Shown: piece after piece, positions 1 through 64,000 of the stretch
Position numbering within the stretch: the stretch's first letter is position 1
How the letters are laid out: every line of letters starts with the position of its first letter
Assembly (NCBI GenBank): GCA_028554795.2
Contig: CM068826.1
Coordinates: forward strand, 100,621,346-100,685,345
Direction of reading: 5' to 3'
Length of the DNA: 64,000 nucleotides
Source of the DNA: Sinohyriopsis cumingii
Lineage: Eukaryota; Mollusca; Bivalvia; Unionida; Unionidae
Notes under the pieces: model-generated
Told to the model about the DNA's origin: nothing
Seen by the model: only the letters and a program-made list of their open reading frames with translations
Databases searched by the model: none
Position numbers and translations under genes: made by a program

Positions 1-783
1 ACTGGTCTGTGATTTCTGGATCTGGACATACCTGGTCCCCTGCTGTTGTGCTGCTATGGTCTTTACAGTTCATTAGGATATCAGTTACACTTGGTTTACA
101 TTTAGAACCCCATGGGATGGAATGCCCAGTTTGAAACTGAGAGAATGGTTAATTATCCATAATATAACTCCTGCAGTTATTATTAGGTTTGATATCAAGG
201 TCTTTCTTTAAAAGCTTTTCAACTCAGGTTCTGTTCTACCATACAGATAAATGAAGTCAAATTCAAGGCTTTCAGATTTGTCCAGTTTGTTTCATGTGTT
301 GCGGCAGACAGACTGTATATTGCCACTGTACCATATAAATATCAGTGCTTAGTCTGCTCTCAGTTGCTGTGGTTTGATTAGTTACAAGTGTCATCACATG
401 TGACTAATTATTGACCAATGTAATGAAACTTGTATAATTAGAAGGCTGTATTTAAAAACTCTAAAGATCTTAAAAAGAAAATTGGATCGGGGTAAGTAAA
501 ACCTTTTACTTTGACCATTTGGCTAGAAAATAATTTTCAATAAGTTTAAATTGGATAATAGTAATATAATAATTAATTACACAAATCAGAATAAAAGCTA
601 TTTGCATATCCCCTTACAGCTGTTGCTTTTTCATAGTACTAAGTAGAATAAAGTATAGTTAAGACAGATAGCTTTAAGCTAGAATTAAACTCAAATAAAT
701 TGCAAGAAATCAAAACAAACCCAGGATTAAAACTAAAGAAATATCCCGTCATATATACCTTACATCAAATAAAGAAACTCAAG
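1..783. other. Gene-free stretch; possible 5' UTR of the I-clade element
   Basis: No coding frame, RNA gene or repeat is recognisable. The last ~250 bases become A-rich and lead into the gag-like frame that starts at 784, so part may be the element's 5' untranslated region. No 5' boundary or target-site duplication could be identified because the insertion junction is not obvious. Confidence 0.4.
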
Positions 784-2129
784 ATGGATAACAACAAAAT
801 TAATGTCACATCATCAAATAGTTATCTCAGCTGCCTGGTCAACCTAAAGGCAGATAAACTAAGGCAAACTTACTCCGAAGCAGTCTCATCCCCCCTAAGA
901 GAAAAACGACAGATACAGTTCTTAACGCCAATTTTCAACTCGACCCCAACTGACTCGATGAGTAGACTCTACCTGTCACCAAGCGTAAACGAGAATGTGG
1001 ACAATCTACCGAGTAACCGCAAAACTACATCCGACATGAGTACCCAAACTGAGGAACAATACTCAACAAGCACAAAAACAACCCAGACCACGCTGGTTAA
1101 AAACACTAGCAGCCAGGGGACTCAAACTGAGAACCTACTAGATGAAACAGAACGCCCTCACCCTACCACAAATAAAGCAGTCACACACGACTCAACAAAA
1201 GGTAAGAATAATAGGAAAACCAAATCCCAAATACCAGTTAGAAAGAATAAGGAACACACTAACTGTCAGAATACAAGACCCAGCAAGCCGGTTATGGAAA
1301 CAAAGTCAGCTAAAGAGACAAACACCAGGGGAAAAAAGACCAGTCTGCAAAATATCCAAAACAAGAAACACCCCGCTGAACTGACTCTCTTCATCAAGGG
1401 AGTAAATTCCAAAATAACGAAGTTAGCCTTTAAAACCATAGCATGGCAATTGAACAAACATCACCAAGGAGAATTCACGCTTAAAAGCACTAGAGACGAC
1501 TTGCTGATAATCAAATGCACCACTGAACAACAGATTGCCAAATATATGGAAATTGAAAGAATAGGCCAAATAAATGTTCAGGTCACTAGACACAACAGAA
1601 CAAAACAACACATAGACCCAAACCCCCCAAAAACACACAACAAAGGAGTCATATACGTATCAACTCAAAATAAAACCAATGAAATAGTAGACTACATAAG
1701 GAGTAAAGGACAGGAAGTAGAGAAAGCAATCCGCCTAAAAACAAGAAGGGGAAAGGATAGCACTGCAGTGGTACTCTTTTTTAAGGGCGCCACCCCAGAA
1801 ACTATCAAAATAGCCGAAAAACTCGAGGCTAAAAAATTTTTGCTTTCAAAAACAAACCACGGTTCTGTGGCAACTGCAAAAATTGGGGGCATTACTCTAA
1901 GAGTTGCGGAAACCTATTCCGGTGCAATCAATGTGGTCTTCACCACCCAGACCGGAAAACATGTAGCGCCACCAATCAGCACTGCGCTAACTGTAGTGGT
2001 AACCACAAACCAAACCACGCAGAATGCCCCAGGGCTCTTAGAGAAGCCCTAATAGTCGAATATATGATCTCCCATGGGGTAAACTATAAGCAGGCCAAAA
2101 CAAAAATCAGGATACCAAAAACAAAATAA
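784..2129 (+). pseudogene. I-clade non-LTR retrotransposon ORF1 (gag-like, zinc knuckles), frameshifted
   Basis: Nucleic-acid-binding ORF1 protein of a non-LTR retrotransposon, expected to coat element RNA. The first ATG is at 784; the frame is open further upstream but only from a TTG. The N-terminal half is low-complexity (Thr/Ser/Asn/Lys). Read continuously the frame ends at 2052, but the cysteines appear in the frame one base earlier after about 1842: three knuckle-like blocks, CGNCKNWGHYSKSC, then CNQCGLHHPDRKTC, then CANCSGNHKPNHAEC, running to a TAA at 2127-2129. The switch lies in the A/T homopolymer at 1831-1841 and looks like a one-base indel. Multiple knuckles before an endonuclease-RT-RNase H ORF2 88 bases downstream fit I-type elements. 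The clade call is inference. Confidence 0.85.
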
Positions 2130-2216
2130 ATAGGTAGCACCCTCACTGGTAGGAAACACGCATAAAACGAAAACAACAGTAAATTAAACAAACTATTAAG
2201 ACTTTTTGCACTAGAG

Positions 2217-5200
2217 ATGGATTCCAGAGCAGAAATCAAAATATGGCAATGGAATGCATGCGGCCTTAGGGCCCACGCTGACCAACTAAATAACAAAATA
2301 CTTGAACAGGAAAGAAAACCAGATGTTATATGCATACAGGAAACCCACCTAAATGATACCTCACGTATCCCAAACATCATAGGCTACAACACCAAATACC
2401 TAAAGCATCGATCCCCCACAGCAAGAGGAGGGGGGTTAGCAACCTTTGTTAGAGATGGAATTACATCAGAAATGCATAAATTAACAGATAGTAGACCGCC
2501 CAATGACTTCGAAATACAGATAGTCAAAATAACCGCTCAAACTAAGCAGGTACTAATCGTTAACCTCTATGAAACAAATGAGCAGCGCAATTTAAGTGCA
2601 GACGAAACAATCAAAATGATTAAAGACTGTGGAGAATGGGTGGTAATATGCGGGGACTTCAATGCGCACAATGAACTATGGGGGAGTCAAAAGACGGACA
2701 TTAAAGGAAAAATTGTTGAAAAATGGGCACAAAAATGCAACTTAGTTTTTCTAAACAACGGAATGCACACCCGGATAGATGACAGAACAGGCCACACATC
2801 AGCAATAGACCTATCTCTATGCACACCAAGATTAACAGGCATTTCTGATTGGCAAGTTGATGAAAGCGACCCTATGGGAAGTGACCATTACCTTATAAAT
2901 ATAGAAATACAAATTAGAATACCTCAAAATAAAGCGTCCTTCACACCAAGATGGAAATACGAACAGGCCAACTGGATTAGGTTCAAACAGATAGGTGACT
3001 CAATCGACCCAGAAACCATATATCACCGGGACATTGACACCTTTAATGACAAATTAATAGAAACCATTAACACAATGGCCCAAGAAACAATTCCTAAAAC
3101 TAAAGGAGTAGCACCCAAACCCACGGTGCCCTGGTGGAATAATGAATGTAAAATAGCAATTAAAGAGAAAAAAAGAGCTCTAAACAAATTCAAAAGAACT
3201 AAAAATAATAGGGACTTTAACTACTACAAGGAAAAGGAAAAAACTGCCAAACAAACTATTATGATAGCTAAACAAAACTCATGGAGAGAATTCTGCTCAA
3301 AACTAGATATTAACACAAAATCGAAGGAGGTGTGGCAAAGAATTAAAAAAATGAGAGGCAAAACTAAATCAATAACCCCCAACATACCTGGACAAAACAA
3401 CAAACATAAGGCAGAATTATTCGCAAACTATTTCGCCAACATGTGTAGCAATACCAACTTAGAGGATAAGTTTAAAAATCATAAAAGGCAATTTGAGGAA
3501 AGCAACTCTGACAACATAAAGGAAGCAGGAAATAATGACGGCCCACTAAACCTTCCGTTTACAGAAGCCGAATGGAGAAAGGCCCTCGCCGGCAAAAAGA
3601 CCACATCCCCCGGGGAGGATACTTTGGGGTATGAAATGTACAAGAACCTACCCAAAAAACTTGTCACAATTGCACTTAACCTCATTAATAAAATATGGGA
3701 AACCGGTACCATACCTATAAGATGGAAAAAGGCAGTAGTGGTCCCGATTCTTAAGCCTGGAAAACCCTCAAGCGATATAAAATCATACAGGCCCATATCA
3801 CTAACAGACAATATATGTAAAATAATGGAAACTATGGTAAACAACAGGCTGAAATACCATTTAGAAAGCAAAGGACTATTAGCTAATACACAGAGCGGGT
3901 TTCGCAACTACCGAAGCACAATAGACCAACTCATGAGACTAGAAACCGCTGTCAAATTAGCATCTAGAGAAAAATTTTAAAAATCCAGATATGTTACAGC
4001 CATCTTCTTAGACATGGAAAAAGCATATGATCTAATGTGGACTAAGGGACTGATAAGTAAACTTAAACCATACAGAATAACTGGCAATATATACAAATTT
4101 ATTGCTAACTTCCTAACCGATAGAAAGATACAAGTCAGACTAGGACAAGACTACTCCGAACGATACAAACTGGAAAATGGCACGCCACAATGAAGCGTAA
4201 TCAGCCCAACTTTATTTAATATAATGATAAACGACCTGGAAACAGCGGTAAAACCCAACCACCTTGACTTATCCCAATTCGCCGTATGGAAAACTGGCAA
4301 CCCAGCCAGCAGAGAAACGACCAAGCACTTACAAAAAGGACTAAACGATATAGGAAATTGGACAGATAAATGGGGATTTAAATTGTCACCTCTAAAAACA
4401 GTAGGCATAGTTTTCAATCCGGGAGGTGGCCACCCCCCACCCACTCCAAACTTAACCCTAAAGGGGGTACCCATCAAATTCGAAAAACAAGCGACACTCC
4501 TAGATATGGTATTCGACCACGAACTCACGTGGGCAGCTCATATCCAAGAACTCGTAACGAAGTGCAAACGAGACATCAACCTCCACAGAAACCTCAGAGG
4601 GGTGAATTGGGGGGTTGATCAAAAAACACTCGTTACCCTATATAAAGCACTTATAAGAGCAAAATTGGACTACGGTTGCCAGGTATATGGAGCGGCGAAC
4701 GCCACGTTACTAAAGAAACTAGACACAGTCCAATCAAAAGCGCTAAGGGTATGCACCGGCGTCCTAAATGGTACCCCCACACAAGATATCTTAATAATAG
4801 TAGGAGAACCCCCGCTAGACCTAAGGCGGAAGGAATTGATGCTGCGATACTCGACTCGAATATCAATACACCAACCCAACCACCTCACGCTACAAGCCCT
4901 CTTAGCATGCGACAAACCATTCGATACAAAAGGAAAAAATAAAAAAATACCTAGTGGGAAAATAATTATAGAATTAAAAAGGAAATTTCAAATCGCAAAT
5001 ATCAACCCAGAAAAAATAAGGTACTACCCAGACCCCCCGTGGACCTGTCCCACACCACAAATAGATCTTAGCTTACGTAAACTAGGACAAAAACAAAATG
5101 ACCCGATAGGACTAAGAGCATCAATACTAACGTACATTGACAACAAATACGAGACATACACGCAAATCTTCGCAGATGGATCAAAAACCAAAAATCCAAA

Positions 5201-6028
5201 TAAAACTGCAGCAGGGATAGTGATCCCAAAATTAGATGTCGCCGTTGGAAAAAGACTCCCAGACCAATGCGCTATATACACGGTAGAATTCATGGCAATA
5301 CTAATGGCATTAACATACGTCAAAACATACCCCACAACTAAGGCAGTCATTCTAAGCGACTCTTACAGTGTACTACAATCGTTAGCAACAGACCAATCCA
5401 AGAGCAGACCTAATATGATTAATCATGCAAGATCGCTACTTAAAGAGATTGAAAAAAACAACAAACACGTTGAATTCGTATGGATACCCTCTCACATCCA
5501 TAATCCCAGGCAATGACAAAGCAGATGCAGAAGCAAAAAACGCCACAAACGAACCAAAAGCCCAAAATATAGCATACAGCGTCACTGAAATCAATAACAT
5601 GGGACAAGATCAATGACATGTGGCAAGAGCTATGGGAAAAATCGGATGCAAACAGTCTAATACACACGATGATGAAAAAAGTAAGTAGAAAAGTCGAAAG
5701 TCCGACCTTCAAAAATCCATACGATATAACAATAATAAATAGAATAAGAACAGGTAAAACACTATTGGCAGGATGCGCAGGGAAACACATAAAAAGGGGA
5801 CCAACCGAAAACTGCCCCTACTGCCCAACTCCAGAAACAATCGCACACTTAATAAATATATGCCCCAAATACAACCAGGAAAGGGCCGAACTAAAATCTC
5901 AACAGGAACAAATAGGAGAACGGTGGACATACCCGGAGTTACTTGTGGCAAAAAACAATAACATAGGAATGACCTATAATAACATCATGACATTCATTAA
6001 CAAAATAGGCAAAAGGGGACAAATCTAA
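2217..6028 (+). pseudogene. I-clade non-LTR retrotransposon ORF2 (endonuclease-RT-RNase H), inactivated
   Basis: Polyprotein for target-primed reverse transcription. It starts at ATG 2217. An AP-like endonuclease leads (WNACGLR, IQETHLND, GDFNAHN, GSDHYLINIEI), then RT with KPGKPSSDIKSYRPISL and QSGFRNYRSTIDQL, RNase H (FADGS, TVEFMAI, LSDSYS) and a C-terminal CPYC...H...C zinc motif near 5815-5865. It is broken by a TAA at 3978-3980, a TGA at 4191-4193 where the family has a Gly codon, a frameshift near 5500 inside RNase H, and another near 5600. The usual FADD/YADD catalytic box is missing: the sequence passes from SQFA straight to VWKTG near 4277-4287. RNase H argues for I/Nimb-type rather than Jockey. 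Zinc end and stop at 6026-6028 are intact. Confidence 0.9.
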
Positions 6029-6117
6029 ACCGAATGAAGGGTTGGGTATAAAGAGAGACCATGTAAAGAAATTAAAACCAATAAACCTAAAAGATCGAAC
6101 CAAAAAAGAAAAAAACC

Positions 6118-6560
6118 AATCAAAATATTACAAATCACTGTTTGGGAATTGTGACGGCCGGCTCGGGCTAGTGGGTTCACAGACTGACACCGCCGCTCAT
6201 AACCCGAACAATAAAAACCAGATAAGGACGAATATTACAAAATCACTGTTTTGGAATTATAATGGCATGCTAGGCCCCGTAGGTTCAAAAAAAAAAAAAA
6301 AAAAAAAAGAAAAAAAGGAAAAAAAAAAAAAAAACAAAAAACAAAAATAAAAATATTAAAAAGTAAATCAAAGACCAGTCAAAATATTACAAATCACTGT
6401 TTGGGAATTGTGACGGCCAGCTCGGTATCGTGGGTTCACAGACTGGCACAGCCGATCATAACCCGAACAATAAAAACCAGATAAGGACAAAATATTACAA
6501 AATCACTGTTTCGGAATTATAACGGCATGCTAGGTCCCGTAGGATCAAAAAAAAATAAAA
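6118..6560 (+). repeat. Tandem 3' UTR monomers (~258 bp), each made of two related halves
   Basis: The block starting with ATATTACAAATCACTGTTT at about 6122 recurs at about 6381. Inside each monomer a diverged half-unit starts ATATTACAAAATCACTGTTT (about 6232 and 6493). Each half-unit runs through GGAATT...GGC to a GTRGGWTCA-like end, so four related half-units alternate. Poly-A-rich linkers separate the monomers. Confidence 0.8.
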
Positions 6561-7180
6561 AAAATATAAAAAAATAAAAATAAAAAAAATATACATTAAA
6601 ATAAATCACAAATAGCTAAGCTAAACAAAAATAACAGGTAAATAGCCAAGTGGTCAAAGCGAAGGGAAACAAAGGCAATCAAACCACCTCCCTCGAAGAA
6701 AACATCTCACGGCGAACATGGCAGTATCAAAAGGACGAGAAGACCAAAATAGAAACGGACACGGGATAAGGCAGAAAGAGCTGAAATAAAGAAGAGCAGG
6801 AAAAGGCACAGGATGAAGTTAAACGTCCTAAGGCAGTAAAAGAAGAAAGAACAGGACACTTGCAGACCTTGGGGAATGAAGGCAGAAACAATGAAAAGAG
6901 TATGCCTCAAATAATCAAACCACCCCCACCCCCCAGTATGAAAAGAATTGCCTTCCCGAAATCAAACAAAAGAAATAAGGCCACCCCCCCCACATCTACT
7001 TATAAGTGTGAATGAGAAAGTGAGCGTGAATGTGTGTTGTCGGGATATGTGGGAAAAGCAGAAAAACGAACAAAAATGTCTATAGCCATCACACAAATAT
7101 AGCATACACACTCCCTACCCACCTTTTTTTTCTTTTCTTTTCTTTTTTTTTTTCTTTTTTACAAACAAATTTTACCACAT

Positions 7181-7210
7181 AGGGCTTTCATTCTGACCCA
7201 CGAAAGCCCT
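7181..7210. other. Hairpin (9-bp arms) in the I-element 3' region
   Basis: AGGGCTTTC at 7181-7189 and GAAAGCCCT at 7202-7210 pair perfectly around a 12-base loop, just after a T-rich tract. It could be an RNA structure in the 3' part of the retrotransposon transcript; that role is inference. Confidence 0.5.
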
Positions 7211-7796
7211 CTTTTGACCAACAACTTACTGGCCCTGAAACACACTGATTGGTTTAAAGCCACACGTACGAAATACTTAACCAAATTGAGATCTCCAAAA
7301 CAAAATAAAGGGCTACTAAAAGCCTACTAGATGTGAAAAAATTTTCGGAAAATTCAAGTACGCAAAGTACACAAAATTTAATAGACCTTACAAAAGATAG
7401 GAAAATTCACAACTCGGGAATATCTGAAGCGTATGTGACAATCACATGTTTGGCAAGATAGTACAGGAATAGCCCAATAAATATAGGGAACTGGGCATTG
7501 ATTGCAACGAAAATTTCATAATACTGCTGCTGGTGTGCTTCGGTTACTGCCTGAAATGAGAGAGGAAGGAGATGCAGGATGCAGAAACAGACCACCAACG
7601 GAGTACAACGATGGAGAAGGTTGCAGCGATGAGAGCCTGGGCGGGACCTTTTGGGGCACCTGGGCTTCGGCTTGCTTGCTTGGGGGCATTGTATAAGTTA
7701 ATCGCTAAATTCAAAAAGTACACAAACGTGTACAAACTAAACAGTCGCACATACCGAAAGGTGCACGTGACTTTAATCCAATGAATGAATGAAATG

Positions 7797-9983
7797 TGTG
7801 CTAGAGGGTAGGGTTAGCAGTTATACTCCCAATTATGTTTGTGATGAGCAAAAGCAGCTGCACAAATTTGAGCTTTTAGTTTGGTTCTGGTAGGGTCAAA
7901 GGATGCAGGTACATTTTGCATTCATTTTTTACTAGAAATAGCTATTTTCAATATTTTTCTGTGACAAGGCAACTAAAAGAATCAGTATGTGCCTTATGCA
8001 TGAATAAAGTTCACTAGTACTATAACAAATTAGCATACTTTTCATCACCCCTCTACCATCAAGATTTTTTTATATTTACCTCTGTAGCAGACACAAATAA
8101 AAGTCGGCAGCTCATTTGCAGACTAAGTTACGCATATGATCTCCAATGCTCATCTAACTGTGACAGGCAGTCACCAACAAGCCAACCTATTTCCATGCCT
8201 AACTCAAAGTAAATCTGAACCACATTATAGATTTAGCTTATGTGTAAATTTATAAATGCTAGGCTTGTGATAATTAGGTTCATGCCTTCTACCTTAAAAA
8301 TTAGAGGGATGTCAAAATACGAAACTATCCAGTGAGACCTATGATGTTAATTTTAATCCCTATGGGATTTGTGACATAAAAAACCCAAATGCTTTATGTA
8401 TTAAAAGGTAACTAATGGGGGCAGGATCTGCAGTGAATCAATGGTTAGTATGCTAGACTCCTGATAAAAATGTTTGTGTTAAAATCCTGTTATCAAGTCA
8501 ACCAGGTTACCTACTGCAATGTACCCTTGCCTTACTCCAATTCCTTCAGTACTCAGTAAACAACTAGTGTTGCTGTATATAACAAAACCAGTCCATATTG
8601 ATTTTACATATTTTACTAAATCCTGACAAAAATAATTCTCTAAATAAAGAATGATTAATATGTGATGGTCTCACATGTAATCAAACTCTTCCAAGCTTTT
8701 AATGATATGAACCGATTTATCAATGTTTATCAAATTTGCATGAAAAACTATTTCTTATTTGTCATCAAATATGTTCAATGTTTTGATCATATAAGCATTT
8801 CTGCTACATTAGATCAAAATAATCTTTTTGTCAGAAATAGAGCCCTTATAGTATTTGCAAGGTCAACCAATCAGATGCAGAATTTGAGTTTAATATGAAT
8901 GAATATTTTTTTTACAAAATTGCTCTTTTGCTATATCTTGATGAGATAAATCTATTCACCAAGTCTGATGAAATTAATGAGAAATAGTTTTAAGAGCAGT
9001 AGCAAGAATGGCTAGTGAGATGTAGAACCACCACATTATATGCATAGATTTTGCTTATAGCCTCAGACATACAAGCAAATAATTAAACAAGTCAGATCTA
9101 AATTGGATCATAAACACTGTTGTGCAAATCATAAGAAACTCTGCCAATCAGATGCAAGGTCACTTCACTACCATACCTTTATCACACTCATAATAAGCAT
9201 CATTGTGAAACTTGACTCTATAAGCCCAATGGCCAAGCATGATCAAACTTGAATCAGCAGTAGTGGTTATAACCTCATGTATTTGTATGCATCTTCACTT
9301 CTTCAATCTAGATCTCATTTATATAAGCATGTATTCTACGTTTAGTAAAAACTGCACTACATGTATAAATATTGCATGCGGTGGTAACATACTCAGATGA
9401 AAGATCACCTTATTATTATTAATGGTTAACACTCATCAAACTTCAAGGACAACTTAATGATTTTAGCCTATATTGTGGAAGTATGGCTTTTAGGCTGGTT
9501 AAAAAACTCAACTAATCTTATACATGATCACATGTATATACTTGGATTTTGCTCATTATTAGATTTATCCAAGATGTTGATTTAAGCCCAAAACCAAGTT
9601 TTATATAAACAAATTGATCAGAACTATGGACTCCAAAGTAACTAATTTCTTACTGTTGAAAGACAGAAGGGGATGTGAAATAAATAACACACTCTGGACC
9701 ATTACATAAACCCACTTAGCCTTTTGACCAGTTGAGATAAAATATCAACAATAATGTTAAATAAGATTGATAAATTATGTTTTCTCACATTACCTCTAGC
9801 CCTTTTCAACATGGATGGTATTTTTCTTCCACATATGTCAGCTCTTAATTAGTGGCCCTTTCCCATCATGAATGTTGTAGGTGAAACTCTCAGAATTAGG
9901 CTTTTTAATTTATATCTGTAGAAGAAAAAAACTATTGGTCTGCATATATCAATGTCACCATTTCTGTATTAGATTAAAATACC

Positions 9984-9985
<2 letters not shown>
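7797..9985. other. Intergenic, no gene seen
   Basis: AT-rich sequence without long frames, splice-bounded coding segments or recognisable transposon protein similarity, apart from a degenerate SINE-like spot near 8438-8530. Confidence 0.6.
8438..8530 (+). repeat. Possible degenerate tRNA-derived SINE head
   Basis: ATCAATGGTTAGTATGCTAG resembles a Pol III A box and is followed about 40 bases later by a weak B-box-like GTGTTAAAATCC. Both boxes are eroded, no tail or target duplication was found, and chance resemblance is possible. Confidence 0.3.

Positions 9986-10021
<36 letters not shown>
9986..10021. repeat. (GT)n microsatellite
   Basis: An uninterrupted GT run of about 36 bases in gene-free sequence. 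Confidence 0.95.
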
Positions 10022-10023
<2 letters not shown>

Positions 10024-11577
10024 ATTTTAGAATTTAAGCAAACTTGTCTCCATGTGTTTATTTTAAAACTGATGATGATAACACATAACAGGTTCAATGG
10101 ATAAAATGTTATTTCTTACTTCTTACAACTGCTCATTATATCTGAATTTACATTCAATGTTTGTTTTAATTAACATATTTGGGATATTGGGCAAATTATT
10201 TATTTTGTAGTTTATCATTATATCATTTACCAGTCTTTTATCATTCAAATATGTAATATAGTACCATTATACTGACTTCATATTCTATATGATATCCCAG
10301 CAATACATATTAAGCAGATAAGTGCAAATAAAAATGTTCAGAATGTAAAATTTACTCCAAGCTCAAAGAAGATCAGCAAAAGATAATATCCAACAAATTA
10401 CCAAACAAAAAGCCAAGTTAACGCAGTTACCTTTATTATGACGTCTCCAACACCAACGGTACTGTACAGCTACGTCTTCTGAGTTTTACCGTCATCTTGT
10501 CTTTCAAACCAGAATTAATTTCTTGAGCTCTTACAAAATGAAGAAACTTTTAAATACTATAATTTAAGCAGCTTCTTTACATGCCATCAGATAAATTATG
10601 GCACAGTGTTATGTCTGTCAGCAAAACGCAACTTCACATTTGGACGGCGCGCTGTGTGGGCATCGCCGACACAGCAACTGACATGAATTCTCTATTAGCA
10701 GACAATGATTCGGAATAAATCCTTCGCAAATCTAACATTCTCGATTTTTCATAGTTCCACTTTTCATTGTTGCATCTGTTTGATTGTACAATTGCTAATG
10801 ATGTTCAATGAATCAACTTCAATTCATCTGCTGTCTGAAATCCCGGTTCAGTTGGTATTTTCTTCCGCGCATGATGCCGTGTAAATAAAAGATACGGTCG
10901 ACATTCAAAGTGGTTTAGGTTAATTTATTATTTTTCTTTATTAAGGTCATTTGCAGAAAGTGTTTCGCTAGGGTGAGAAAAAAATATAACAAAAAGAAAA
11001 CTTTCTTTTCCAACGCTAATACTGTATATATTTCAATTTGTGATTGATGCTATAAATAAAAAAAAATGATAATAAAGCATTTTAGCACGTGGCTTCGGCA
11101 CGGCACTCGTTTTTGTGGGTTTTTTAAAATGTTGTTAGTGTTGTTTTGGGGTTGTTTTTTGTGTGTGTACCACACTAAAAAACATACCAGGTATTAGGCC
11201 TAACGTAGGAAAAGAAATTATCCTCTATTTATTACTATTCTTACTGTCAAATGACGCAAAAGTGATCAAATTGCTATTAAGATTTTGTTTTGTATAACAC
11301 TTACCGCTCGTTTTCCTCGAGATAAAGCAGCCACTTCAAAATGATTATAAAATCTGTGACAGATGAAAAACGTGGTTTAAATAATTCGTAATCGCCTGCC
11401 TTAAAATACTGTAGGAATTTGCTAATGTATTTCATGGCCCTCGTTTGAATAGATACCAACGATCATGTATATCGACCAAATTTTGTATATTCCTGCCCAC
11501 AATCATGTATTTTGTATTAAACCGTATATTACACGAGCGCTCTGTGGCAAACTCGGGGGGGGGGGGGGGGGGTCTCT
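10022..11577. other. Intergenic, no gene seen; CpG-richer patch near 10440-10900
   Basis: No supported gene. Bases 10440-10900 are less AT-rich and contain several CpGs and short GC boxes, so they might include a non-coding exon or promoter of a minus-strand gene, but no frame or convincing splice pair could be established. Confidence 0.4.
11555..11572. repeat. Poly-G tract
   Basis: A run of 18 G bases, just outside a hAT-like MITE that itself ends in a poly-C tract at about 11766-11782. Confidence 0.9.
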
Positions 11578-11585
11578 ATTATACC

Positions 11586-11794
11586 CAGAGGCGTAGCTAT
11601 GATATTTTGCGCCCGGGGACGAACTATAAAATTGGCGCCCCAGCCCCCTCTCCGTTTAATCACATTTTTGAATATTACCCTTGTTTACTTATTATAATGT
11701 AACGTTGTAAGCCTCATTTTGGCGCCCCTGTACCTTGGCGCCCGGGGACATATGTACTCCCCTTCCCCCCCCCCCCCCCCCCGCTACGCCTCTG
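11586..11794. mobile_element. hAT-like MITE (209 bp) with perfect TIRs and 8-bp TSD
   Basis: The ends CAGAGGCGTAGC (11586-11597) and GCTACGCCTCTG (11783-11794) are perfect 12-bp inverted repeats. They are flanked on both sides by the same 8-mer ATTATACC (11578-11585 and 11795-11802). An 8-bp target duplication and a CAG...CTG terminus are classic hAT traits. The interior is non-coding, with GGCGCCC-type words and a poly-C run, so this is a non-autonomous copy. The exact duplication implies a fairly recent insertion. Confidence 0.9.
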
Positions 11795-11955
11795 ATTATA
11801 CCTGCTGTATCAGTTGAGAAATATATTGAACAGATCAGGCCCCAATACTCTCGCTCTGAAAAACATTAAAATAATTATATGCAGAATATCGGTAGGTCTC
11901 CCTCTTGCCGAAAATGTCAGCACCATATATATTTTGCAAGTAATGTAATGGGTAT

Positions 11956-11960
<5 letters not shown>

Positions 11961-11993
<33 letters not shown>
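11961..11993. repeat. (CA)n microsatellite
   Basis: A CA run of about 33 bases abutting the outer (3') end of the L1/Tx1-like element. Confidence 0.95.
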
Positions 11994-11995
<2 letters not shown>

Positions 11996-12002
11996 TTTTG
12001 GG

Positions 12003-13280
12003 AGTGGGGGGGGGGCAACGGACAGATGCCCCCATTTCCCAAAAAAAATAAAAAGTATTTTATATTTGTGTATTTCCCCCTCAGATGTGTTCTACGTTTT
12101 ATTAAAACAAAATTTTATATAAAAAATTTAGTTTTTAGAATTTTTGATGGGGTATTTATGTTTCCATAGTGTTATCTAAAGGGTTGTTCGTCCGAGTCTG
12201 GTTTCCCTCACCTTGCTCGAAGTTCATTCCCTTGAAATGTTTTGTAACCTTTGCTATATGTCGCCTAGGTCTCAGTGTTTGCTATATGTAATGGTGTTAT
12301 ATTGTGTGTATGCTATATTTTCTTTATGTTTGAGACAGCAAGTATAGATCAAATATCTTTCCCAGTTGTATTTCTTCCTTTATGATGTTATATTGTATCT
12401 TTTAATTTGTTTTATGGTTTTCTAATTTTGACGATGGAATGGTGTACTATTTAGACTTTGTTTAAAAAAAATAATTTCCTATTTTATTATTCGAGTGATA
12501 ATATGTGTCGTTCCTCATAATAGTCTTTAAAGATGTTGATAGGTAGGTTACGCTCGATCCAAGGTTCACGCTTCTTTATTCTCTATGTGTTTTTCCTGGG
12601 TCGCGTTAGGCCTCCTTTATTTAGTTTATCTGATTATGCTTTATTGAAAGATCCAAACGTATTTATGAGACCACATTATTCTATAGTGGTCAACCATGCA
12701 GTGCGGGAGAAGTTAGTAGGGTTTTAAACTAAGTGTTATACAGTATGTATTTGTGTCTTTATTTTGTCTGTTTATGTTCTACATTGGGTGTTTTCAAAGA
12801 CTCATGATGGGCCTATGCACTTCACTGAGCCCTGTGACTTAGCCCCATGATGTCATCGCCATTTACTTCCCCATTATATTTTCCCTGTATCCCTTCCTAT
12901 ATATGTCTTTAGAATTTTCTTTCAGAGAAAGAAGAAAAAAAATTAAATTACAAAATTCTTTTATTTTTTTCTTTCTTCCTTTCTTCCCTTTTCTCTTTTA
13001 AAAAAAAAAGTTATATGGGTTTCTTTGAAATATTTGAAATAGAATTTGAAATTTTCTTTGAAATATGGCTGTTGTGGGGTGCGAGGAGGGGGTATGGGTA
13101 TGGCATCAGCTCGCAATTGCGCTACGCGACCCTTCGGTCTGTAATACCTATTCCTCCCTCCCCCTCTCTCCCCCAATTCCAACATCAATTGCGTTATATC
13201 AACCTGACGGTAAGTATCTATTCGTCGTAAGACGTACTGAGTTCTTGTTGTGGTTAATATTCTTATTTTTACCACGTATC
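12003..13280 (-). mobile_element. 3' UTR of the L1/Tx1-like retrotransposon
   Basis: This segment directly follows the ORF2 remnant on the minus strand. It is colinear with the sequence after the related ORF2 fragment at 28330-29535, and its outer half also matches 27040-27700. Shared words on the plus strand include GTTAGGCCTCC, runs of GCTATAT/TGCTATAT, and the end (G)n-GGCAACGGACAGATG. Repeated association with the same coding end identifies it as element 3' UTR rather than host DNA. It contains no gene. Confidence 0.65.
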
Positions 13281-14499
13281 TTATTTAAAAATCTTTATCA
13301 CCTGTCCACAGGATATCATCGTAGTTACTATATAGTCTATACATTTTAGAACGATTTTGTTTTCGTAGTCTAAATCTATGAATAAAATGTTATTTTTGTT
13401 ATACTTATATTTTTTGCAAATTTTCATTATTAACTTTATCCTATTATGTTTAGATTTATCACATTGGACAATCGTATGTAGTTTGGTGAAGTTCGCTGTT
13501 TTACATAAAGGGCATTTCGGCATTATCCTCAGCATACGATGTTTGATTGTTTCTTCGCCTGTTAGCCAGGTGTTGTGCAGGTATTTAAAAATTATACTTT
13601 GTGTTTTGACAGATCTTATTTTCCCCAATTTTTCCAATTTTTTGTCCAATTTACCCCCTCAGTTGTCCTGCTCTACTCTACATTTTATATTTTTGGTTAC
13701 CTCCTCCCTAATCCAAGCGTGACTTTTACTTATTAAATTTTGCATAAATCTGTTTTGTCTCTATATTTTAAAATTAGTTCTCATATGTTTGCGTGGCACT
13801 TCGATTTTTTTATATTAATTTGTTATTTTTGTATATCTCTGGTCGGTTTCTCAAGGTGAAGCCGAACCAGTAGATGTACGGTGCTTCTCACGCTGTAGCC
13901 GGGTCTGAGTGCATTTTTTTTTAATCTATTGATTATGTTAGTTAATTATAGTAGTAGAGGGCTCGGCAACCCCAAGCCCCCTCTACTTTTGGCCCTATAT
14001 AATGTCTCTTTTTTACATGATGCATTTTATGATTCCATATATAATCTATTATTTCGTTGTCTGTTTTGTTTAAAATTGTATTATCCATATCTATGGATTT
14101 AATTATGTAGTTAATATTTGAGTATAAATAAGTCTTGGCCACTTGGGCCCGCTCCATGATAGGTAATGGCGCCATGGCCAGATTTTCACATTTTCTCTTA
14201 TTTTATTGATAATATGTTCATAATTTTCTACAGCTTCTTTTTTTTATTACCAAAGTAAACCCCTAGAGCCTTTACAGTGTCTCTCAGTAAGTGTGTGTGT
14301 GTGGGGGGGGGGGGGGGCGATAATCCAGGGTGGTTGCCCCTCCAGTTAACTATTTTTAAGATTTCGTGCTTGTTGTGGTTTATTTTGGAACCCGACGCTT
14401 ATAGCATTTCCCCTCTCTTATAAAGATGTTGCAATCATATGCATGTTAGAGCATTTTTTAATTCTTTTTTAGGTTTGGTATTTGTATGCCTTGTATAAT
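13281..14499 (-). pseudogene. L1/Tx1-like ORF2, C-terminal part with zinc motif
   Basis: Minus-strand coding remnant. The frame 13281-13649 contains the zinc-ribbon-like CPLCKTANFTKLHTIVQC near the end of ORF2. Frame 13942-14175 holds the preceding region (WNHKMHHVKKRHYIGP, VEGAWGC), which in L1/Tx1 proteins follows the RT thumb. Bases near 14480-14499 still encode the GIQIPNLKKELKNAL stretch typical just before the catalytic loop. Several frameshifts and stops separate these pieces. It continues across the MITE-like insert into 14774-14909. Confidence 0.8.
14291..14318. repeat. GT run joined to poly-G
   Basis: A short GT repeat runs directly into about 16 G bases, inside the L1/Tx1-like remnant. 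Confidence 0.85.
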
Positions 14500-14773
14500 C
14501 AGGGGCGGATTAAGGCTCACTGGTGCCCTAAGCACTGACAAATCTTGGCGCGCCCCTCTTTTCCACGTACACCTGAGAAGATAACCCTAGGGTGTACCAT
14601 GATCAAGAAACAGAACATCATGATCAATTTGCACTAGTTGTATCAGTTTTTTTTACAAATCTTCATTCTTTTTTCTTTCTTTCTTTTCACCCTTTTCTCA
14701 ACTTTGTGGTGCCCACTTTGGCCCTGGTGTCCTATGCACGTGCTTAGTCTGCTTAATGGTTAATACGCCCCTG
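14500..14773. mobile_element. MITE-like insert with CAGGGGCG termini
   Basis: CAGGGGCGGATTAA (14500-14513) and TTAATACGCCCCTG (14760-14773) form an inverted pair with one mismatch, enclosing about 274 non-coding bases. Flanking L1/Tx1 sequence continues on each side, which supports insertion. CAGGGGCG ends are common in hAT families. A clean 8-bp duplication is not seen (TGTATAAT versus CTTGCACA; a 2-base offset gives 6 of 8 matches), so the class is uncertain. Confidence 0.65.
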
Positions 14774-14909
14774 CTTGCACATCTGGGTTGTTTCTTATCG
14801 TGTGACGTAGGATTTATATTGCCATTACGTATTCTAGCATTGATAGTGGACATCCTTGTATCACTGATCGTTGTATTTCAAATTCTTTCGTGCATTTCCC
14901 GTTTAATTA
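14774..14909 (-). pseudogene. L1/Tx1-like ORF2, RT palm fragment between two insertions
   Basis: On the minus strand this short stretch encodes KEFEIQRSVIQGCPLSML, the RT motif that in L1/Tx1 proteins precedes the catalytic aspartates. It is stranded between the MITE-like insert (14500-14773) and the DNA transposon (14910-17309), and joins in order the RT fragments on either side. Confidence 0.75.
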
Positions 14910-15174
14910 CACTGGTCAACAGTGAAATCATTACTGACTTGAAAAGGCCCTAATCTGTAGTATTTTGGTGTGCCGAACACGAATATAACCGTGAAAAATT
15001 TGTATTGGCTCTCGTTTTGAAGATATTCATATACCTCATTTTCTATGTTTCACTGTGTAAATTTCTCCAGTAGGACTGCAGCAACATCCGGAATAATGAT
15101 GTAACATTGCATAATACCATCATGCTCACATCATCCACAGTTGATTGCATCATTTTCTGATGCAATGCAATACT

Positions 15175-15290
15175 AATGCCATGCGGCTGCTGAAGTAAGT
15201 TGACGTCAGCAGTGTACTATACATGTGTAGGCCTATTATACTAATGCCAGGCGGCTGCTGAAGCTGACGTAAGCAGTGTACTATATAAAG
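15175..15290 (+). promoter_or_regulatory. Transposon promoter region: duplicated CRE-like block plus TATA box
   Basis: A block beginning AATGCCATGCGGCTGCTGAA (about 15176) and ending CAGCAGTGTACTATA repeats about 66 bases later with small differences. The first copy contains the palindrome TGACGTCA and the second TGACGTAA, both CRE/ATF-like. The second copy runs into TATATAAAG at 15282-15290, about 115 bases before the ATG. The role is inferred from position. Confidence 0.6.
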
Positions 15291-15403
15291 CCCAATCAGA
15301 TAGGTTCAGCATTTAAAATATTTTAGACGTTGTGCGAGACAGTTCAAGCTACTGTTACATAAAACTTATTATTTTATCCATTTACGTACAAAAAAGAACA
15401 GTA

Positions 15404-17092
15404 ATGCCTCGAAAGTGTGTTAATACCGCGGACAATTTTTGCTATATTTGTGGGGAAGTGACATTTGCCAACCAGAAGAAAAGTATCAATTCTCAAGTGA
15501 AGAAGGCATATCATCTTTACTTCGGATGCAAGGTTGGTGACCAAGACAAGCCTTGGGCTCCGCATATATGCTGTGCTACATGTACAACACAGCTTTCACA
15601 GTGGTTGAATTGCAAAAGGTCATCAATGCCGTTTGCAGTCCCAATGGTGTGGAGAGAGCCAAGCAACCACCTAAATGACTGTTACTTCTGCTTGGTTCCT
15701 CCTCTTTCCGGCGGAATAACGAAGCGAAAGAAGTCGAGAATAGTCTACCCAAACATTCCGTCTGCATTGAGACCAGTTCCACATGGTGAGGGACTTCCTA
15801 TTCCAGAACCTCCAGCAGAATATTCTCTTGATTCATCTGACGAAGACAAAGGTGAGTCGACCTGTTCTTCTCCTGGTCCATCAGCATGCAGTGATCCAGA
15901 TTTTCACTGTGGTGCATCATCAACCCCACACAGAATAACACAGGAAGAACTAAATGACCTGATTCGTGATTTGGACTTATCAAAGAACAAGGCAGAATTG
16001 CTAGGATCAAGACTCCAACAATGGAATCTTCTAGAAGAAGATGTCACAATTACTGCATATCGAAAGCGCCACCAGCAATTGGAGCCTTTCTTCAGAAAGG
16101 AAAGTAATCTGATATTCTGTTCCGATATTGAGGGCCTCATGAATGCTTTAAAAATCACTCATGACCCACAAGAATGGAGACTATTTGTGGAGTCTTCGAA
16201 ACTGAGTCTCAAGGCTGTGCTTTTGCACAATGGAAACATTCTTCCATCTATTCCAGTAGCGTATGCTGTCCACATGAAAGAGACATACGATAACTTAAGG
16301 CAGCTACTGAATTCCATTGAGTATAACAAGTACAGCTGGCACCTCTGTGGTGATTTGAAGGTAGTTGCCCTTTTAATGGGACTGCAGCAAGGATATACAA
16401 AATACATGTGTTTCTTATGCGAGTGGGATAGCCGAGCAAGGGAAATGCACTACATGAGGAAGGAATGGACTCACAGGCAGAATGTAGCCATTGGAGAGAA
16501 GAATATCCAACACCCAGCTCTGGTTGAGGCTCAGAAAATCTTGCTACCACCCCTTCACATCAAACTAGGTTTAATGAAGAACTTCGTGAAAGCCATTGAC
16601 CGGACTTTGCCAGCATTCCGATACCTGCATGAAAAATTCCCTCGACTCAACGAAGCAAAGATTAAAGAGGGAGTTTTTGTGGGTCCTCAGATTCGAGAGC
16701 TTTTCAAAGATGACCGGTTCAACAACTTGCTGGAAGGTGACGCGAAACAAGCATGGAATGCTTTTCGCCTAGTTTCTACAAACTTCCTCGGAAATGTTAG
16801 GGCAGAAAACTATAAGGAACTAGTAGAAGACATGTTGATGAAGTATAAGAAACTTGGCTGCAATATGTCTCTAAAGATTCACTTCCTTCATTCCCATTTG
16901 GATTTCTTTCCTAGCAACTGTGGTATTGTTAGTGATGAACACGGCGAACGTTTTCATCAAGATATCGCAACAATGGAACAAAGATACCAGGGAAAATGGT
17001 CCACTACAATGCTGGCTGACTACTGCTGGACACTCCTCAGAGATGCTCCCGAACAGCTGTACAAGAGACAGGCGAAGAAATCTAAGATGTAG
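15404..17092 (+). CDS. Transposase-like protein of the 2.4-kb element (562 codons, intact)
   Basis: A single uninterrupted frame; ATG 15404 is preferred over an upstream GTG because it begins a basic, cysteine-containing domain. Residues about 1-110 hold CYICGEV, CCATC and CYFCL, likely a zinc-binding DNA-recognition domain. An acidic Ser/Pro linker follows (about 135-175). The rest resembles a protein family multicopy in arthropod, cnidarian and mollusc genomes, with GDLKVVALLMGLQQG, YMCFLCEWDSRAREMH, PPLHIKLGLMKNFVKA, FLHSHLDFFPSN and DEHGERFHQDI. I infer a DDE-type transposase from TIRs, target duplication and conserved D/E sites. As I remember the family, the first acidic site is an aspartate; here it reads FVESSK. 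Superfamily unassigned. Confidence 0.8.
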   Translation: MPRKCVNTADNFCYICGEVTFANQKKSINSQVKKAYHLYFGCKVGDQDKPWAPHICCATCTTQLSQWLNCKRSSMPFAVPMVWREPSNHLNDCYFCLVPPLSGGITKRKKSRIVYPNIPSALRPVPHGEGLPIPEPPAEYSLDSSDEDKGESTCSSPGPSACSDPDFHCGASSTPHRITQEELNDLIRDLDLSKNKAELLGSRLQQWNLLEEDVTITAYRKRHQQLEPFFRKESNLIFCSDIEGLMNALKITHDPQEWRLFVESSKLSLKAVLLHNGNILPSIPVAYAVHMKETYDNLRQLLNSIEYNKYSWHLCGDLKVVALLMGLQQGYTKYMCFLCEWDSRAREMHYMRKEWTHRQNVAIGEKNIQHPALVEAQKILLPPLHIKLGLMKNFVKAIDRTLPAFRYLHEKFPRLNEAKIKEGVFVGPQIRELFKDDRFNNLLEGDAKQAWNAFRLVSTNFLGNVRAENYKELVEDMLMKYKKLGCNMSLKIHFLHSHLDFFPSNCGIVSDEHGERFHQDIATMEQRYQGKWSTTMLADYCWTLLRDAPEQLYKRQAKKSKM

Positions 17093-17309
17093 TCAATGAC
17101 TTGATTTTTTATAGGTAGGCTATTACAGTTGACCTTTTACTATTGGAATGCATTTCGTTATGTAAACATTAATTTCTTGCAGATTACAAAAAAACTAGAG
17201 CCAATTTTGCAATTTGACTGTCATATTCGTGTTCAGCACATAAAAATTGATAAGAATTGACTAATTTTATTTCAGTAACATGACTTTTGTAAAAATTTGT
17301 TGTCCAGTG

Positions 17310-19033
17310 TTATCCCAGTGTGTAGGATTTTGGTCCATTTTGGAAATTGGGTCCGAAACCAAATTTTTTAAAAACATTCTTTATACAGTTTTGTTCAAAT
17401 CAGTCGAAAGCTTTCTCCTGGTCGAAGAGTACCATAGCACTCATCATACCAGTTTCATTTATGTAGTTAATTATAGTTTTAATATTTAAAATATTGTTTT
17501 GTATATCCCTCCACCACAAGTTTGATTTACATTAATTATCTTGTTTATCCTACCCTTTACTGTATTTGTTAAAATCCTACTTAAAATCTTATAGTCCGTG
17601 TTTAAAAGTGATATAGGCCTCCAGTTTTTAATCTCGTCTCTATTCCCTTTCCCTTTGTATATAATTGTGATAACTCCCTCCCTCATAGATTTAGTCATTT
17701 TATTTTTACTTAAAACTATATTATTATACAAAGCGTTTAAGATCGGCGTCAGTTCACCGTGGAACTTTTGGTAGAATTCCACGATGAGTCCATCTTTCCC
17801 TGGTGACTTTTGTGAGTGTTGATATACTTTTTGTGATTTCTTCATCTGAGATGACATCATCACATTGGTCTCTATGTACTGCTGATGTCATCTCACAGTC
17901 GACATTTTTTAAGTAGCTGTCGATTGTGCTGAAGTATATGTTCTGTGTGGTGTGTGGTGTATAGTTCTTTATAATATTTGGAAATATTATTTAGGATATC
18001 TTCTTTTACAGTATGGGTTACATTGTTTATTTTGATATTGTTTAAAATTGTATCACCCCCTTTTCTAAATTCTTCTCGCTTATATACGTTTTTTGCCTCG
18101 TTGTAGATCTCTGTAAATTTTCCCGCCCTTATTATTCTCCCCTGATTTTCGTCTTCTTCAACGATTTTAATTTTGTCTGTCAATCGTTTTTTTTTTTCTT
18201 TCTCCATCGTCGTTTGTTGTTTTGCTTAGTTCTAATTTGAGTTCGTGTTTGTCTTTTTCTTCTGGGGTTTTTCCGCCCTCTATTTGAGTACTGAATATTT
18301 ATTTCTTTTATTTTGTTTTTTAAAACATCCCAATCAATTATTATATTAATATTTTCTTCATTTTTGACGGTTTCAATTTCTTTTTTTAATTATTATTTCG
18401 ACATATTCTTTGTCATTTAAAATCTTATTATTTAGTTTCCATAGTCCTGACCCACATTTTTCTATTTTTTTCATTTTTAGGTCAATAGTGAGCATGAAAT
18501 GGTCTGATAGCTTTTGGTTGGTTATTGCAGTATTAATATATATTAATGGATCATAAAAATTTCCGTAAAATTTATCAATCCTGCTAGACTGGTTTAATTT
18601 ATAGTTACCCAGTTGAAATCTCCCCCTATGATTAGATTTTCCATCGAATATTGTTGTAGGTAGGTGTATAAGTTTTCTTTAAAATTAGTTTCTTATTTCT
18701 ATTAGCTGGCATGTACACATTTATAATATGCCAATTAAACATTTTAACACGTAGCAACCGTCCCTTAAAAAATTTCCCCCTCCTCAAACCTTTCCCAGCT
18801 TTTTAAAAATATTATTGTTGCAACCAACTCTAATATCATTATTTGCAAAATTGTTGCATATCTTTATTGCGTTAAGTTTGTCTTCTACTAAAATTTCGAA
18901 CTCTGGCTTAATTCTATAGTGTGTTTCTTGTATCATTATTACACCAAAGTTTGTTTCTTTGGCTACTTTGTCTGCTTTCGCTTTGTCTATCCCATTGCTG
19001 TTGATAGTAGCGATCCGGAAATTTGTTTCTTCC
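17310..19033 (-). pseudogene. L1/Tx1-like ORF2, N-terminal part (endonuclease and start of RT)
   Basis: Minus-strand remnant beginning near ATG 19033. The endonuclease N-terminus has ATINSNGID and IMIQETHY; later GGDFNW and LSDHFMLTIDLK appear in shifted frames around 18480-18620. RT begins with SPGKDGLIVEFYQKF, NWRPISLLNTDYKILSRIL at 17540-17840, then MSAMVLFDQEKAFD near 17395-17460, up to the transposon boundary. Several stops and shifts show decay. The motifs match L1/Tx1-type apurinic endonuclease plus RT. No ORF1 was seen upstream. Confidence 0.8.
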
Positions 19034-19867
19034 ATTTTTGCTTTACTCCCAGGTGCCGCATCACTTTTATATAGAATTTAATTGTATATATTTCAGTTAA
19101 AGTTATTATATTCCATTTGTTTTTGTACACACACACCAACACGCTCGACAAAGAGCGCTTGAGTAATATACAGTTTGATACATCCTACATGGTAGTGGGC
19201 AGGAATACATATATAGGTCGTTATCCTTCTCGACCGAAGTAGTAACATTGTTCCAATGCTAACACTCGACGTCCTCGATTTGTGCTTCATCGTATTTGCA
19301 GTCTATACACTTAAAGTTACAATGGAAAAGTGTACATGAACATATTTATACCATAGACAGAGCCTTGAAGTACTACTTTTTTCGGTCTAAAACTGTCCCA
19401 AAAAAAAAGAAAAAAAACCCAGCATGTAATAGTTCATTTCGATACAGTTGCACAGAGCATTTGACGTTCATTTTGATGTCAATATATATTGATATCGATT
19501 AAGTGCGATTTGTTTTCAAAGCTGCTTTATTGCTGGTAGTGCTTCTGTTTTCAAGTTCGATATATAATATACCCATGGAGCAGTAGTAATACAGAAATCA
19601 GAACAACAACCATCATCATCATCATCGGGAGTATTATTATCGTATATGTTGGTCACATCGATGATCATTAATAAAAAGCGGTTGAAATATGAACAATATT
19701 CCATCTCTTCAAATAGCAAATAACTAAGCAAAGTGTGTGTGTGTGTGTGTGTGTGTGTAATTTTTAACGTAGCTTTAAAAAAAAATGCAATCATATCGCT
19801 ACCATGTCTGCATTGTGACAGTTTATAATGATGTCTAGCAATGTGGCATCATGCCACAAACATACAG
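19034..19867. other. Flank of the L1/Tx1-like element; no gene
   Basis: Bases about 19120-19225 read in reverse resemble 11480-11550 (words such as ATTCCTGCCCAC, CATGTA, GTATATTAC and GCGCTCT), so the retrotransposon is flanked by an inverted pair of a short diverged repeat. A GT run occupies 19734-19758. No coding potential is apparent. Confidence 0.45.
19734..19758. repeat. (GT)n microsatellite
   Basis: A GT run of about 25 bases. Confidence 0.9.
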
Positions 19868-20055
19868 CATTTTGTCCCACCCAGTCACATTATCCTCACA
19901 CCAATATCTTAATGATGGGCGCCAAAAGAGGCAGCTGCTAGTACCATTTTTATGTCTTTAGTGTGATTCGGCAGGGGTTTGAATCCGCGACCTCTCGCAT
20001 CCAAGGCGGACGCTCTGTACAGACACTGCACCACCTGAGCGATCGCTTAGCAAAG
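19868..20055 (-). repeat. tRNA-derived SINE, minus strand
   Basis: Read on the minus strand, CTCAGGTGGTGCAGTGTCTG near 20025-20040 resembles a Pol III A box and GGTCGCGGATTCAAACCCC near 19975-19995 a B box. A conserved tail follows that includes GGTACTAGCAGCTGCCTC, TAAGATATTGGTG and the end AATGTGACTGGGTGGGAC. The tail recurs at 32505-32700 (same orientation) and 47555-47770 (opposite). Family naming is not attempted. Confidence 0.75.
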
Positions 20056-20488
20056 AATGTACGATACTGTTTCCTGTTGTTCATAACAACTCGACCTGGA
20101 GACCCACCTGACGGAAAATGAAAGCGCATTATAACGTTATAATATACGAATCCGGAATTTTTTTTGATTATTATAATTTTCAAGAAAGTTAGTGCCTTTT
20201 AGCATTTGACAAAGTGTGCTTGCAGTTGCATACTAAGGGGAGGGGGAGTTTACAACATACTTCGATGCTGACTACTGATTTGAAGCATAAAATTAAAACT
20301 AAACAACAGCATAACATGTTTATATATCTTATTAAATACGTCTTCATTTGTCTTTCCGTGCGCCAAAATGCCTTCCTACACGAACATGTTCCATATAGGT
20401 AAATAAGTTGTACCAATCGTAAACAACCACCGATTTCGACATATATGATATCAATTTATAGGTTTCTCATCAGTTTAAATCGATCTGT

Positions 20489-20522
<34 letters not shown>

Positions 20523-23190
20523 ATTAAAAAAAATGTGTGAAAATGAATAATAAAAAAGTTGCTATTTGCGACTCATTGTCGCTTGCGACTTTACCGATCT
20601 TCGTATCCTTGATGCTTCCATCCTTCCCGTTTAGGGATGGTAGCACCTACTTGGATGCTAATACTATAGATTTGAAGCATATAATTAAAGCTGTACAACA
20701 GTAAATAATATGTTTATGTATCTTCTTATTAAGTACGTCTTCATAATGTATGTTCGTGCGCCCAATGCCTTCCTCTACGAACGGTTTCGATATACACGAA
20801 TAAGTCATACCAATAGTAAATAAACATCGATTTTGACAAATTTCATATTAATATATAGGTTTCTCATCTGTCTAACTCGATCTGTGCCAACAGACATGTG
20901 TGAACATGCAGAATACAAAAAAGTGTACTTTTTACTGAATATTGGGTTCGACTTTACTGATCTTCATATCCTTGCTACGTTCATATACCGTTCCCGTTCT
21001 GCGATGGTAGCACATACGTCCATGCTAATACTATAGATCTGAAGCATAGAATTAAAGCTGTACATAATTATAAAATATGTGTATGTATCTTATTAAGCAC
21101 GTCTTTATCTGTCTTTCCGTGTGCCTACATCTGACCTATACAAAAGTTTTCCATATGGGCGAATAAGTCATACCAATCGCAAAGAACGATTTTGACACGT
21201 TTGATATCAGTTGATAAATTTTTATCAGTCTAAATAGATCTGTGCCAATATAAATGGGTGAAAATGCAAAATAGAAAAGTTGGTATTTTTCACTCAGTAT
21301 CGCTTGCAACGTTACCGATCATCGTATCCTTGCTACGTCCATCTGCCATTCCCGTTTTGCGATCGTATCACATTTTTTCGATGCTAATTCTATAAACCTG
21401 ACACATATAATAAAAGCTGTTCAACGGTAAATAATGTGTATGCGTCTTATGAAGTACGTCTTCATTTGTACGTCCTTGCGTTTAGTGCCTTCCTAACCGA
21501 ATATTTTCCATATAGGCGAATAAGTCATACCAATCGCAAACAACCAACGATGTTGACAAGTTTGATATCAATTGATACGTTTCTCATGATTCTAAGTCGA
21601 TCTCTGCCAATAGACATGTGTGAAAATGCAAAATAAAAAAGATTGTTCTTTTTACTGAATATCGGGTGCGACATTACCGATCTTCATATCCTTGGTACGT
21701 GAAACTACCATTGCCGTTTTGCGATTGTACCACATATTTCGATACTAATACTACAAATTTGAAGAATATAATTAAAGCTGTACAACAGTAAATAATATGT
21801 GTGTGTATCTTATTAAGTACGTCTTCATTTGTCTGTCTTTTCTCCTAATGTCTTCTATACGATCGTTTAACAAACAGGTGAATAAGTCATTACAATAGTA
21901 ATAAACACCGATTTAGCAAAATTTGATATCAATTGTTAGGTTTCTCGTCAGTCTAAATCGATATGTGCCAACAGAAATGTGTGAAAATGAAAATAAAATA
22001 GTTTGTATTTTTGACTCGATATCGGTTGCGACTTATACGTGCCTCTACCATTGCAGTTTGCCACGGTACCACATATTTCAATTTTAATATTATAGATCTC
22101 AAACATATAAGGAAAGCTATACAACAATATATAATATGTGTATGCATCTTATAAAGTACATCTTTGTGTGTCTGTATGTCCGCTCAATGTCTTCCTCAAT
22201 GAGCGTTTTCCATATAGGCAAATAAGTTATAACATTAGTAATTTTTTAAAAACGCGATTTAGACGAATTTGATATCAATTGATAGGTTTCTCATCAGTCT
22301 AAATTGATCTGTGAAATATATAAATGTGTGAAAATGCAAGTAAAAAAGTTGATATTTTTTACTTGGTGTCGCTTGCGATATTACGGATCATCAACGGATC
22401 ATCATATTCTATATTCTACCTACGTGCCTCTACCCTTGCCGCTTTGAGATGGTACCATATAATTCGATGATAATCATTTGAATGTTAGTGCTCCTAGATC
22501 TTTACAACACGAACGTTTATCTTAGAGTCGAATAAGTCATACCAATCGTAAGCACACACAGATTTTGACAAATCTGGTATTATTTGGTAGGTTTCTCATC
22601 AGTCTAAATTGATCTATGCCTACAGAAATGTGTGAAAATGCAACCTAGAAAAGTTTATATATTTTACCCAGTATCCTTTGCGACTTTACCATTACCAATC
22701 TTCATATCCTTGTTACGTGCCTCTAGTATTGCTGTTTTGCGATGGTATCACATACCTCGATGCTGATACTAGTGATATGAAGCATATACTTAAGCAATAA
22801 AACAGTAAAAATTATGTGTATGTATCTTATTAAGTACATCTTCATTTCTCTGTCCGTGCGCCTATATCCTTGCAACATGATCGTTTTCTATAAGGCTAAA
22901 TATGTCATGTTAATCGTAAAAAAAGCTACAAAGATTTGGACCTATTTGATATCCAGTCATTGGTTTCTCATTAGTCTAAAACGACCCGTGTCAATATAAA
23001 TGTGTGAAAATGCTACCTTGAAAGTTGCCTTTTTTGTCTCGGTATTGCTTGCGACTTACCGATCTTCATATCTTTGCTACCCGCTTCTACCCTTGCCGTT
23101 TTTTGATGGTTTGTATATAACCAAATAAGTCATGCCAATTGTAAAGAACCACCGATGTTAACACATTTGATATTAGTTTATAGGTTTCTC
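20056..23190 (+). repeat. Tandem array of ~360-bp satellite monomers, copy 1
   Basis: After a ~130-base spacer shared with copy 2 (it contains the palindrome TTATAACGTTATAA), diverged monomers recur. The anchor GTTTCTCATCAGTCTAAATC lies near 20461, 20858, 21217, 21577, 21939, 22284, 22590 and 22962, with a truncated copy at 23182. Spacings run 397, 359, 360, 361, 345, 306, 372 and 220 bases. Monomers also share CGACTTTACCGATCTTCATA, GATGCTAATACTATAGAT and CTTATTAAGTACGTCTTCAT. No coding frame persists. Confidence 0.9.
20491..20520. repeat. Poly-A run inside satellite monomer
   Basis: Thirty consecutive A bases replace the CCAA(T/C)AGA word of the monomer, which lengthens this unit to about 397 bases. 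Confidence 0.9.
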
Positions 23191-23191
23191 A

Positions 23192-23500
23192 TCCTCCAAA
23201 TCTTTCTGTTTTTAAGAAACGTTTTTCTAATTCAACTAACGGGTCATCACGCTAAAATTACGCTACTGACAAATGTCACCTTAATATCCTACATACTAAA
23301 CTTAGACAAGCAGGTAGTCTCCTGAAATCCGACCTTTACATGGTGAATTTAATTAACTCTTTCACGTGTGCATGTGCTTATGATAATGAAGAAGTTGAAC
23401 ACTTTGTCTATTGCCCCTTACCTAATGCCAAAGATCCCAGCTCTTTCGCTCTACCTTTCAATACACTTCTTGGTTAAGTCTAGATTTATCATTGAAAAGT
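23192..23500 (+). pseudogene. CR1/L2-like retrotransposon C-terminal fragment, plus orientation
   Basis: Plus-strand translation gives NPPNLSVFKKRFSN, then LNILHTKLRQAGSLLKSDL and a zinc-like CACAYDNEEVEHFVYCPL. This matches the conserved end of CR1/L2-like ORF2 proteins, in which an H...FF..CP motif follows the RT thumb. The first ~58 bases are repeated inverted at about 23540-23600, where the same protein runs the other way. Confidence 0.65.
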
Positions 23501-23529
23501 GACGTGACTACTCACTTACAATAAGATGT

Positions 23530-24440
23530 CTTTCTGCTTGTGTGATGACCCGTTAGTTAAATTAGAGAAACGTTTCTTAAAAATAGAAAGATTTGGAGGA
23601 TTTCGGATATCATCAGGCAGAGAGTTCTAAAGACGAATCGTATATGGTAAAAGGTCGTGTGAAAATATAAAGTTTGGTTGAGATTGGTGTGATACTTTGA
23701 GAGTAACGTAGACGATAATTAGATGCCTCATATCTCCTTTGTGGAAGAAGTTCGTTTAAATAGTTAGGTACTTGAGTATTTATAATCGAATACATAATGC
23801 ATAATCTCTTCCTTTTCCTTCGTTGTGCAAACCAAGCAGTTTCCGCATAAAGAGACTATCTAGAAGAATTAATGGGTATAGATCTGGAACGATCCGTGCA
23901 TCTTCCATCTGATTTTCCCCCCTTTATTCTGATCTTTCCGAATCTTCAATAGAACAATTATCCCAGACTCCAGAAGTATATTCTAAGGTTGGACTTATGA
24001 ATAGTGTATATAATTTAGCTGAAGTCAACAATTAGTCTGCATTTAGACGGTAGTGTTTTATCTCCTTTCTTATACATCGGTATGTCATACGCTAGCTTGC
24101 ATTGTGTTAGGAACACGCTGGCTGGGAGTGATTTATTTAAATGTATTTGCAATGGAACATACATTTCTTCAACTATACTTGTACAAGTTTATTACTTATT
24201 GGATTGGTTCCAGCGGTTTTGTTTAGGTCAAGACTAGTTACTACATCTATAATTTCTTGTTTATATATAATGATGGCAGAAATAAAAGTTTCATTTCTAA
24301 CTTCAAAATGCGGTAACTGTTTATCATAATTTTTTAAACGTGTAACATATCAAACTTCCGAGTTCAACAGGTCGCACTTCTCCTGATCACTTGTTGCAAA
24401 TTTAGATGATCATTTCGTACGTTTCAGTGGAGGTAATAGG
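23530..24440 (-). pseudogene. CR1/L2-like retrotransposon RT remnant, minus orientation
   Basis: Minus-strand pieces in order: IYKQEIIDVVTSLDLNKTAG (RT fingers, near 24220-24280), LEYTSGVWDNC near 23970, then MYSIINTQVPNYLNELLPQR and YRLRYSQSITPISTKLYIF at 23613-23795, and NPPNLSIFKKRFSNLTN near 23550-23600. These are hallmarks of CR1/L2-type ORF2 C-termini. The RT palm between fingers and thumb is missing, so an internal deletion lies near 24000. Numerous stops mark decay. Confidence 0.7.
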
Positions 24441-24504
24441 TTCCATGTCTTTGTAGAATGTACTTGTTATCTCATTATTTTCCAATAAGGTCGAGGATTT
24501 GATC

Positions 24505-24580
24505 CGATGGCAGGGGTTGAACCTGCATCCTTTCGGTCGCAGGTCTGAGACGCTAACCACTGAGCCAATGTTGCTCCTCT
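24505..24580 (-). repeat. tRNA-like SINE head, minus strand
   Basis: On the minus strand TGGCTCAGTGGTTAGCGTCT is a strong A box and GCAGGTTCAACCCCTGC forms a perfect 5-bp T stem with a TTCAACC loop (B box). The acceptor ends do not pair and no anticodon stem of normal shape forms, so a SINE head is favoured over a functional tRNA gene. Confidence 0.6.
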
Positions 24581-27039
24581 TAAGATTAATATACCCATAT
24601 GATATTTTCCAGTATCATACGTAACTATATGATACGTTTAATAACACCCAGTAACTCAGCACATGCCGGCATGACGACATATGAATTGAAGGTGTAATGA
24701 CGAATGCAATTTAAAGTCAATTATGTAACCTATTTTTATGCTTTTTATTGAATATCATTTCTGTCATGTGATACACATAACATAATCTTACATTTAAGTT
24801 TATTTAAAATGAAATTTATGAAATTCGTTAAATAGTTTCAATCTTTTGCGACTCTCGTGAAAAGATCCTTCATTGCTGTTCATGTAATTTTACATGTCAT
24901 TATATTTCTTTATTGATTTGCACTTTGGTTACAAAAGAGACAACTTTTGCAATTTAAAACTTATTTCATCTATACTACACTAGTATAGCTCATGAAATGA
25001 AGGCAGTTTACTTGGCCTCTAATTCATCTATAGGGAATGATACCTGCGGGAGACTGCTCTATCTGACCAGTGTGTAACTATGGAAACGGTAATTTAGTGA
25101 CCTCTTCTCCAGCCTCGAGCTTTAGGTTAAGACTGAAATTCGCTGTCTTATGTAATGTTCTGTATCTGTAGTTTAAAGCTGGGAGAATTATACAAAGAGA
25201 ATAGCAAGTAAACCCTTCTGTAAATGGAGCAAACTCGCACTTTTACACTGTAAAACTAATTTATCTTACAATCATTTATGAATAATTAAAAATTACTGAG
25301 TAGTAACTAAGAATATATAAATTCTTTAGATGGAGACCCAAATTTCATTTTTTAAATTATCGTATTTTTATGTTTACTTTCCAGATACATTTTTAAAAAA
25401 ATTCTCAAGAAAATATGAAATCTGACAAAAGATAACGAAAGTCTTATTATTTTGATTTTTTGTAAAGAGCAAAGAAAGAAAACTATTAATGACATAAGCT
25501 TTCATCATGACATATACACACTAGCCTCCACAGAAGTACCTTTATGACAGTACGGTTAAAATAGAAATAAATATGCATATACAGTTGTAAACTTTCCCGA
25601 TTTATGACTAAACATTTATACTGTGATAGGGTATTCTTAGTAAGTAAAATGTGTATTATACAATGAATGAATAGGAGGTATTCGATGAATGGACTGGACG
25701 CATTTCAGGTGCAGTGGCTACTCAAGATTATTTACTGATGCACAAACTAGTTATAGTTGTCATTCTGGTTGTCATTCCAGGGATACTGACAGTCAGTGAT
25801 TTCCACCTTGTAAAATCTTTCCTCTAGGGCGGACAATAATAATAGTTTCTGAAGCTGATTTTATTAGCAATGGTTTGCAAAATAACAACAAATATCCTTG
25901 TGTTTTATCAACTCATTATGGTTCCGCTGCTTTGGTAGAACAAAAAGGAATGTTCTTTATTGTTTTATGAATTTTATGCCCTGTGACAATGGCCAACATT
26001 TTGTAGGTCACGATCACTTTGGCATAAACTTATTTTATGCATGGCAGTTGGAAACTACGAAAATCTTCTTAGAGGCGAGCTGTATAATCGGCAGTTACAT
26101 TGTTATTCTGAAAGAGTTCTGATAACTAAATAAATAAGTAAATAAATAAAAACACCATCTTTTATCATTAAAAGTTGCCAAGTGTTGTTTATACATTGTA
26201 CGTGGCGTAATTCGTAAGTTTACTCGGCATATTTTCAACTCGGTAACGCCTGGTAACGGTCATACTTTTACCTAAATATGTGGGTCCTTTGAGAGCATCG
26301 TAAATGTATGGAGGAAAAGAAATAATTGTATTTTATGCTCATCTCAAAAGATTTGTTTGTATTTCTGCGAAATAGTCATGCCTAACCAGATAATAGCACA
26401 GACCCCCCCCCCCATTGTAACTACAAAGCCTTGAGCAAGTGCGAAGTTACCAGTTAATTTTATTGTTTGTTTCTATTTTTCAAGTTGTCTTCGTGTGTGC
26501 GCGCGTAAATTGAAAGCTTGTTATTACCAGTCAATATCGTCAATCATATTTGCTCCATTATTCCATGCAGATAAGAAAGGAACTAATTTTGTGTTGAATT
26601 TGTGCCCCCCCCCCATCCCACCCCGCCCCGGCACGGTACAATAAACAAACACTTGATTGAAAATAAAATAAAAGAAACTAACCTTGCATTGTTATAATGT
26701 ATTCCTTCTTTTTTCATCATGCGAAATTTACAGAACAAAATATATCAACGAACTCCGTAAATGTAGCGGATGTCGGCATGCGTATGCATCCTTACTGTGT
26801 GTGTATCGCTAATGTCAGATAAAAAAAATATCGCAAAAGAGACGAAAATATCACCAGATTGCTTGAAGGCGCCTGCCATTCACGCATGATAAGTTTCAAG
26901 GTGCAAACGGACCAAGATTATATTGTATCCAGGTTAACTATACGACGATATCTCGCAAATAAAAAAAAAAAATCATTATTTTAAAGAACATACAATGTGA
27001 GTGCAAATGATAATCTTTCGCAGGTACGAGTTACGAAAG
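24581..27039. other. Intergenic, no gene seen
   Basis: AT-rich with short poly-C tracts near 26401-26412 and 26604-26613. A 74-codon open stretch at 25898-26122 has no recognisable motif and is not called. Confidence 0.55.
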
Positions 27040-27700
27040 TATCGGGGGGGGGGGGGGCACCAGACAGATGACCCCCACCACATAAAAAATAAAGTGTTTT
27101 CATGTACTCTTGTATACCCCAAGATGTGTGTGCTTGTTTAAAGTTTAAAAAAGGAATTTTGATCAAACTTTTAGTTTATAATTAGTCCTAGTGTTTTCTA
27201 AAGGGTAGTAGTCTGAAACATGGGTCTTATTCCCATTTTCAGATTTCATATCCTTGATTTTTAGTGATCTTTGTCAAGAATTTTCTATGTTCCGTGTATG
27301 CTATGTGTATCAATGCTATGGTGTGTGTATGCTATATAGTCTGTGTGTAGGGACAGCAATACTATGTCAAATTTGTCTCTGTTGTCTTAATATATATTTT
27401 TCTATGGACTTTTCAAATTTATTTGTTTGTCCTGGTATAAATTTAGTTGCTTTTGAATTAATTTGCAATTTAGAATTCCGGCGAGATGAACGGTATACTA
27501 CCATTTGAAATTAAAATAAAACCTTTTGTTTTATGTGATTGACTATGGTGTGGTGTTTCTCACATTAAAGTCTATTTTCAAAATGAGGTAGGCTGTATTC
27601 GAGTCAGGGTCCGCACTTTCTTTCTTTATTTATTTGTGTTTCTCCCGATTCGAGTTAGGCCTCCTCTCTAGTATTTAATTTATAATGTAAAAGAAGTAAA
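27040..27700 (-). mobile_element. L1/Tx1-like 3' UTR fragment, minus orientation
   Basis: Colinear with 12003-12640: a poly-G start, CACCAGACAGATGACCCCC, repeated TGCTATAT/GCTATGT words, GGACAGCAATA and GTTAGGCCTCC. It lies next to, and inverted relative to, a second copy ending at 29535. Only the 3' UTR is present, so this is a strongly 5'-truncated insertion. Confidence 0.6.
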
Positions 27701-28325
27701 TATCCAACCCAAAACCCCTTAGGAAGCTTTATACATTTACTGGTTTGGTTTTAGCATGAAAAACATAAGTGACATCTACAAAAATAATAAACTGGTAAAA
27801 AGACTAGAAACAACAAGGACCTTTAGAAGTATAAAGGAACTTTTATGTAAATATAGGGAAAATGAGGAACTTTGGGGAATTGAAACTAAGGAAACATATA
27901 ATTGGATAAGGGAAAATTTAACCTCTAAAATTAAAAATAAAGTAGAGGAGGAAATATCTCGGTTAATTGGGACAGACCTTAGAGGTACTGGACCAACATC
28001 GGCTCTCCAAAAATACAAAGCTTGATATTCAAATATCTACACGACATATGCATACATGTAAATTATCTCATGTGCAAATGTGCGAACTTCACAAAATATC
28101 ATGCGATGGCACAGTGCGAGTTTAGGAAACAAGACAGGATACAATTAATTATGGAGATATCCAAGAAATAAAAATACAGAAGAAACCAAGTTTTATATCA
28201 AGACGGCAACTTTAACAAAACTTTAATAGGAAAAATAACAGATAACATAACTAAAACCATGATGGCGTGTGACCAAGTCATAAACATAAAAAAAATGAAT
28301 AGGCAAATTTTTTTGTAATCCTTTC
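27701..28325 (+). pseudogene. L1/Tx1-like ORF2 C-terminal fragment, plus orientation
   Basis: An open stretch at 27756-28025 encodes KNISDIYKNNKLVKRLETTR and ends with ALQKYKA. After one stop the homologous reading continues with IFKYLHDI, the zinc-like CKCANFTKYHAMAQC and CDQVINIKK, matching in order the minus-strand element's C-terminus at 13281-13649 (IFKYLHNTW, CKTANFTKLHTIVQC, CGQVIKIFK). The copy is 5'-truncated within ORF2. Confidence 0.75.
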
Positions 28326-29535
28326 AAATTAATTAGAAAAAAGAACTTCTAGGAAGATTTGTGAATGGGAGGGACGGGGCTGCAAAGGGTGAAAAGAAGG
28401 GGAGGGAGATGGGGCAATGGATAATCTCCCCTTAAAGGGGACCATCACAAAGTGAACCCTTGCCCTCATACCCCCACCCCGGATTGGAATCTGCTGTAGC
28501 CGCCACCCTTTTAGATTCTTATAAATTTTCCTAAACAGCTTCAGTTTCTTTTTATTATCCATTACAATTAAAATTAAATAATTAAATAGACTTTAATTAT
28601 ATTACGTAAACTATCACAAATCCTAATTATCGGGACAGAGAAACTATATGGGAAAAGAACGAGATAATGACGTCATGGGGCTATGAAAGAGTCGGGAAAA
28701 ACACCTCATATAGGAAACTTTACATACATACACGAAAACAAAGGATCTAATAAGTCTCTCTTCTAATTCTATTTGCTCAAAATGTGCAGCTGTCGCACTG
28801 CACGGTAAATCCCCACCGTGTGTGTGTATGTGTGTGTGTGTGTGTGTGTGGGAAGAACAACCATTTTTAGAGATTTTGGCAGAAATCCAATAAATAATTT
28901 GAGACGGCCTAACTCTAGGTGGGAGAAATACAAGCAAATAAAAATGTGTATGGACTCCAACTCGAGTACAGCGGATTTCAATTTACAAATCCAATATGTG
29001 AATAATGACACAATATATTTGCACACAGAACACATTAAGTTTTTTTTTTCTTAATTAAATTATAATACACCGTTACTTAGCCAAAATTCAAAAATATATT
29101 AAATAAATAAAAATAAACCTTTTCTTGATCCGATTATAAGGTCCTAAGATTACTGGGGAGATTTGGGAAAAAATAAAGGCTATCCCAACATGGAAGCAAA
29201 ATATAGCATACACAAACTATAGCATATATATATATAGCACACACGGGATATAGGCGACCTCTAGCCAAGGTCAACCAAGAGTATAGGGAAGGGATTTCAA
29301 GTCAGGTGATGGAAAGATGGAAACCTATTCGGAAAAACAACCCTATAGATAAAACTAGGTTTTAAAAGAAATACCCCGTTAAAAAGGAGAATTAAATTTT
29401 TTTGACCTAAATTCTTTTGCATAATATAAAACATACAACACATGGGGGGGGGGGATAAATACACATAAAACACTATAATTTTTTGGAAAAGTGGGGTGGG
29501 GGGTCTGTCTGGTGCCGGCCCCCCCCCCCCCAGTA
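28326..29535 (+). mobile_element. 3' UTR of the plus-strand L1/Tx1-like copy
   Basis: Non-coding and colinear (in reverse) with 12003-13280: GACGTCATGGGGCTA, GTCGCACTGCACGG, GGCCTAAC and TATAGCATA words, ending CTGTCTGGTGCCGG followed by poly-C at about 29515-29532. A GT microsatellite at 28818-28850 interrupts it. Confidence 0.6.
28818..28850. repeat. (GT)n microsatellite
   Basis: A GT run with one TA interruption, inside the L1/Tx1-like 3' UTR. Confidence 0.9.
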
Positions 29536-32504
29536 CTTCGTCTTGTGGGGATAAATGTACGTCATTTCCTGCTGGCGTCCTCTATAGGTGGAAAATCGTA
29601 TCTAAGTAACAGTGATGTATACTTTTATTTCGAGAAATTAAATTATTTTTTCTGTACACTTTATAGGTTTTTTTTGGTTCTTTTTGTTCAAGTATAACTA
29701 CTTTTAATCATGTTATGCAAATCTGATGTATAAAGAAAAATGTTGGTGCATGGCCGGTAACTTTTATACGTCATGGCAACGGAAAATAAATTCCGCGCAT
29801 GCGCATTTTGTGTGGGAGCACCAAAAAAAACCCCACACAAAAACAAGCAATTTACTAAAACAAGCCATTACGTGAGAACTTGGCCTGAAAAGAGCAAATA
29901 TAGGTACTATAAAATATTGCTAGTCTCGGATTTGACAAGCCTTAGTTTTTTATGCTGATGAAACATTTTTCAGTAGAATTTTTTTTCCTACAGTTTAAAT
30001 GCCTAATTTTACTGTTTATAATCATACATGTTCAAATGTACTGGTCACATATAACAATATCGTCGAAGTATTAACTGATACCATGCTGGATTTATATAGA
30101 ATGTCTAAATAATCATAAAACTAAAGGTGTAATTGATTATAACCAATATATATTTTTTGCAATAACAAGATAATGAGATCCGAACATTGACCAAACAGTA
30201 CTTAGAGAAATTCAATATCGATTAGTTCATCCTCAACCTCCAACTGATATACTTTATTGCAAGGGGTAAATGGTACCGTATTGAAAGACGTGTTAGGATA
30301 AAAGATACCGTTGTTAAAGAATATCCTGACCGACTGAGATCTTAACATCGTACATCATAGCTGCAAACAGTGCAAGCCAATATACACATTTGCATTATGC
30401 TCACGCAAGAAATATTGTATCAACCAAATGGGTTTCTTGACCGAGCGATGTCAAGCCCTTGCGCGAATCCCGCTACGAGTCATAGGTTTCCCCGATTCAA
30501 AGGAATCCTGTACAACTACTTCTGCAAACTGGAAAGTCCAACGCGTCCAATCTATCAGTAATGTTACTCTAATTAATACATGACCACAAATCCCAACTTC
30601 CCAATTGTATGTCAATGTCACAACTGCAAAGCTTCTCTTCGTTAACTTTCCGTAACTTACCGCCAGTATTTCACGCCGTGAAACTATACAACTCAACAAC
30701 CTAATACAGGGAACCGTTTTTACTACGCCACCTTAGGCCTTTTAAATCATGATTTTTAGCTTCATTTCGCCTGTAACTTTGTAACATATTTACCACCACA
30801 GCAACAATAAATGGCGCCCGCCGACGGCGGAACAGTCCTTTTCTGTTGATTCCATTGTATAATTTACCAATCTCCAGTCATAAATACTGCACCTGGAGTC
30901 ACACGATCAATTCACGCAATTAGATTTGAATAGGGACTACTGAGTGACAGGGATACTCATGCGGCTCTTACCTGAATTCACCAAAAGTAAACCATGTCAT
31001 CTTGAAACTCACTTACACTTCACTCCGTAACGTTTGCCCCTAGTAATTGGCTAATTATTTTGGTCTAAAGACTATAATCCCAGCACCGACTTCCCATATT
31101 CAAGCAAGTATATAAGGAATCCTTAAAATGGAGAGCGGTAAACAAATGCGCATACTCCAAAATATATTACAATATTATACATACCTTGGAATTTTATTAA
31201 CTATTTTTGTTTACATATTTTCATTGTACTCGTGGATGGGTAATGTGATTTTGCGTTCTGCCTTGCTTATAAAATGTATTGTCTTTGGTCAACAAAAGTT
31301 GATTTAGAGAGGATAAGAAAAGAAGTTTTGTTAAACGATGATGGAATTAAATAAACACTGGGGACAATATCGTACGTTGCACATAAATCGCAGAGATTAA
31401 TTGAGATTTTGCTTAACGGTCAATCAGTCCGCACTCGAAGTAGGGAAATAAGCGAATAGTGCAAAAGCCGACCATTGTCTGATAATCGACGTACATCTGC
31501 CACAGCCATATATTGTAAAAATCCCATTACTACAGGTAAAAAAGAATTAACTACAACTGCTTCTTTGGGGCGTCATGTGTGACCAGTGTATATTAGTACT
31601 GTTTTAGAAAAATATTGCGACAAACCAAAGTAAAGAAAACAGTCACTTTTATCAATCAGTCCATATCGTTTTACAAATTATACTGAATAACTGACTTCAG
31701 TAGAACTCAGAAGAATGTATTCCTGTAAGCACATCACGATTGCGGTGTTTGTACATTTATATAAAGTGGGATCATTTTACAAGCAAAGTATACATTTAAA
31801 AATTAACACTACAAATGAGACAACGCTTAAGTACATACGGATTATAATCGTGAGATGGCAAAGAATGGTTCATATGTTGAGAGGTAACCAATACACCAAC
31901 AAAATAAGAGTTTGTAAGAACATCTTATTTCCTTCTTAGATATACTTAGCCATAATGCAAATTGTTTCCTAATATGAAACATGTAAACATATTCCGACCA
32001 TGCTGGAAACAAAAATAGTAAATTTAATTTAGTTCAGCGTAAACTGTAAGTTAGTTCTTTCCTTTTGGCATGGTGTCTGAATAAAAAAGTATATTTCTCA
32101 AATTTGCTAACCACTACACTGTCATTATGTAATTAGATACCTAATTGATGTACCATGGTTGTATACATATATCTATACATATATATAGTTTTGTGGACAT
32201 GTACGGTTGAATAATACCATCCCGTGTTTGTGTAGGGAAATGCGTACATCACAATCGCACTCGTAAATTTGAATCAATACCATCTCATGAATGGTTAGGG
32301 GCCGTCCATTTAGTATGTACGCATAGAGGGGTGGGGTGGGGGTAACCCAAATGCATAGGCTTGAGCATGGAGGTATACTGATAATATATGTACGCATTTA
32401 AGGGGGGGGGGCGCTGAAACCTCGAAAATAAGTTGTATAATACGTAACCTGTTCGACTTGGTTCAGTAGGCTTTTGCATTTTAGCGGACATAAGACAAAC
32501 TTGT
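29536..32504. other. Intergenic, no gene seen
   Basis: No supported gene or clear repeat. A small CpG-rich word cluster lies near 30812-30832 (GGCGCCCGCCGACGGCGG), and a poly-G tract near 32401-32411. Confidence 0.5.
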
Positions 32505-32705
32505 CCCACCCAGTCACACTATCCTGACACCAGGCCGACTAATCCGAACACTAACCTCTTAATGATCGGCACCAAAAGAGGCAGCTGCTAGTACCATTTT
32601 TATGTCTTTAGTATGATTCGGCCGGGGTTTGAATACGCGACCCCTCGCATCCGAGGCGGACGCTCTATAGACACATTGCACCATCGGAGAAGTCGCTTAG
32701 TAAAG
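32505..32705 (-). repeat. tRNA-derived SINE, minus strand (copy in second composite unit)
   Basis: Same family and orientation as 19868-20055: tail words GTCCCACCCAGTCACACTAT and GAGGCAGCTGCTAGTACCAT, and a degraded B box in GGGGTTTGAATACGCGACC. It is longer than copy 1 in the tail, retaining a segment around CCGACTAATCCGAACACTAA that is also present, in reverse, in the SINE at 47555-47770. Confidence 0.75.
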
Positions 32706-34510
32706 AATGTACGATACTGGTTCCTGTTTTTCATGACAACTCGACCTGGAGACCTACCTGATGGAAAATGAAGGCGCATTATAAGGTTATAATATACGAG
32801 TCCATAAATACATAAATATTTTTAAATTATAATTTTCGAGCAATTAGTGTCTCTTAGCATTTAACAAAGTCTGCTTGCAGTAGCGTACTAAGGGGAGGGG
32901 GGTTACAACATACTTCGATGCTAATACTACTGATTTCAAGCATAAAATTAAAGCTAAACAACAGCATATAACATGTTTACATATATTATTAAGTACGTCT
33001 TCATTTGTCTTTCCGTGCGCCAAATACCTTCCAACACAAAGATTTTCCATATAGGTAAATTAGTTGTACCAATCTTAAACAACCATATATTTCGACATAT
33101 ATAATATCAATGTATAGGTTCCTCATCAGTTTAAATCGATCTGTGCCAAAAAAAGTCGAGAAAATTAATAATAAAAAAGTTGGTATTTATGACTCATTAT
33201 TGCTTGCGACTTTACCGATCTTCATATCCTTGATATGTGCATCTACCCTTCCCGTTTTGCAATAGTAGCACATACTTGGATGCTAATACTATAGATTTGA
33301 AGCATATAATTTAAGATGTACAACATTAAATAATATGTGTATGTATCTTATTAAGTACGGTTTCATATGTCTGTTTGTGCACCCGATGCCTTCCTATCCG
33401 AACGGTTTCCATATAGGTGAATAATTTATACCAATAGTAAACAAACACAGCTTTTGACAAATTTCATATTAATATATAGGTTCTCATCTGCCTAAATCGA
33501 TTTGTGCCAATAGACGTGTGTGAAAATACAAAATAAAAAAGTTCCACTTTTTACGGAATATCGGGTGCGACTTTACCGATCTTCATATGCTTGCTACTTT
33601 AATACACCCTTCCCGTTTTGTGATTGTAGCACATACTTCGATGCTAATATTAGAGATCTGAAGTATAGAATTAAAACTATACAATATTATAAAATGTGTG
33701 TATATATCTTAATAAGCACGTCTTTATTTGTCTGTCCGTGCGCCTAGATCCGACCTATACGAAAGTTTTTCATATGGGCGAATAAGTCATAACAATCGCA
33801 AAAACAACGGTTTTGACACATTTGATATCAGATGACAAATTTGATTTTAATTGATATGTTTCTAATCATACTAAATCGATCTGTGCCAATAGACATGTGT
33901 GAAAATGCAAAATAGAAGGTTTTGTTCTTTTTACTGAATATCGGGTGCGACTTTACCGATCTGCATATCCTTGCTACGTGAATCTACCATTGCCGTTTTG
34001 CGATCGTACTACATATTTCGATGCTATTGCTATATATCTAAAGCATATAATTAAAGCCGTACAACTGTAAATAGTATGTGTATGTATCTTATTAAGTATA
34101 TCTTCCTTTGTCTGTCATTTCGCCTAATGTCTTCATATACGATCGTTTTCCATACAGGTGAATAACTCATAACAATAGTAAATAAACCCCGATTTTGACA
34201 AATTTGATATAAATTGATAGGTTTCGCATCAGTCTAAATCGATCTGTGATAGTAGAAATGTAAGAAAATGCAATATGAAAGTTTTGGTATATTTGACTCT
34301 GTATCGCTTGTGAATTTAACAATCTTCATAACCTTGATACGTGCATCTTCCATTGCCGTTTGTCTCGGTATCACACACTTCAATGTTTATAGTATAAATC
34401 TGAAGCATACAAGGAGAGCTATACAACAGTATATAATATGTGTATGAATCTTATTAAATACATCTTGATGTGTCTGTATGTCCGCCCAATGTCTTCCACA
34501 GCGAGCGTTT
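32706..34510 (+). repeat. Tandem array of ~360-bp satellite monomers, copy 2
   Basis: The spacer after the SINE matches copy 1 (AAAGAATGTACGATACTG, ACTCGACCTGGAGACC), followed by monomers of the same family in the same orientation. Anchors lie near 33117, 33479, 33858 and 34220 (spacings 362, 379, 362). The array stops abruptly at about 34510 after TTTTCCATATT. Confidence 0.9.
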
Positions 34511-35850
34511 TCCATATTGTGTATTGTTCCACTTCCTATTTTTACACTACCTAATTTTGACCTAGTTTAATAAACACCCATTTCTACAGAGGACACATCT
34601 GTCGCAGCCTCGACATTTTTTTACACTTATCAGCATTGAGTCACTCGGACAAAAAGATTTGTCAAAAGTCATATCATTATTATTAATGAAGTGAAACAAG
34701 GACACATACGATGAAAAAAATAATACATTTCTCCAATTCACTTTTTTCCAACCAGGAAGTCCTCTTAAAATCTTTACCAACTATTCTGACAAGGCAAATA
34801 CAATTCGTTCCATACCAATCATCCAGTCTGCTACTCAACATGTGTTAGCTATGTGACTCACAGCTGATAACTGCATCTCCATCACCATTTTAGAATTGTG
34901 TTTTGTGTTTTACGTGAATATGTCATTACTGATTTTCTGAGGTGGTTCTTGGGTATTTTACTTTGGAGTAATGAACATGAAACACACGTTTATGGTATAT
35001 TTCATAAATAAATCAGCATCCTCTACATTACTGCTAATTTAAATAAAATTACGTGTATTACTATTAGGATGTTTCTCTCAAAAATAGGCAATTTTACTTT
35101 AATAGTAAATTTTCAAACGTCCATTAAACTAATCTTGATATTTAACTTATTTTGACAAATTAATTCTTTCTAAATGTCTTCTGTCTCCTATTATTTGCAC
35201 TATTAGAGAAATAAGTTATGAAGTATGCAAAACAGTTTTGTACCTTAAACAGTACATGTACATTAAAGAATTGGGGTTCTGCATATTCACAATGCCATTT
35301 AATTATTGCAAGGATGTTGTACACTAAATCCAGTATTCTTTTATTATAAGTAAACAATTGTATTATTATACCATCATGATTTTCCCCCAATTTTATTCTT
35401 TCAGCTTTTCCAACAAAATATCTGTTCCAAAACAAATTTTTTGATAAATATAGGAACAAATTCTGAGTAAACACCATTTTTCTTTTGTTGTCGTTGTTAA
35501 TGGTAGACTGAGAGAAGAAAATGCAGCAGCATATAATATGAACTTAAGTGAAGTTATGAACTTACTAAGCCTGGATTTAAATAAATGGTATCACTTGTAT
35601 TTCTAATGACAGCCACAATCCTCTTAGTTTGGGCTCAAGACCAGCAATAGTGAATAGAGGTATTTCGAAAGACATATAACAGCTCACTCATTATAATGTT
35701 ACTAATTAGCATTATTGAAAACTTCTTAGATATCAAAATAAATAGTATATATGTATGGTGCTTGTTGGCGACATTGGCAGATTATTCACTCCACATCCTG
35801 GTTCCCGGGCAGTTTTGATCTCTCACAATAATAATCACGGGCATAGTGGC
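34511..35850. other. Intergenic, no gene supported
   Basis: Contains open stretches at 34562-34780 and 35160-35477 on the minus strand with no recognisable domain, skewed AT-rich composition and no promoter or splice evidence. I do not call them genes. Confidence 0.5.
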
Positions 35851-35954
35851 TCGTTACAAAGAAAATCAACAGATTTGGGTTCTAACCTGTAACACTATTA
35901 ACATATTATATTGTTACAGGTTAGAACCCCATCCCTTGATTTTCTTTGTAACGA
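35851..35954. repeat. Long hairpin / foldback (~104 bp)
   Basis: TCGTTACAAAGAAAATCAA (35851-35869) pairs with TTGATTTTCTTTGTAACGA at the far end (to 35954), and GGTTCTAACCTGTAAC (about 35878-35893) pairs with GTTACAGGTTAGAACC (35913-35928). Two nearly perfect stems are thus separated only by a small internal bulge and a ~19-base loop. It could be a hairpin MITE or a structured RNA; no target duplication is evident. Confidence 0.85.
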
Positions 35955-36221
35955 CCCCTGTCATCATGGGCAGTAAATTTGAAACATACTACTTCCGGGT
36001 CAATCTATTTTTAAGGTGCAATATATACTAGTACATAATGGGAGGTAACTCAAGTTGTGCTATTCAATTCAATTCATTAATGAAAAAATGGAAATAAATA
36101 GGTAAAAAGGCAATTATTTATTTTGCAGATGAATATTTATCGAATATTTAACATTCAGCAGCATAAATATGCATTTATTTTATTGATATTTGTGGCAAGA
36201 GTGCAGAAAAGGACGACGTGC

Positions 36222-36299
36222 TTCGTGGGCAGATGGAAATCTGCCCACGAACTTTTATCTGCCCACGAAACCGTCTGAGGACGACAAAACTGCCCACGA
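36222..36299. repeat. 13-bp hairpin and four TGCCCACGA repeats left of the viral genes
   Basis: TTCGTGGGCAGAT (36222-36234) and ATCTGCCCACGAA (36239-36251) form perfect 13-bp arms around GGAA. Two further direct copies of the right arm core lie at 36257-36270 and 36290-36299. Spaced repeats plus a hairpin upstream of a replication gene resemble initiator-binding sites, but that function is inference. Confidence 0.75.
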
Positions 36300-36315
36300 C
36301 CCACCTTAAATAATA

Positions 36316-36318
<3 letters not shown>

Positions 36319-36400
<82 letters not shown>
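36319..36400. repeat. (TA)n microsatellite
   Basis: About 80 bases of uninterrupted TA between the hairpin repeats and the polymerase gene; it may shift in length between alleles. Confidence 0.95.
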
Positions 36401-36407
<7 letters not shown>

Positions 36408-36435
36408 TTATTTAAATATTTGTCTTAAATATAAT

Positions 36436-36661
36436 ATGAAGGGTTTATTTGGCGCTGGGAGATTCGATCTTGACAGGCTAAACAGACTCACGACGGCGGT
36501 ATCTAGCTGATCTGTTTAATATTATCAACGAGGGCAAAAAAGAATTTCGCGACGACGGCGCATCTCATGTATGGTCGTCATTTAAAATTATCCGCGACGT
36601 TGACTCAGTCAATATCATTGACGAACTCTTCTTCGGTGATGAGGTCATCATCGATGCTACA
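36436..36661 (+). pseudogene. 5' part of the polymerase gene, frameshifted
   Basis: An ATG at 36436 opens 24 codons closed by a TGA at 36508-36510. The frame one base later is open from a TAA near 36479 and runs without a stop straight into ATG 36662 of the long frame, with composition like the downstream protein. The native start was therefore probably upstream of 36662, with a small indel near 36480-36510. This is inference; no restored sequence is given. Confidence 0.6.
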
Positions 36662-39600
36662 ATGACTGATGCCCGAGCAAAAACAATTATTGATTATCTC
36701 GCTGATGGACATCAAAGTGATGGACGTGTTAAGAAATATTTTTTCAGAATAAAATTTATTGTCCAAACAGATTCCGATGAATGGATTATCCGTGACAAAC
36801 TCGACCCTGTTCTTGCTAACGGAAAGACCATTCTGTTAAGTAGTGGCTGTAAACCAGGAATGCTGACCGGGATTGATAAACCATATTACCCTCGAGCGTA
36901 TCCTGTAACCGCAGTCATTTATGGAATATATCCGGTAAAAAAACCAAAAATTGATAAACTCGCCCCGATGCGATTTTCAACGCTGAATTGTGTAGCTGAA
37001 CGAGTAATGGAACATTTTAAAAACGCAAAACGAGGAAACGGTTTAACCGATCTGCGACGTGAAAAAATAACAGCCTGGGCTGAATCGGTTAAAGATACTG
37101 GGGCATCAATAAATGATGTTGCTGCGCTATCATGTAAATTAAAATGTTCAATAACAGTAAAAACACTAACCGGGGAAATATTATATAATTCCAAGCATTA
37201 TAAAAAGTCAGGATCACCGATTGAAATTATCGATCATAACTCTCATGCCTGGACTGATGCGGTTACAATATTTCCACGAGACCGTGTTGTCAAATTTTAT
37301 CGCGGGAATATATTTGATGCTATTTACAGGTTGAGTAAAACCGACCCTGTGTCAGTGTGGTTATTTAGGAGTTCCGAAGATTCCGAGTATGATCAATTTG
37401 TAAAACCCAACGGGGAATTATACCGGACAGAATCGTTGCAACAACAAATGAAAAAACTCGCAGAACAATATGTGAGAAACGCAAGCATTTCCAACGACAA
37501 CATTGAGCAGTTATTGGTTAATTGTTTTACAGTTCCAAGTGTTGCCGCTCACGCCGCAAGAGAAAGAAATTCGTGGAGACCAACCCGAAGTCAGTTTCTT
37601 TCAGATATACAATTAAGTTGTGTCGAGTATGGGCATGGCGGGTTGTGGAATACCCGATATGACTACCGGGATATGATTTCCGTGGATATGATTGCCTGCT
37701 ACCCAGGAAGCTTTCTCGGGAACGGAGAGTGCCGCGAATACTTTGCGCGGTTTGGACATCCCACGAACTCGATGACACGAGTCGCCGTAAACGGCAGTTT
37801 ACCCGACTTTGATTTGACAGGATTTGCTCGTGTGACTTCGTTTGAATTCGCCGCGGAGCTTCATCAGATTTGTTATGTTTGGTTTTGCAGACACTTCGTC
37901 GAAAAGCGCTGGGTACCAATAGTGTTATTGCGATATATGCTTGACAGCGGCATACTGTTGTCGCTGACTGTCAGTGAAGCAATCATATGTTATCAACCGC
38001 AGACCTCAGTTTGGTTACCAACACCGGAGCGTATTACCCTCGATGAAGTTATCGAAGAATGGACACGAGCACGTCCAGAAACTCCTCTTGATGCTATCCG
38101 CGAAGGAGCTCCCGAAATTCTCAAGATTAAACTCAGCAATGGTGAAAGCACAGCGAAAGATCTTGGACGAAGAATAATCGGTAAATTTACTCAGGGTGCA
38201 GCATTTGATCATAAAATGCATCACTCGCGGTTGATTATCGATGAAGCTGAATTGGATTTTATAATCGCCGACGCGGTTGCCAGAGACATATTTTGTAATC
38301 GGGAGGATGTGTTCTTGTCCGACGGAAAACAGTTGGGCACAATTGTAAGTTATATCGACGGAGAATCGCCTCAGTGCACCCATTTAAGATCTTCAATGCT
38401 GGGTTATGTTTCTATAAATTTGTTATCGATGGTAAATCGATTTCCTGACACCGCAGTTAGAGTTGCCACGGATTCATTTTATATCGATAAAAAATATTCA
38501 GAATCACTGACCGATATAATGAAATTCTGCGGCGGAGATGAATGGGGTTCGTGGAGAATAAAAGCCGAGATGTTACACGAGTATTGTGAATCCGCCGATG
38601 TTGCAATCGAGGATGATTATTATAAATCCGAGATGCCAGAAATATCTTCCGCACCGTCTGTATATGATCCAATCACCAGACACAAAACTGTTTATTTTAA
38701 CGGGCCGGGCGGGTCTGGTAAAACAACTCGAGCGATTGAATTATTTGGAAAATCAGATATGATTGTGCTAACACCCACATACAGGCTTGCCAGGGAGATG
38801 AAACAGCGAGGAGTCAATTCTTGTACTTATCACAGCTTTTTCAAATATAGCGGCGGTGTGTGGACGTCAGATCGAATGGGAACAAAATATATCAATGATA
38901 TAATAATTTGGGATGAGATATGTACGGTACCGTTAGATACATTAAAAACATTTCTTGATTGGCTGTTAACGAAAAATACTGCAGTGATTATGTGCGGCGA
39001 TCACGGTCAACCACCTCCGTTTGTCGGCGCATCTCCGCATGATTGGTTAAAAGATTTTGTTGATTATTACGAAGAAGTGTCTAATGATTACCGAGCACTT
39101 GATGCAACGTTGAAAGAATTTAAAACACTAATCAGATTACAACCGAATAAAATTCAATGTGAAATCATGCGCGAGATGATTCCTAAAACTTCAATGAGTG
39201 ACTTTTTACGCGTGTGGAAACCAGAGGATTTGATAGTGGCGAGTAGAAAGATAGTCAGAGACACACTTCAACAACAGCTATTTCAATTACAACAAGAAAA
39301 GTTTCCAATGCTGCCAACGCCGTTATGTTATAGACCAGCTGATACGCGGTTACAAAATATAGATGTTGATATTCCAGGAAAGACAGAGAAACAGAATTTA
39401 GTATTGAATGATATTGTGTTAGTTGACATCGATGCTGTCAAAGATGCACTAAAAATGAATAAATCCCCGTGGACGCTAGGATACGCAATGACCATTCATT
39501 GTTCTCAAGGACTGACTATCTCTGATACAACTGTCTGGATCGTTGATGATCGAATCGAATGGTCGAACTTAGTCTACTTGGCTGTGTCCAGAGTCAGAAG

Positions 39601-39949
39601 AATATCTCAACTGCGAAGAATTGTCTTGGAAGATTCAAACGCTGATAAAATTAATAATGAAAACAACAGCGATGATGATGTAATAAGAAAAAAATTAGCC
39701 GGTTACAAACAGAGTGACAAAAAAAATAATCGCGACTTTGATCTTGATGTTGAATTTATTATTGAGTTAAAACAACAGCAGAATAATCACTGTGCGAGCT
39801 GTAATTGTATAATGCTATGGCAGTATTCGAATAAAAATTCAAGACAATTTACCGTAGACAGAAAAGATAACAATCGCGGTCATACACGTGATAATGTCAT
39901 GTTGACCTGTCTTGAGTGTAATCGACGTCGGGGTGCCAGCGCTAGTTAA
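36662..39949 (+). CDS. Fused family-B-like DNA polymerase / SF1 helicase / HNH nuclease
   Basis: Replication protein of the virus-like element, 1095 codons in one open frame. Residues 1-330 have no recognised domain and no clear 3'-5' exonuclease motif. A polymerase palm follows: motif A SVDMIACYPGSF (about 339-350), motif B-like RRIIGKFTQGA (about 500), motif C VATDSFYID (about 600), where family B normally has DTDS. A superfamily-1 helicase follows, with Walker A GPGGSGKT (about 680), Walker B IIWDEIC (about 750), GDHGQPPPF (about 778), TIHCSQGLTI (about 943) and YLAVSRVRR (about 972). The C-terminus has CASC, TVDRKDNNRGHTRDN and CLECNRRRG, an HNH zinc nuclease. It converges with the integrase gene 10 bases away. 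Domain calls are motif-based. Confidence 0.8.
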   Translation: MTDARAKTIIDYLADGHQSDGRVKKYFFRIKFIVQTDSDEWIIRDKLDPVLANGKTILLSSGCKPGMLTGIDKPYYPRAYPVTAVIYGIYPVKKPKIDKLAPMRFSTLNCVAERVMEHFKNAKRGNGLTDLRREKITAWAESVKDTGASINDVAALSCKLKCSITVKTLTGEILYNSKHYKKSGSPIEIIDHNSHAWTDAVTIFPRDRVVKFYRGNIFDAIYRLSKTDPVSVWLFRSSEDSEYDQFVKPNGELYRTESLQQQMKKLAEQYVRNASISNDNIEQLLVNCFTVPSVAAHAARERNSWRPTRSQFLSDIQLSCVEYGHGGLWNTRYDYRDMISVDMIACYPGSFLGNGECREYFARFGHPTNSMTRVAVNGSLPDFDLTGFARVTSFEFAAELHQICYVWFCRHFVEKRWVPIVLLRYMLDSGILLSLTVSEAIICYQPQTSVWLPTPERITLDEVIEEWTRARPETPLDAIREGAPEILKIKLSNGESTAKDLGRRIIGKFTQGAAFDHKMHHSRLIIDEAELDFIIADAVARDIFCNREDVFLSDGKQLGTIVSYIDGESPQCTHLRSSMLGYVSINLLSMVNRFPDTAVRVATDSFYIDKKYSESLTDIMKFCGGDEWGSWRIKAEMLHEYCESADVAIEDDYYKSEMPEISSAPSVYDPITRHKTVYFNGPGGSGKTTRAIELFGKSDMIVLTPTYRLAREMKQRGVNSCTYHSFFKYSGGVWTSDRMGTKYINDIIIWDEICTVPLDTLKTFLDWLLTKNTAVIMCGDHGQPPPFVGASPHDWLKDFVDYYEEVSNDYRALDATLKEFKTLIRLQPNKIQCEIMREMIPKTSMSDFLRVWKPEDLIVASRKIVRDTLQQQLFQLQQEKFPMLPTPLCYRPADTRLQNIDVDIPGKTEKQNLVLNDIVLVDIDAVKDALKMNKSPWTLGYAMTIHCSQGLTISDTTVWIVDDRIEWSNLVYLAVSRVRRISQLRRIVLEDSNADKINNENNSDDDVIRKKLAGYKQSDKKNNRDFDLDVEFIIELKQQQNNHCASCNCIMLWQYSNKNSRQFTVDRKDNNRGHTRDNVMLTCLECNRRRGASAS

Positions 39950-39954
39950 GTGAT

Positions 39955-39976
39955 CGAAATCACTTCAGTGATTTCG
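39955..39976. terminator. Perfect 10+10 palindrome between convergent genes
   Basis: CGAAATCACT, a TC loop and AGTGATTTCG lie just after the polymerase stop (39949) and overlap the probable integrase stop (39960-39962, minus). A two-way 3'-end or termination signal is the natural reading, but no T-rich tail or AATAAA is directly attached, so the role is inference. Confidence 0.6.
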
Positions 39977-40908
39977 GCGGCAATTGTGTGTCCTCGGGAA
40001 TTACCTGAAGTTGCTCACGGGTGAATCCACGCTGAGGAGCAGTTGAATCCAACCTGTAGATTGCTGGTCTGCCAGTGGATCTTGTCACGGTGGATATCTT
40101 ATGTGTGGTAACACTCCAAATGGGATCAGTCGCTCTTCGTTTACCACCTTCAAGTTCACCTGGTTCATATAAATATCTAACTGTAACATTACCCAGTATT
40201 TGCTGTTTTTCTTTCTTTCGTTGTAGTGGTATATTTTTTTTTCGTGATCGCGATGGCAGGTTTCATGTTGGTTGTTCGTGTGATCTCGCTATTTAGCGCA
40301 GTTATCACACTTGGTAATCTTGCAACCCATTCACGCGATCTCGTATCCTGAATAAATTCCTTCGCGTATTGATATCCAAATAACCGCTCAGCAAGTGTTC
40401 GATTGAATCGCTCAACAATTGCCTGATCACGGTGAATTTCAGTGTGTCCTCGTCTGATGGTGACGTTATGTTGTTTCATCAACGATGATACTGCACCTTG
40501 AAATTCTTTGCCAGTATCAACTTGTAATAGATTTGGCCATCGTAGACCACGTTGATAAATTCTTTCAAACGCAGAAGCAACCTCAGATGCTGTTTTAGTT
40601 GTTAACGGTTCAGCATCTTTGTATCTACTTGCAACATCAAGTATGGTTAACGCGTACTTGTATGTGCGTCTTCGGATAGTATCATGTGGCAGAAATAATA
40701 TATCAGCTTGATGAACCTCATTTGGTACACTAACATCGAAATGCGCGAAGTGAATTTGTTTAGGACGCGGCAGATAAATTTGCCATATTGCCTGTCGGGA
40801 TAACCAATTTTTGGCAGTAACTGCTGTAACTTTTGCTGCTTCAGCGAGTTTACTAATTGCTGCGTTACCTCTCCAGTATCCGCTTGGGGAATAATAAATC
40901 GACTCCAT
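39960..40908 (-). CDS. Retrovirus-like DDE integrase, C-terminus frameshifted
   Basis: Integrase of the virus-like element, inserting its DNA into host chromosomes by strand transfer. From the start at 40908, 239 codons stay open to 40189. The rve core shows the catalytic triad HQADILF (D69), LLQVDTGKEF (D131) and AIVERFNR (E166), with the last two about 35 apart as in retroviruses and Polintons. An N-terminal zinc domain is not obvious. The frame breaks in a run of nine A (about 40229-40237); the adjacent frame then encodes a tail with VRYLYEPGELEGG and TREQLQ, like the C-terminal domain of Polinton-type integrases, up to a stop at 39960-39962. One base lost or gained explains this. The PLA2-like gene starts 6 bases upstream, same strand. 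Confidence 0.85.
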
Positions 40909-40913
40909 TATAA

Positions 40914-41315
40914 TTAATTACCAGCGCCTAATACAAGCTTAGATTTCATTGCAGTTTTTATTAACCAGGATGCTAACTTTTCTTTGAAAGATTTATCAGG
41001 GATGGGATTTAACGCGTGAATTAATTTCACATCCGCGAGATGGCGCTGTTGCAAATCCTTGCTTCGGTAAGCTACATCATGAGCATGACACGCCTTATCA
41101 ATAGCGTTTATCGGATACTCACCTGGTTTTGGCTGATCCTGAGCATCAAGTCTGATATCAAGTCGGGTTCCAGGACTGCAATAATTATATCCTGGAAGAT
41201 GTTTTTCTCCTGGGTATTTAGCCCACGGAGCCCCTGGTAACTTTGTTAACTTGGCTGCGATATCACCTCCGTTTTTTTTTAATAAATCTAAATTTTTTTG
41301 TGCCACATCGTTCAC
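40914..41315 (-). CDS. Phospholipase A2-like protein (parvovirus VP1-type domain)
   Basis: A 133-codon frame with the calcium-loop-like YNYCSPGT and, about 30 residues on, the catalytic-site-like DKACHAHDVAYRS. This pair is typical of the PLA2 domain in parvovirus capsid proteins and some adintovirus proteins, where it helps the particle leave endosomes. The C-terminal third is Lys-rich and shows no capsid fold by eye. The open frame starts only with GTG at 41315. In the same frame an ATG lies at 41391-41393 with a TAA at 41340-41342 between, so an earlier start interrupted by one nonsense change is likely. The gene precedes the integrase by 5 bases (operon-like) and diverges from the ATPase. 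Confidence 0.8.
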   Translation of the reverse strand: MNDVAQKNLDLLKKNGGDIAAKLTKLPGAPWAKYPGEKHLPGYNYCSPGTRLDIRLDAQDQPKPGEYPINAIDKACHAHDVAYRSKDLQQRHLADVKLIHALNPIPDKSFKEKLASWLIKTAMKSKLVLGAGN

Positions 41316-41393
41316 ACTTGGCCTGTAAGCGCTTGTCGATTATTTTTTGTTGTAATTGTTGTTGTATCCGTAGTTGGGGTATGTGCTCGACAT

Positions 41394-41422
41394 TTCACAC
41401 AATATAAATTCATATTTATTTT
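41394..41422. promoter_or_regulatory. Short divergent promoter region with TATA-like word
   Basis: Between the ATG at 41393 (minus) and the ATPase ATG at 41423 (plus) lie only about 29 bases, very AT-rich, with AATATAAATT. It probably carries overlapping start signals for both divergent genes; this is inferred from position. Confidence 0.4.
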
Positions 41423-42115
41423 ATGATATATCTAATGGAGATCACTGACTTTTCTGCGTCAAAGCGACGAGAGCCAATCAAACATAACTCAGTGCTACCA
41501 AATTCAATTCGAATGATTATTATAGGTCCATCTGGGTCGGGTAAGACACAGTTGTTACTTAATTTAATAATGAAGTGGATGAAGTGGGATAAATTATATT
41601 TAATAGCCCCGTCTGTGGACGATCAGCGGTGTTATCAGGTATTAAAAGATTTTAACGAAAGTGCAGCATCGATAATGGAAAATCAAAGTGATTTTCACGA
41701 AGATATTATTGATTTTATAACTGATATCAATGAAGCACCGAGTATCGATGACATCGATGGGAGTATTAATAATTTAGTTGTGTACGATGATATCATGTTG
41801 GACAAACAATCAAACCCTGCCAGGATATTTTCACGCGGCAGGCATAAAAACACCGATGTGATTTATGTAACTCAACGTTATACACAAATACCAAAAGTGA
41901 TCAGAGATAACTGTAACGTTCTTGCGGTATTTAACGGCGTTGACGCACACACGTTACAAAATATTCATCGAACTTGGTGCAGCGGTGACATGGACATAAA
42001 TAAATTCAGAAATTTCTTTAGTCATGCTCAGGCAAAACCACACCGATTTGTAACGATAAATTTACATGATCCTCGGACACGGTATCGAGTTGGGTTAGAT
42101 ACAATTTTTAACTAG
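41423..42115 (+). CDS. A32/FtsK-HerA-like DNA packaging ATPase
   Basis: A 230-codon intact frame. Walker A is GPSGSGKTQLLL (about residues 32-43) and Walker B NLVVYDDIM (about 114-122), followed by the sensor-like VIYVTQRYTQIP and a conserved RFVTINLHDPRTRYRVG tail. This order and size match packaging ATPases of Polintons, adintoviruses and nucleocytoplasmic viruses, which pump DNA into the capsid. The start could be 41423 or an in-frame ATG at 41435. It is divergent from the PLA2-like gene. It is the only gene of the element in which I see no lesion. Confidence 0.85.
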   Translation: MIYLMEITDFSASKRREPIKHNSVLPNSIRMIIIGPSGSGKTQLLLNLIMKWMKWDKLYLIAPSVDDQRCYQVLKDFNESAASIMENQSDFHEDIIDFITDINEAPSIDDIDGSINNLVVYDDIMLDKQSNPARIFSRGRHKNTDVIYVTQRYTQIPKVIRDNCNVLAVFNGVDAHTLQNIHRTWCSGDMDINKFRNFFSHAQAKPHRFVTINLHDPRTRYRVGLDTIFN

Positions 42116-42140
42116 AAATCCTAGAATATTTACATCGCTA

Positions 42141-42374
42141 GCGGCAGAGAGACTGAGCCACCAAGTGTTTCGTCGACGTCTCCCTACGTCAAGAAGTATT
42201 TTTATAGTTAGTTATTTTTCATGAAATAACTCTTCTGGTCAGCAGAGAAGGCTTATTTATCATGGTTTTCTGAATAGAGGGTTTATTTTGTGAAATAAAG
42301 ACCTTCTATCAAGAGTGTTTTCGATAGAGGGTTCTGTTGGAACGAATAGTTGGTGGGCTCAGTCTCTCTGCTGC
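42141..42374. repeat. Foldback with nested hairpins at the right edge of the viral element
   Basis: GCGGCAGAGAGACTGAGCC begins the left arm (42141-42164). It pairs with 42350-42374 with one mismatch and one extra base. Inside are smaller palindromes: GTTATTT/AAATAAC at 42211-42230, an imperfect 15-17-bp stem at 42274-42309, TCTATC/GATAGA at 42305-42328, and CGTCGACG at 42171-42178. The branched shape recalls terminal hairpins of some linear viral genomes, but a hairpin MITE is also possible; no target duplication was found. Confidence 0.75.
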
Positions 42375-42400
42375 TCTTTAAAAAAAGTCTAAGAAAATGA

Positions 42401-43205
42401 ATAATAATCGCTTTCATATAAAAATTTTGTATCGATCATCAGTTTTCCTTTAATGTTTCAATATATTTTGATACAAATAATCACTCTCTACTCGAGAGAT
42501 AAACAGACTGATTAAAGAACGTTACTGGATTCATAGCTTAGATGCTTTTGTCTCCAAATGGCCTTAATACCAAGGCATTGTATAAAAAGTGTATATATTT
42601 TTGGTCTAAAGAAGCATAGAATAAATGCAATGTAATTTGCACAAATTTATCGGCGTTTGTTTTGTTTTATATTTCAATAACACACACACACACACACATA
42701 CACACATAAGGCGAACAAAGACAATTTTGACGTTAAAGTGCTCCTAATTCTCTCTATAAAATTTGCATCCAGAAAGAAATAAACATACTGGCAGCCTGAA
42801 GAAAACGTCCCATAGTTTAACTATGGCCAGTTTGTTCCCATATTACTACAAATGATAACCACACATTATCGTTTAATATAACGATACTGAGCTTATTTTC
42901 ACGTCTCACAATATCAAAGCAAACATTTTATTAATGAAGAGATCAATGCATTATTGAGTCCTTTAAATGGCATTATTAGATTCCACTGAACTAGTGAAGA
43001 CATCGTTGCTAACAAAGGAATATTATTATATTTTTACCTCGCTTAATGATCTATGTATTGTCGATGTGAATTTTATCACCTTGTATTGATTTCTTTTAAT
43101 TCACCTATAATGCTCTGCGTAGCCAATATTTTAAGCCTCCAAACCGCAAATGAATAATTGAACAACTGCGTGAAATGTATATTTTCCTTCGCCCTGTTTA
43201 TACAG
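42401..43205. other. Intergenic, no gene seen
   Basis: AT-rich, with a CA run at 42681-42708. No coding signal. Confidence 0.6.
42681..42708. repeat. (CA)n microsatellite
   Basis: A CA run with one TA interruption. Confidence 0.9.
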
Positions 43206-43211
43206 ACTGGA

Positions 43212-43335
43212 AGCAGCTCAGTTTGTATAGCGTCAGACACAAAATCCGAGAGTCCCGGGATTGATACCTACCCAGGTAGATTACCGTGCTTCGTCTTTCG
43301 GTAAGGCACTTCCCATTTGGTCAGCATTACATTAC
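43212..43335 (+). repeat. tRNA-derived SINE, plus strand (different tail)
   Basis: AGCTCAGTTTGTATAGCGTC is an A-box-like head and GAGTCCCGGGATTGATACC a B-box-like region. A conserved-looking tail follows with GTGCTTCGTCTTTCGGTAAG and GCACTTCCCATTTGGTCAGC. The tail differs from the SINEs at 19868, 32505 and 47555, so this is a second family. Confidence 0.6.
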
Positions 43336-44345
43336 CAATATATATTAAAAGCGCTGCTACAAACCAGCCAAACAATCAACCATCTATATGTATGCGACAT
43401 TTTAACAAAGAAACCAACAGGGGTTTCAGAGTGCATGTGCACAAGATCAGTACTTTATCACGAATGAAGGTCACAGCCAGGAACACAAGAACGTAACTAA
43501 AATACCAGTCACTACATGCTTTGTTTTTAAAGTATCCATAGTTACCACATAAATTATTCCAGAGGAAAGACATTGTAAATGGCTCTCATAAACAGGTATG
43601 TATTGATCCATGTTAGGTACCGTATCATTCTAATCAAGACTACACCCTAATTGCGTAGAAAGAAAGAGCGACGATTGTTGTGTTTCTTTGTTTGTTTTTT
43701 TCTTTCTTACGGAGGGCATACTTCGTTTTATTAATATATACTAGTACATGGTTGTGCGAAAATATAAAAGAAGAGTTCTAACGGATGAAATGAGATGATT
43801 AAGACTATTTTTCATGTCTTACGATGCTTACCTGTATTATTTGGTTATTTCCGTGTGCAGTTATAGGCGGCATATACTAACATGTTGCACGTTGCATCCA
43901 AATAATAAGATCATTGTTGATAAGAAAAGACATGAAAATAAGTTGGAATATCTAAATGCTTTACCAGAAAGGCGTGCATATTTATATTTTGTAACTCGAG
44001 GAAATGGCCCTTTAACATGAAGTTGTCAAGTTCATGTTGCTCATCTGTAACACCAATGACCATTCAGAATCTTAACGTTCAGATAATCTGAATTTAAATT
44101 CCATGAATGTCTTTATTTTAAGTCGATACATATCTTTATTTAAAGTTGGTGTATATTTTTATTTAAAATTGAAGCATGTCTTTACTTAAAGTTAATGTAT
44201 ATGTTTTATACATATAAAACTTCTTATTTTTATTGAACTTAAGTTTTCAGGATTTTACATATTTCTCTACATTGCCACCTGACCAGGTATATCGGGCATT
44301 ACCTTAAAATTGTTTTCCGTCCTGATCTTTACTTATGTTATTTCC

Positions 44346-44388
<43 letters not shown>

Positions 44389-47104
44389 TTGTAAAAAATG
44401 AACCAGTCATTTAGAAACCCCAATGTTTTACGTTGCGTGTTTGTTTGTTTTATGTGAAAGTAAAGAAAAACGAAGAAATAAAACCAAACGTGAACAAAAG
44501 GGTCAACTTTTTCTTAAACTCATCACTTCTGTTATTCACTCGACATCATATTTTCCAGCCATTTGCGTGACAAAACACAATTTTTATAAAAGACGAGACT
44601 AGGGAATTTTCATGCGCAATGTGATCTGTATATACAATATTTTGCAAGTAATATTAGGAGGATGAAAAATTCATCAAAGATTTTATTGTCATCTTTTTGT
44701 TTAAGTTTAAAATTTGGGTTATAACTTTGGACCCATTCCACAAATAATAAACTGTTCTGGATTTAGTCATAATGAACTGATGAATTTATACACTAACTAA
44801 ATATCAATTATTTGTTCTAGTTAAGCGACAGGTTATTCAATATAATTACCTCTTAGAAATTACCGTAATCTGGTTGCAGCAGTTAGAATTGATATTAACA
44901 AATATGTTATGCGCAACTGAAGTCATATGCACAAAATACATTTTTAGTAACCAAAGTTTCAATACAAACTTTGACTGATTCCGCTGTGTTTCTTCGGGAG
45001 TTTTCAAAACTAAATTTTTAATCAAAACAGAACCTACAGGAAATTGTGTAGACTTCTTTTACTCTTTTGTAGCAAAAAACCACCTCGACCAGCAAAGTAC
45101 TGATACTTATTATCATGGGCCGTCGCCGGATTCGTAAATGGCCAGCTTGTACAGCAATGGTTACCATGGGACATAATACGCCAACAAATATGGGTCTATG
45201 CAGTTTGTTAGAAGTAATCAGTAGATCAAAGTCTATGTTGTTTGCAGCAAGATTCGACTTAAAACATATATGCGATTCATTACTGCCTACGTTACTGTCT
45301 TATTTTTGAGAAAAGCAACAGTAAAGACAAACACAATTCTCATTTCACTTGTTGTTAATGTCACTATTAAGAGAAGAATTCTTTATATAAAACTTTATGG
45401 TTCATAAATCGAAATAAAAATTGACGTACAAAATTATGTATAATCTTAAAATAAAGAGATATTCAGCCACTGAATACAACTGTCATTCTTTAAGAAGAAA
45501 ATTTATCTATAATCCGAGAATTAAAACGAATATACTAATTACACAGATTTCAAGATGCAATTCGAACTATTGAATATTCATTTTCTTCGCCGCAAATACG
45601 TGTTTTCTTTAAAATTCGTGAACATCAAATGCACTATAACTTACAAACATGGTAGAGGCACCATTACATCTTGGAGTACCTAATAGTAAACGAAGACTCT
45701 TGTTATAATCAATAACTATTTTTTTTGTTGTTATTTCTCTATATTTTGCAGAAGTGCGCAATACACTGTGCAACAGTAAGATCTGAGTAATCTAATTTTA
45801 AAATTCTAAGAAAAATTTCTAAATATTTGTAAAAGCAATGTTTGTCAGAAAACAAAAATCTGTAATATTTAATAATGTTTTCGTAATTGAACAGACTGGA
45901 TTTAAATTTATCACGAGATATTCATTATATTTGCCACCAACATTAGTTTATAGTGGCATGAGAAGACACTCATAGAAAACTGTGTCGCTTCTTTTTGAAT
46001 AGTGGCAAAATTTCATTACACTGACATCATTAACCGCTTTAGTCTTTAAATTAAATACTTTCTACGAAAGGAAAACGTGTATATCGCGTTTGTAAAACAC
46101 GAAACTCGTTCTACAGATTGACAAGGGAGAAGAATTTATATACAAAAAGAGCTTTATAAAGATGAAGAAAAAAATGACTCGCAAAACAAGTAATTTCAAG
46201 CACTTTGCATCGTTATATTCTTTCAAACTAGCTATCGTAGGGCCTAGCGCAAAAATCACGAACACAGCAGCCCCTAAGAAAAACTTCGGTTGGTAGCTAA
46301 TTCTTCGGTTGGTAGCAATTCTAGAAAAGAAAAAGATAGGATAACGTCCATTTGGAAGACACATTACAAGCCTCTACAACAGTGCCCTATGGAAACATCG
46401 AGCTGGTTTAGACCAAATTGACCTTATGTAAACTTTTCATAATTTATGGAAAATACATCTGAATGCATTAGGCGGATTAATTAGTTCAAAATGTATACAT
46501 TTTCTTGAAGCGCGGTTAAACATGCATTTAATTGACCAATCGTGTAAGCTGTATATGGGCTCAACCATATTTTTGCCGTATGTTTGAAGGTAGTTAAATG
46601 GTCCGTTTCGTAAAAATTCGATGTAGTTTCCGGCCTGTGTGCAACGACAGTGGTCATAAATCAATCAAGTCCGCCAAAAGTAGAGAAAATTAGTTGGAAG
46701 CAATAAAAACAAGTTTAAACTCCACTATTGTACGTGTTGCAATAATTTTTAGATAGTTGTCTTTAAAAAAATTGGAGTACTCAATATCCCAAGTTTCTTT
46801 TTTCTTTTGTTCATTAGTTTTGAGGCCACCACCAACACCACCCTAAAACATTATGTCAGCCATCTTTATTTGACGCTTAAGTTATCATTTTGTTGAATTT
46901 TATACTACGCATACTTTTTAATACCAATATAACTAACATTACATACGAGTTCTTGAGGCAGTTGGTATAAAATATGAGGAAACGAAACATTAGATGAGAC
47001 AAGAGAACTTTCAAAGGGTGAAAACGTTTCAGGATGGAAATTACCGGTGGCAAGAAAGATATGTCTGTCAATAAAAGTGAGTCCCATACACGGCCTTCCT
47101 AGTT
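43336..47104. other. Intergenic, no gene seen
   Basis: AT-rich sequence with a CA microsatellite at 44350-44387. Open stretches of 60-100 codons occur (for example 46062-46364 minus) but show no domain, and their composition matches random AT-rich frames. Confidence 0.55.
44350..44387. repeat. (CA)n microsatellite
   Basis: An uninterrupted CA run of about 38 bases. Confidence 0.95.
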
Positions 47105-47554
47105 TAATGAACAAAATAAGGACTGGAAAGTAGACCAGAAAACTGATGTTTATCCATGGACCACTAGAACACTAGATCAGAGAGACTATGTTAATAGATT
47201 GTACCTTCAAAGGAAAATCGGTAGCAAAGGCTTGGCAAATGTGAAAGACTGTACTCGGGAAGAACGCGAGCGAAAAATGTGGGGTAATTGATGAAGAATT
47301 TCAATGATTATTCTAGGAAGACGGCATTCTCAAAGACAAGGAACTAAACAATGGTTAATCAGAGAAAAGGCGCAACGAAACGAAAAGAGAATATAAAAAA
47401 TATCCATCAGGTACACATAACAAGAAACTAGAGGGGACGCAAGGAGAAGGCTCCACCTGTGTGCGTTTTAGAAGGAAACAGAAACTCGTGGTCAGCAAAG
47501 TTAATGCCAGTATACACAATCATCACATTTCACCATTGTGCATAGTATACAGGA
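47105..47554 (+). pseudogene. Non-LTR retrotransposon C-terminal remnant, first part
   Basis: Plus-strand translation near 47150-47290 gives YVNRLYLQRKIGSKGL and ANVKDCTREERERK, matching the DVDRLY.PR..GGRGL..VEDCV block that follows the RT in a family of non-LTR elements common in marine invertebrates (remembered motif). Stops and shifts follow. The homologous reading resumes after the SINE and CA run at 47905. Confidence 0.55.
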
Positions 47555-47770
47555 GTAAGGACGAGGCAGTCAGTTACCAGACCGGATGCAGGATGTGACG
47601 GGTTCGATGCCTGCCGAGTCATACCAAAGACTTATAAAAAATGGTACTAGCATCTGCCTCGTTTGGTGCTCAGCATTAAGAGGTTAGTGTTAGGACTGGT
47701 CGGCTTGCTGTCAGGATAATATTACTGGGTGGGACATAATGTTACATGTCTGCGCCATTAGCCCACCTTT
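47555..47770 (+). repeat. tRNA-derived SINE, plus strand, inside the retrotransposon remnant
   Basis: The head includes a B-box-like GACGGGTTCGATGCCTGCC (about 47599-47617). The tail has GGTACTAGCATCTGCCTCGT, TAAGAGGTTAGTG and TACTGGGTGGGACATAATG, the reverse complement of the tails at 19868 and 32505. It splits the flanking non-LTR coding remnant. Confidence 0.75.
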
Positions 47771-47853
47771 CTAGAAGTCGCTATAATCTGTCACACTGCA
47801 GACAATGTAGCCGTATGACTGATTTTAAAAAAAAGCTAAGTTAGAAATTCAAA

Positions 47854-47854
<1 letters not shown>

Positions 47855-47899
<45 letters not shown>
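47855..47899. repeat. (CA)n microsatellite
   Basis: A CA run of about 45 bases, lying between the SINE and the resumed retrotransposon sequence. Confidence 0.95.
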
Positions 47900-47902
<3 letters not shown>

Positions 47903-47904
47903 TA

Positions 47905-48240
47905 ATGCAGCAAGCTCGGGAGTACAAAATTAGTAAGACAATTAAGCTATGGCAGTACACTAGCAACTATCTAAGAAGATGGATTCAGTGCATCACCAAA
48001 TGTTACGATTACTCAGCCAGAAAAGGAGTCGAAAACAGTGAGGCACAAATGTGGGATTTCAACATCCAGACCAATATAATAACTCTGACACAGTGCAGGT
48101 AGACAAGGAGAGGGACATGTCCTGCATTATAGATATAGCAGTACAAGGTGACTACTATATTGTAAAAAAGAACCAGAAAAATGAAGTAGGCCAGGAAACG
48201 TGGAATGGCATGGGACACGTAGACAAAGATCGTTTTAATT
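47905..48240 (+). pseudogene. Non-LTR retrotransposon C-terminal remnant, last part
   Basis: One frame (47905-48102) encodes YDYSARKGVENSEA and MWDFNIQTN. A shifted frame (from about 48096) encodes VDKERDMSCIIDIAVQGDYY. In the family I remember these are contiguous: WDFNIQTD, then an RPDIVVVDK element, then IIDIAVPGD, near the C-terminus. The RPDIVV part is lost at the frameshift near 48090. The copy runs directly into the 28-bp minisatellite. Confidence 0.6.
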
Positions 48241-48250
48241 ATGATCGGAG

Positions 48251-48600
48251 CGATATGAGTTTTAACACAGGACACAGCCTACATGAATTACAACACAGGG
48301 CACAGACTACATAAGATACAACACAGGGCACAGCTTACATGAGTTACAATACAGGGCACAGCCTCCATGAGTTACAACACAGGACACAGCCTACATGAGT
48401 TACAACAAACACAAGATACAGCCTACACGAGTTACAAAACAGGACACAGCCTACGTGAGTTACAACGCAGGACACAGCCTACACGAGATACAACACAGGA
48501 CACAGCCGACATGAAATACAACACAGGGCACAGCATACATGAGTTACAACACAGGACACAGCCTACATGAGTTACAATGCAGGACACTGCCTACACAAAC
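48251..48600. repeat. 28-bp minisatellite, about 12 units
   Basis: The unit CACAGGACACAGCCTACATG + AGTTACAA recurs from about 48268 to 48597 with scattered substitutions (GGGCACAG, CACGAG, GATACAA) and one longer unit near 48398-48429. The open frame through it is an artefact of the near-triplet composition. Confidence 0.95.
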
Positions 48601-49313
48601 CAGGACTAGCGCTAAAGCCTGACCAACTACAAAAATGCGACACTCGTAGAAACAACATGGATATTAAGGAATGTCATTGAGACCCACGGACACAGAAAGA
48701 TTCAAAATTTCATGCAGTAAGAAAGCAGTCACAATACCATCAGGAAGACGTGAAAAATAGAAACAATAACAAACAAACAAACGAGTAAATAAATAAATAA
48801 ATAAATGCTTCTTTCATCCCATGGGACGTTAGTTGCTAGTATTTGCATAGTTTTACTTTTCTACTTGAAAATTAAACATTATTCACGGTTTGTAGGATCT
48901 CAGTAGTCAAGGATTTACTATACTTTCTTATGGTTCTTATTCTGTGCGGGGGTAATGGGGGTGGGATGGGGTTATATTATTATTATTATTATTAAGATTA
49001 TTATTATTAAGATTATTATTATTGTTATTATTCTAGAGTGTGAAACAGATAATTCATTCTGCCTAGAGCTTATGATCTCAAGGTAATTATTTGTATTCGT
49101 GTATCCAATTCTTTGCTAAATAAATCAAACGTACATTTCCTTTCCACCTCGTCACTTTTCAACCTCTCGTGTAATGCTGAATACACAATGTTCATGTCTA
49201 ATGTAGATAAGAAATTTCTTCCACTAAATTGGCGAATAAGTAGTCGAATTGTAGATCGTCTGCCTATTTTAGAATTCTGTGTTCTCGATACATTCCCTAT
49301 ACTCCAATCCTAA
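48601..49313. other. Intergenic with an ATT microsatellite
   Basis: No gene; holds the TTA/ATT run at 48975-49035 and an AAAT run near 48788-48804. Confidence 0.6.
48975..49035. repeat. (ATT)n microsatellite with interruptions
   Basis: ATT triplets interrupted by AAGATT words, about 60 bases long. Confidence 0.9.
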
Positions 49314-49608
49314 GATTGTAGAGTTTAATAACTAAAGATTCGATTAGGTGTTTACATTATGAAACCGGCAACTCCGCTCCATTATAAAGATTGTAGAGTT
49401 TAATAACTAAAGATTCGATTAGGTGTTTACATTATGAAACCGGCAACTCCGCTCCATTATAAAGAATGTAGAGTTTAATAACTAAAGATTCGATTAGGTG
49501 TTTACATTATGAAACCAGCAATTCCGCTCCATTATAAAGGTTGTAGAGTTTAATAACTAAGGATTCCATTAGGTGTTTACATTATGAAACCGGCAACTCC
49601 GCTCCATC
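49314..49608. repeat. 75-bp tandem repeat, four units
   Basis: Units begin at 49314, 49389, 49464 and 49539, exactly 75 bases apart, with TGTAGAGTTTAATAACTAA near the start and GGCAACTCCGCTCCATTATA near the end. Units differ by only a few bases, so the amplification is recent. Confidence 0.95.
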
Positions 49609-49689
49609 ACTTGTTAAGTTCCACTACAGTATATGTTTCGGTAAACTGATAATATGTTAGTTCCAACCCTAACTGTAAAATGTATATTT

Positions 49690-50420
49690 TAGCACTGAAA
49701 CAGACCAGTGAGGATTGGGAAGACATTGTCAAGTATGAGTCTCAATATATAGAAATCATTATATGGTGGCAGACGTTACAACAATATCAATTTTATACGT
49801 GTGCTTCTGAAAAAAAAAAACCCACAAAAATAAGAAACTGAAACGTGCTACATTTCAAAGATTAGCTGGAGAGGCTGCAGTGGAACTGCTCAACCAATTT
49901 TCATTTCAAGAGGAGTAAAAAGACAAATTGAGCATCTGATACAGAATCTTAATAAGTATTGTTCCGCAAGGAAACACGAGACCTATGAGATGTATGTCTT
50001 CAACAGCAAATTACAAAATTTCTGGAAAGATTTGATCAATTCCTGTCGGATTTAGCAATCCTAACAAATATTGCAAGTTAAAAGCATCAGAAATGGCATC
50101 ATACAGGACAGAATCATTGAAGGGATAAATGATCATACAGTGGCAAGACGGCCATGGGAAAAGGATTTATCACTTGAAAGATGAAGTGAAGCATAGCTTA
50201 GGCCGCATCAGTTAGAATGAAAACAATTACTACGAAGGGACAACCAGATGTTGATGCATTGTAAAAGAAAGAAAGCCAGCAAAGAGTTAAACTTCAGAAG
50301 TGCTTTACAGAAAAAAAAAGCAAGGAAAGGAAGTGATGAATTACTGTACAAATGGTGGATTGTTTAATAGAAGCTAGTTATACCGAAATCATCACAGCTG
50401 CCATCAAGGACAGTTGATCT
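49690..50420 (+). pseudogene. Degenerate Ty3/Gypsy-type Gag fragment
   Basis: Plus-strand translation gives KHETYEMYVFNSKLQNF near 49973-50023, then IIQDRIIEGINDHTV and LSLERCSEA around 50097-50190. This order (ETYEM.VFN, L.D.IV.G..D...R..L, LSLEK) is typical of Gag in molluscan and fish Ty3/Gypsy elements. Stops and frameshifts are frequent, and no protease or RT follows. It stands alone and is likely an old, partial copy. Confidence 0.55.
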
Positions 50421-50429
50421 GTAGTAAAC

Positions 50430-50458
50430 AGTGTGTGTGTGTGTGTGTGTGTGTGTGT
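50430..50458. repeat. (GT)n microsatellite
   Basis: A GT run of about 29 bases. Confidence 0.95.
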
Positions 50459-51129
50459 CATAACCAACACAGCTAAATATTTTTGTCTCTTTTGTACCCC
50501 TCATCAACCAAAAAATAATTTTCTGTTGGAAGGTTTAATCATTGTTAATCTTTGATTGATTTCTATACATACCAACCAACCTATCTACCTACCTGCCTGC
50601 ATGTATAAACGGATGAACTGAAGCAGAATTCTACGGTATTCTGAAATCAATATCGCTCTGTTAGCCTTATACGATAAGGGAACACTGTTCAGTGTCTGTG
50701 GCCTGCTCAGTTAACCGTTGAAAACAGCACTGTAAGAAGAAACTCACTACCGGGATTGCCTTGACTGGAAAGCTCATCCTTAATGTACGACAAACACACG
50801 CATTTGTCTCGATTCTAACAACGGTCTCCAAATCACGTGAGCAAAATTTGTACTCTAGGAGATTCATATTTCTCATTTTTATTTTGATGAACCTCTATGT
50901 GAGAAAATACCGGAGCGGGACCTTATTTAGAAAGGACAGGCAGTAAACACTGAGTAATGATTTTCATGTTGCAACCACAGCCGAGGATGAAATCGAACGA
51001 TTAGCATAAACAAATGGTGAAATTGCTTAAAAAATAATTTACTATAGTGAATATTTACAAGACTATGGACTGGATGAAGTATTTCTGAATGAAAAAACCA
51101 AAAGGAAATTCGCGTAAATTCTCGTGAAG
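50459..51129. other. Upstream region of the claudin-like gene
   Basis: No separate gene. The 5' UTR and promoter of the claudin-like gene probably lie here, but no TATA box or initiator could be assigned with confidence. Confidence 0.4.
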
Positions 51130-51397
51130 ATGGGTAGTGGAAGGAAGCTAATTCCGGTAACGCTATTTTTAATAACGTTGTCCTTTTTACTACAGTTGAT
51201 CAGTTTTGTAAGTCCTGGGTGGATGGTAATTACTTTATATATAAAATCGGAGAGCTCCGTCGAAAGTAAAGTTGACATCATGGTAGCTTTGTGGTACACG
51301 CGCACCTGTGTTACAGACGATATCAACGAATCCTGCATCACCTGGTCTTACCAGGATATGGCACAAACTACGGCCGGAGGACTTCCATGGGTCGAGG
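51130..51397 (+). CDS. Claudin/PMP22-like protein, exon 1
   Basis: First coding exon of a 296-residue four-transmembrane protein. ATG 51130 is used because the open frame upstream offers only a GTG and the hydrophobic segment begins right after MGSGRK. It encodes transmembrane segment 1 (about residues 7-30) and the first extracellular loop with ALW (to W55), C60 and C69, like the W-LW-C-C signature of claudins, plus an N66-E-S glycosylation sequon. It ends in phase 1 at 51397, followed by the donor GTGAGT. It joins exon 2 at 60611 across a 9.2-kb intron. Such proteins act in cell junctions or as membrane scaffolds; the exact role is unknown. Confidence 0.85.
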
Positions 51398-54198
51398 GTG
51401 AGTTATCACTAACATAATCAATCATATGCATTTGTGTGCGAATAAGGAAATTACACAAAAGAATCAGGCATTGTCAAGTTTCCGTCAGCAAGTCCTGACA
51501 CTGAGGATGGAATTTCCCAATCCGTCACCGAACATTAGATTAATTATTATTTCTCTTAATTTTGTATAAAAATTGAAATATGCTGCATGACAATGCATAA
51601 TTTTAGTGATCGGGCTGGAGCAGCTTGTACCCCAGTTTCCGGTTTGCTTGGATTTTATCCTTTGCCGTGTATTACAAAGCATAACAATCGAGTCACTCAC
51701 CTCTTAGAATGCCCAAAATAGCTGTTTCTGATTGGCTAAATGATACTGTCATATAAGTAAATTATGAATGGGTTATTTTATATGAATATATGTTTCCTAT
51801 TAAATTTATGACCTTAAACCATATCTAAATTTTGCTAGTCTTGGAGGGCAAAACATTGAATTTATTCTCTGAGTGTATTCAATTTTGTATGACATAATTC
51901 CAAGTTTAATGTTCCATCCAGTATATTCCGTCTATGGGTCGCTGATTTTATTGAGTAAAGTCTAAAAGGAACAGTGAAATAAATATAAAGAACTCTCAAA
52001 GTGAAATCACGCGTATTTAATATAAATGATATGACATAGGTTTACACAGCATATTTATGACATCATATGAATAATCAGAATATTTTATCTATTCCTGATT
52101 TCTATTTGCGTTTAATAAAATTTATTAAAAATTTTATTATTTTACATTTTTTATGCAGCTTTTGCGCTGAATTTATGGGATTTTTTTCTGGTACAACCCG
52201 TCAAAATCATCCATAATCGTCGAATCTAGGGAGATGTCGGTTCAGTAAATAAGTAACTTTAACACAAAGTTATTTTAATCCGTATGTAACTGCGTGAATA
52301 TTCTCTTCCAGCATTTCGATGCTAGTGAAGTTTTATATAAATTATAACAAAAACAAAAGCGTATAGATTAGCCCTGATGAACGCGATGTAACTTTATTAC
52401 TCTATGGCACAGCAATAAAACTACAATACACTAATTGCTCATCCCAGTTATCACTGCATTTATCTACCTTAAAATGGTTTAGTGTTATTAATAAAGAATA
52501 TAGTGTTTTTGCCATGATTTTATATCGGACTATTAAATATAGCACAATTTTGATATAGATTTGGGTAGATTACTTTGAGTAAACATTGATAGACCTTAAA
52601 GTGTCGGTACATTCTTTCTTTTATAAAATTATTTAATTCAGTACATCGATTATGAGAAGATGATTCAAGAATGGCTGATATTGATTGAAAAGGAGGTAAC
52701 CATAGAAACTTACGACGACATTCATGAGAAAAGTTTCTCAAGGCGATGGAGATGATCTTTAAATTCATATGTCATCTCATCAATTTAATCATTTTAATGT
52801 TTCGAATAAAATATTTAGACGCATTGAATTTTATGATGAAAACTCAGTTTCTATCAATCATTTTTGCATTCGAGTAAAGGCCTTAAATCTTTCCGAGATT
52901 ATTAAATATGCAAGAATTTGTCCGTGCTGAAATTAAATGTATTTATTATATATTTGAAAAAGGATGGTGCAGCAGGAAATGTCTGCAAAAACCTTTGCCC
53001 ATGCGCACAATGTACGTCATATTTCATATAAAAAAACAATGGTGACAATAAACACGAATGAATTAACTTATTGCCTACAATTATATATCGGTTAATTACG
53101 ACTTATTAATTAAGGCAACAAATAATAAATAAGACGATAAAGGGGTAAGAAGGACAGAAGAAGGGAACTGTGTAAACCATTTACATCGTCAGGGTATTTC
53201 GGTATATTAAACTATTATAATAATGAAAAATTTAACTTCGTAAGGCAGGAGAAAATCATTAATGCAGTTTTATTCTTTGTGTGTGACAGATTCAGATTAG
53301 TGGATACCGTTTTCTTTAGACCAAAACTGCGACAAGGTACAGCCTAGGTTCCCATGCGAACATTTTAACCCACATCTGAAAATTACATGCAGTTATGGTA
53401 AGACTCTTCGGAGATATTTTTTTTTATCTATAAGTAAATACGGCCTTAGTCTTGACGGTTTTATAAATTCAAGGCAACGACTCGACCATCACATTTAAGC
53501 TACTTTGGTGAGGAAATTACCATATTGCCGTTTTTACCGTATTGCCGTATTTATCTCAGAATTTATTAGAGACAAAGGCAATTACTGTATTGCCGTATTT
53601 AGTTCAGACACGATCTATAATGTTGATAAAATTTCGTATTTTGATATAGTAATAAAATAGTTATTCCCAAAGCATTGTGTGGTAGAGGTATTTTTGTTTC
53701 GTAAAATGTCCCCGAGCTTTTAGCACTCTTGTTTTGCTGATGATGTACCTAACTGCGTCGAGACAGCGATAACAGCGATGTAACAGCATGTACACACAAT
53801 ATAACACGTTTGTAATGCCACAAGAATCGTAGTTAACTTGGATATAAAAGTTGTGTTTTTCAATTGAGGATCTTTAAGGAATTATGAAAATGTTTGTAAA
53901 TGAAGCACAAATTGGTACATTTTCGTTTTACAAATATATGGTTCTTGTGTTCACGTCCAAATTATCCTGGACGAACGCTAAGGAAATATTGGTAGCTCAG
54001 AGTATTAAATCTATTATGGCTATCTTTCATTACCAACGGAAATTTTGATACTGAAGTTGTGTAGATGCCTTAATAAAACATTTGATACTATGGTAAAATC
54101 TATATTATACAATTGTTATGAACATTGGGGACACAAATATTCAGAATGTATTGGACGTATTCAAAGCCTTTTCTGCAAGCAAACATGGATATGCGCAT

Positions 54199-54310
54199 TA
54201 TTTGGTGGTGGTGGTTATCGATGTCTAGATGTCAATCGACCGTGGCGTTTCAGCCCGAATCGAGGAAATAATAAAAATAGGAAATTAATGGATTGAATAA
54301 ATGGAGATCT
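54199..54310. repeat. Direct repeat, left copy (possible LTR remnant)
   Basis: GTGGTGGTTATCGATGT, ATCGACC and GGAAATTAATGGATTGAATA recur in the same order at 57463-57600. The pair brackets a minus-strand Ty3/Gypsy remnant, so these may be the last traces of its LTRs. Confidence 0.5.
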
Positions 54311-54839
54311 GAGCAGACCCAACACTGAATGTGTTGATGTGTCTCTAGTCTCTAATGTGCAGTGGCCTGGCGTGTGGCGATGTGCAAAGAGTCTTTTGAT
54401 GTATTGCAAAAATGTAATCCAAAATATTCTTGACTAAATTCACTATAATTCCAAATTAATGTTTCAGTCCAAGAATATTATTGAGCACTTTATAATTCCA
54501 TAGAATAAAAATTGTATAAATAAATCTACCCAAATGAAAAACTGAACACAACAATAAGACTGATTTTGCGTCAAGATGTTAAGGCAAGAATGGGTAATTT
54601 CTCAAGTAATCTACCTTAAAGCTAAGATACACTAAAAGAGCCCGGATGTAGGCCAGCCTCCTCTCTAAAATATTCCAAGTTGTAAATAAGTTTATGAATT
54701 TCCAATTCAAAACCTATGTCATTCACTCAGATTCAAATAAATATGTTTACCCGCAAACATAATGGTTTGAATGATTAATATATACTCTTAGAGAAATATT
54801 AGCTATGTAGTATGCTATTTATAAAATAAACGTAATGGT

Positions 54840-55450
54840 CAGGAATAACCTGAACTTGATTTTGGATTTCTTTAACACATCAACTTTGATACCAGGTGGT
54901 GTAATCAACTACCATTAATGCATATCATTATTGCTCTCCGACGCCGGCTTTATCAGACTTATCAGATCCATCGCCACCCTCAAGAAAAGCTCATCAGTCA
55001 GTGGGGTGGTTCAAAGTGGCACTGGGTGATAGAAGGTCTTAGGTGCCACTATAATGTCACACGACAAACAAATCCTCCGCACATCCACATATAACCCTGG
55101 GTAACAAAACTCCCTCACTAGCCTATCTTTGGTCTTCGCCACACACATATGGGTTCCAAGCAGACCCTCATGTTGCAGCGGAAGCACTTCTGCCCACTTA
55201 GCTCTAAGCTCAAGAGCTTGTTTGAGCATACATTTTTCTTTCAAAGCGTACCGGTGCAAAATACCTCATTTCGACGCGAACCTCACCTCGCTGTCTGGCA
55301 ATTTTCGAACGGAACTAGCTTTTGCATACCCGAGTACCTTGTTGAGAGACAAATCGTCCTTTAGAAGTTTCCTCAATTCGACAGGCAGAAAATTGTCTAT
55401 GGGCGAAGCCGTTGGTCTCTGCGGAGTATACCACGACTTTCGCTTCATTG
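54840..55450 (-). pseudogene. Ty3/Gypsy integrase fragment
   Basis: The minus-strand frame 55011-55259 shows the zinc-binding part of a retroelement integrase: QHEGLLGTHMCVAKTKDRL, REFCYPGLYVDV and CLSC, an H-H-C-C pattern. Downstream on the same strand, LFLRVAMDLISLIKPAS matches the first catalytic aspartate region, then VVDYTTWY in a shifted frame. An upstream piece at 55266-55448 precedes the zinc domain. The catalytic core is cut short near 54840. Together with the Gag-like part at 55800-56900 this is one decayed element with most of pol deleted. Confidence 0.7.
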
Positions 55451-55799
55451 CCCTCGTTTCAATCGAGTTGTATGCGTCATACGACTAGACTGTTGCAACA
55501 CATACATACACCCTAACAAGATGTCGTGAGACAACCCAGACAAACACACTGCTTGAATTCTCCCTAACATATACGGCGGGTCCAGATCAATATTAATGAG
55601 CTAATGTTTTGTCAAGTTAGTAAAATGGAGTTCATCCGTCTCGCCTGTATACTATAAAGGCTTGACATACTTACTGTCTACCAAGGCAGATTATCTGCAG
55701 CAGGTATCATAAAGCACGGTTGCCCTCTCCACACTAACTGTAGCTACCGCTGTGTTGGTCAACACCCCTATTTGGTGTTTCCAAACAGTGTCTGGAGTT

Positions 55800-56900
55800 A
55801 ATTGTTTTCAGACGGCACTTTCTACATTCCTTAACAGCATGGCCTGGCCTTTGCAGCCGTAACACAGCAGCTCTCCTGTCTTTCCATGTTATGCGTATCT
55901 GCCCTTTGATCTTCCCCGTCCCACGGAAATGATCTTGGTTGGGATTGCCGGCCCCTGGCCTTCCCCGTTCTGACCATTGAATCTTTAGAGTGACTCGTCA
56001 TTGGCCTTCCCTATGTTCACTGATGCTGGATCGGTCCATGCCAGCCCAGATCACTCTAGTAACGCTCGGCCATCACGCTTTTATATTCTAAGGTTGAGAA
56101 CTCTCGCTCCGTTCAAAACAAGACCAATTTTTTACGGTACGTACTAAGAACGTACTCTTTCAGAATTCCCTCCTACATGATTTCATACGTTAGCGCCGTA
56201 CCCGTTCTTTTTATCCATTTATCAAAGAGTACTCGCACGCTCACATGAAGTTGCGCGTGGGTTTCGGTGGTTATTTTCGACGACGCTCTGAAGAATTTTA
56301 GGAAACCTGCAATTTACAGTGGTGTAGTAGCACTTTCTTGAGAGCGTCGTTGTCGTCTGCGTCGTTCGGTTCCATTTTATGACAGACGTCCGTCACGGCT
56401 TCCTGTAAGAATACTGAAATGTTAATAGCTCACTGGTCTTTGGGTCAACTTTTCGAACTACGTCGAAAAGTTGTCAGTGATTTCGTCCTCTTCGCTGAAC
56501 ATGGGAATGTTGATCTGGATAGGTCGTACGTGTTCCGATCGCCTACTTGTAGGTCCTTAATGATCGCTAAGTTCTTCGCCCTACTTGTTGGTCTAGTCTT
56601 CTCCATTGCTAACGCATAATTGTGTTCCCTAGTTCTTTCCTCTGCTTGATATCTAGCTAACTCGACCTATCTCTCCTTCTCTGTTGCTTGTCTTTCTTTC
56701 TCTCGTTCCGCTACTTGTCTTTCACTTTCTTTCAGTCGCTCTGCCGCTTGTCTTTTTTTATCGCGCTCCGCTGCTTGTTGTTCCTTGTGTTCTCCTACAC
56801 GTATCTCCGCAAAATGGGTCCCGTCGTAATTTAACTAGTCCTTCACAATAAACTTAATTGTATTAACTGTCTGTCGCCATCTTAGTCTACATGAACGGTG
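55800..56900 (-). pseudogene. Ty3/Gypsy Gag fragment (coiled coil and zinc knuckle)
   Basis: On the minus strand near 56660-56810 the reading is rich in Arg, Glu, Lys and Gln (EHKEQQAAERDKKRQAAERL), a charged helical N-terminus common in invertebrate Gypsy Gag. Near 55835-55880 a CYGCKGQ word, then HAVKEC in a shifted frame, mark a CCHC zinc knuckle. Stops and shifts separate the parts, so no protein is made. The integrase fragment follows only about 400 bases on, so protease, RT and RNase H are missing. Confidence 0.65.
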
Positions 56901-57462
56901 TCAAAAGAGGTAAGATCTCTCATCCTAAGTTTCTCTAATTACCGTCCTAATCGAAAACAGCGTCCACACGTATATTCCTACTTCTGGTACGTCCTACCTA
57001 TTTATTTACTTACACCAGACGTTTCCCTTTACACAACAAATCAGCAGAACGGTCACTACACAGTTAAACTTCTCAAGTAAATTTCAGCGCAACGCTTACA
57101 TCAAACAATGCGCAATTACTACCTTGGTATTTACCAAATTATCTCCTCTCTCAAGAGTATGCAAAGGTACTCCCCTGGCCCAGTTTTCACAAATTCAGTA
57201 TACAAAACCCTTTCCACAAACGTGGGGAATAATAGTTCAGGCATGTGTCTTGATCCCTTACAATGCTATTATCACAACATTAAACGAAAATAAACAACAC
57301 AAACGTTGATGCACTTAGCATATAAAGTGCGCAGACAATGGTTCAACTCACTCGAACAGATATGCATTAACCAGCAGTACAGAAATTGTCAATGTTTGGA
57401 TAATTTGCGTCCTGTTTTTCATTGATCAGATTCTTCTACTTGAATCAGTTGTCCAATTTGTT

Positions 57463-57600
57463 GTGGGATGGTCGTGGTGGTTATGGATGTTCAGAGGGTG
57501 ATCGACCTCGGTTTGATAGCAAAGATCAAGTGAAAAATAAAAAAAGGAAATTAATGGATGGAATAAATGGAGAGATGAGCAGAGATAGAGAATAGAACAA
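57463..57600. repeat. Direct repeat, right copy (possible LTR remnant)
   Basis: Partner of 54199-54310 in the same orientation, with GTGGTGGTTATGGATGTTC, ATCGACC and GGAAATTAATGGATGGAATA. It lies on the 5' side of the minus-strand Gag remnant, as a 5' LTR would. Similarity fades outside about 125 bases. Confidence 0.5.
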
Positions 57601-60600
57601 TACAATCATCCGTATACAAAATATAACATTTTAATTAGATAAACAAATTAGACAAGACACTTCTACTAGAAAATAATTAACAAAAGTCATAAACAATACA
57701 ATTAGCAGTTCCGTTAACACAAATATGACAAATTTCATCATAAAATCGATTTGGTGTTTCGAACTTAATTGACCAGCATGCCTGCATAACCTAATCTTGT
57801 TGCTGGCCACCCTCCCGAATCACCGTAGCTTGTCTGTTGGAGTTGACTTGAACATCAACATTTGAGTCCATTTGGTCTTCACTGTTAGTTCGAGCGTGCA
57901 TTCTTTACTCCTCCAGAGATCCTTTCTTTTCAATGTGGAATCTTTATATCCAATGTTTTGACGATCTGACGTGGAAGTTACTTCTCTTTCAAATATGATT
58001 TTTTCAAACTAGATTCCTGTTCTACATTAACTTCATGGAATGACTAACATTCCAGCTCTCGTTGATTTCAGAGTCTGGCCTTATTGTATTACAAATAAAC
58101 AAACATTAACAGCTAACATAGTTTCAGGACATAACGACTTGATTACATAGTATAGGGACTTTAATGTATTCCTCTAATCAATCCAGCCACCGTTACTGAT
58201 TGATCGAAAACCTAGTCTGCTCTCGCTTATTGACAAATAGGTTCATGTAGTGTGAACTATGAATCACTATCTTGACTAATGTCGGAAACATGTACATATA
58301 CGCCGCCAACAAATAGAATAAAACCAAGACACAGTACCTAATCCATATGTTTTCGAGAGTCGATTGCTTGCCACTTTTGCAGAGCCGTCTCTTTACGCTT
58401 TTGTACTCTGTTCCTCTACCTACCTGTCTCGTGGACAATTTTATGAGAGAATACTTCCTACTTCGTCGGAGTCAAGATCTCTAAAGTAGATTTACTAATG
58501 TTACGGTGTAAGACATGCATAAAGCACGAAACTTCGCATGGAAACAAACCCATTTTCGTTACTGATCCAGTCGGAATTTAGGTTTATTTACGTGGCATGA
58601 TTAATACATGTCCATCCAAGGTTTGGAAAATTTCATATCGTTGCATTTCTCCTTAATAAATCGATCTCTGCAAAGTTTCAACTTATGGCAAATATTTCAG
58701 CCCTGTGCATTCTTGATAACAATCAAAACTTACCCGTTAACCTGACACACTGTTAATGAACGGACCTCAGTCAATCGAGCCTATAACAGACATATTAGTG
58801 CACCGTATCCTACACTGGTCATGGGTTTCATTCCGTGTTAATTGCATACATTAACTTAATATTGATATGTGTGACAATGACACTTGAACATTACAGACAG
58901 TAGCAAAATTCATACCGCTGCAAAGCAGATACCCTACAGAATGCTACAAAATGCTTAAATCGTAGATGATCACGGACGTGTTATATGGGCATTACGTATG
59001 AGACCTTTATTATTTAGCTATGGCTTCCGCCTTGTATGGATCTCACATGATGATTGAAATGTTAGTGCATGTGTAAAGACTTCTCTCAAAGAGTGAAGGA
59101 TTGTACTAGTCAAACCTGGCATGATAAAAACATGCAGTCGTCACAGAATTATAAAACATTATTAAATTTTGAGATTTATGTTTCCATAGGTTTACCTATT
59201 TATGCCCTCAAAGTTCTTTCGAGATTCACCTGTTACAGTCATCAACGTTTTATAGAGATTGGTAGGCATGATGATTTTACATAGACAAAACTGCATCTGC
59301 CTTTTTGTACCGACGGGGCAGAAAGAACGCGTATGATACGGCGTAGGAATATGTCAGGCCGAGACTATGTTCATACTCAATATCAAATGACTGGGCACAA
59401 AGCAATTTGGTGGTCTTTTTATTTATTACGTATCCCCTTTTTAAACATATCACTTTAAATTTTTGAATAAACACTTTAACAAATTGAATTGGGAATTTTC
59501 CGTTTGATGAAAGATTTTGAGCAGCCTCAGAAATATCTACATATAACACGGGCTGAGTCTATTAATACAGATCGTGCAGTTGCGTCGTAAGCCTGTCTTC
59601 ATTGCAGATATGGTGAATTGCTCTTTATCTTTGAACTTTTACAAATGTTGTTTGGGGCATATGAATGGATTTAAAAGTCAGTCAGAGGCAAGTTGATTTT
59701 GTTCACTTCTCAAAAGAAAAGTGACCAACCCACGTTCTCTTTCCAAGCCAATTCCAGGGAAAATTTCACCGGCTGACAATAATAAAATATATTCAATTTT
59801 ATACAGAAACCTCATTAATTTAAAGTACTTTAAAACTCTCTGTTTTTAATACAAGAAATTATATCTTCAGCGAATTTAAAGGTGATATTTTAAGCTAAGT
59901 AAACGACGATTCTATATCTTTTTCGCTTGGATTTTGTTGCACAAATAATCGCAAGAATTTAAAATGCAAACATCTATATACTTCTCTACTTATGCCCCAT
60001 TGATGTAAAAGTCTATACACTGTAACAAGAAGTAATTCTTTTAAATTTGCGTCACAGTAAAGAGACGTTGCTTCTGTGTGATACGTCTGCCTTTATGTTG
60101 CAACGTTTGTCAGTTTAATCTTCAGCTTTACTAAATAAATTTGATTCCTTACCATTATAATAGACGCACTGAAAGTTCCTCCACTCAAACTTACTCATTA
60201 AAACTATAACAAAAACAATTCCGCAGGCCATATTTTTGAAACTTTGAAGCTGAACTCGATTTGAGGTAAGTTTGGTATTTTAGATTATTTACATTGTGTA
60301 ATGTCTCTTCTCTGTGTCATCACAGATACAGCTTGTAACGAAATCGACTGGTACACATTTCACAAATATTTGTTCTTTGGTTTCTTGCACCTTTTTGTTT
60401 AAGTTATTTTCGCACAGAATTCAGTACACATATATTTCTTTGTTCTTCTCAAAAGCACATGATATTACCTGAGAATATTTGGAAATGAATTATCCTTACT
60501 TACGTACTTACTTATTTACTTACTTATCCTTCCCACTTTTATCTATCATCTACCTTTACTGCTCATTTTACAAGACAATACTTGACGCACTCCATTTTGC

Positions 60601-60610
60601 TGTCTTCCAG

Positions 60611-60765
60611 GTGACTCTAGCTATGGTTGGGTTGAGAATGAGGTCGAAACGACCCTGGCACTCATGACATGCATTGTAAGCATCGTGTTGGTGGTAATCG
60701 GCTACAAAAACAAAACGTCCACGAAATCATATTTAGCTATGTCCTCGGGATTCATGCTATTCTCA

Positions 60766-60766
<1 letters not shown>
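60611..60766 (+). CDS. Claudin/PMP22-like protein, exon 2
   Basis: A 156-base exon, phase 1 at both ends. The acceptor is TGTCTTCCAG ending at 60610 and the donor GTAAAT from 60767. It encodes the end of extracellular loop 1 (SSYGWVENEVE), transmembrane segment 2 (about residues 104-121: LALMTCIVSIVLVVIGY) and the start of segment 3 (YLAMSSGFMLFS). Because the phase matches both neighbours, the assembled protein stays in frame with a standard 4-TM layout. A long TA/CA microsatellite begins 3 bases after the donor GTAA. Confidence 0.85.

Positions 60767-60769
<3 letters not shown>

Positions 60770-60855
<86 letters not shown>
60770..60855. repeat. Compound (TA)n(CA)n microsatellite
   Basis: About 62 bases of TA followed by about 24 of CA, directly behind the exon 2 donor site. 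Confidence 0.95.
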
Positions 60856-61044
60856 TGGGGATTGGGTACAATGCATAATTTATTATCACTGCGTTTGACT
60901 CTAAATAATAATAGCCAGTGAACTCTTCATGTATATTTGTATATCCTTAATGAAAGGAACGATTTTAATTAAATAATTACGTGCCGGAAAAGATAAACTG
61001 ATATCAGAATCTTGTAGAGTTAGCTGATAGCAGATGTTTGTTTG

Positions 61045-61048
<4 letters not shown>

Positions 61049-61079
<31 letters not shown>
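61049..61079. repeat. (CA)n microsatellite
   Basis: A CA run of about 31 bases within intron 2. Confidence 0.95.
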
Positions 61080-61081
<2 letters not shown>

Positions 61082-62814
61082 ATCCGGTTTAAAACTATTT
61101 TACTAAGATTGCATTGTACGACTGAACGTTTTGGTCTAGAAAACCGTTTTGTGTTCGTAAATCTTATTTAACTAATTACAATATAAAACTGTTTAAATTA
61201 CTAACAAAGATTCAAGAGAGGTTTAATGAGAAATCATCACCAACAACACGCTCCTTTTAAATTGTGGTAGACTTGACCAAACCTATTTGTCTGTGATGTG
61301 GCCACACATATTGGACAAAAACGAACTACTATAATGCAATCTTTCTTTTGCATATGTTCTCTTTAAATATCAAAATGCATGAAATAAAATAATCAAAAGA
61401 ATTTATTTTAAAAGACTCAAGGTGACTGTGACATGTTGAAAGTTGGGAGAATGACTTCGCTTAGACTGCCCAGACACTCTTTCTGCGGAGTTACCATGAA
61501 CGTAAAACGGTATAATTTGTCACGTACATGCCCATACAAACAGTAACAATTTGTAACCTCATTTTTACTTTTGGCCAAACTATCATTTTTTTTGGCGTAG
61601 AGCTGAGCACATCACCTCCATAATTAAGTAATCTTATTAATAAAAGTGTCGCTTTTTGAAAGATTCTTTGGAGATATTGTGGATATACTTCAGGCAAGTA
61701 CTGTTTTAAAGTCATGAAAACTGATAACAATATAAAATCGAACCAAATGACCTCTTGATGTTTTATTTAAGTAAACATCAAAGTTAAGATCTCGCATTTT
61801 TCTTGAAGTTTTGAAAAGTCAGAGTTAAGTTATGCAAAACATACCAGAGAATTTTTTCTGATCTGATTTGTAAAACATTTAATACACCCGTTTTCTGTGG
61901 AGGCAATTGGGCATATGATGCAGTTTGCCCCTTTTTCTCCTAGGCGTGATACATAAGAGTGTTTACTGTAATTTTACAACGGCTCTGCTCCGACCTATTT
62001 ATGAGGTAATTGATGGTGCTTTTGCACGACAGGGCCCATCGTCAACACGGATAAGATGAACTCGATAATGGCAGGTGAAACTCGTTGTTTGAACGCAACT
62101 GACATCACGCACTAACATCTGGCAAATTACATGAAGTCGACATGATTGTGTAAGAATGAAAAAGAAATTATTTGGTCATATTTAAATAGTTATTAGGTAT
62201 TTTCTTAGTTATTGTTGTATCTTTCGAAGTAGTTTTCTTAATGACTGCATCTCAGAAAGAAACCTTAACAAACTCAATAAGTTTACAGCAGTGTAAGGTC
62301 AATCAGACGTTACCTTTGTGATAAAATGTGATATGCGTTCAATACCGCTTGACCATTTCCGTCAGATAGTGAAATAACATCAGAAGTAATTGAAGGATTC
62401 ACATAAATTTCATGTATTTGGTGATTGACCTCTGGCGCAGTGCACCACATATATCACGAGAGAAAAGGTCGATGATATTTCGATTGTGATTTTGCCTCCT
62501 TCCGCCACCATATTGTTCCATGACACCGAAAGTTGTTTCAAATATTGTTGTCACTGGCGACGAATTAAATCGGCAGTTATTTTCTCGACTTGACGGAAAA
62601 GGCCGAGAGGGGTCCGATTGGTGGTTCAGGAATAATTCGGTTAAGTGTCTCAACGGAACGCTTTGCTTCTCTGATATCACGAGTTTACTATTTTTATGAG
62701 CAGAACATGCTTTAGCGTATTTTACGTGACATAACATATCTCACCACAGATTTGTCACCAACTTAGAAAATTATACTCAGAAATTTTTGTTGATTTTCTT
62801 TTTTAAATGTACAA

Positions 62815-62945
62815 TTTTTCTTATCATCTTCATCATGTTCATTGCTTATCTTAATCTTCATAGAGTTTATTGCTTATCTTCATCTTCATTGAGTTTTGTG
62901 CTTATCTTCATCGAGTTTATTGCTTATCTTCATCTTCATCGTTTG
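62815..62945. repeat. Pyrimidine-rich minisatellite before exon 3
   Basis: Variants of GCTTATCTTCATCTTCAT and GAGTTTATT alternate about five times, ending 14 bases before the acceptor AG. It probably supplies or extends the polypyrimidine tract. Confidence 0.8.
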
Positions 62946-62959
62946 ATTTACGGTTACAG

Positions 62960-63426
62960 GTATCATACTGTGGATACCTGTGGGGAAAGTAGCAACCTAT
63001 GTAAAGGGAGTCTATGACATGAACCGAGGAACACCAGTTATCCAAATGTCGATGGGCACGTCATGGGCGTTGATCTTGGCAGCTATTGCAGCTTTCATCA
63101 GCAATATATGTGCCCTCTTTCTTCTCATCATTGCCTGCAAGCAGAACCAAGAAACCTCTGGAATAATTTATCCTAACGCTGAAGACGAAAATGGCATCGT
63201 TTCAAGTATCCCCATGCAACCGATTCAAGTGCCCAATGACGAAAATCACGTTTACCCGACTGCCCCGCCTCCATATATCCAGGCACCTATAATTGTGCAT
63301 ACGTATGGCTACAACATGTACCACAGTCTGGCTCACCCCAGCGGGCATTTTGGACCAGTCTATCCCCAGTATACGCACAACTATCAAATTTCCCCACCCC
63401 CACAATACACAGAAAAGCCTAACTGA
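62960..63426 (+). CDS. Claudin/PMP22-like protein, exon 3
   Basis: Last coding exon, entering in phase 1 after TTACAG and ending with TGA at 63424-63426. It encodes the rest of transmembrane segment 3 (IILWIPVG), a short second extracellular loop (VKGVYDMNRGTPVIQ), segment 4 (ALILAAIAAFISNICALFLL, about residues 178-197) and a ~95-residue cytoplasmic tail. The tail is rich in Pro, Tyr and His, with TAPPPY and SPPPQYTEKPN, which look like WW-domain or adaptor-binding sites; there is no clear C-terminal PDZ-binding YV. The long tail is unusual for small claudins and may indicate a PMP22/claudin-family relative specific to lophotrochozoans (inference). Confidence 0.85.
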
Positions 63427-64000
63427 CAGTATTCAGAATCCATAAAATCGATGTGCGGTTTAGAACTCATTCTGGTTGGCGAAACCAGTCTGTTTACCTG
63501 TAGCATGCCAACATTACTGTGTTTAAATTCTCAGCTTTTCTTACTTTAAAAAAATTAAACTCAGAAAATTTGAAAACTAAATGCTAAAATGCTTACTATG
63601 ACACGAATTTCTCCTTCAGCAAATATGAGCACTATTTAAAGATAACATTTATTGCTTCAGTTGAAGCTATTTTGCAGAGTAAATTACCTTATCTGAGGAA
63701 CAATTATTGATTTCTGAGTGATTAATATCACAGATGGCGCTCATAGTCATTGACTCTTTCTAACTGCGTCTGAAGCTTCGTGATTTCAAAATTACAGAAT
63801 GTTTGTCCACTTTTGTTTGTATGGGGATCAGACACACTAATTGTCTGAATCCGGTGAATATACATAAATTAATAATTACATATATAGTTTATTTATAGTT
63901 TTGAGGATATTTCATTTATAAGTTTTAGACATGGAAGAAATCATGTTAACTTTAAATAGATATGAACTATCTTCATTCCACCTCAGCATTCACTTTATGT
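63427..64000 (+). other. 3' flank / 3' UTR of the claudin-like gene
   Basis: AT-rich, no second gene. Weak polyadenylation-like words occur, but the cleavage site cannot be fixed. The window ends inside this region. Confidence 0.5.

What the first reader, a model, noticed from the sequence alone, without database searches (positions are those of the whole stretch)
36200..42400. Compact virus-like element with polymerase, integrase, PLA2 and packaging ATPase but no visible capsid
Seen: family-B-like polymerase motifs, D/D/E integrase core, PLA2 calcium-loop and HD motifs, and an A32-like ATPase within 6 kb. Known: integrase + B-type polymerase + A32-like ATPase defines Polintons and adintoviruses, usually 10-20 kb with capsid and protease genes. 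Inference: this is either a deletion derivative or a small lineage that lacks or borrows structural genes. The PLA2-type domain raises a possible link to parvovirus/bidnavirus-like particles.
Basis: partly seen in the sequence, partly recalled or inferred. Interest (0 to 1): 0.9.

Follow-up and report, generated by a model that had tools for sequence, protein, structure and literature searches.

The report
Truncated endogenous Tlr1-type polinton-like virus
The 6-kb stretch is the right-hand end of one broken copy of a 14-17 kb virus-like element with ordinary capsid genes, present in very many copies in this probably animal genome, so the missing capsid is a deletion and not a new compact virus.

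Summary
The genes are real, but the interpretation changes. Window 36393-42375 holds four ORFs: a polymerase, a retroviral-type integrase, a parvovirus-type PLA2 and an A32-like ATPase. The 1095-aa 'polymerase' is a fusion: OTU-like N-terminus, phi29-like family-B palm, Pif1/RecD2 helicase, HNH. That is the layout published as the 'Tlr1-like helicase' (pPolB-S1H) of polinton-like viruses (PLVs), not an ordinary polinton/adintovirus PolB. Nine other copies measured in the same genome are 13.9-17.4 kb, with terminal inverted repeats (TIRs) and 5-bp target-site duplications (exact in 8 of 9). The left part, in the copies scanned, encodes a double-jelly-roll capsid protein, a penton-like protein and a weakly matched adenain-like protease. 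The window copy lost its left end (about 8-11 kb) at an internal (TA)n tract, where a different young giant repeat now abuts. Its integrase and PLA2 are also shortened. The family is the interesting part: 150 of 150 scored ATPase places match, most open; 33 of 88 capsid-gene matches have one identical score, so a very recent burst. TIRs are themselves palindromes able to fold into hairpins. Host unnamed; named relatives point to molluscs, perhaps a freshwater mussel.

The parts
36393..42375 (+). Remnant (right-hand third or so) of a 14-17 kb Tlr1-type polinton-like element; left part missing
   Evidence: blastn to other copies starts at the (TA)n tract and stops at 42373-42379; last base of the end motif 42375
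36317..36404 (.). (TA)n tract, internal to other copies; here the truncation point, abutting an unrelated repeat on its left
36662..39949 (+). 1095-aa replication protein: OTU-like N-terminus, protein-primed-type PolB palm, SF1 (Pif1/RecD2) helicase, C-terminal HNH
40189..40908 (-). rve integrase, 239 aa; C-terminal part lost compared with the 316-aa ORF of two sister copies
40914..41315 (-). PLA2-like protein, 133 aa; an N-terminal zinc-ribbon (DUF5679) found in a 164-aa sister ORF is absent
41423..42115 (+). A32-like packaging ATPase, 230 aa, open
42138..42375 (.). Right TIR, an imperfect palindrome able to fold into a terminal hairpin; homology to left TIRs of other copies begins at 42110-42145
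42376..42380 (.). CTTTA, the expected right target-site duplication; its left partner is lost with the left end
   Evidence: 5-bp duplications in 9 other copies

Best explanation
The window holds a dead, left-truncated copy of an endogenous polinton-like virus of the Tlr1 type. Fuller copies are linear elements of about 14-17 kb bounded by palindromic TIRs. [quoted passage not shown] Inferred: the fused protein copies the genome, the integrase inserts it, the capsid module makes particles, and the PLA2 helps them through a membrane at entry. The window copy lacks the left TIR and the capsid, penton and protease genes; it ends at an internal (TA)n tract, where a separate giant repeat now abuts. 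It should not be able to move or make particles by itself.
For: Right end shared with 10 of 10 other copies read. Nine copies measured: 13,896-17,383 bp, TSD 5 of 5 bases in 8 and 4 of 5 in one, TIRs 225-230 of the first 230 bases identical. Missing left part, scanned in copies J and D, encodes a DJR capsid protein (PF21738, 4.6e-19 and 3.2e-18), a C5-type protease match (0.0038 and 0.014, both under Pfam's cut-off) and, in J, a protein whose model matches penton and minor capsid models (MELD virus penton 4.6e-5, adenovirus penton 6.1e-5). Nine loci picked out of both own-genome lists have capsid gene and ATPase 12.7-13.8 kb apart. ATPase, PLA2 and integrase lie in the same order and strands in 6 of 8 loci by exact tags, the window's own included. 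The left neighbour is another repeat: its 116-base end is identical at 40 of 40 scored places, and in the 2 read (L038, L039) nothing past the microsatellite matches the viral pieces held. The fusion matches the published Tlr1-like helicase: palm with first Asp of motif C lost, SF1 helicase, C-terminal HNH, OTU-like Cys/His (PMC11071308 section 10).
Against: The missing left half was sought and not found in the window or in the 18 kb to its left (one 47-residue, 47% identical match to the first ORF in L043 may be another, older fragment), so whether a deletion or the giant repeat removed it is open. The protease match is weak. No polymerase Pfam model matches. No tree with Tlr1 or other named PLV sequences was made, so 'Tlr1-type' rests on architecture, motifs and fold. 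Two of nine left pieces fetched (copies A, F) showed no left TIR, so broken copies are not rare.
Confidence: 0.9

Rival explanations
1. A genuine compact, capsid-less mobile lineage that borrows structural proteins from larger relatives.
For: The 6-kb remnant has polymerase, integrase, ATPase and one TIR with hairpin; the polymerase and ATPase ORFs are open.
Against: No left TIR and no paired target-site duplication; its left neighbour is an unrelated high-copy repeat; all nine measured copies are 13.9-17.4 kb; integrase and PLA2 are shortened. The genome was not searched for other copies of this junction as such.
Confidence: 0.04
2. An ordinary polinton/adintovirus whose PolB has been misread as a fusion.
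For: Gene set (rve integrase, DJR capsid, penton-like protein, adenain-like protease, A32-like ATPase) is shared with polintons and adintoviruses; PLA2 is known in some polintons.
Against: One uninterrupted ORF with helicase and HNH; 34 of 40 homologues carry a precomputed helicase-type domain and 26 of 32 aligned rows the HNH part; 5-bp not 6-bp duplications (against PMC10045372, passage); no chromodomain by Pfam in a 316-aa sister integrase, whereas adintoviruses are described as having one (PMC11071296, passage).
Confidence: 0.07
3. A bidnavirus/parvovirus-related element.
For: PLA2 domain of the parvovirus type and palindromic ends.
Against: The capsid gene of other copies is double jelly roll; the PLA2 of a sister copy is a zinc-ribbon-PLA2 protein and not part of a capsid protein; Pfam showed no NS1-type helicase among the proteins scanned.
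Confidence: 0.01

Closest known systems
Tlr1 element of Tetrahymena and PLVs with a Tlr1-like helicase (pPolB-S1H)
   Same: rve integrase (Tlr1), DJR capsid genes, packaging ATPase, palm-helicase fusion with changed motif C and a C-terminal homing endonuclease (PMC11071308 section 10 read; PMC4642659 passages)
   Different: HNH instead of the GIY-YIG of Tlr1 (PMC12721341 passage); PLA2 with a zinc ribbon; probably an animal host; palindromic TIRs; not joined by a tree here
Polintons / Mavericks / adintoviruses
   Same: Integrase, capsid module, ATPase, size, TIRs (start AG: recalled for polintons), animal hosts; PLA2 in some
   Different: Polymerase fused to SF1 helicase and HNH; 5-bp duplications against 6 bp; no chromodomain detected in the integrase
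Oxyrrhis marina PLV helicase-pPolB fusion
   Same: SF1 helicase and pPolB in one protein (PMC12721341 passages)
   Different: There the helicase is N-terminal and the exonuclease kept; here the helicase is C-terminal
HelPol meldviruses/maldviruses
   Same: Mosaic of an unusual polymerase with adintovirus-like genes (PMC11071296 section 13 read)
   Different: HelPol is described as remotely PolBc/Pol-delta-like; no sequence comparison was made here

Membership tests
Tlr1-type polinton-like virus (pPolB-S1H) | PolB palm domain upstream of an SF1 helicase in one protein | tested here: met
Tlr1-type polinton-like virus (pPolB-S1H) | Motifs A and B kept, first Asp of motif C changed | tested here: met
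   D342 and K508 in 32 of 32 rows; motif C reads ATD in 29 rows incl. the window, AID in 1, NTD in 1, gap in 1
Tlr1-type polinton-like virus (pPolB-S1H) | OTU domain with catalytic Cys and His next to the palm | tested here: inconclusive
   C110 in 30 of 32 and H195 in 29 of 32 rows would fit; the assignment to an OTU is mine and the fold was not tested on its own
Tlr1-type polinton-like virus (pPolB-S1H) | C-terminal GIY-YIG or HNH endonuclease | tested here: met
   phrog_1035 (endonuclease VII) 1.3e-9 at 1006-1093; Pfam HNH only 0.23; aligned in 26 of 32 rows
Tlr1-type polinton-like virus (pPolB-S1H) | DJR capsid protein, penton-like protein, packaging ATPase, cysteine protease in fuller copies | tested here: met
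   the protease match is weak and under Pfam's cut-off
Tlr1-type polinton-like virus (pPolB-S1H) | Common ancestry with Tlr1 in a tree | not tested
   No named Tlr1 or TvV-S1 replication sequence was fetched; best BFVD hit H6WBE3 (4.2e-27) carries no name in the tool
Polinton/adintovirus | Stand-alone PolB with exonuclease domain | tested here: inconclusive
   Helicase fusion present; absence of the exonuclease was not tested separately
Polinton/adintovirus | 6-bp target-site duplication | tested here: not met
   5 bp in 9 copies (exact in 8)
Polinton/adintovirus | Integrase with C-terminal chromodomain | tested here: inconclusive
   No chromodomain by Pfam in one 316-aa sister integrase; no structure predicted
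Bidnavirus/parvovirus | Single-jelly-roll capsid VP carrying the PLA2 | tested here: not met
   PLA2 sits with DUF5679 in a 164-aa ORF; capsid protein is DJR

The most novel reading that the evidence does not exclude
A Tlr1-type virus, a group described mainly from protists, is amplifying now in an animal germ line, and its self-palindromic TIRs act as hairpin telomeres that prime or resolve replication instead of, or beside, a terminal protein.
Probability: 0.2. Interest if true: 0.75.

Novelty: new member of a known kind. Interest (0 to 1): 0.45.

Why it matters
It removes a supposed capsid-less virus. It also places the Tlr1-type polymerase-helicase fusion, described from a ciliate, algae and giant-virus companions in the papers seen here, in a probably animal genome at very high copy number, with signs of very recent amplification. 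That gives a place to ask whether such elements still make particles in animals, and how a polymerase-helicase fusion handles palindromic ends.

Tried and rejected
Rejected: compact lineage (left neighbour is another repeat; no left TIR); unrelated insertions brought together by chance (ATPase, PLA2 and integrase lie in the same order in 6 of 8 loci by exact tags); bidnavirus/parvovirus (capsid is DJR). Led nowhere: IMG/VR scans with the polymerase alone, its alignment (one 27% identical helicase-only hit in a 167-kb contig) and the capsid alignment; Rfam and tRNA scans; extent of the giant repeat by genome search (not completed). Papers not held: PMC5499653 and PMC8502044, both central and not read. 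Passages of PMC10120064 and PMC7805220 were also seen. Named hits: Elysia crispata 4 of 40 and Gigaspora margarita 1 of 40 (a partial match, 39% of the query) for the polymerase; Sinanodonta woodiana 1 and Potamilus streckersoni 1 of 25 for the capsid protein; Sinanodonta 4 and Potamilus 1 of 16 for the penton-like protein; the other hits are mostly nameless metagenome or assembly proteins. That these two are unionid mussels and that unionids have 19 chromosome pairs is recalled; the host guess rests on that. On what is in print: the searches (titles and starts of abstracts) showed me no Tlr1-type element in a mollusc; the bivalve transposon papers listed were not opened. Endogenous PLVs in corals and PLV-like elements with insect poxviruses are mentioned in PMC12220804 (passage).

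Full report
What is there. The window lies at C3:100621346-100685345 of an unnamed 2.9-Gb genome. In 36.2-42.4 kb there are four ORFs: 36662-39949 (+, 1095 aa), 40189-40908 (-, 239 aa), 40914-41315 (-, 133 aa) and 41423-42115 (+, 230 aa). Pfam finds an integrase core (7.9e-8), a PLA2-like domain (1.6e-11) and an A32-like ATPase (2.8e-15); for the long ORF its significant matches are helicase-type AAA domains (best 3e-9) at residues 672-786. PHROGs adds a Dda-like helicase (8e-16) and an endonuclease VII match at 1006-1093 (1.3e-9).

The rest of the element. The ATPase matched 150 of 150 places scored in the genome, the window's own included (40,948 first-look candidates, so a lower bound), at 89-100% identity; by my count 130 of the 150 have no internal stop. 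I fetched two flanking pieces for each of ten copies, then farther left pieces of nine (copy E was left out). All ten share the right end. Seven of the nine show a left TIR. Copies A and F do not: A has another repeat in its polymerase gene, and the piece of F gave no match to the region before the polymerase. Those seven plus two copies of another subfamily were measured: 13,896, 17,278, 16,627, 15,195, 16,555, 17,383, 16,260, 16,181 and 16,104 bp, with 5-bp target-site duplications identical in 8 of 9 and 4 of 5 bases in the other. The left part was scanned by Pfam in copies J and D (and one ORF of I): a DJR capsid protein in both (4.6e-19, 3.2e-18), a weak C5-protease match in both (0.0038, 0.014), several ORFs without a good match. 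A 479-aa protein of J has no Pfam match, but its model (pLDDT 74) matches viral penton and minor capsid models.

The window copy is broken. Homology to other copies starts at the (TA)n tract 36317-36404. Left of it lies another repeat: window 28220-36200 is 99.4% identical over 7,989 bp at C5:40428300-40436288, and its last 116 bases are identical at 40 of 40 scored places. In the two read it ends at a microsatellite, and what follows matches none of the viral pieces held. The missing viral half was not found in the window nor in 18 kb to the left, apart from one weak 47-residue match. The integrase ORF is 239 aa against 316 in two sister copies, and the PLA2 ORF 133 aa against 164 in one, which has a DUF5679 zinc ribbon in front. 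In eight loci, one of them the window's own, the longest integrase ORFs ran from 100 to 316 aa, so decay of this gene is common.

Ends. The right 240 bases fold as DNA at -40.7 kcal/mol, z = -8.0, with 0 of 200 shuffles as good. All 18 terminal segments examined (11 right, 7 left) fold at -74 to -107 kcal/mol with RNA parameters, without shuffles. The left ends of two copies of the other subfamily, with a different outer sequence, also pair outer to inner arm and fold below 60 of 60 mononucleotide shuffles. TIRs are 225-230 of 230 bases identical within a copy, which fits recent insertion. That the palindromes serve replication is inference.

A burst. A capsid-gene search scored 88 places, all matching (36,440 first-look candidates). 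Of these, 33 have the same score (776.1 bits), 79% identity to the query and no stop; they lie on C1, C2, C3 and the first 9 Mb of C4, roughly a fifth of the genome: the same or nearly the same protein many times. Scoring seems to have gone in contig order and stopped, so the genome-wide number is not known. Two such copies are 99.86% identical over 2,070 bp, though only 95.3% over 2,999 bp at their right sides, and their TIRs agree in 230 of 230 bases.

Mechanism and filing. Best reading: an endogenous, recently active polinton-like virus of the Tlr1 type. The PLA2 role at entry is by analogy, as proposed in PMC4642659 (passage). PLVs in animals are not new as such: corals and an insect-poxvirus association are mentioned in PMC12220804 (passage). 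Polinton duplications are given as 6 bp (PMC10045372, passage); PLVs as 5-6 bp (PMC12220804, passage).

Verdict. Observation mostly right; 'no capsid' is a deletion. The family behind it is a good, moderately novel member of a known kind.

Noticed in passing
window 28220-36316 (at least): Part of a separate giant repeat, 99.4% identical over 8 kb elsewhere, whose end TTAAATAATAG abuts microsatellites in the three places read; its last 116 bases are identical at 40 of 40 scored places. Left end not found.
   Followed up: partly
window 19892-23102 and 32542-34517: Two arrays of degenerate tandem repeats of about 365-380 bp that resemble each other, the second inside the giant repeat.
   Followed up: no
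window 16743-17314: 98.8% identical to DNA inserted in the polymerase gene of copy A (L009), so another young repeat; the overlapping 586-aa ORF 15332-17092 has no Pfam match.
   Followed up: no
window 700-6350: Non-LTR retrotransposon remains: endonuclease, reverse transcriptase and RNase H matches.
   Followed up: no
G000:C8:41719699-41732917 (L006, L017): Two ATPase genes lie on opposite strands 12 kb apart, and L017 holds matches to the left part in both orientations: an inverted pair or dimer.
   Followed up: no
L044-L047: A related subfamily with a different TIR outer sequence (AGCAGCAGAGGGG), about 16.1 kb, TIRs identical in the first 230 bases.
   Followed up: partly
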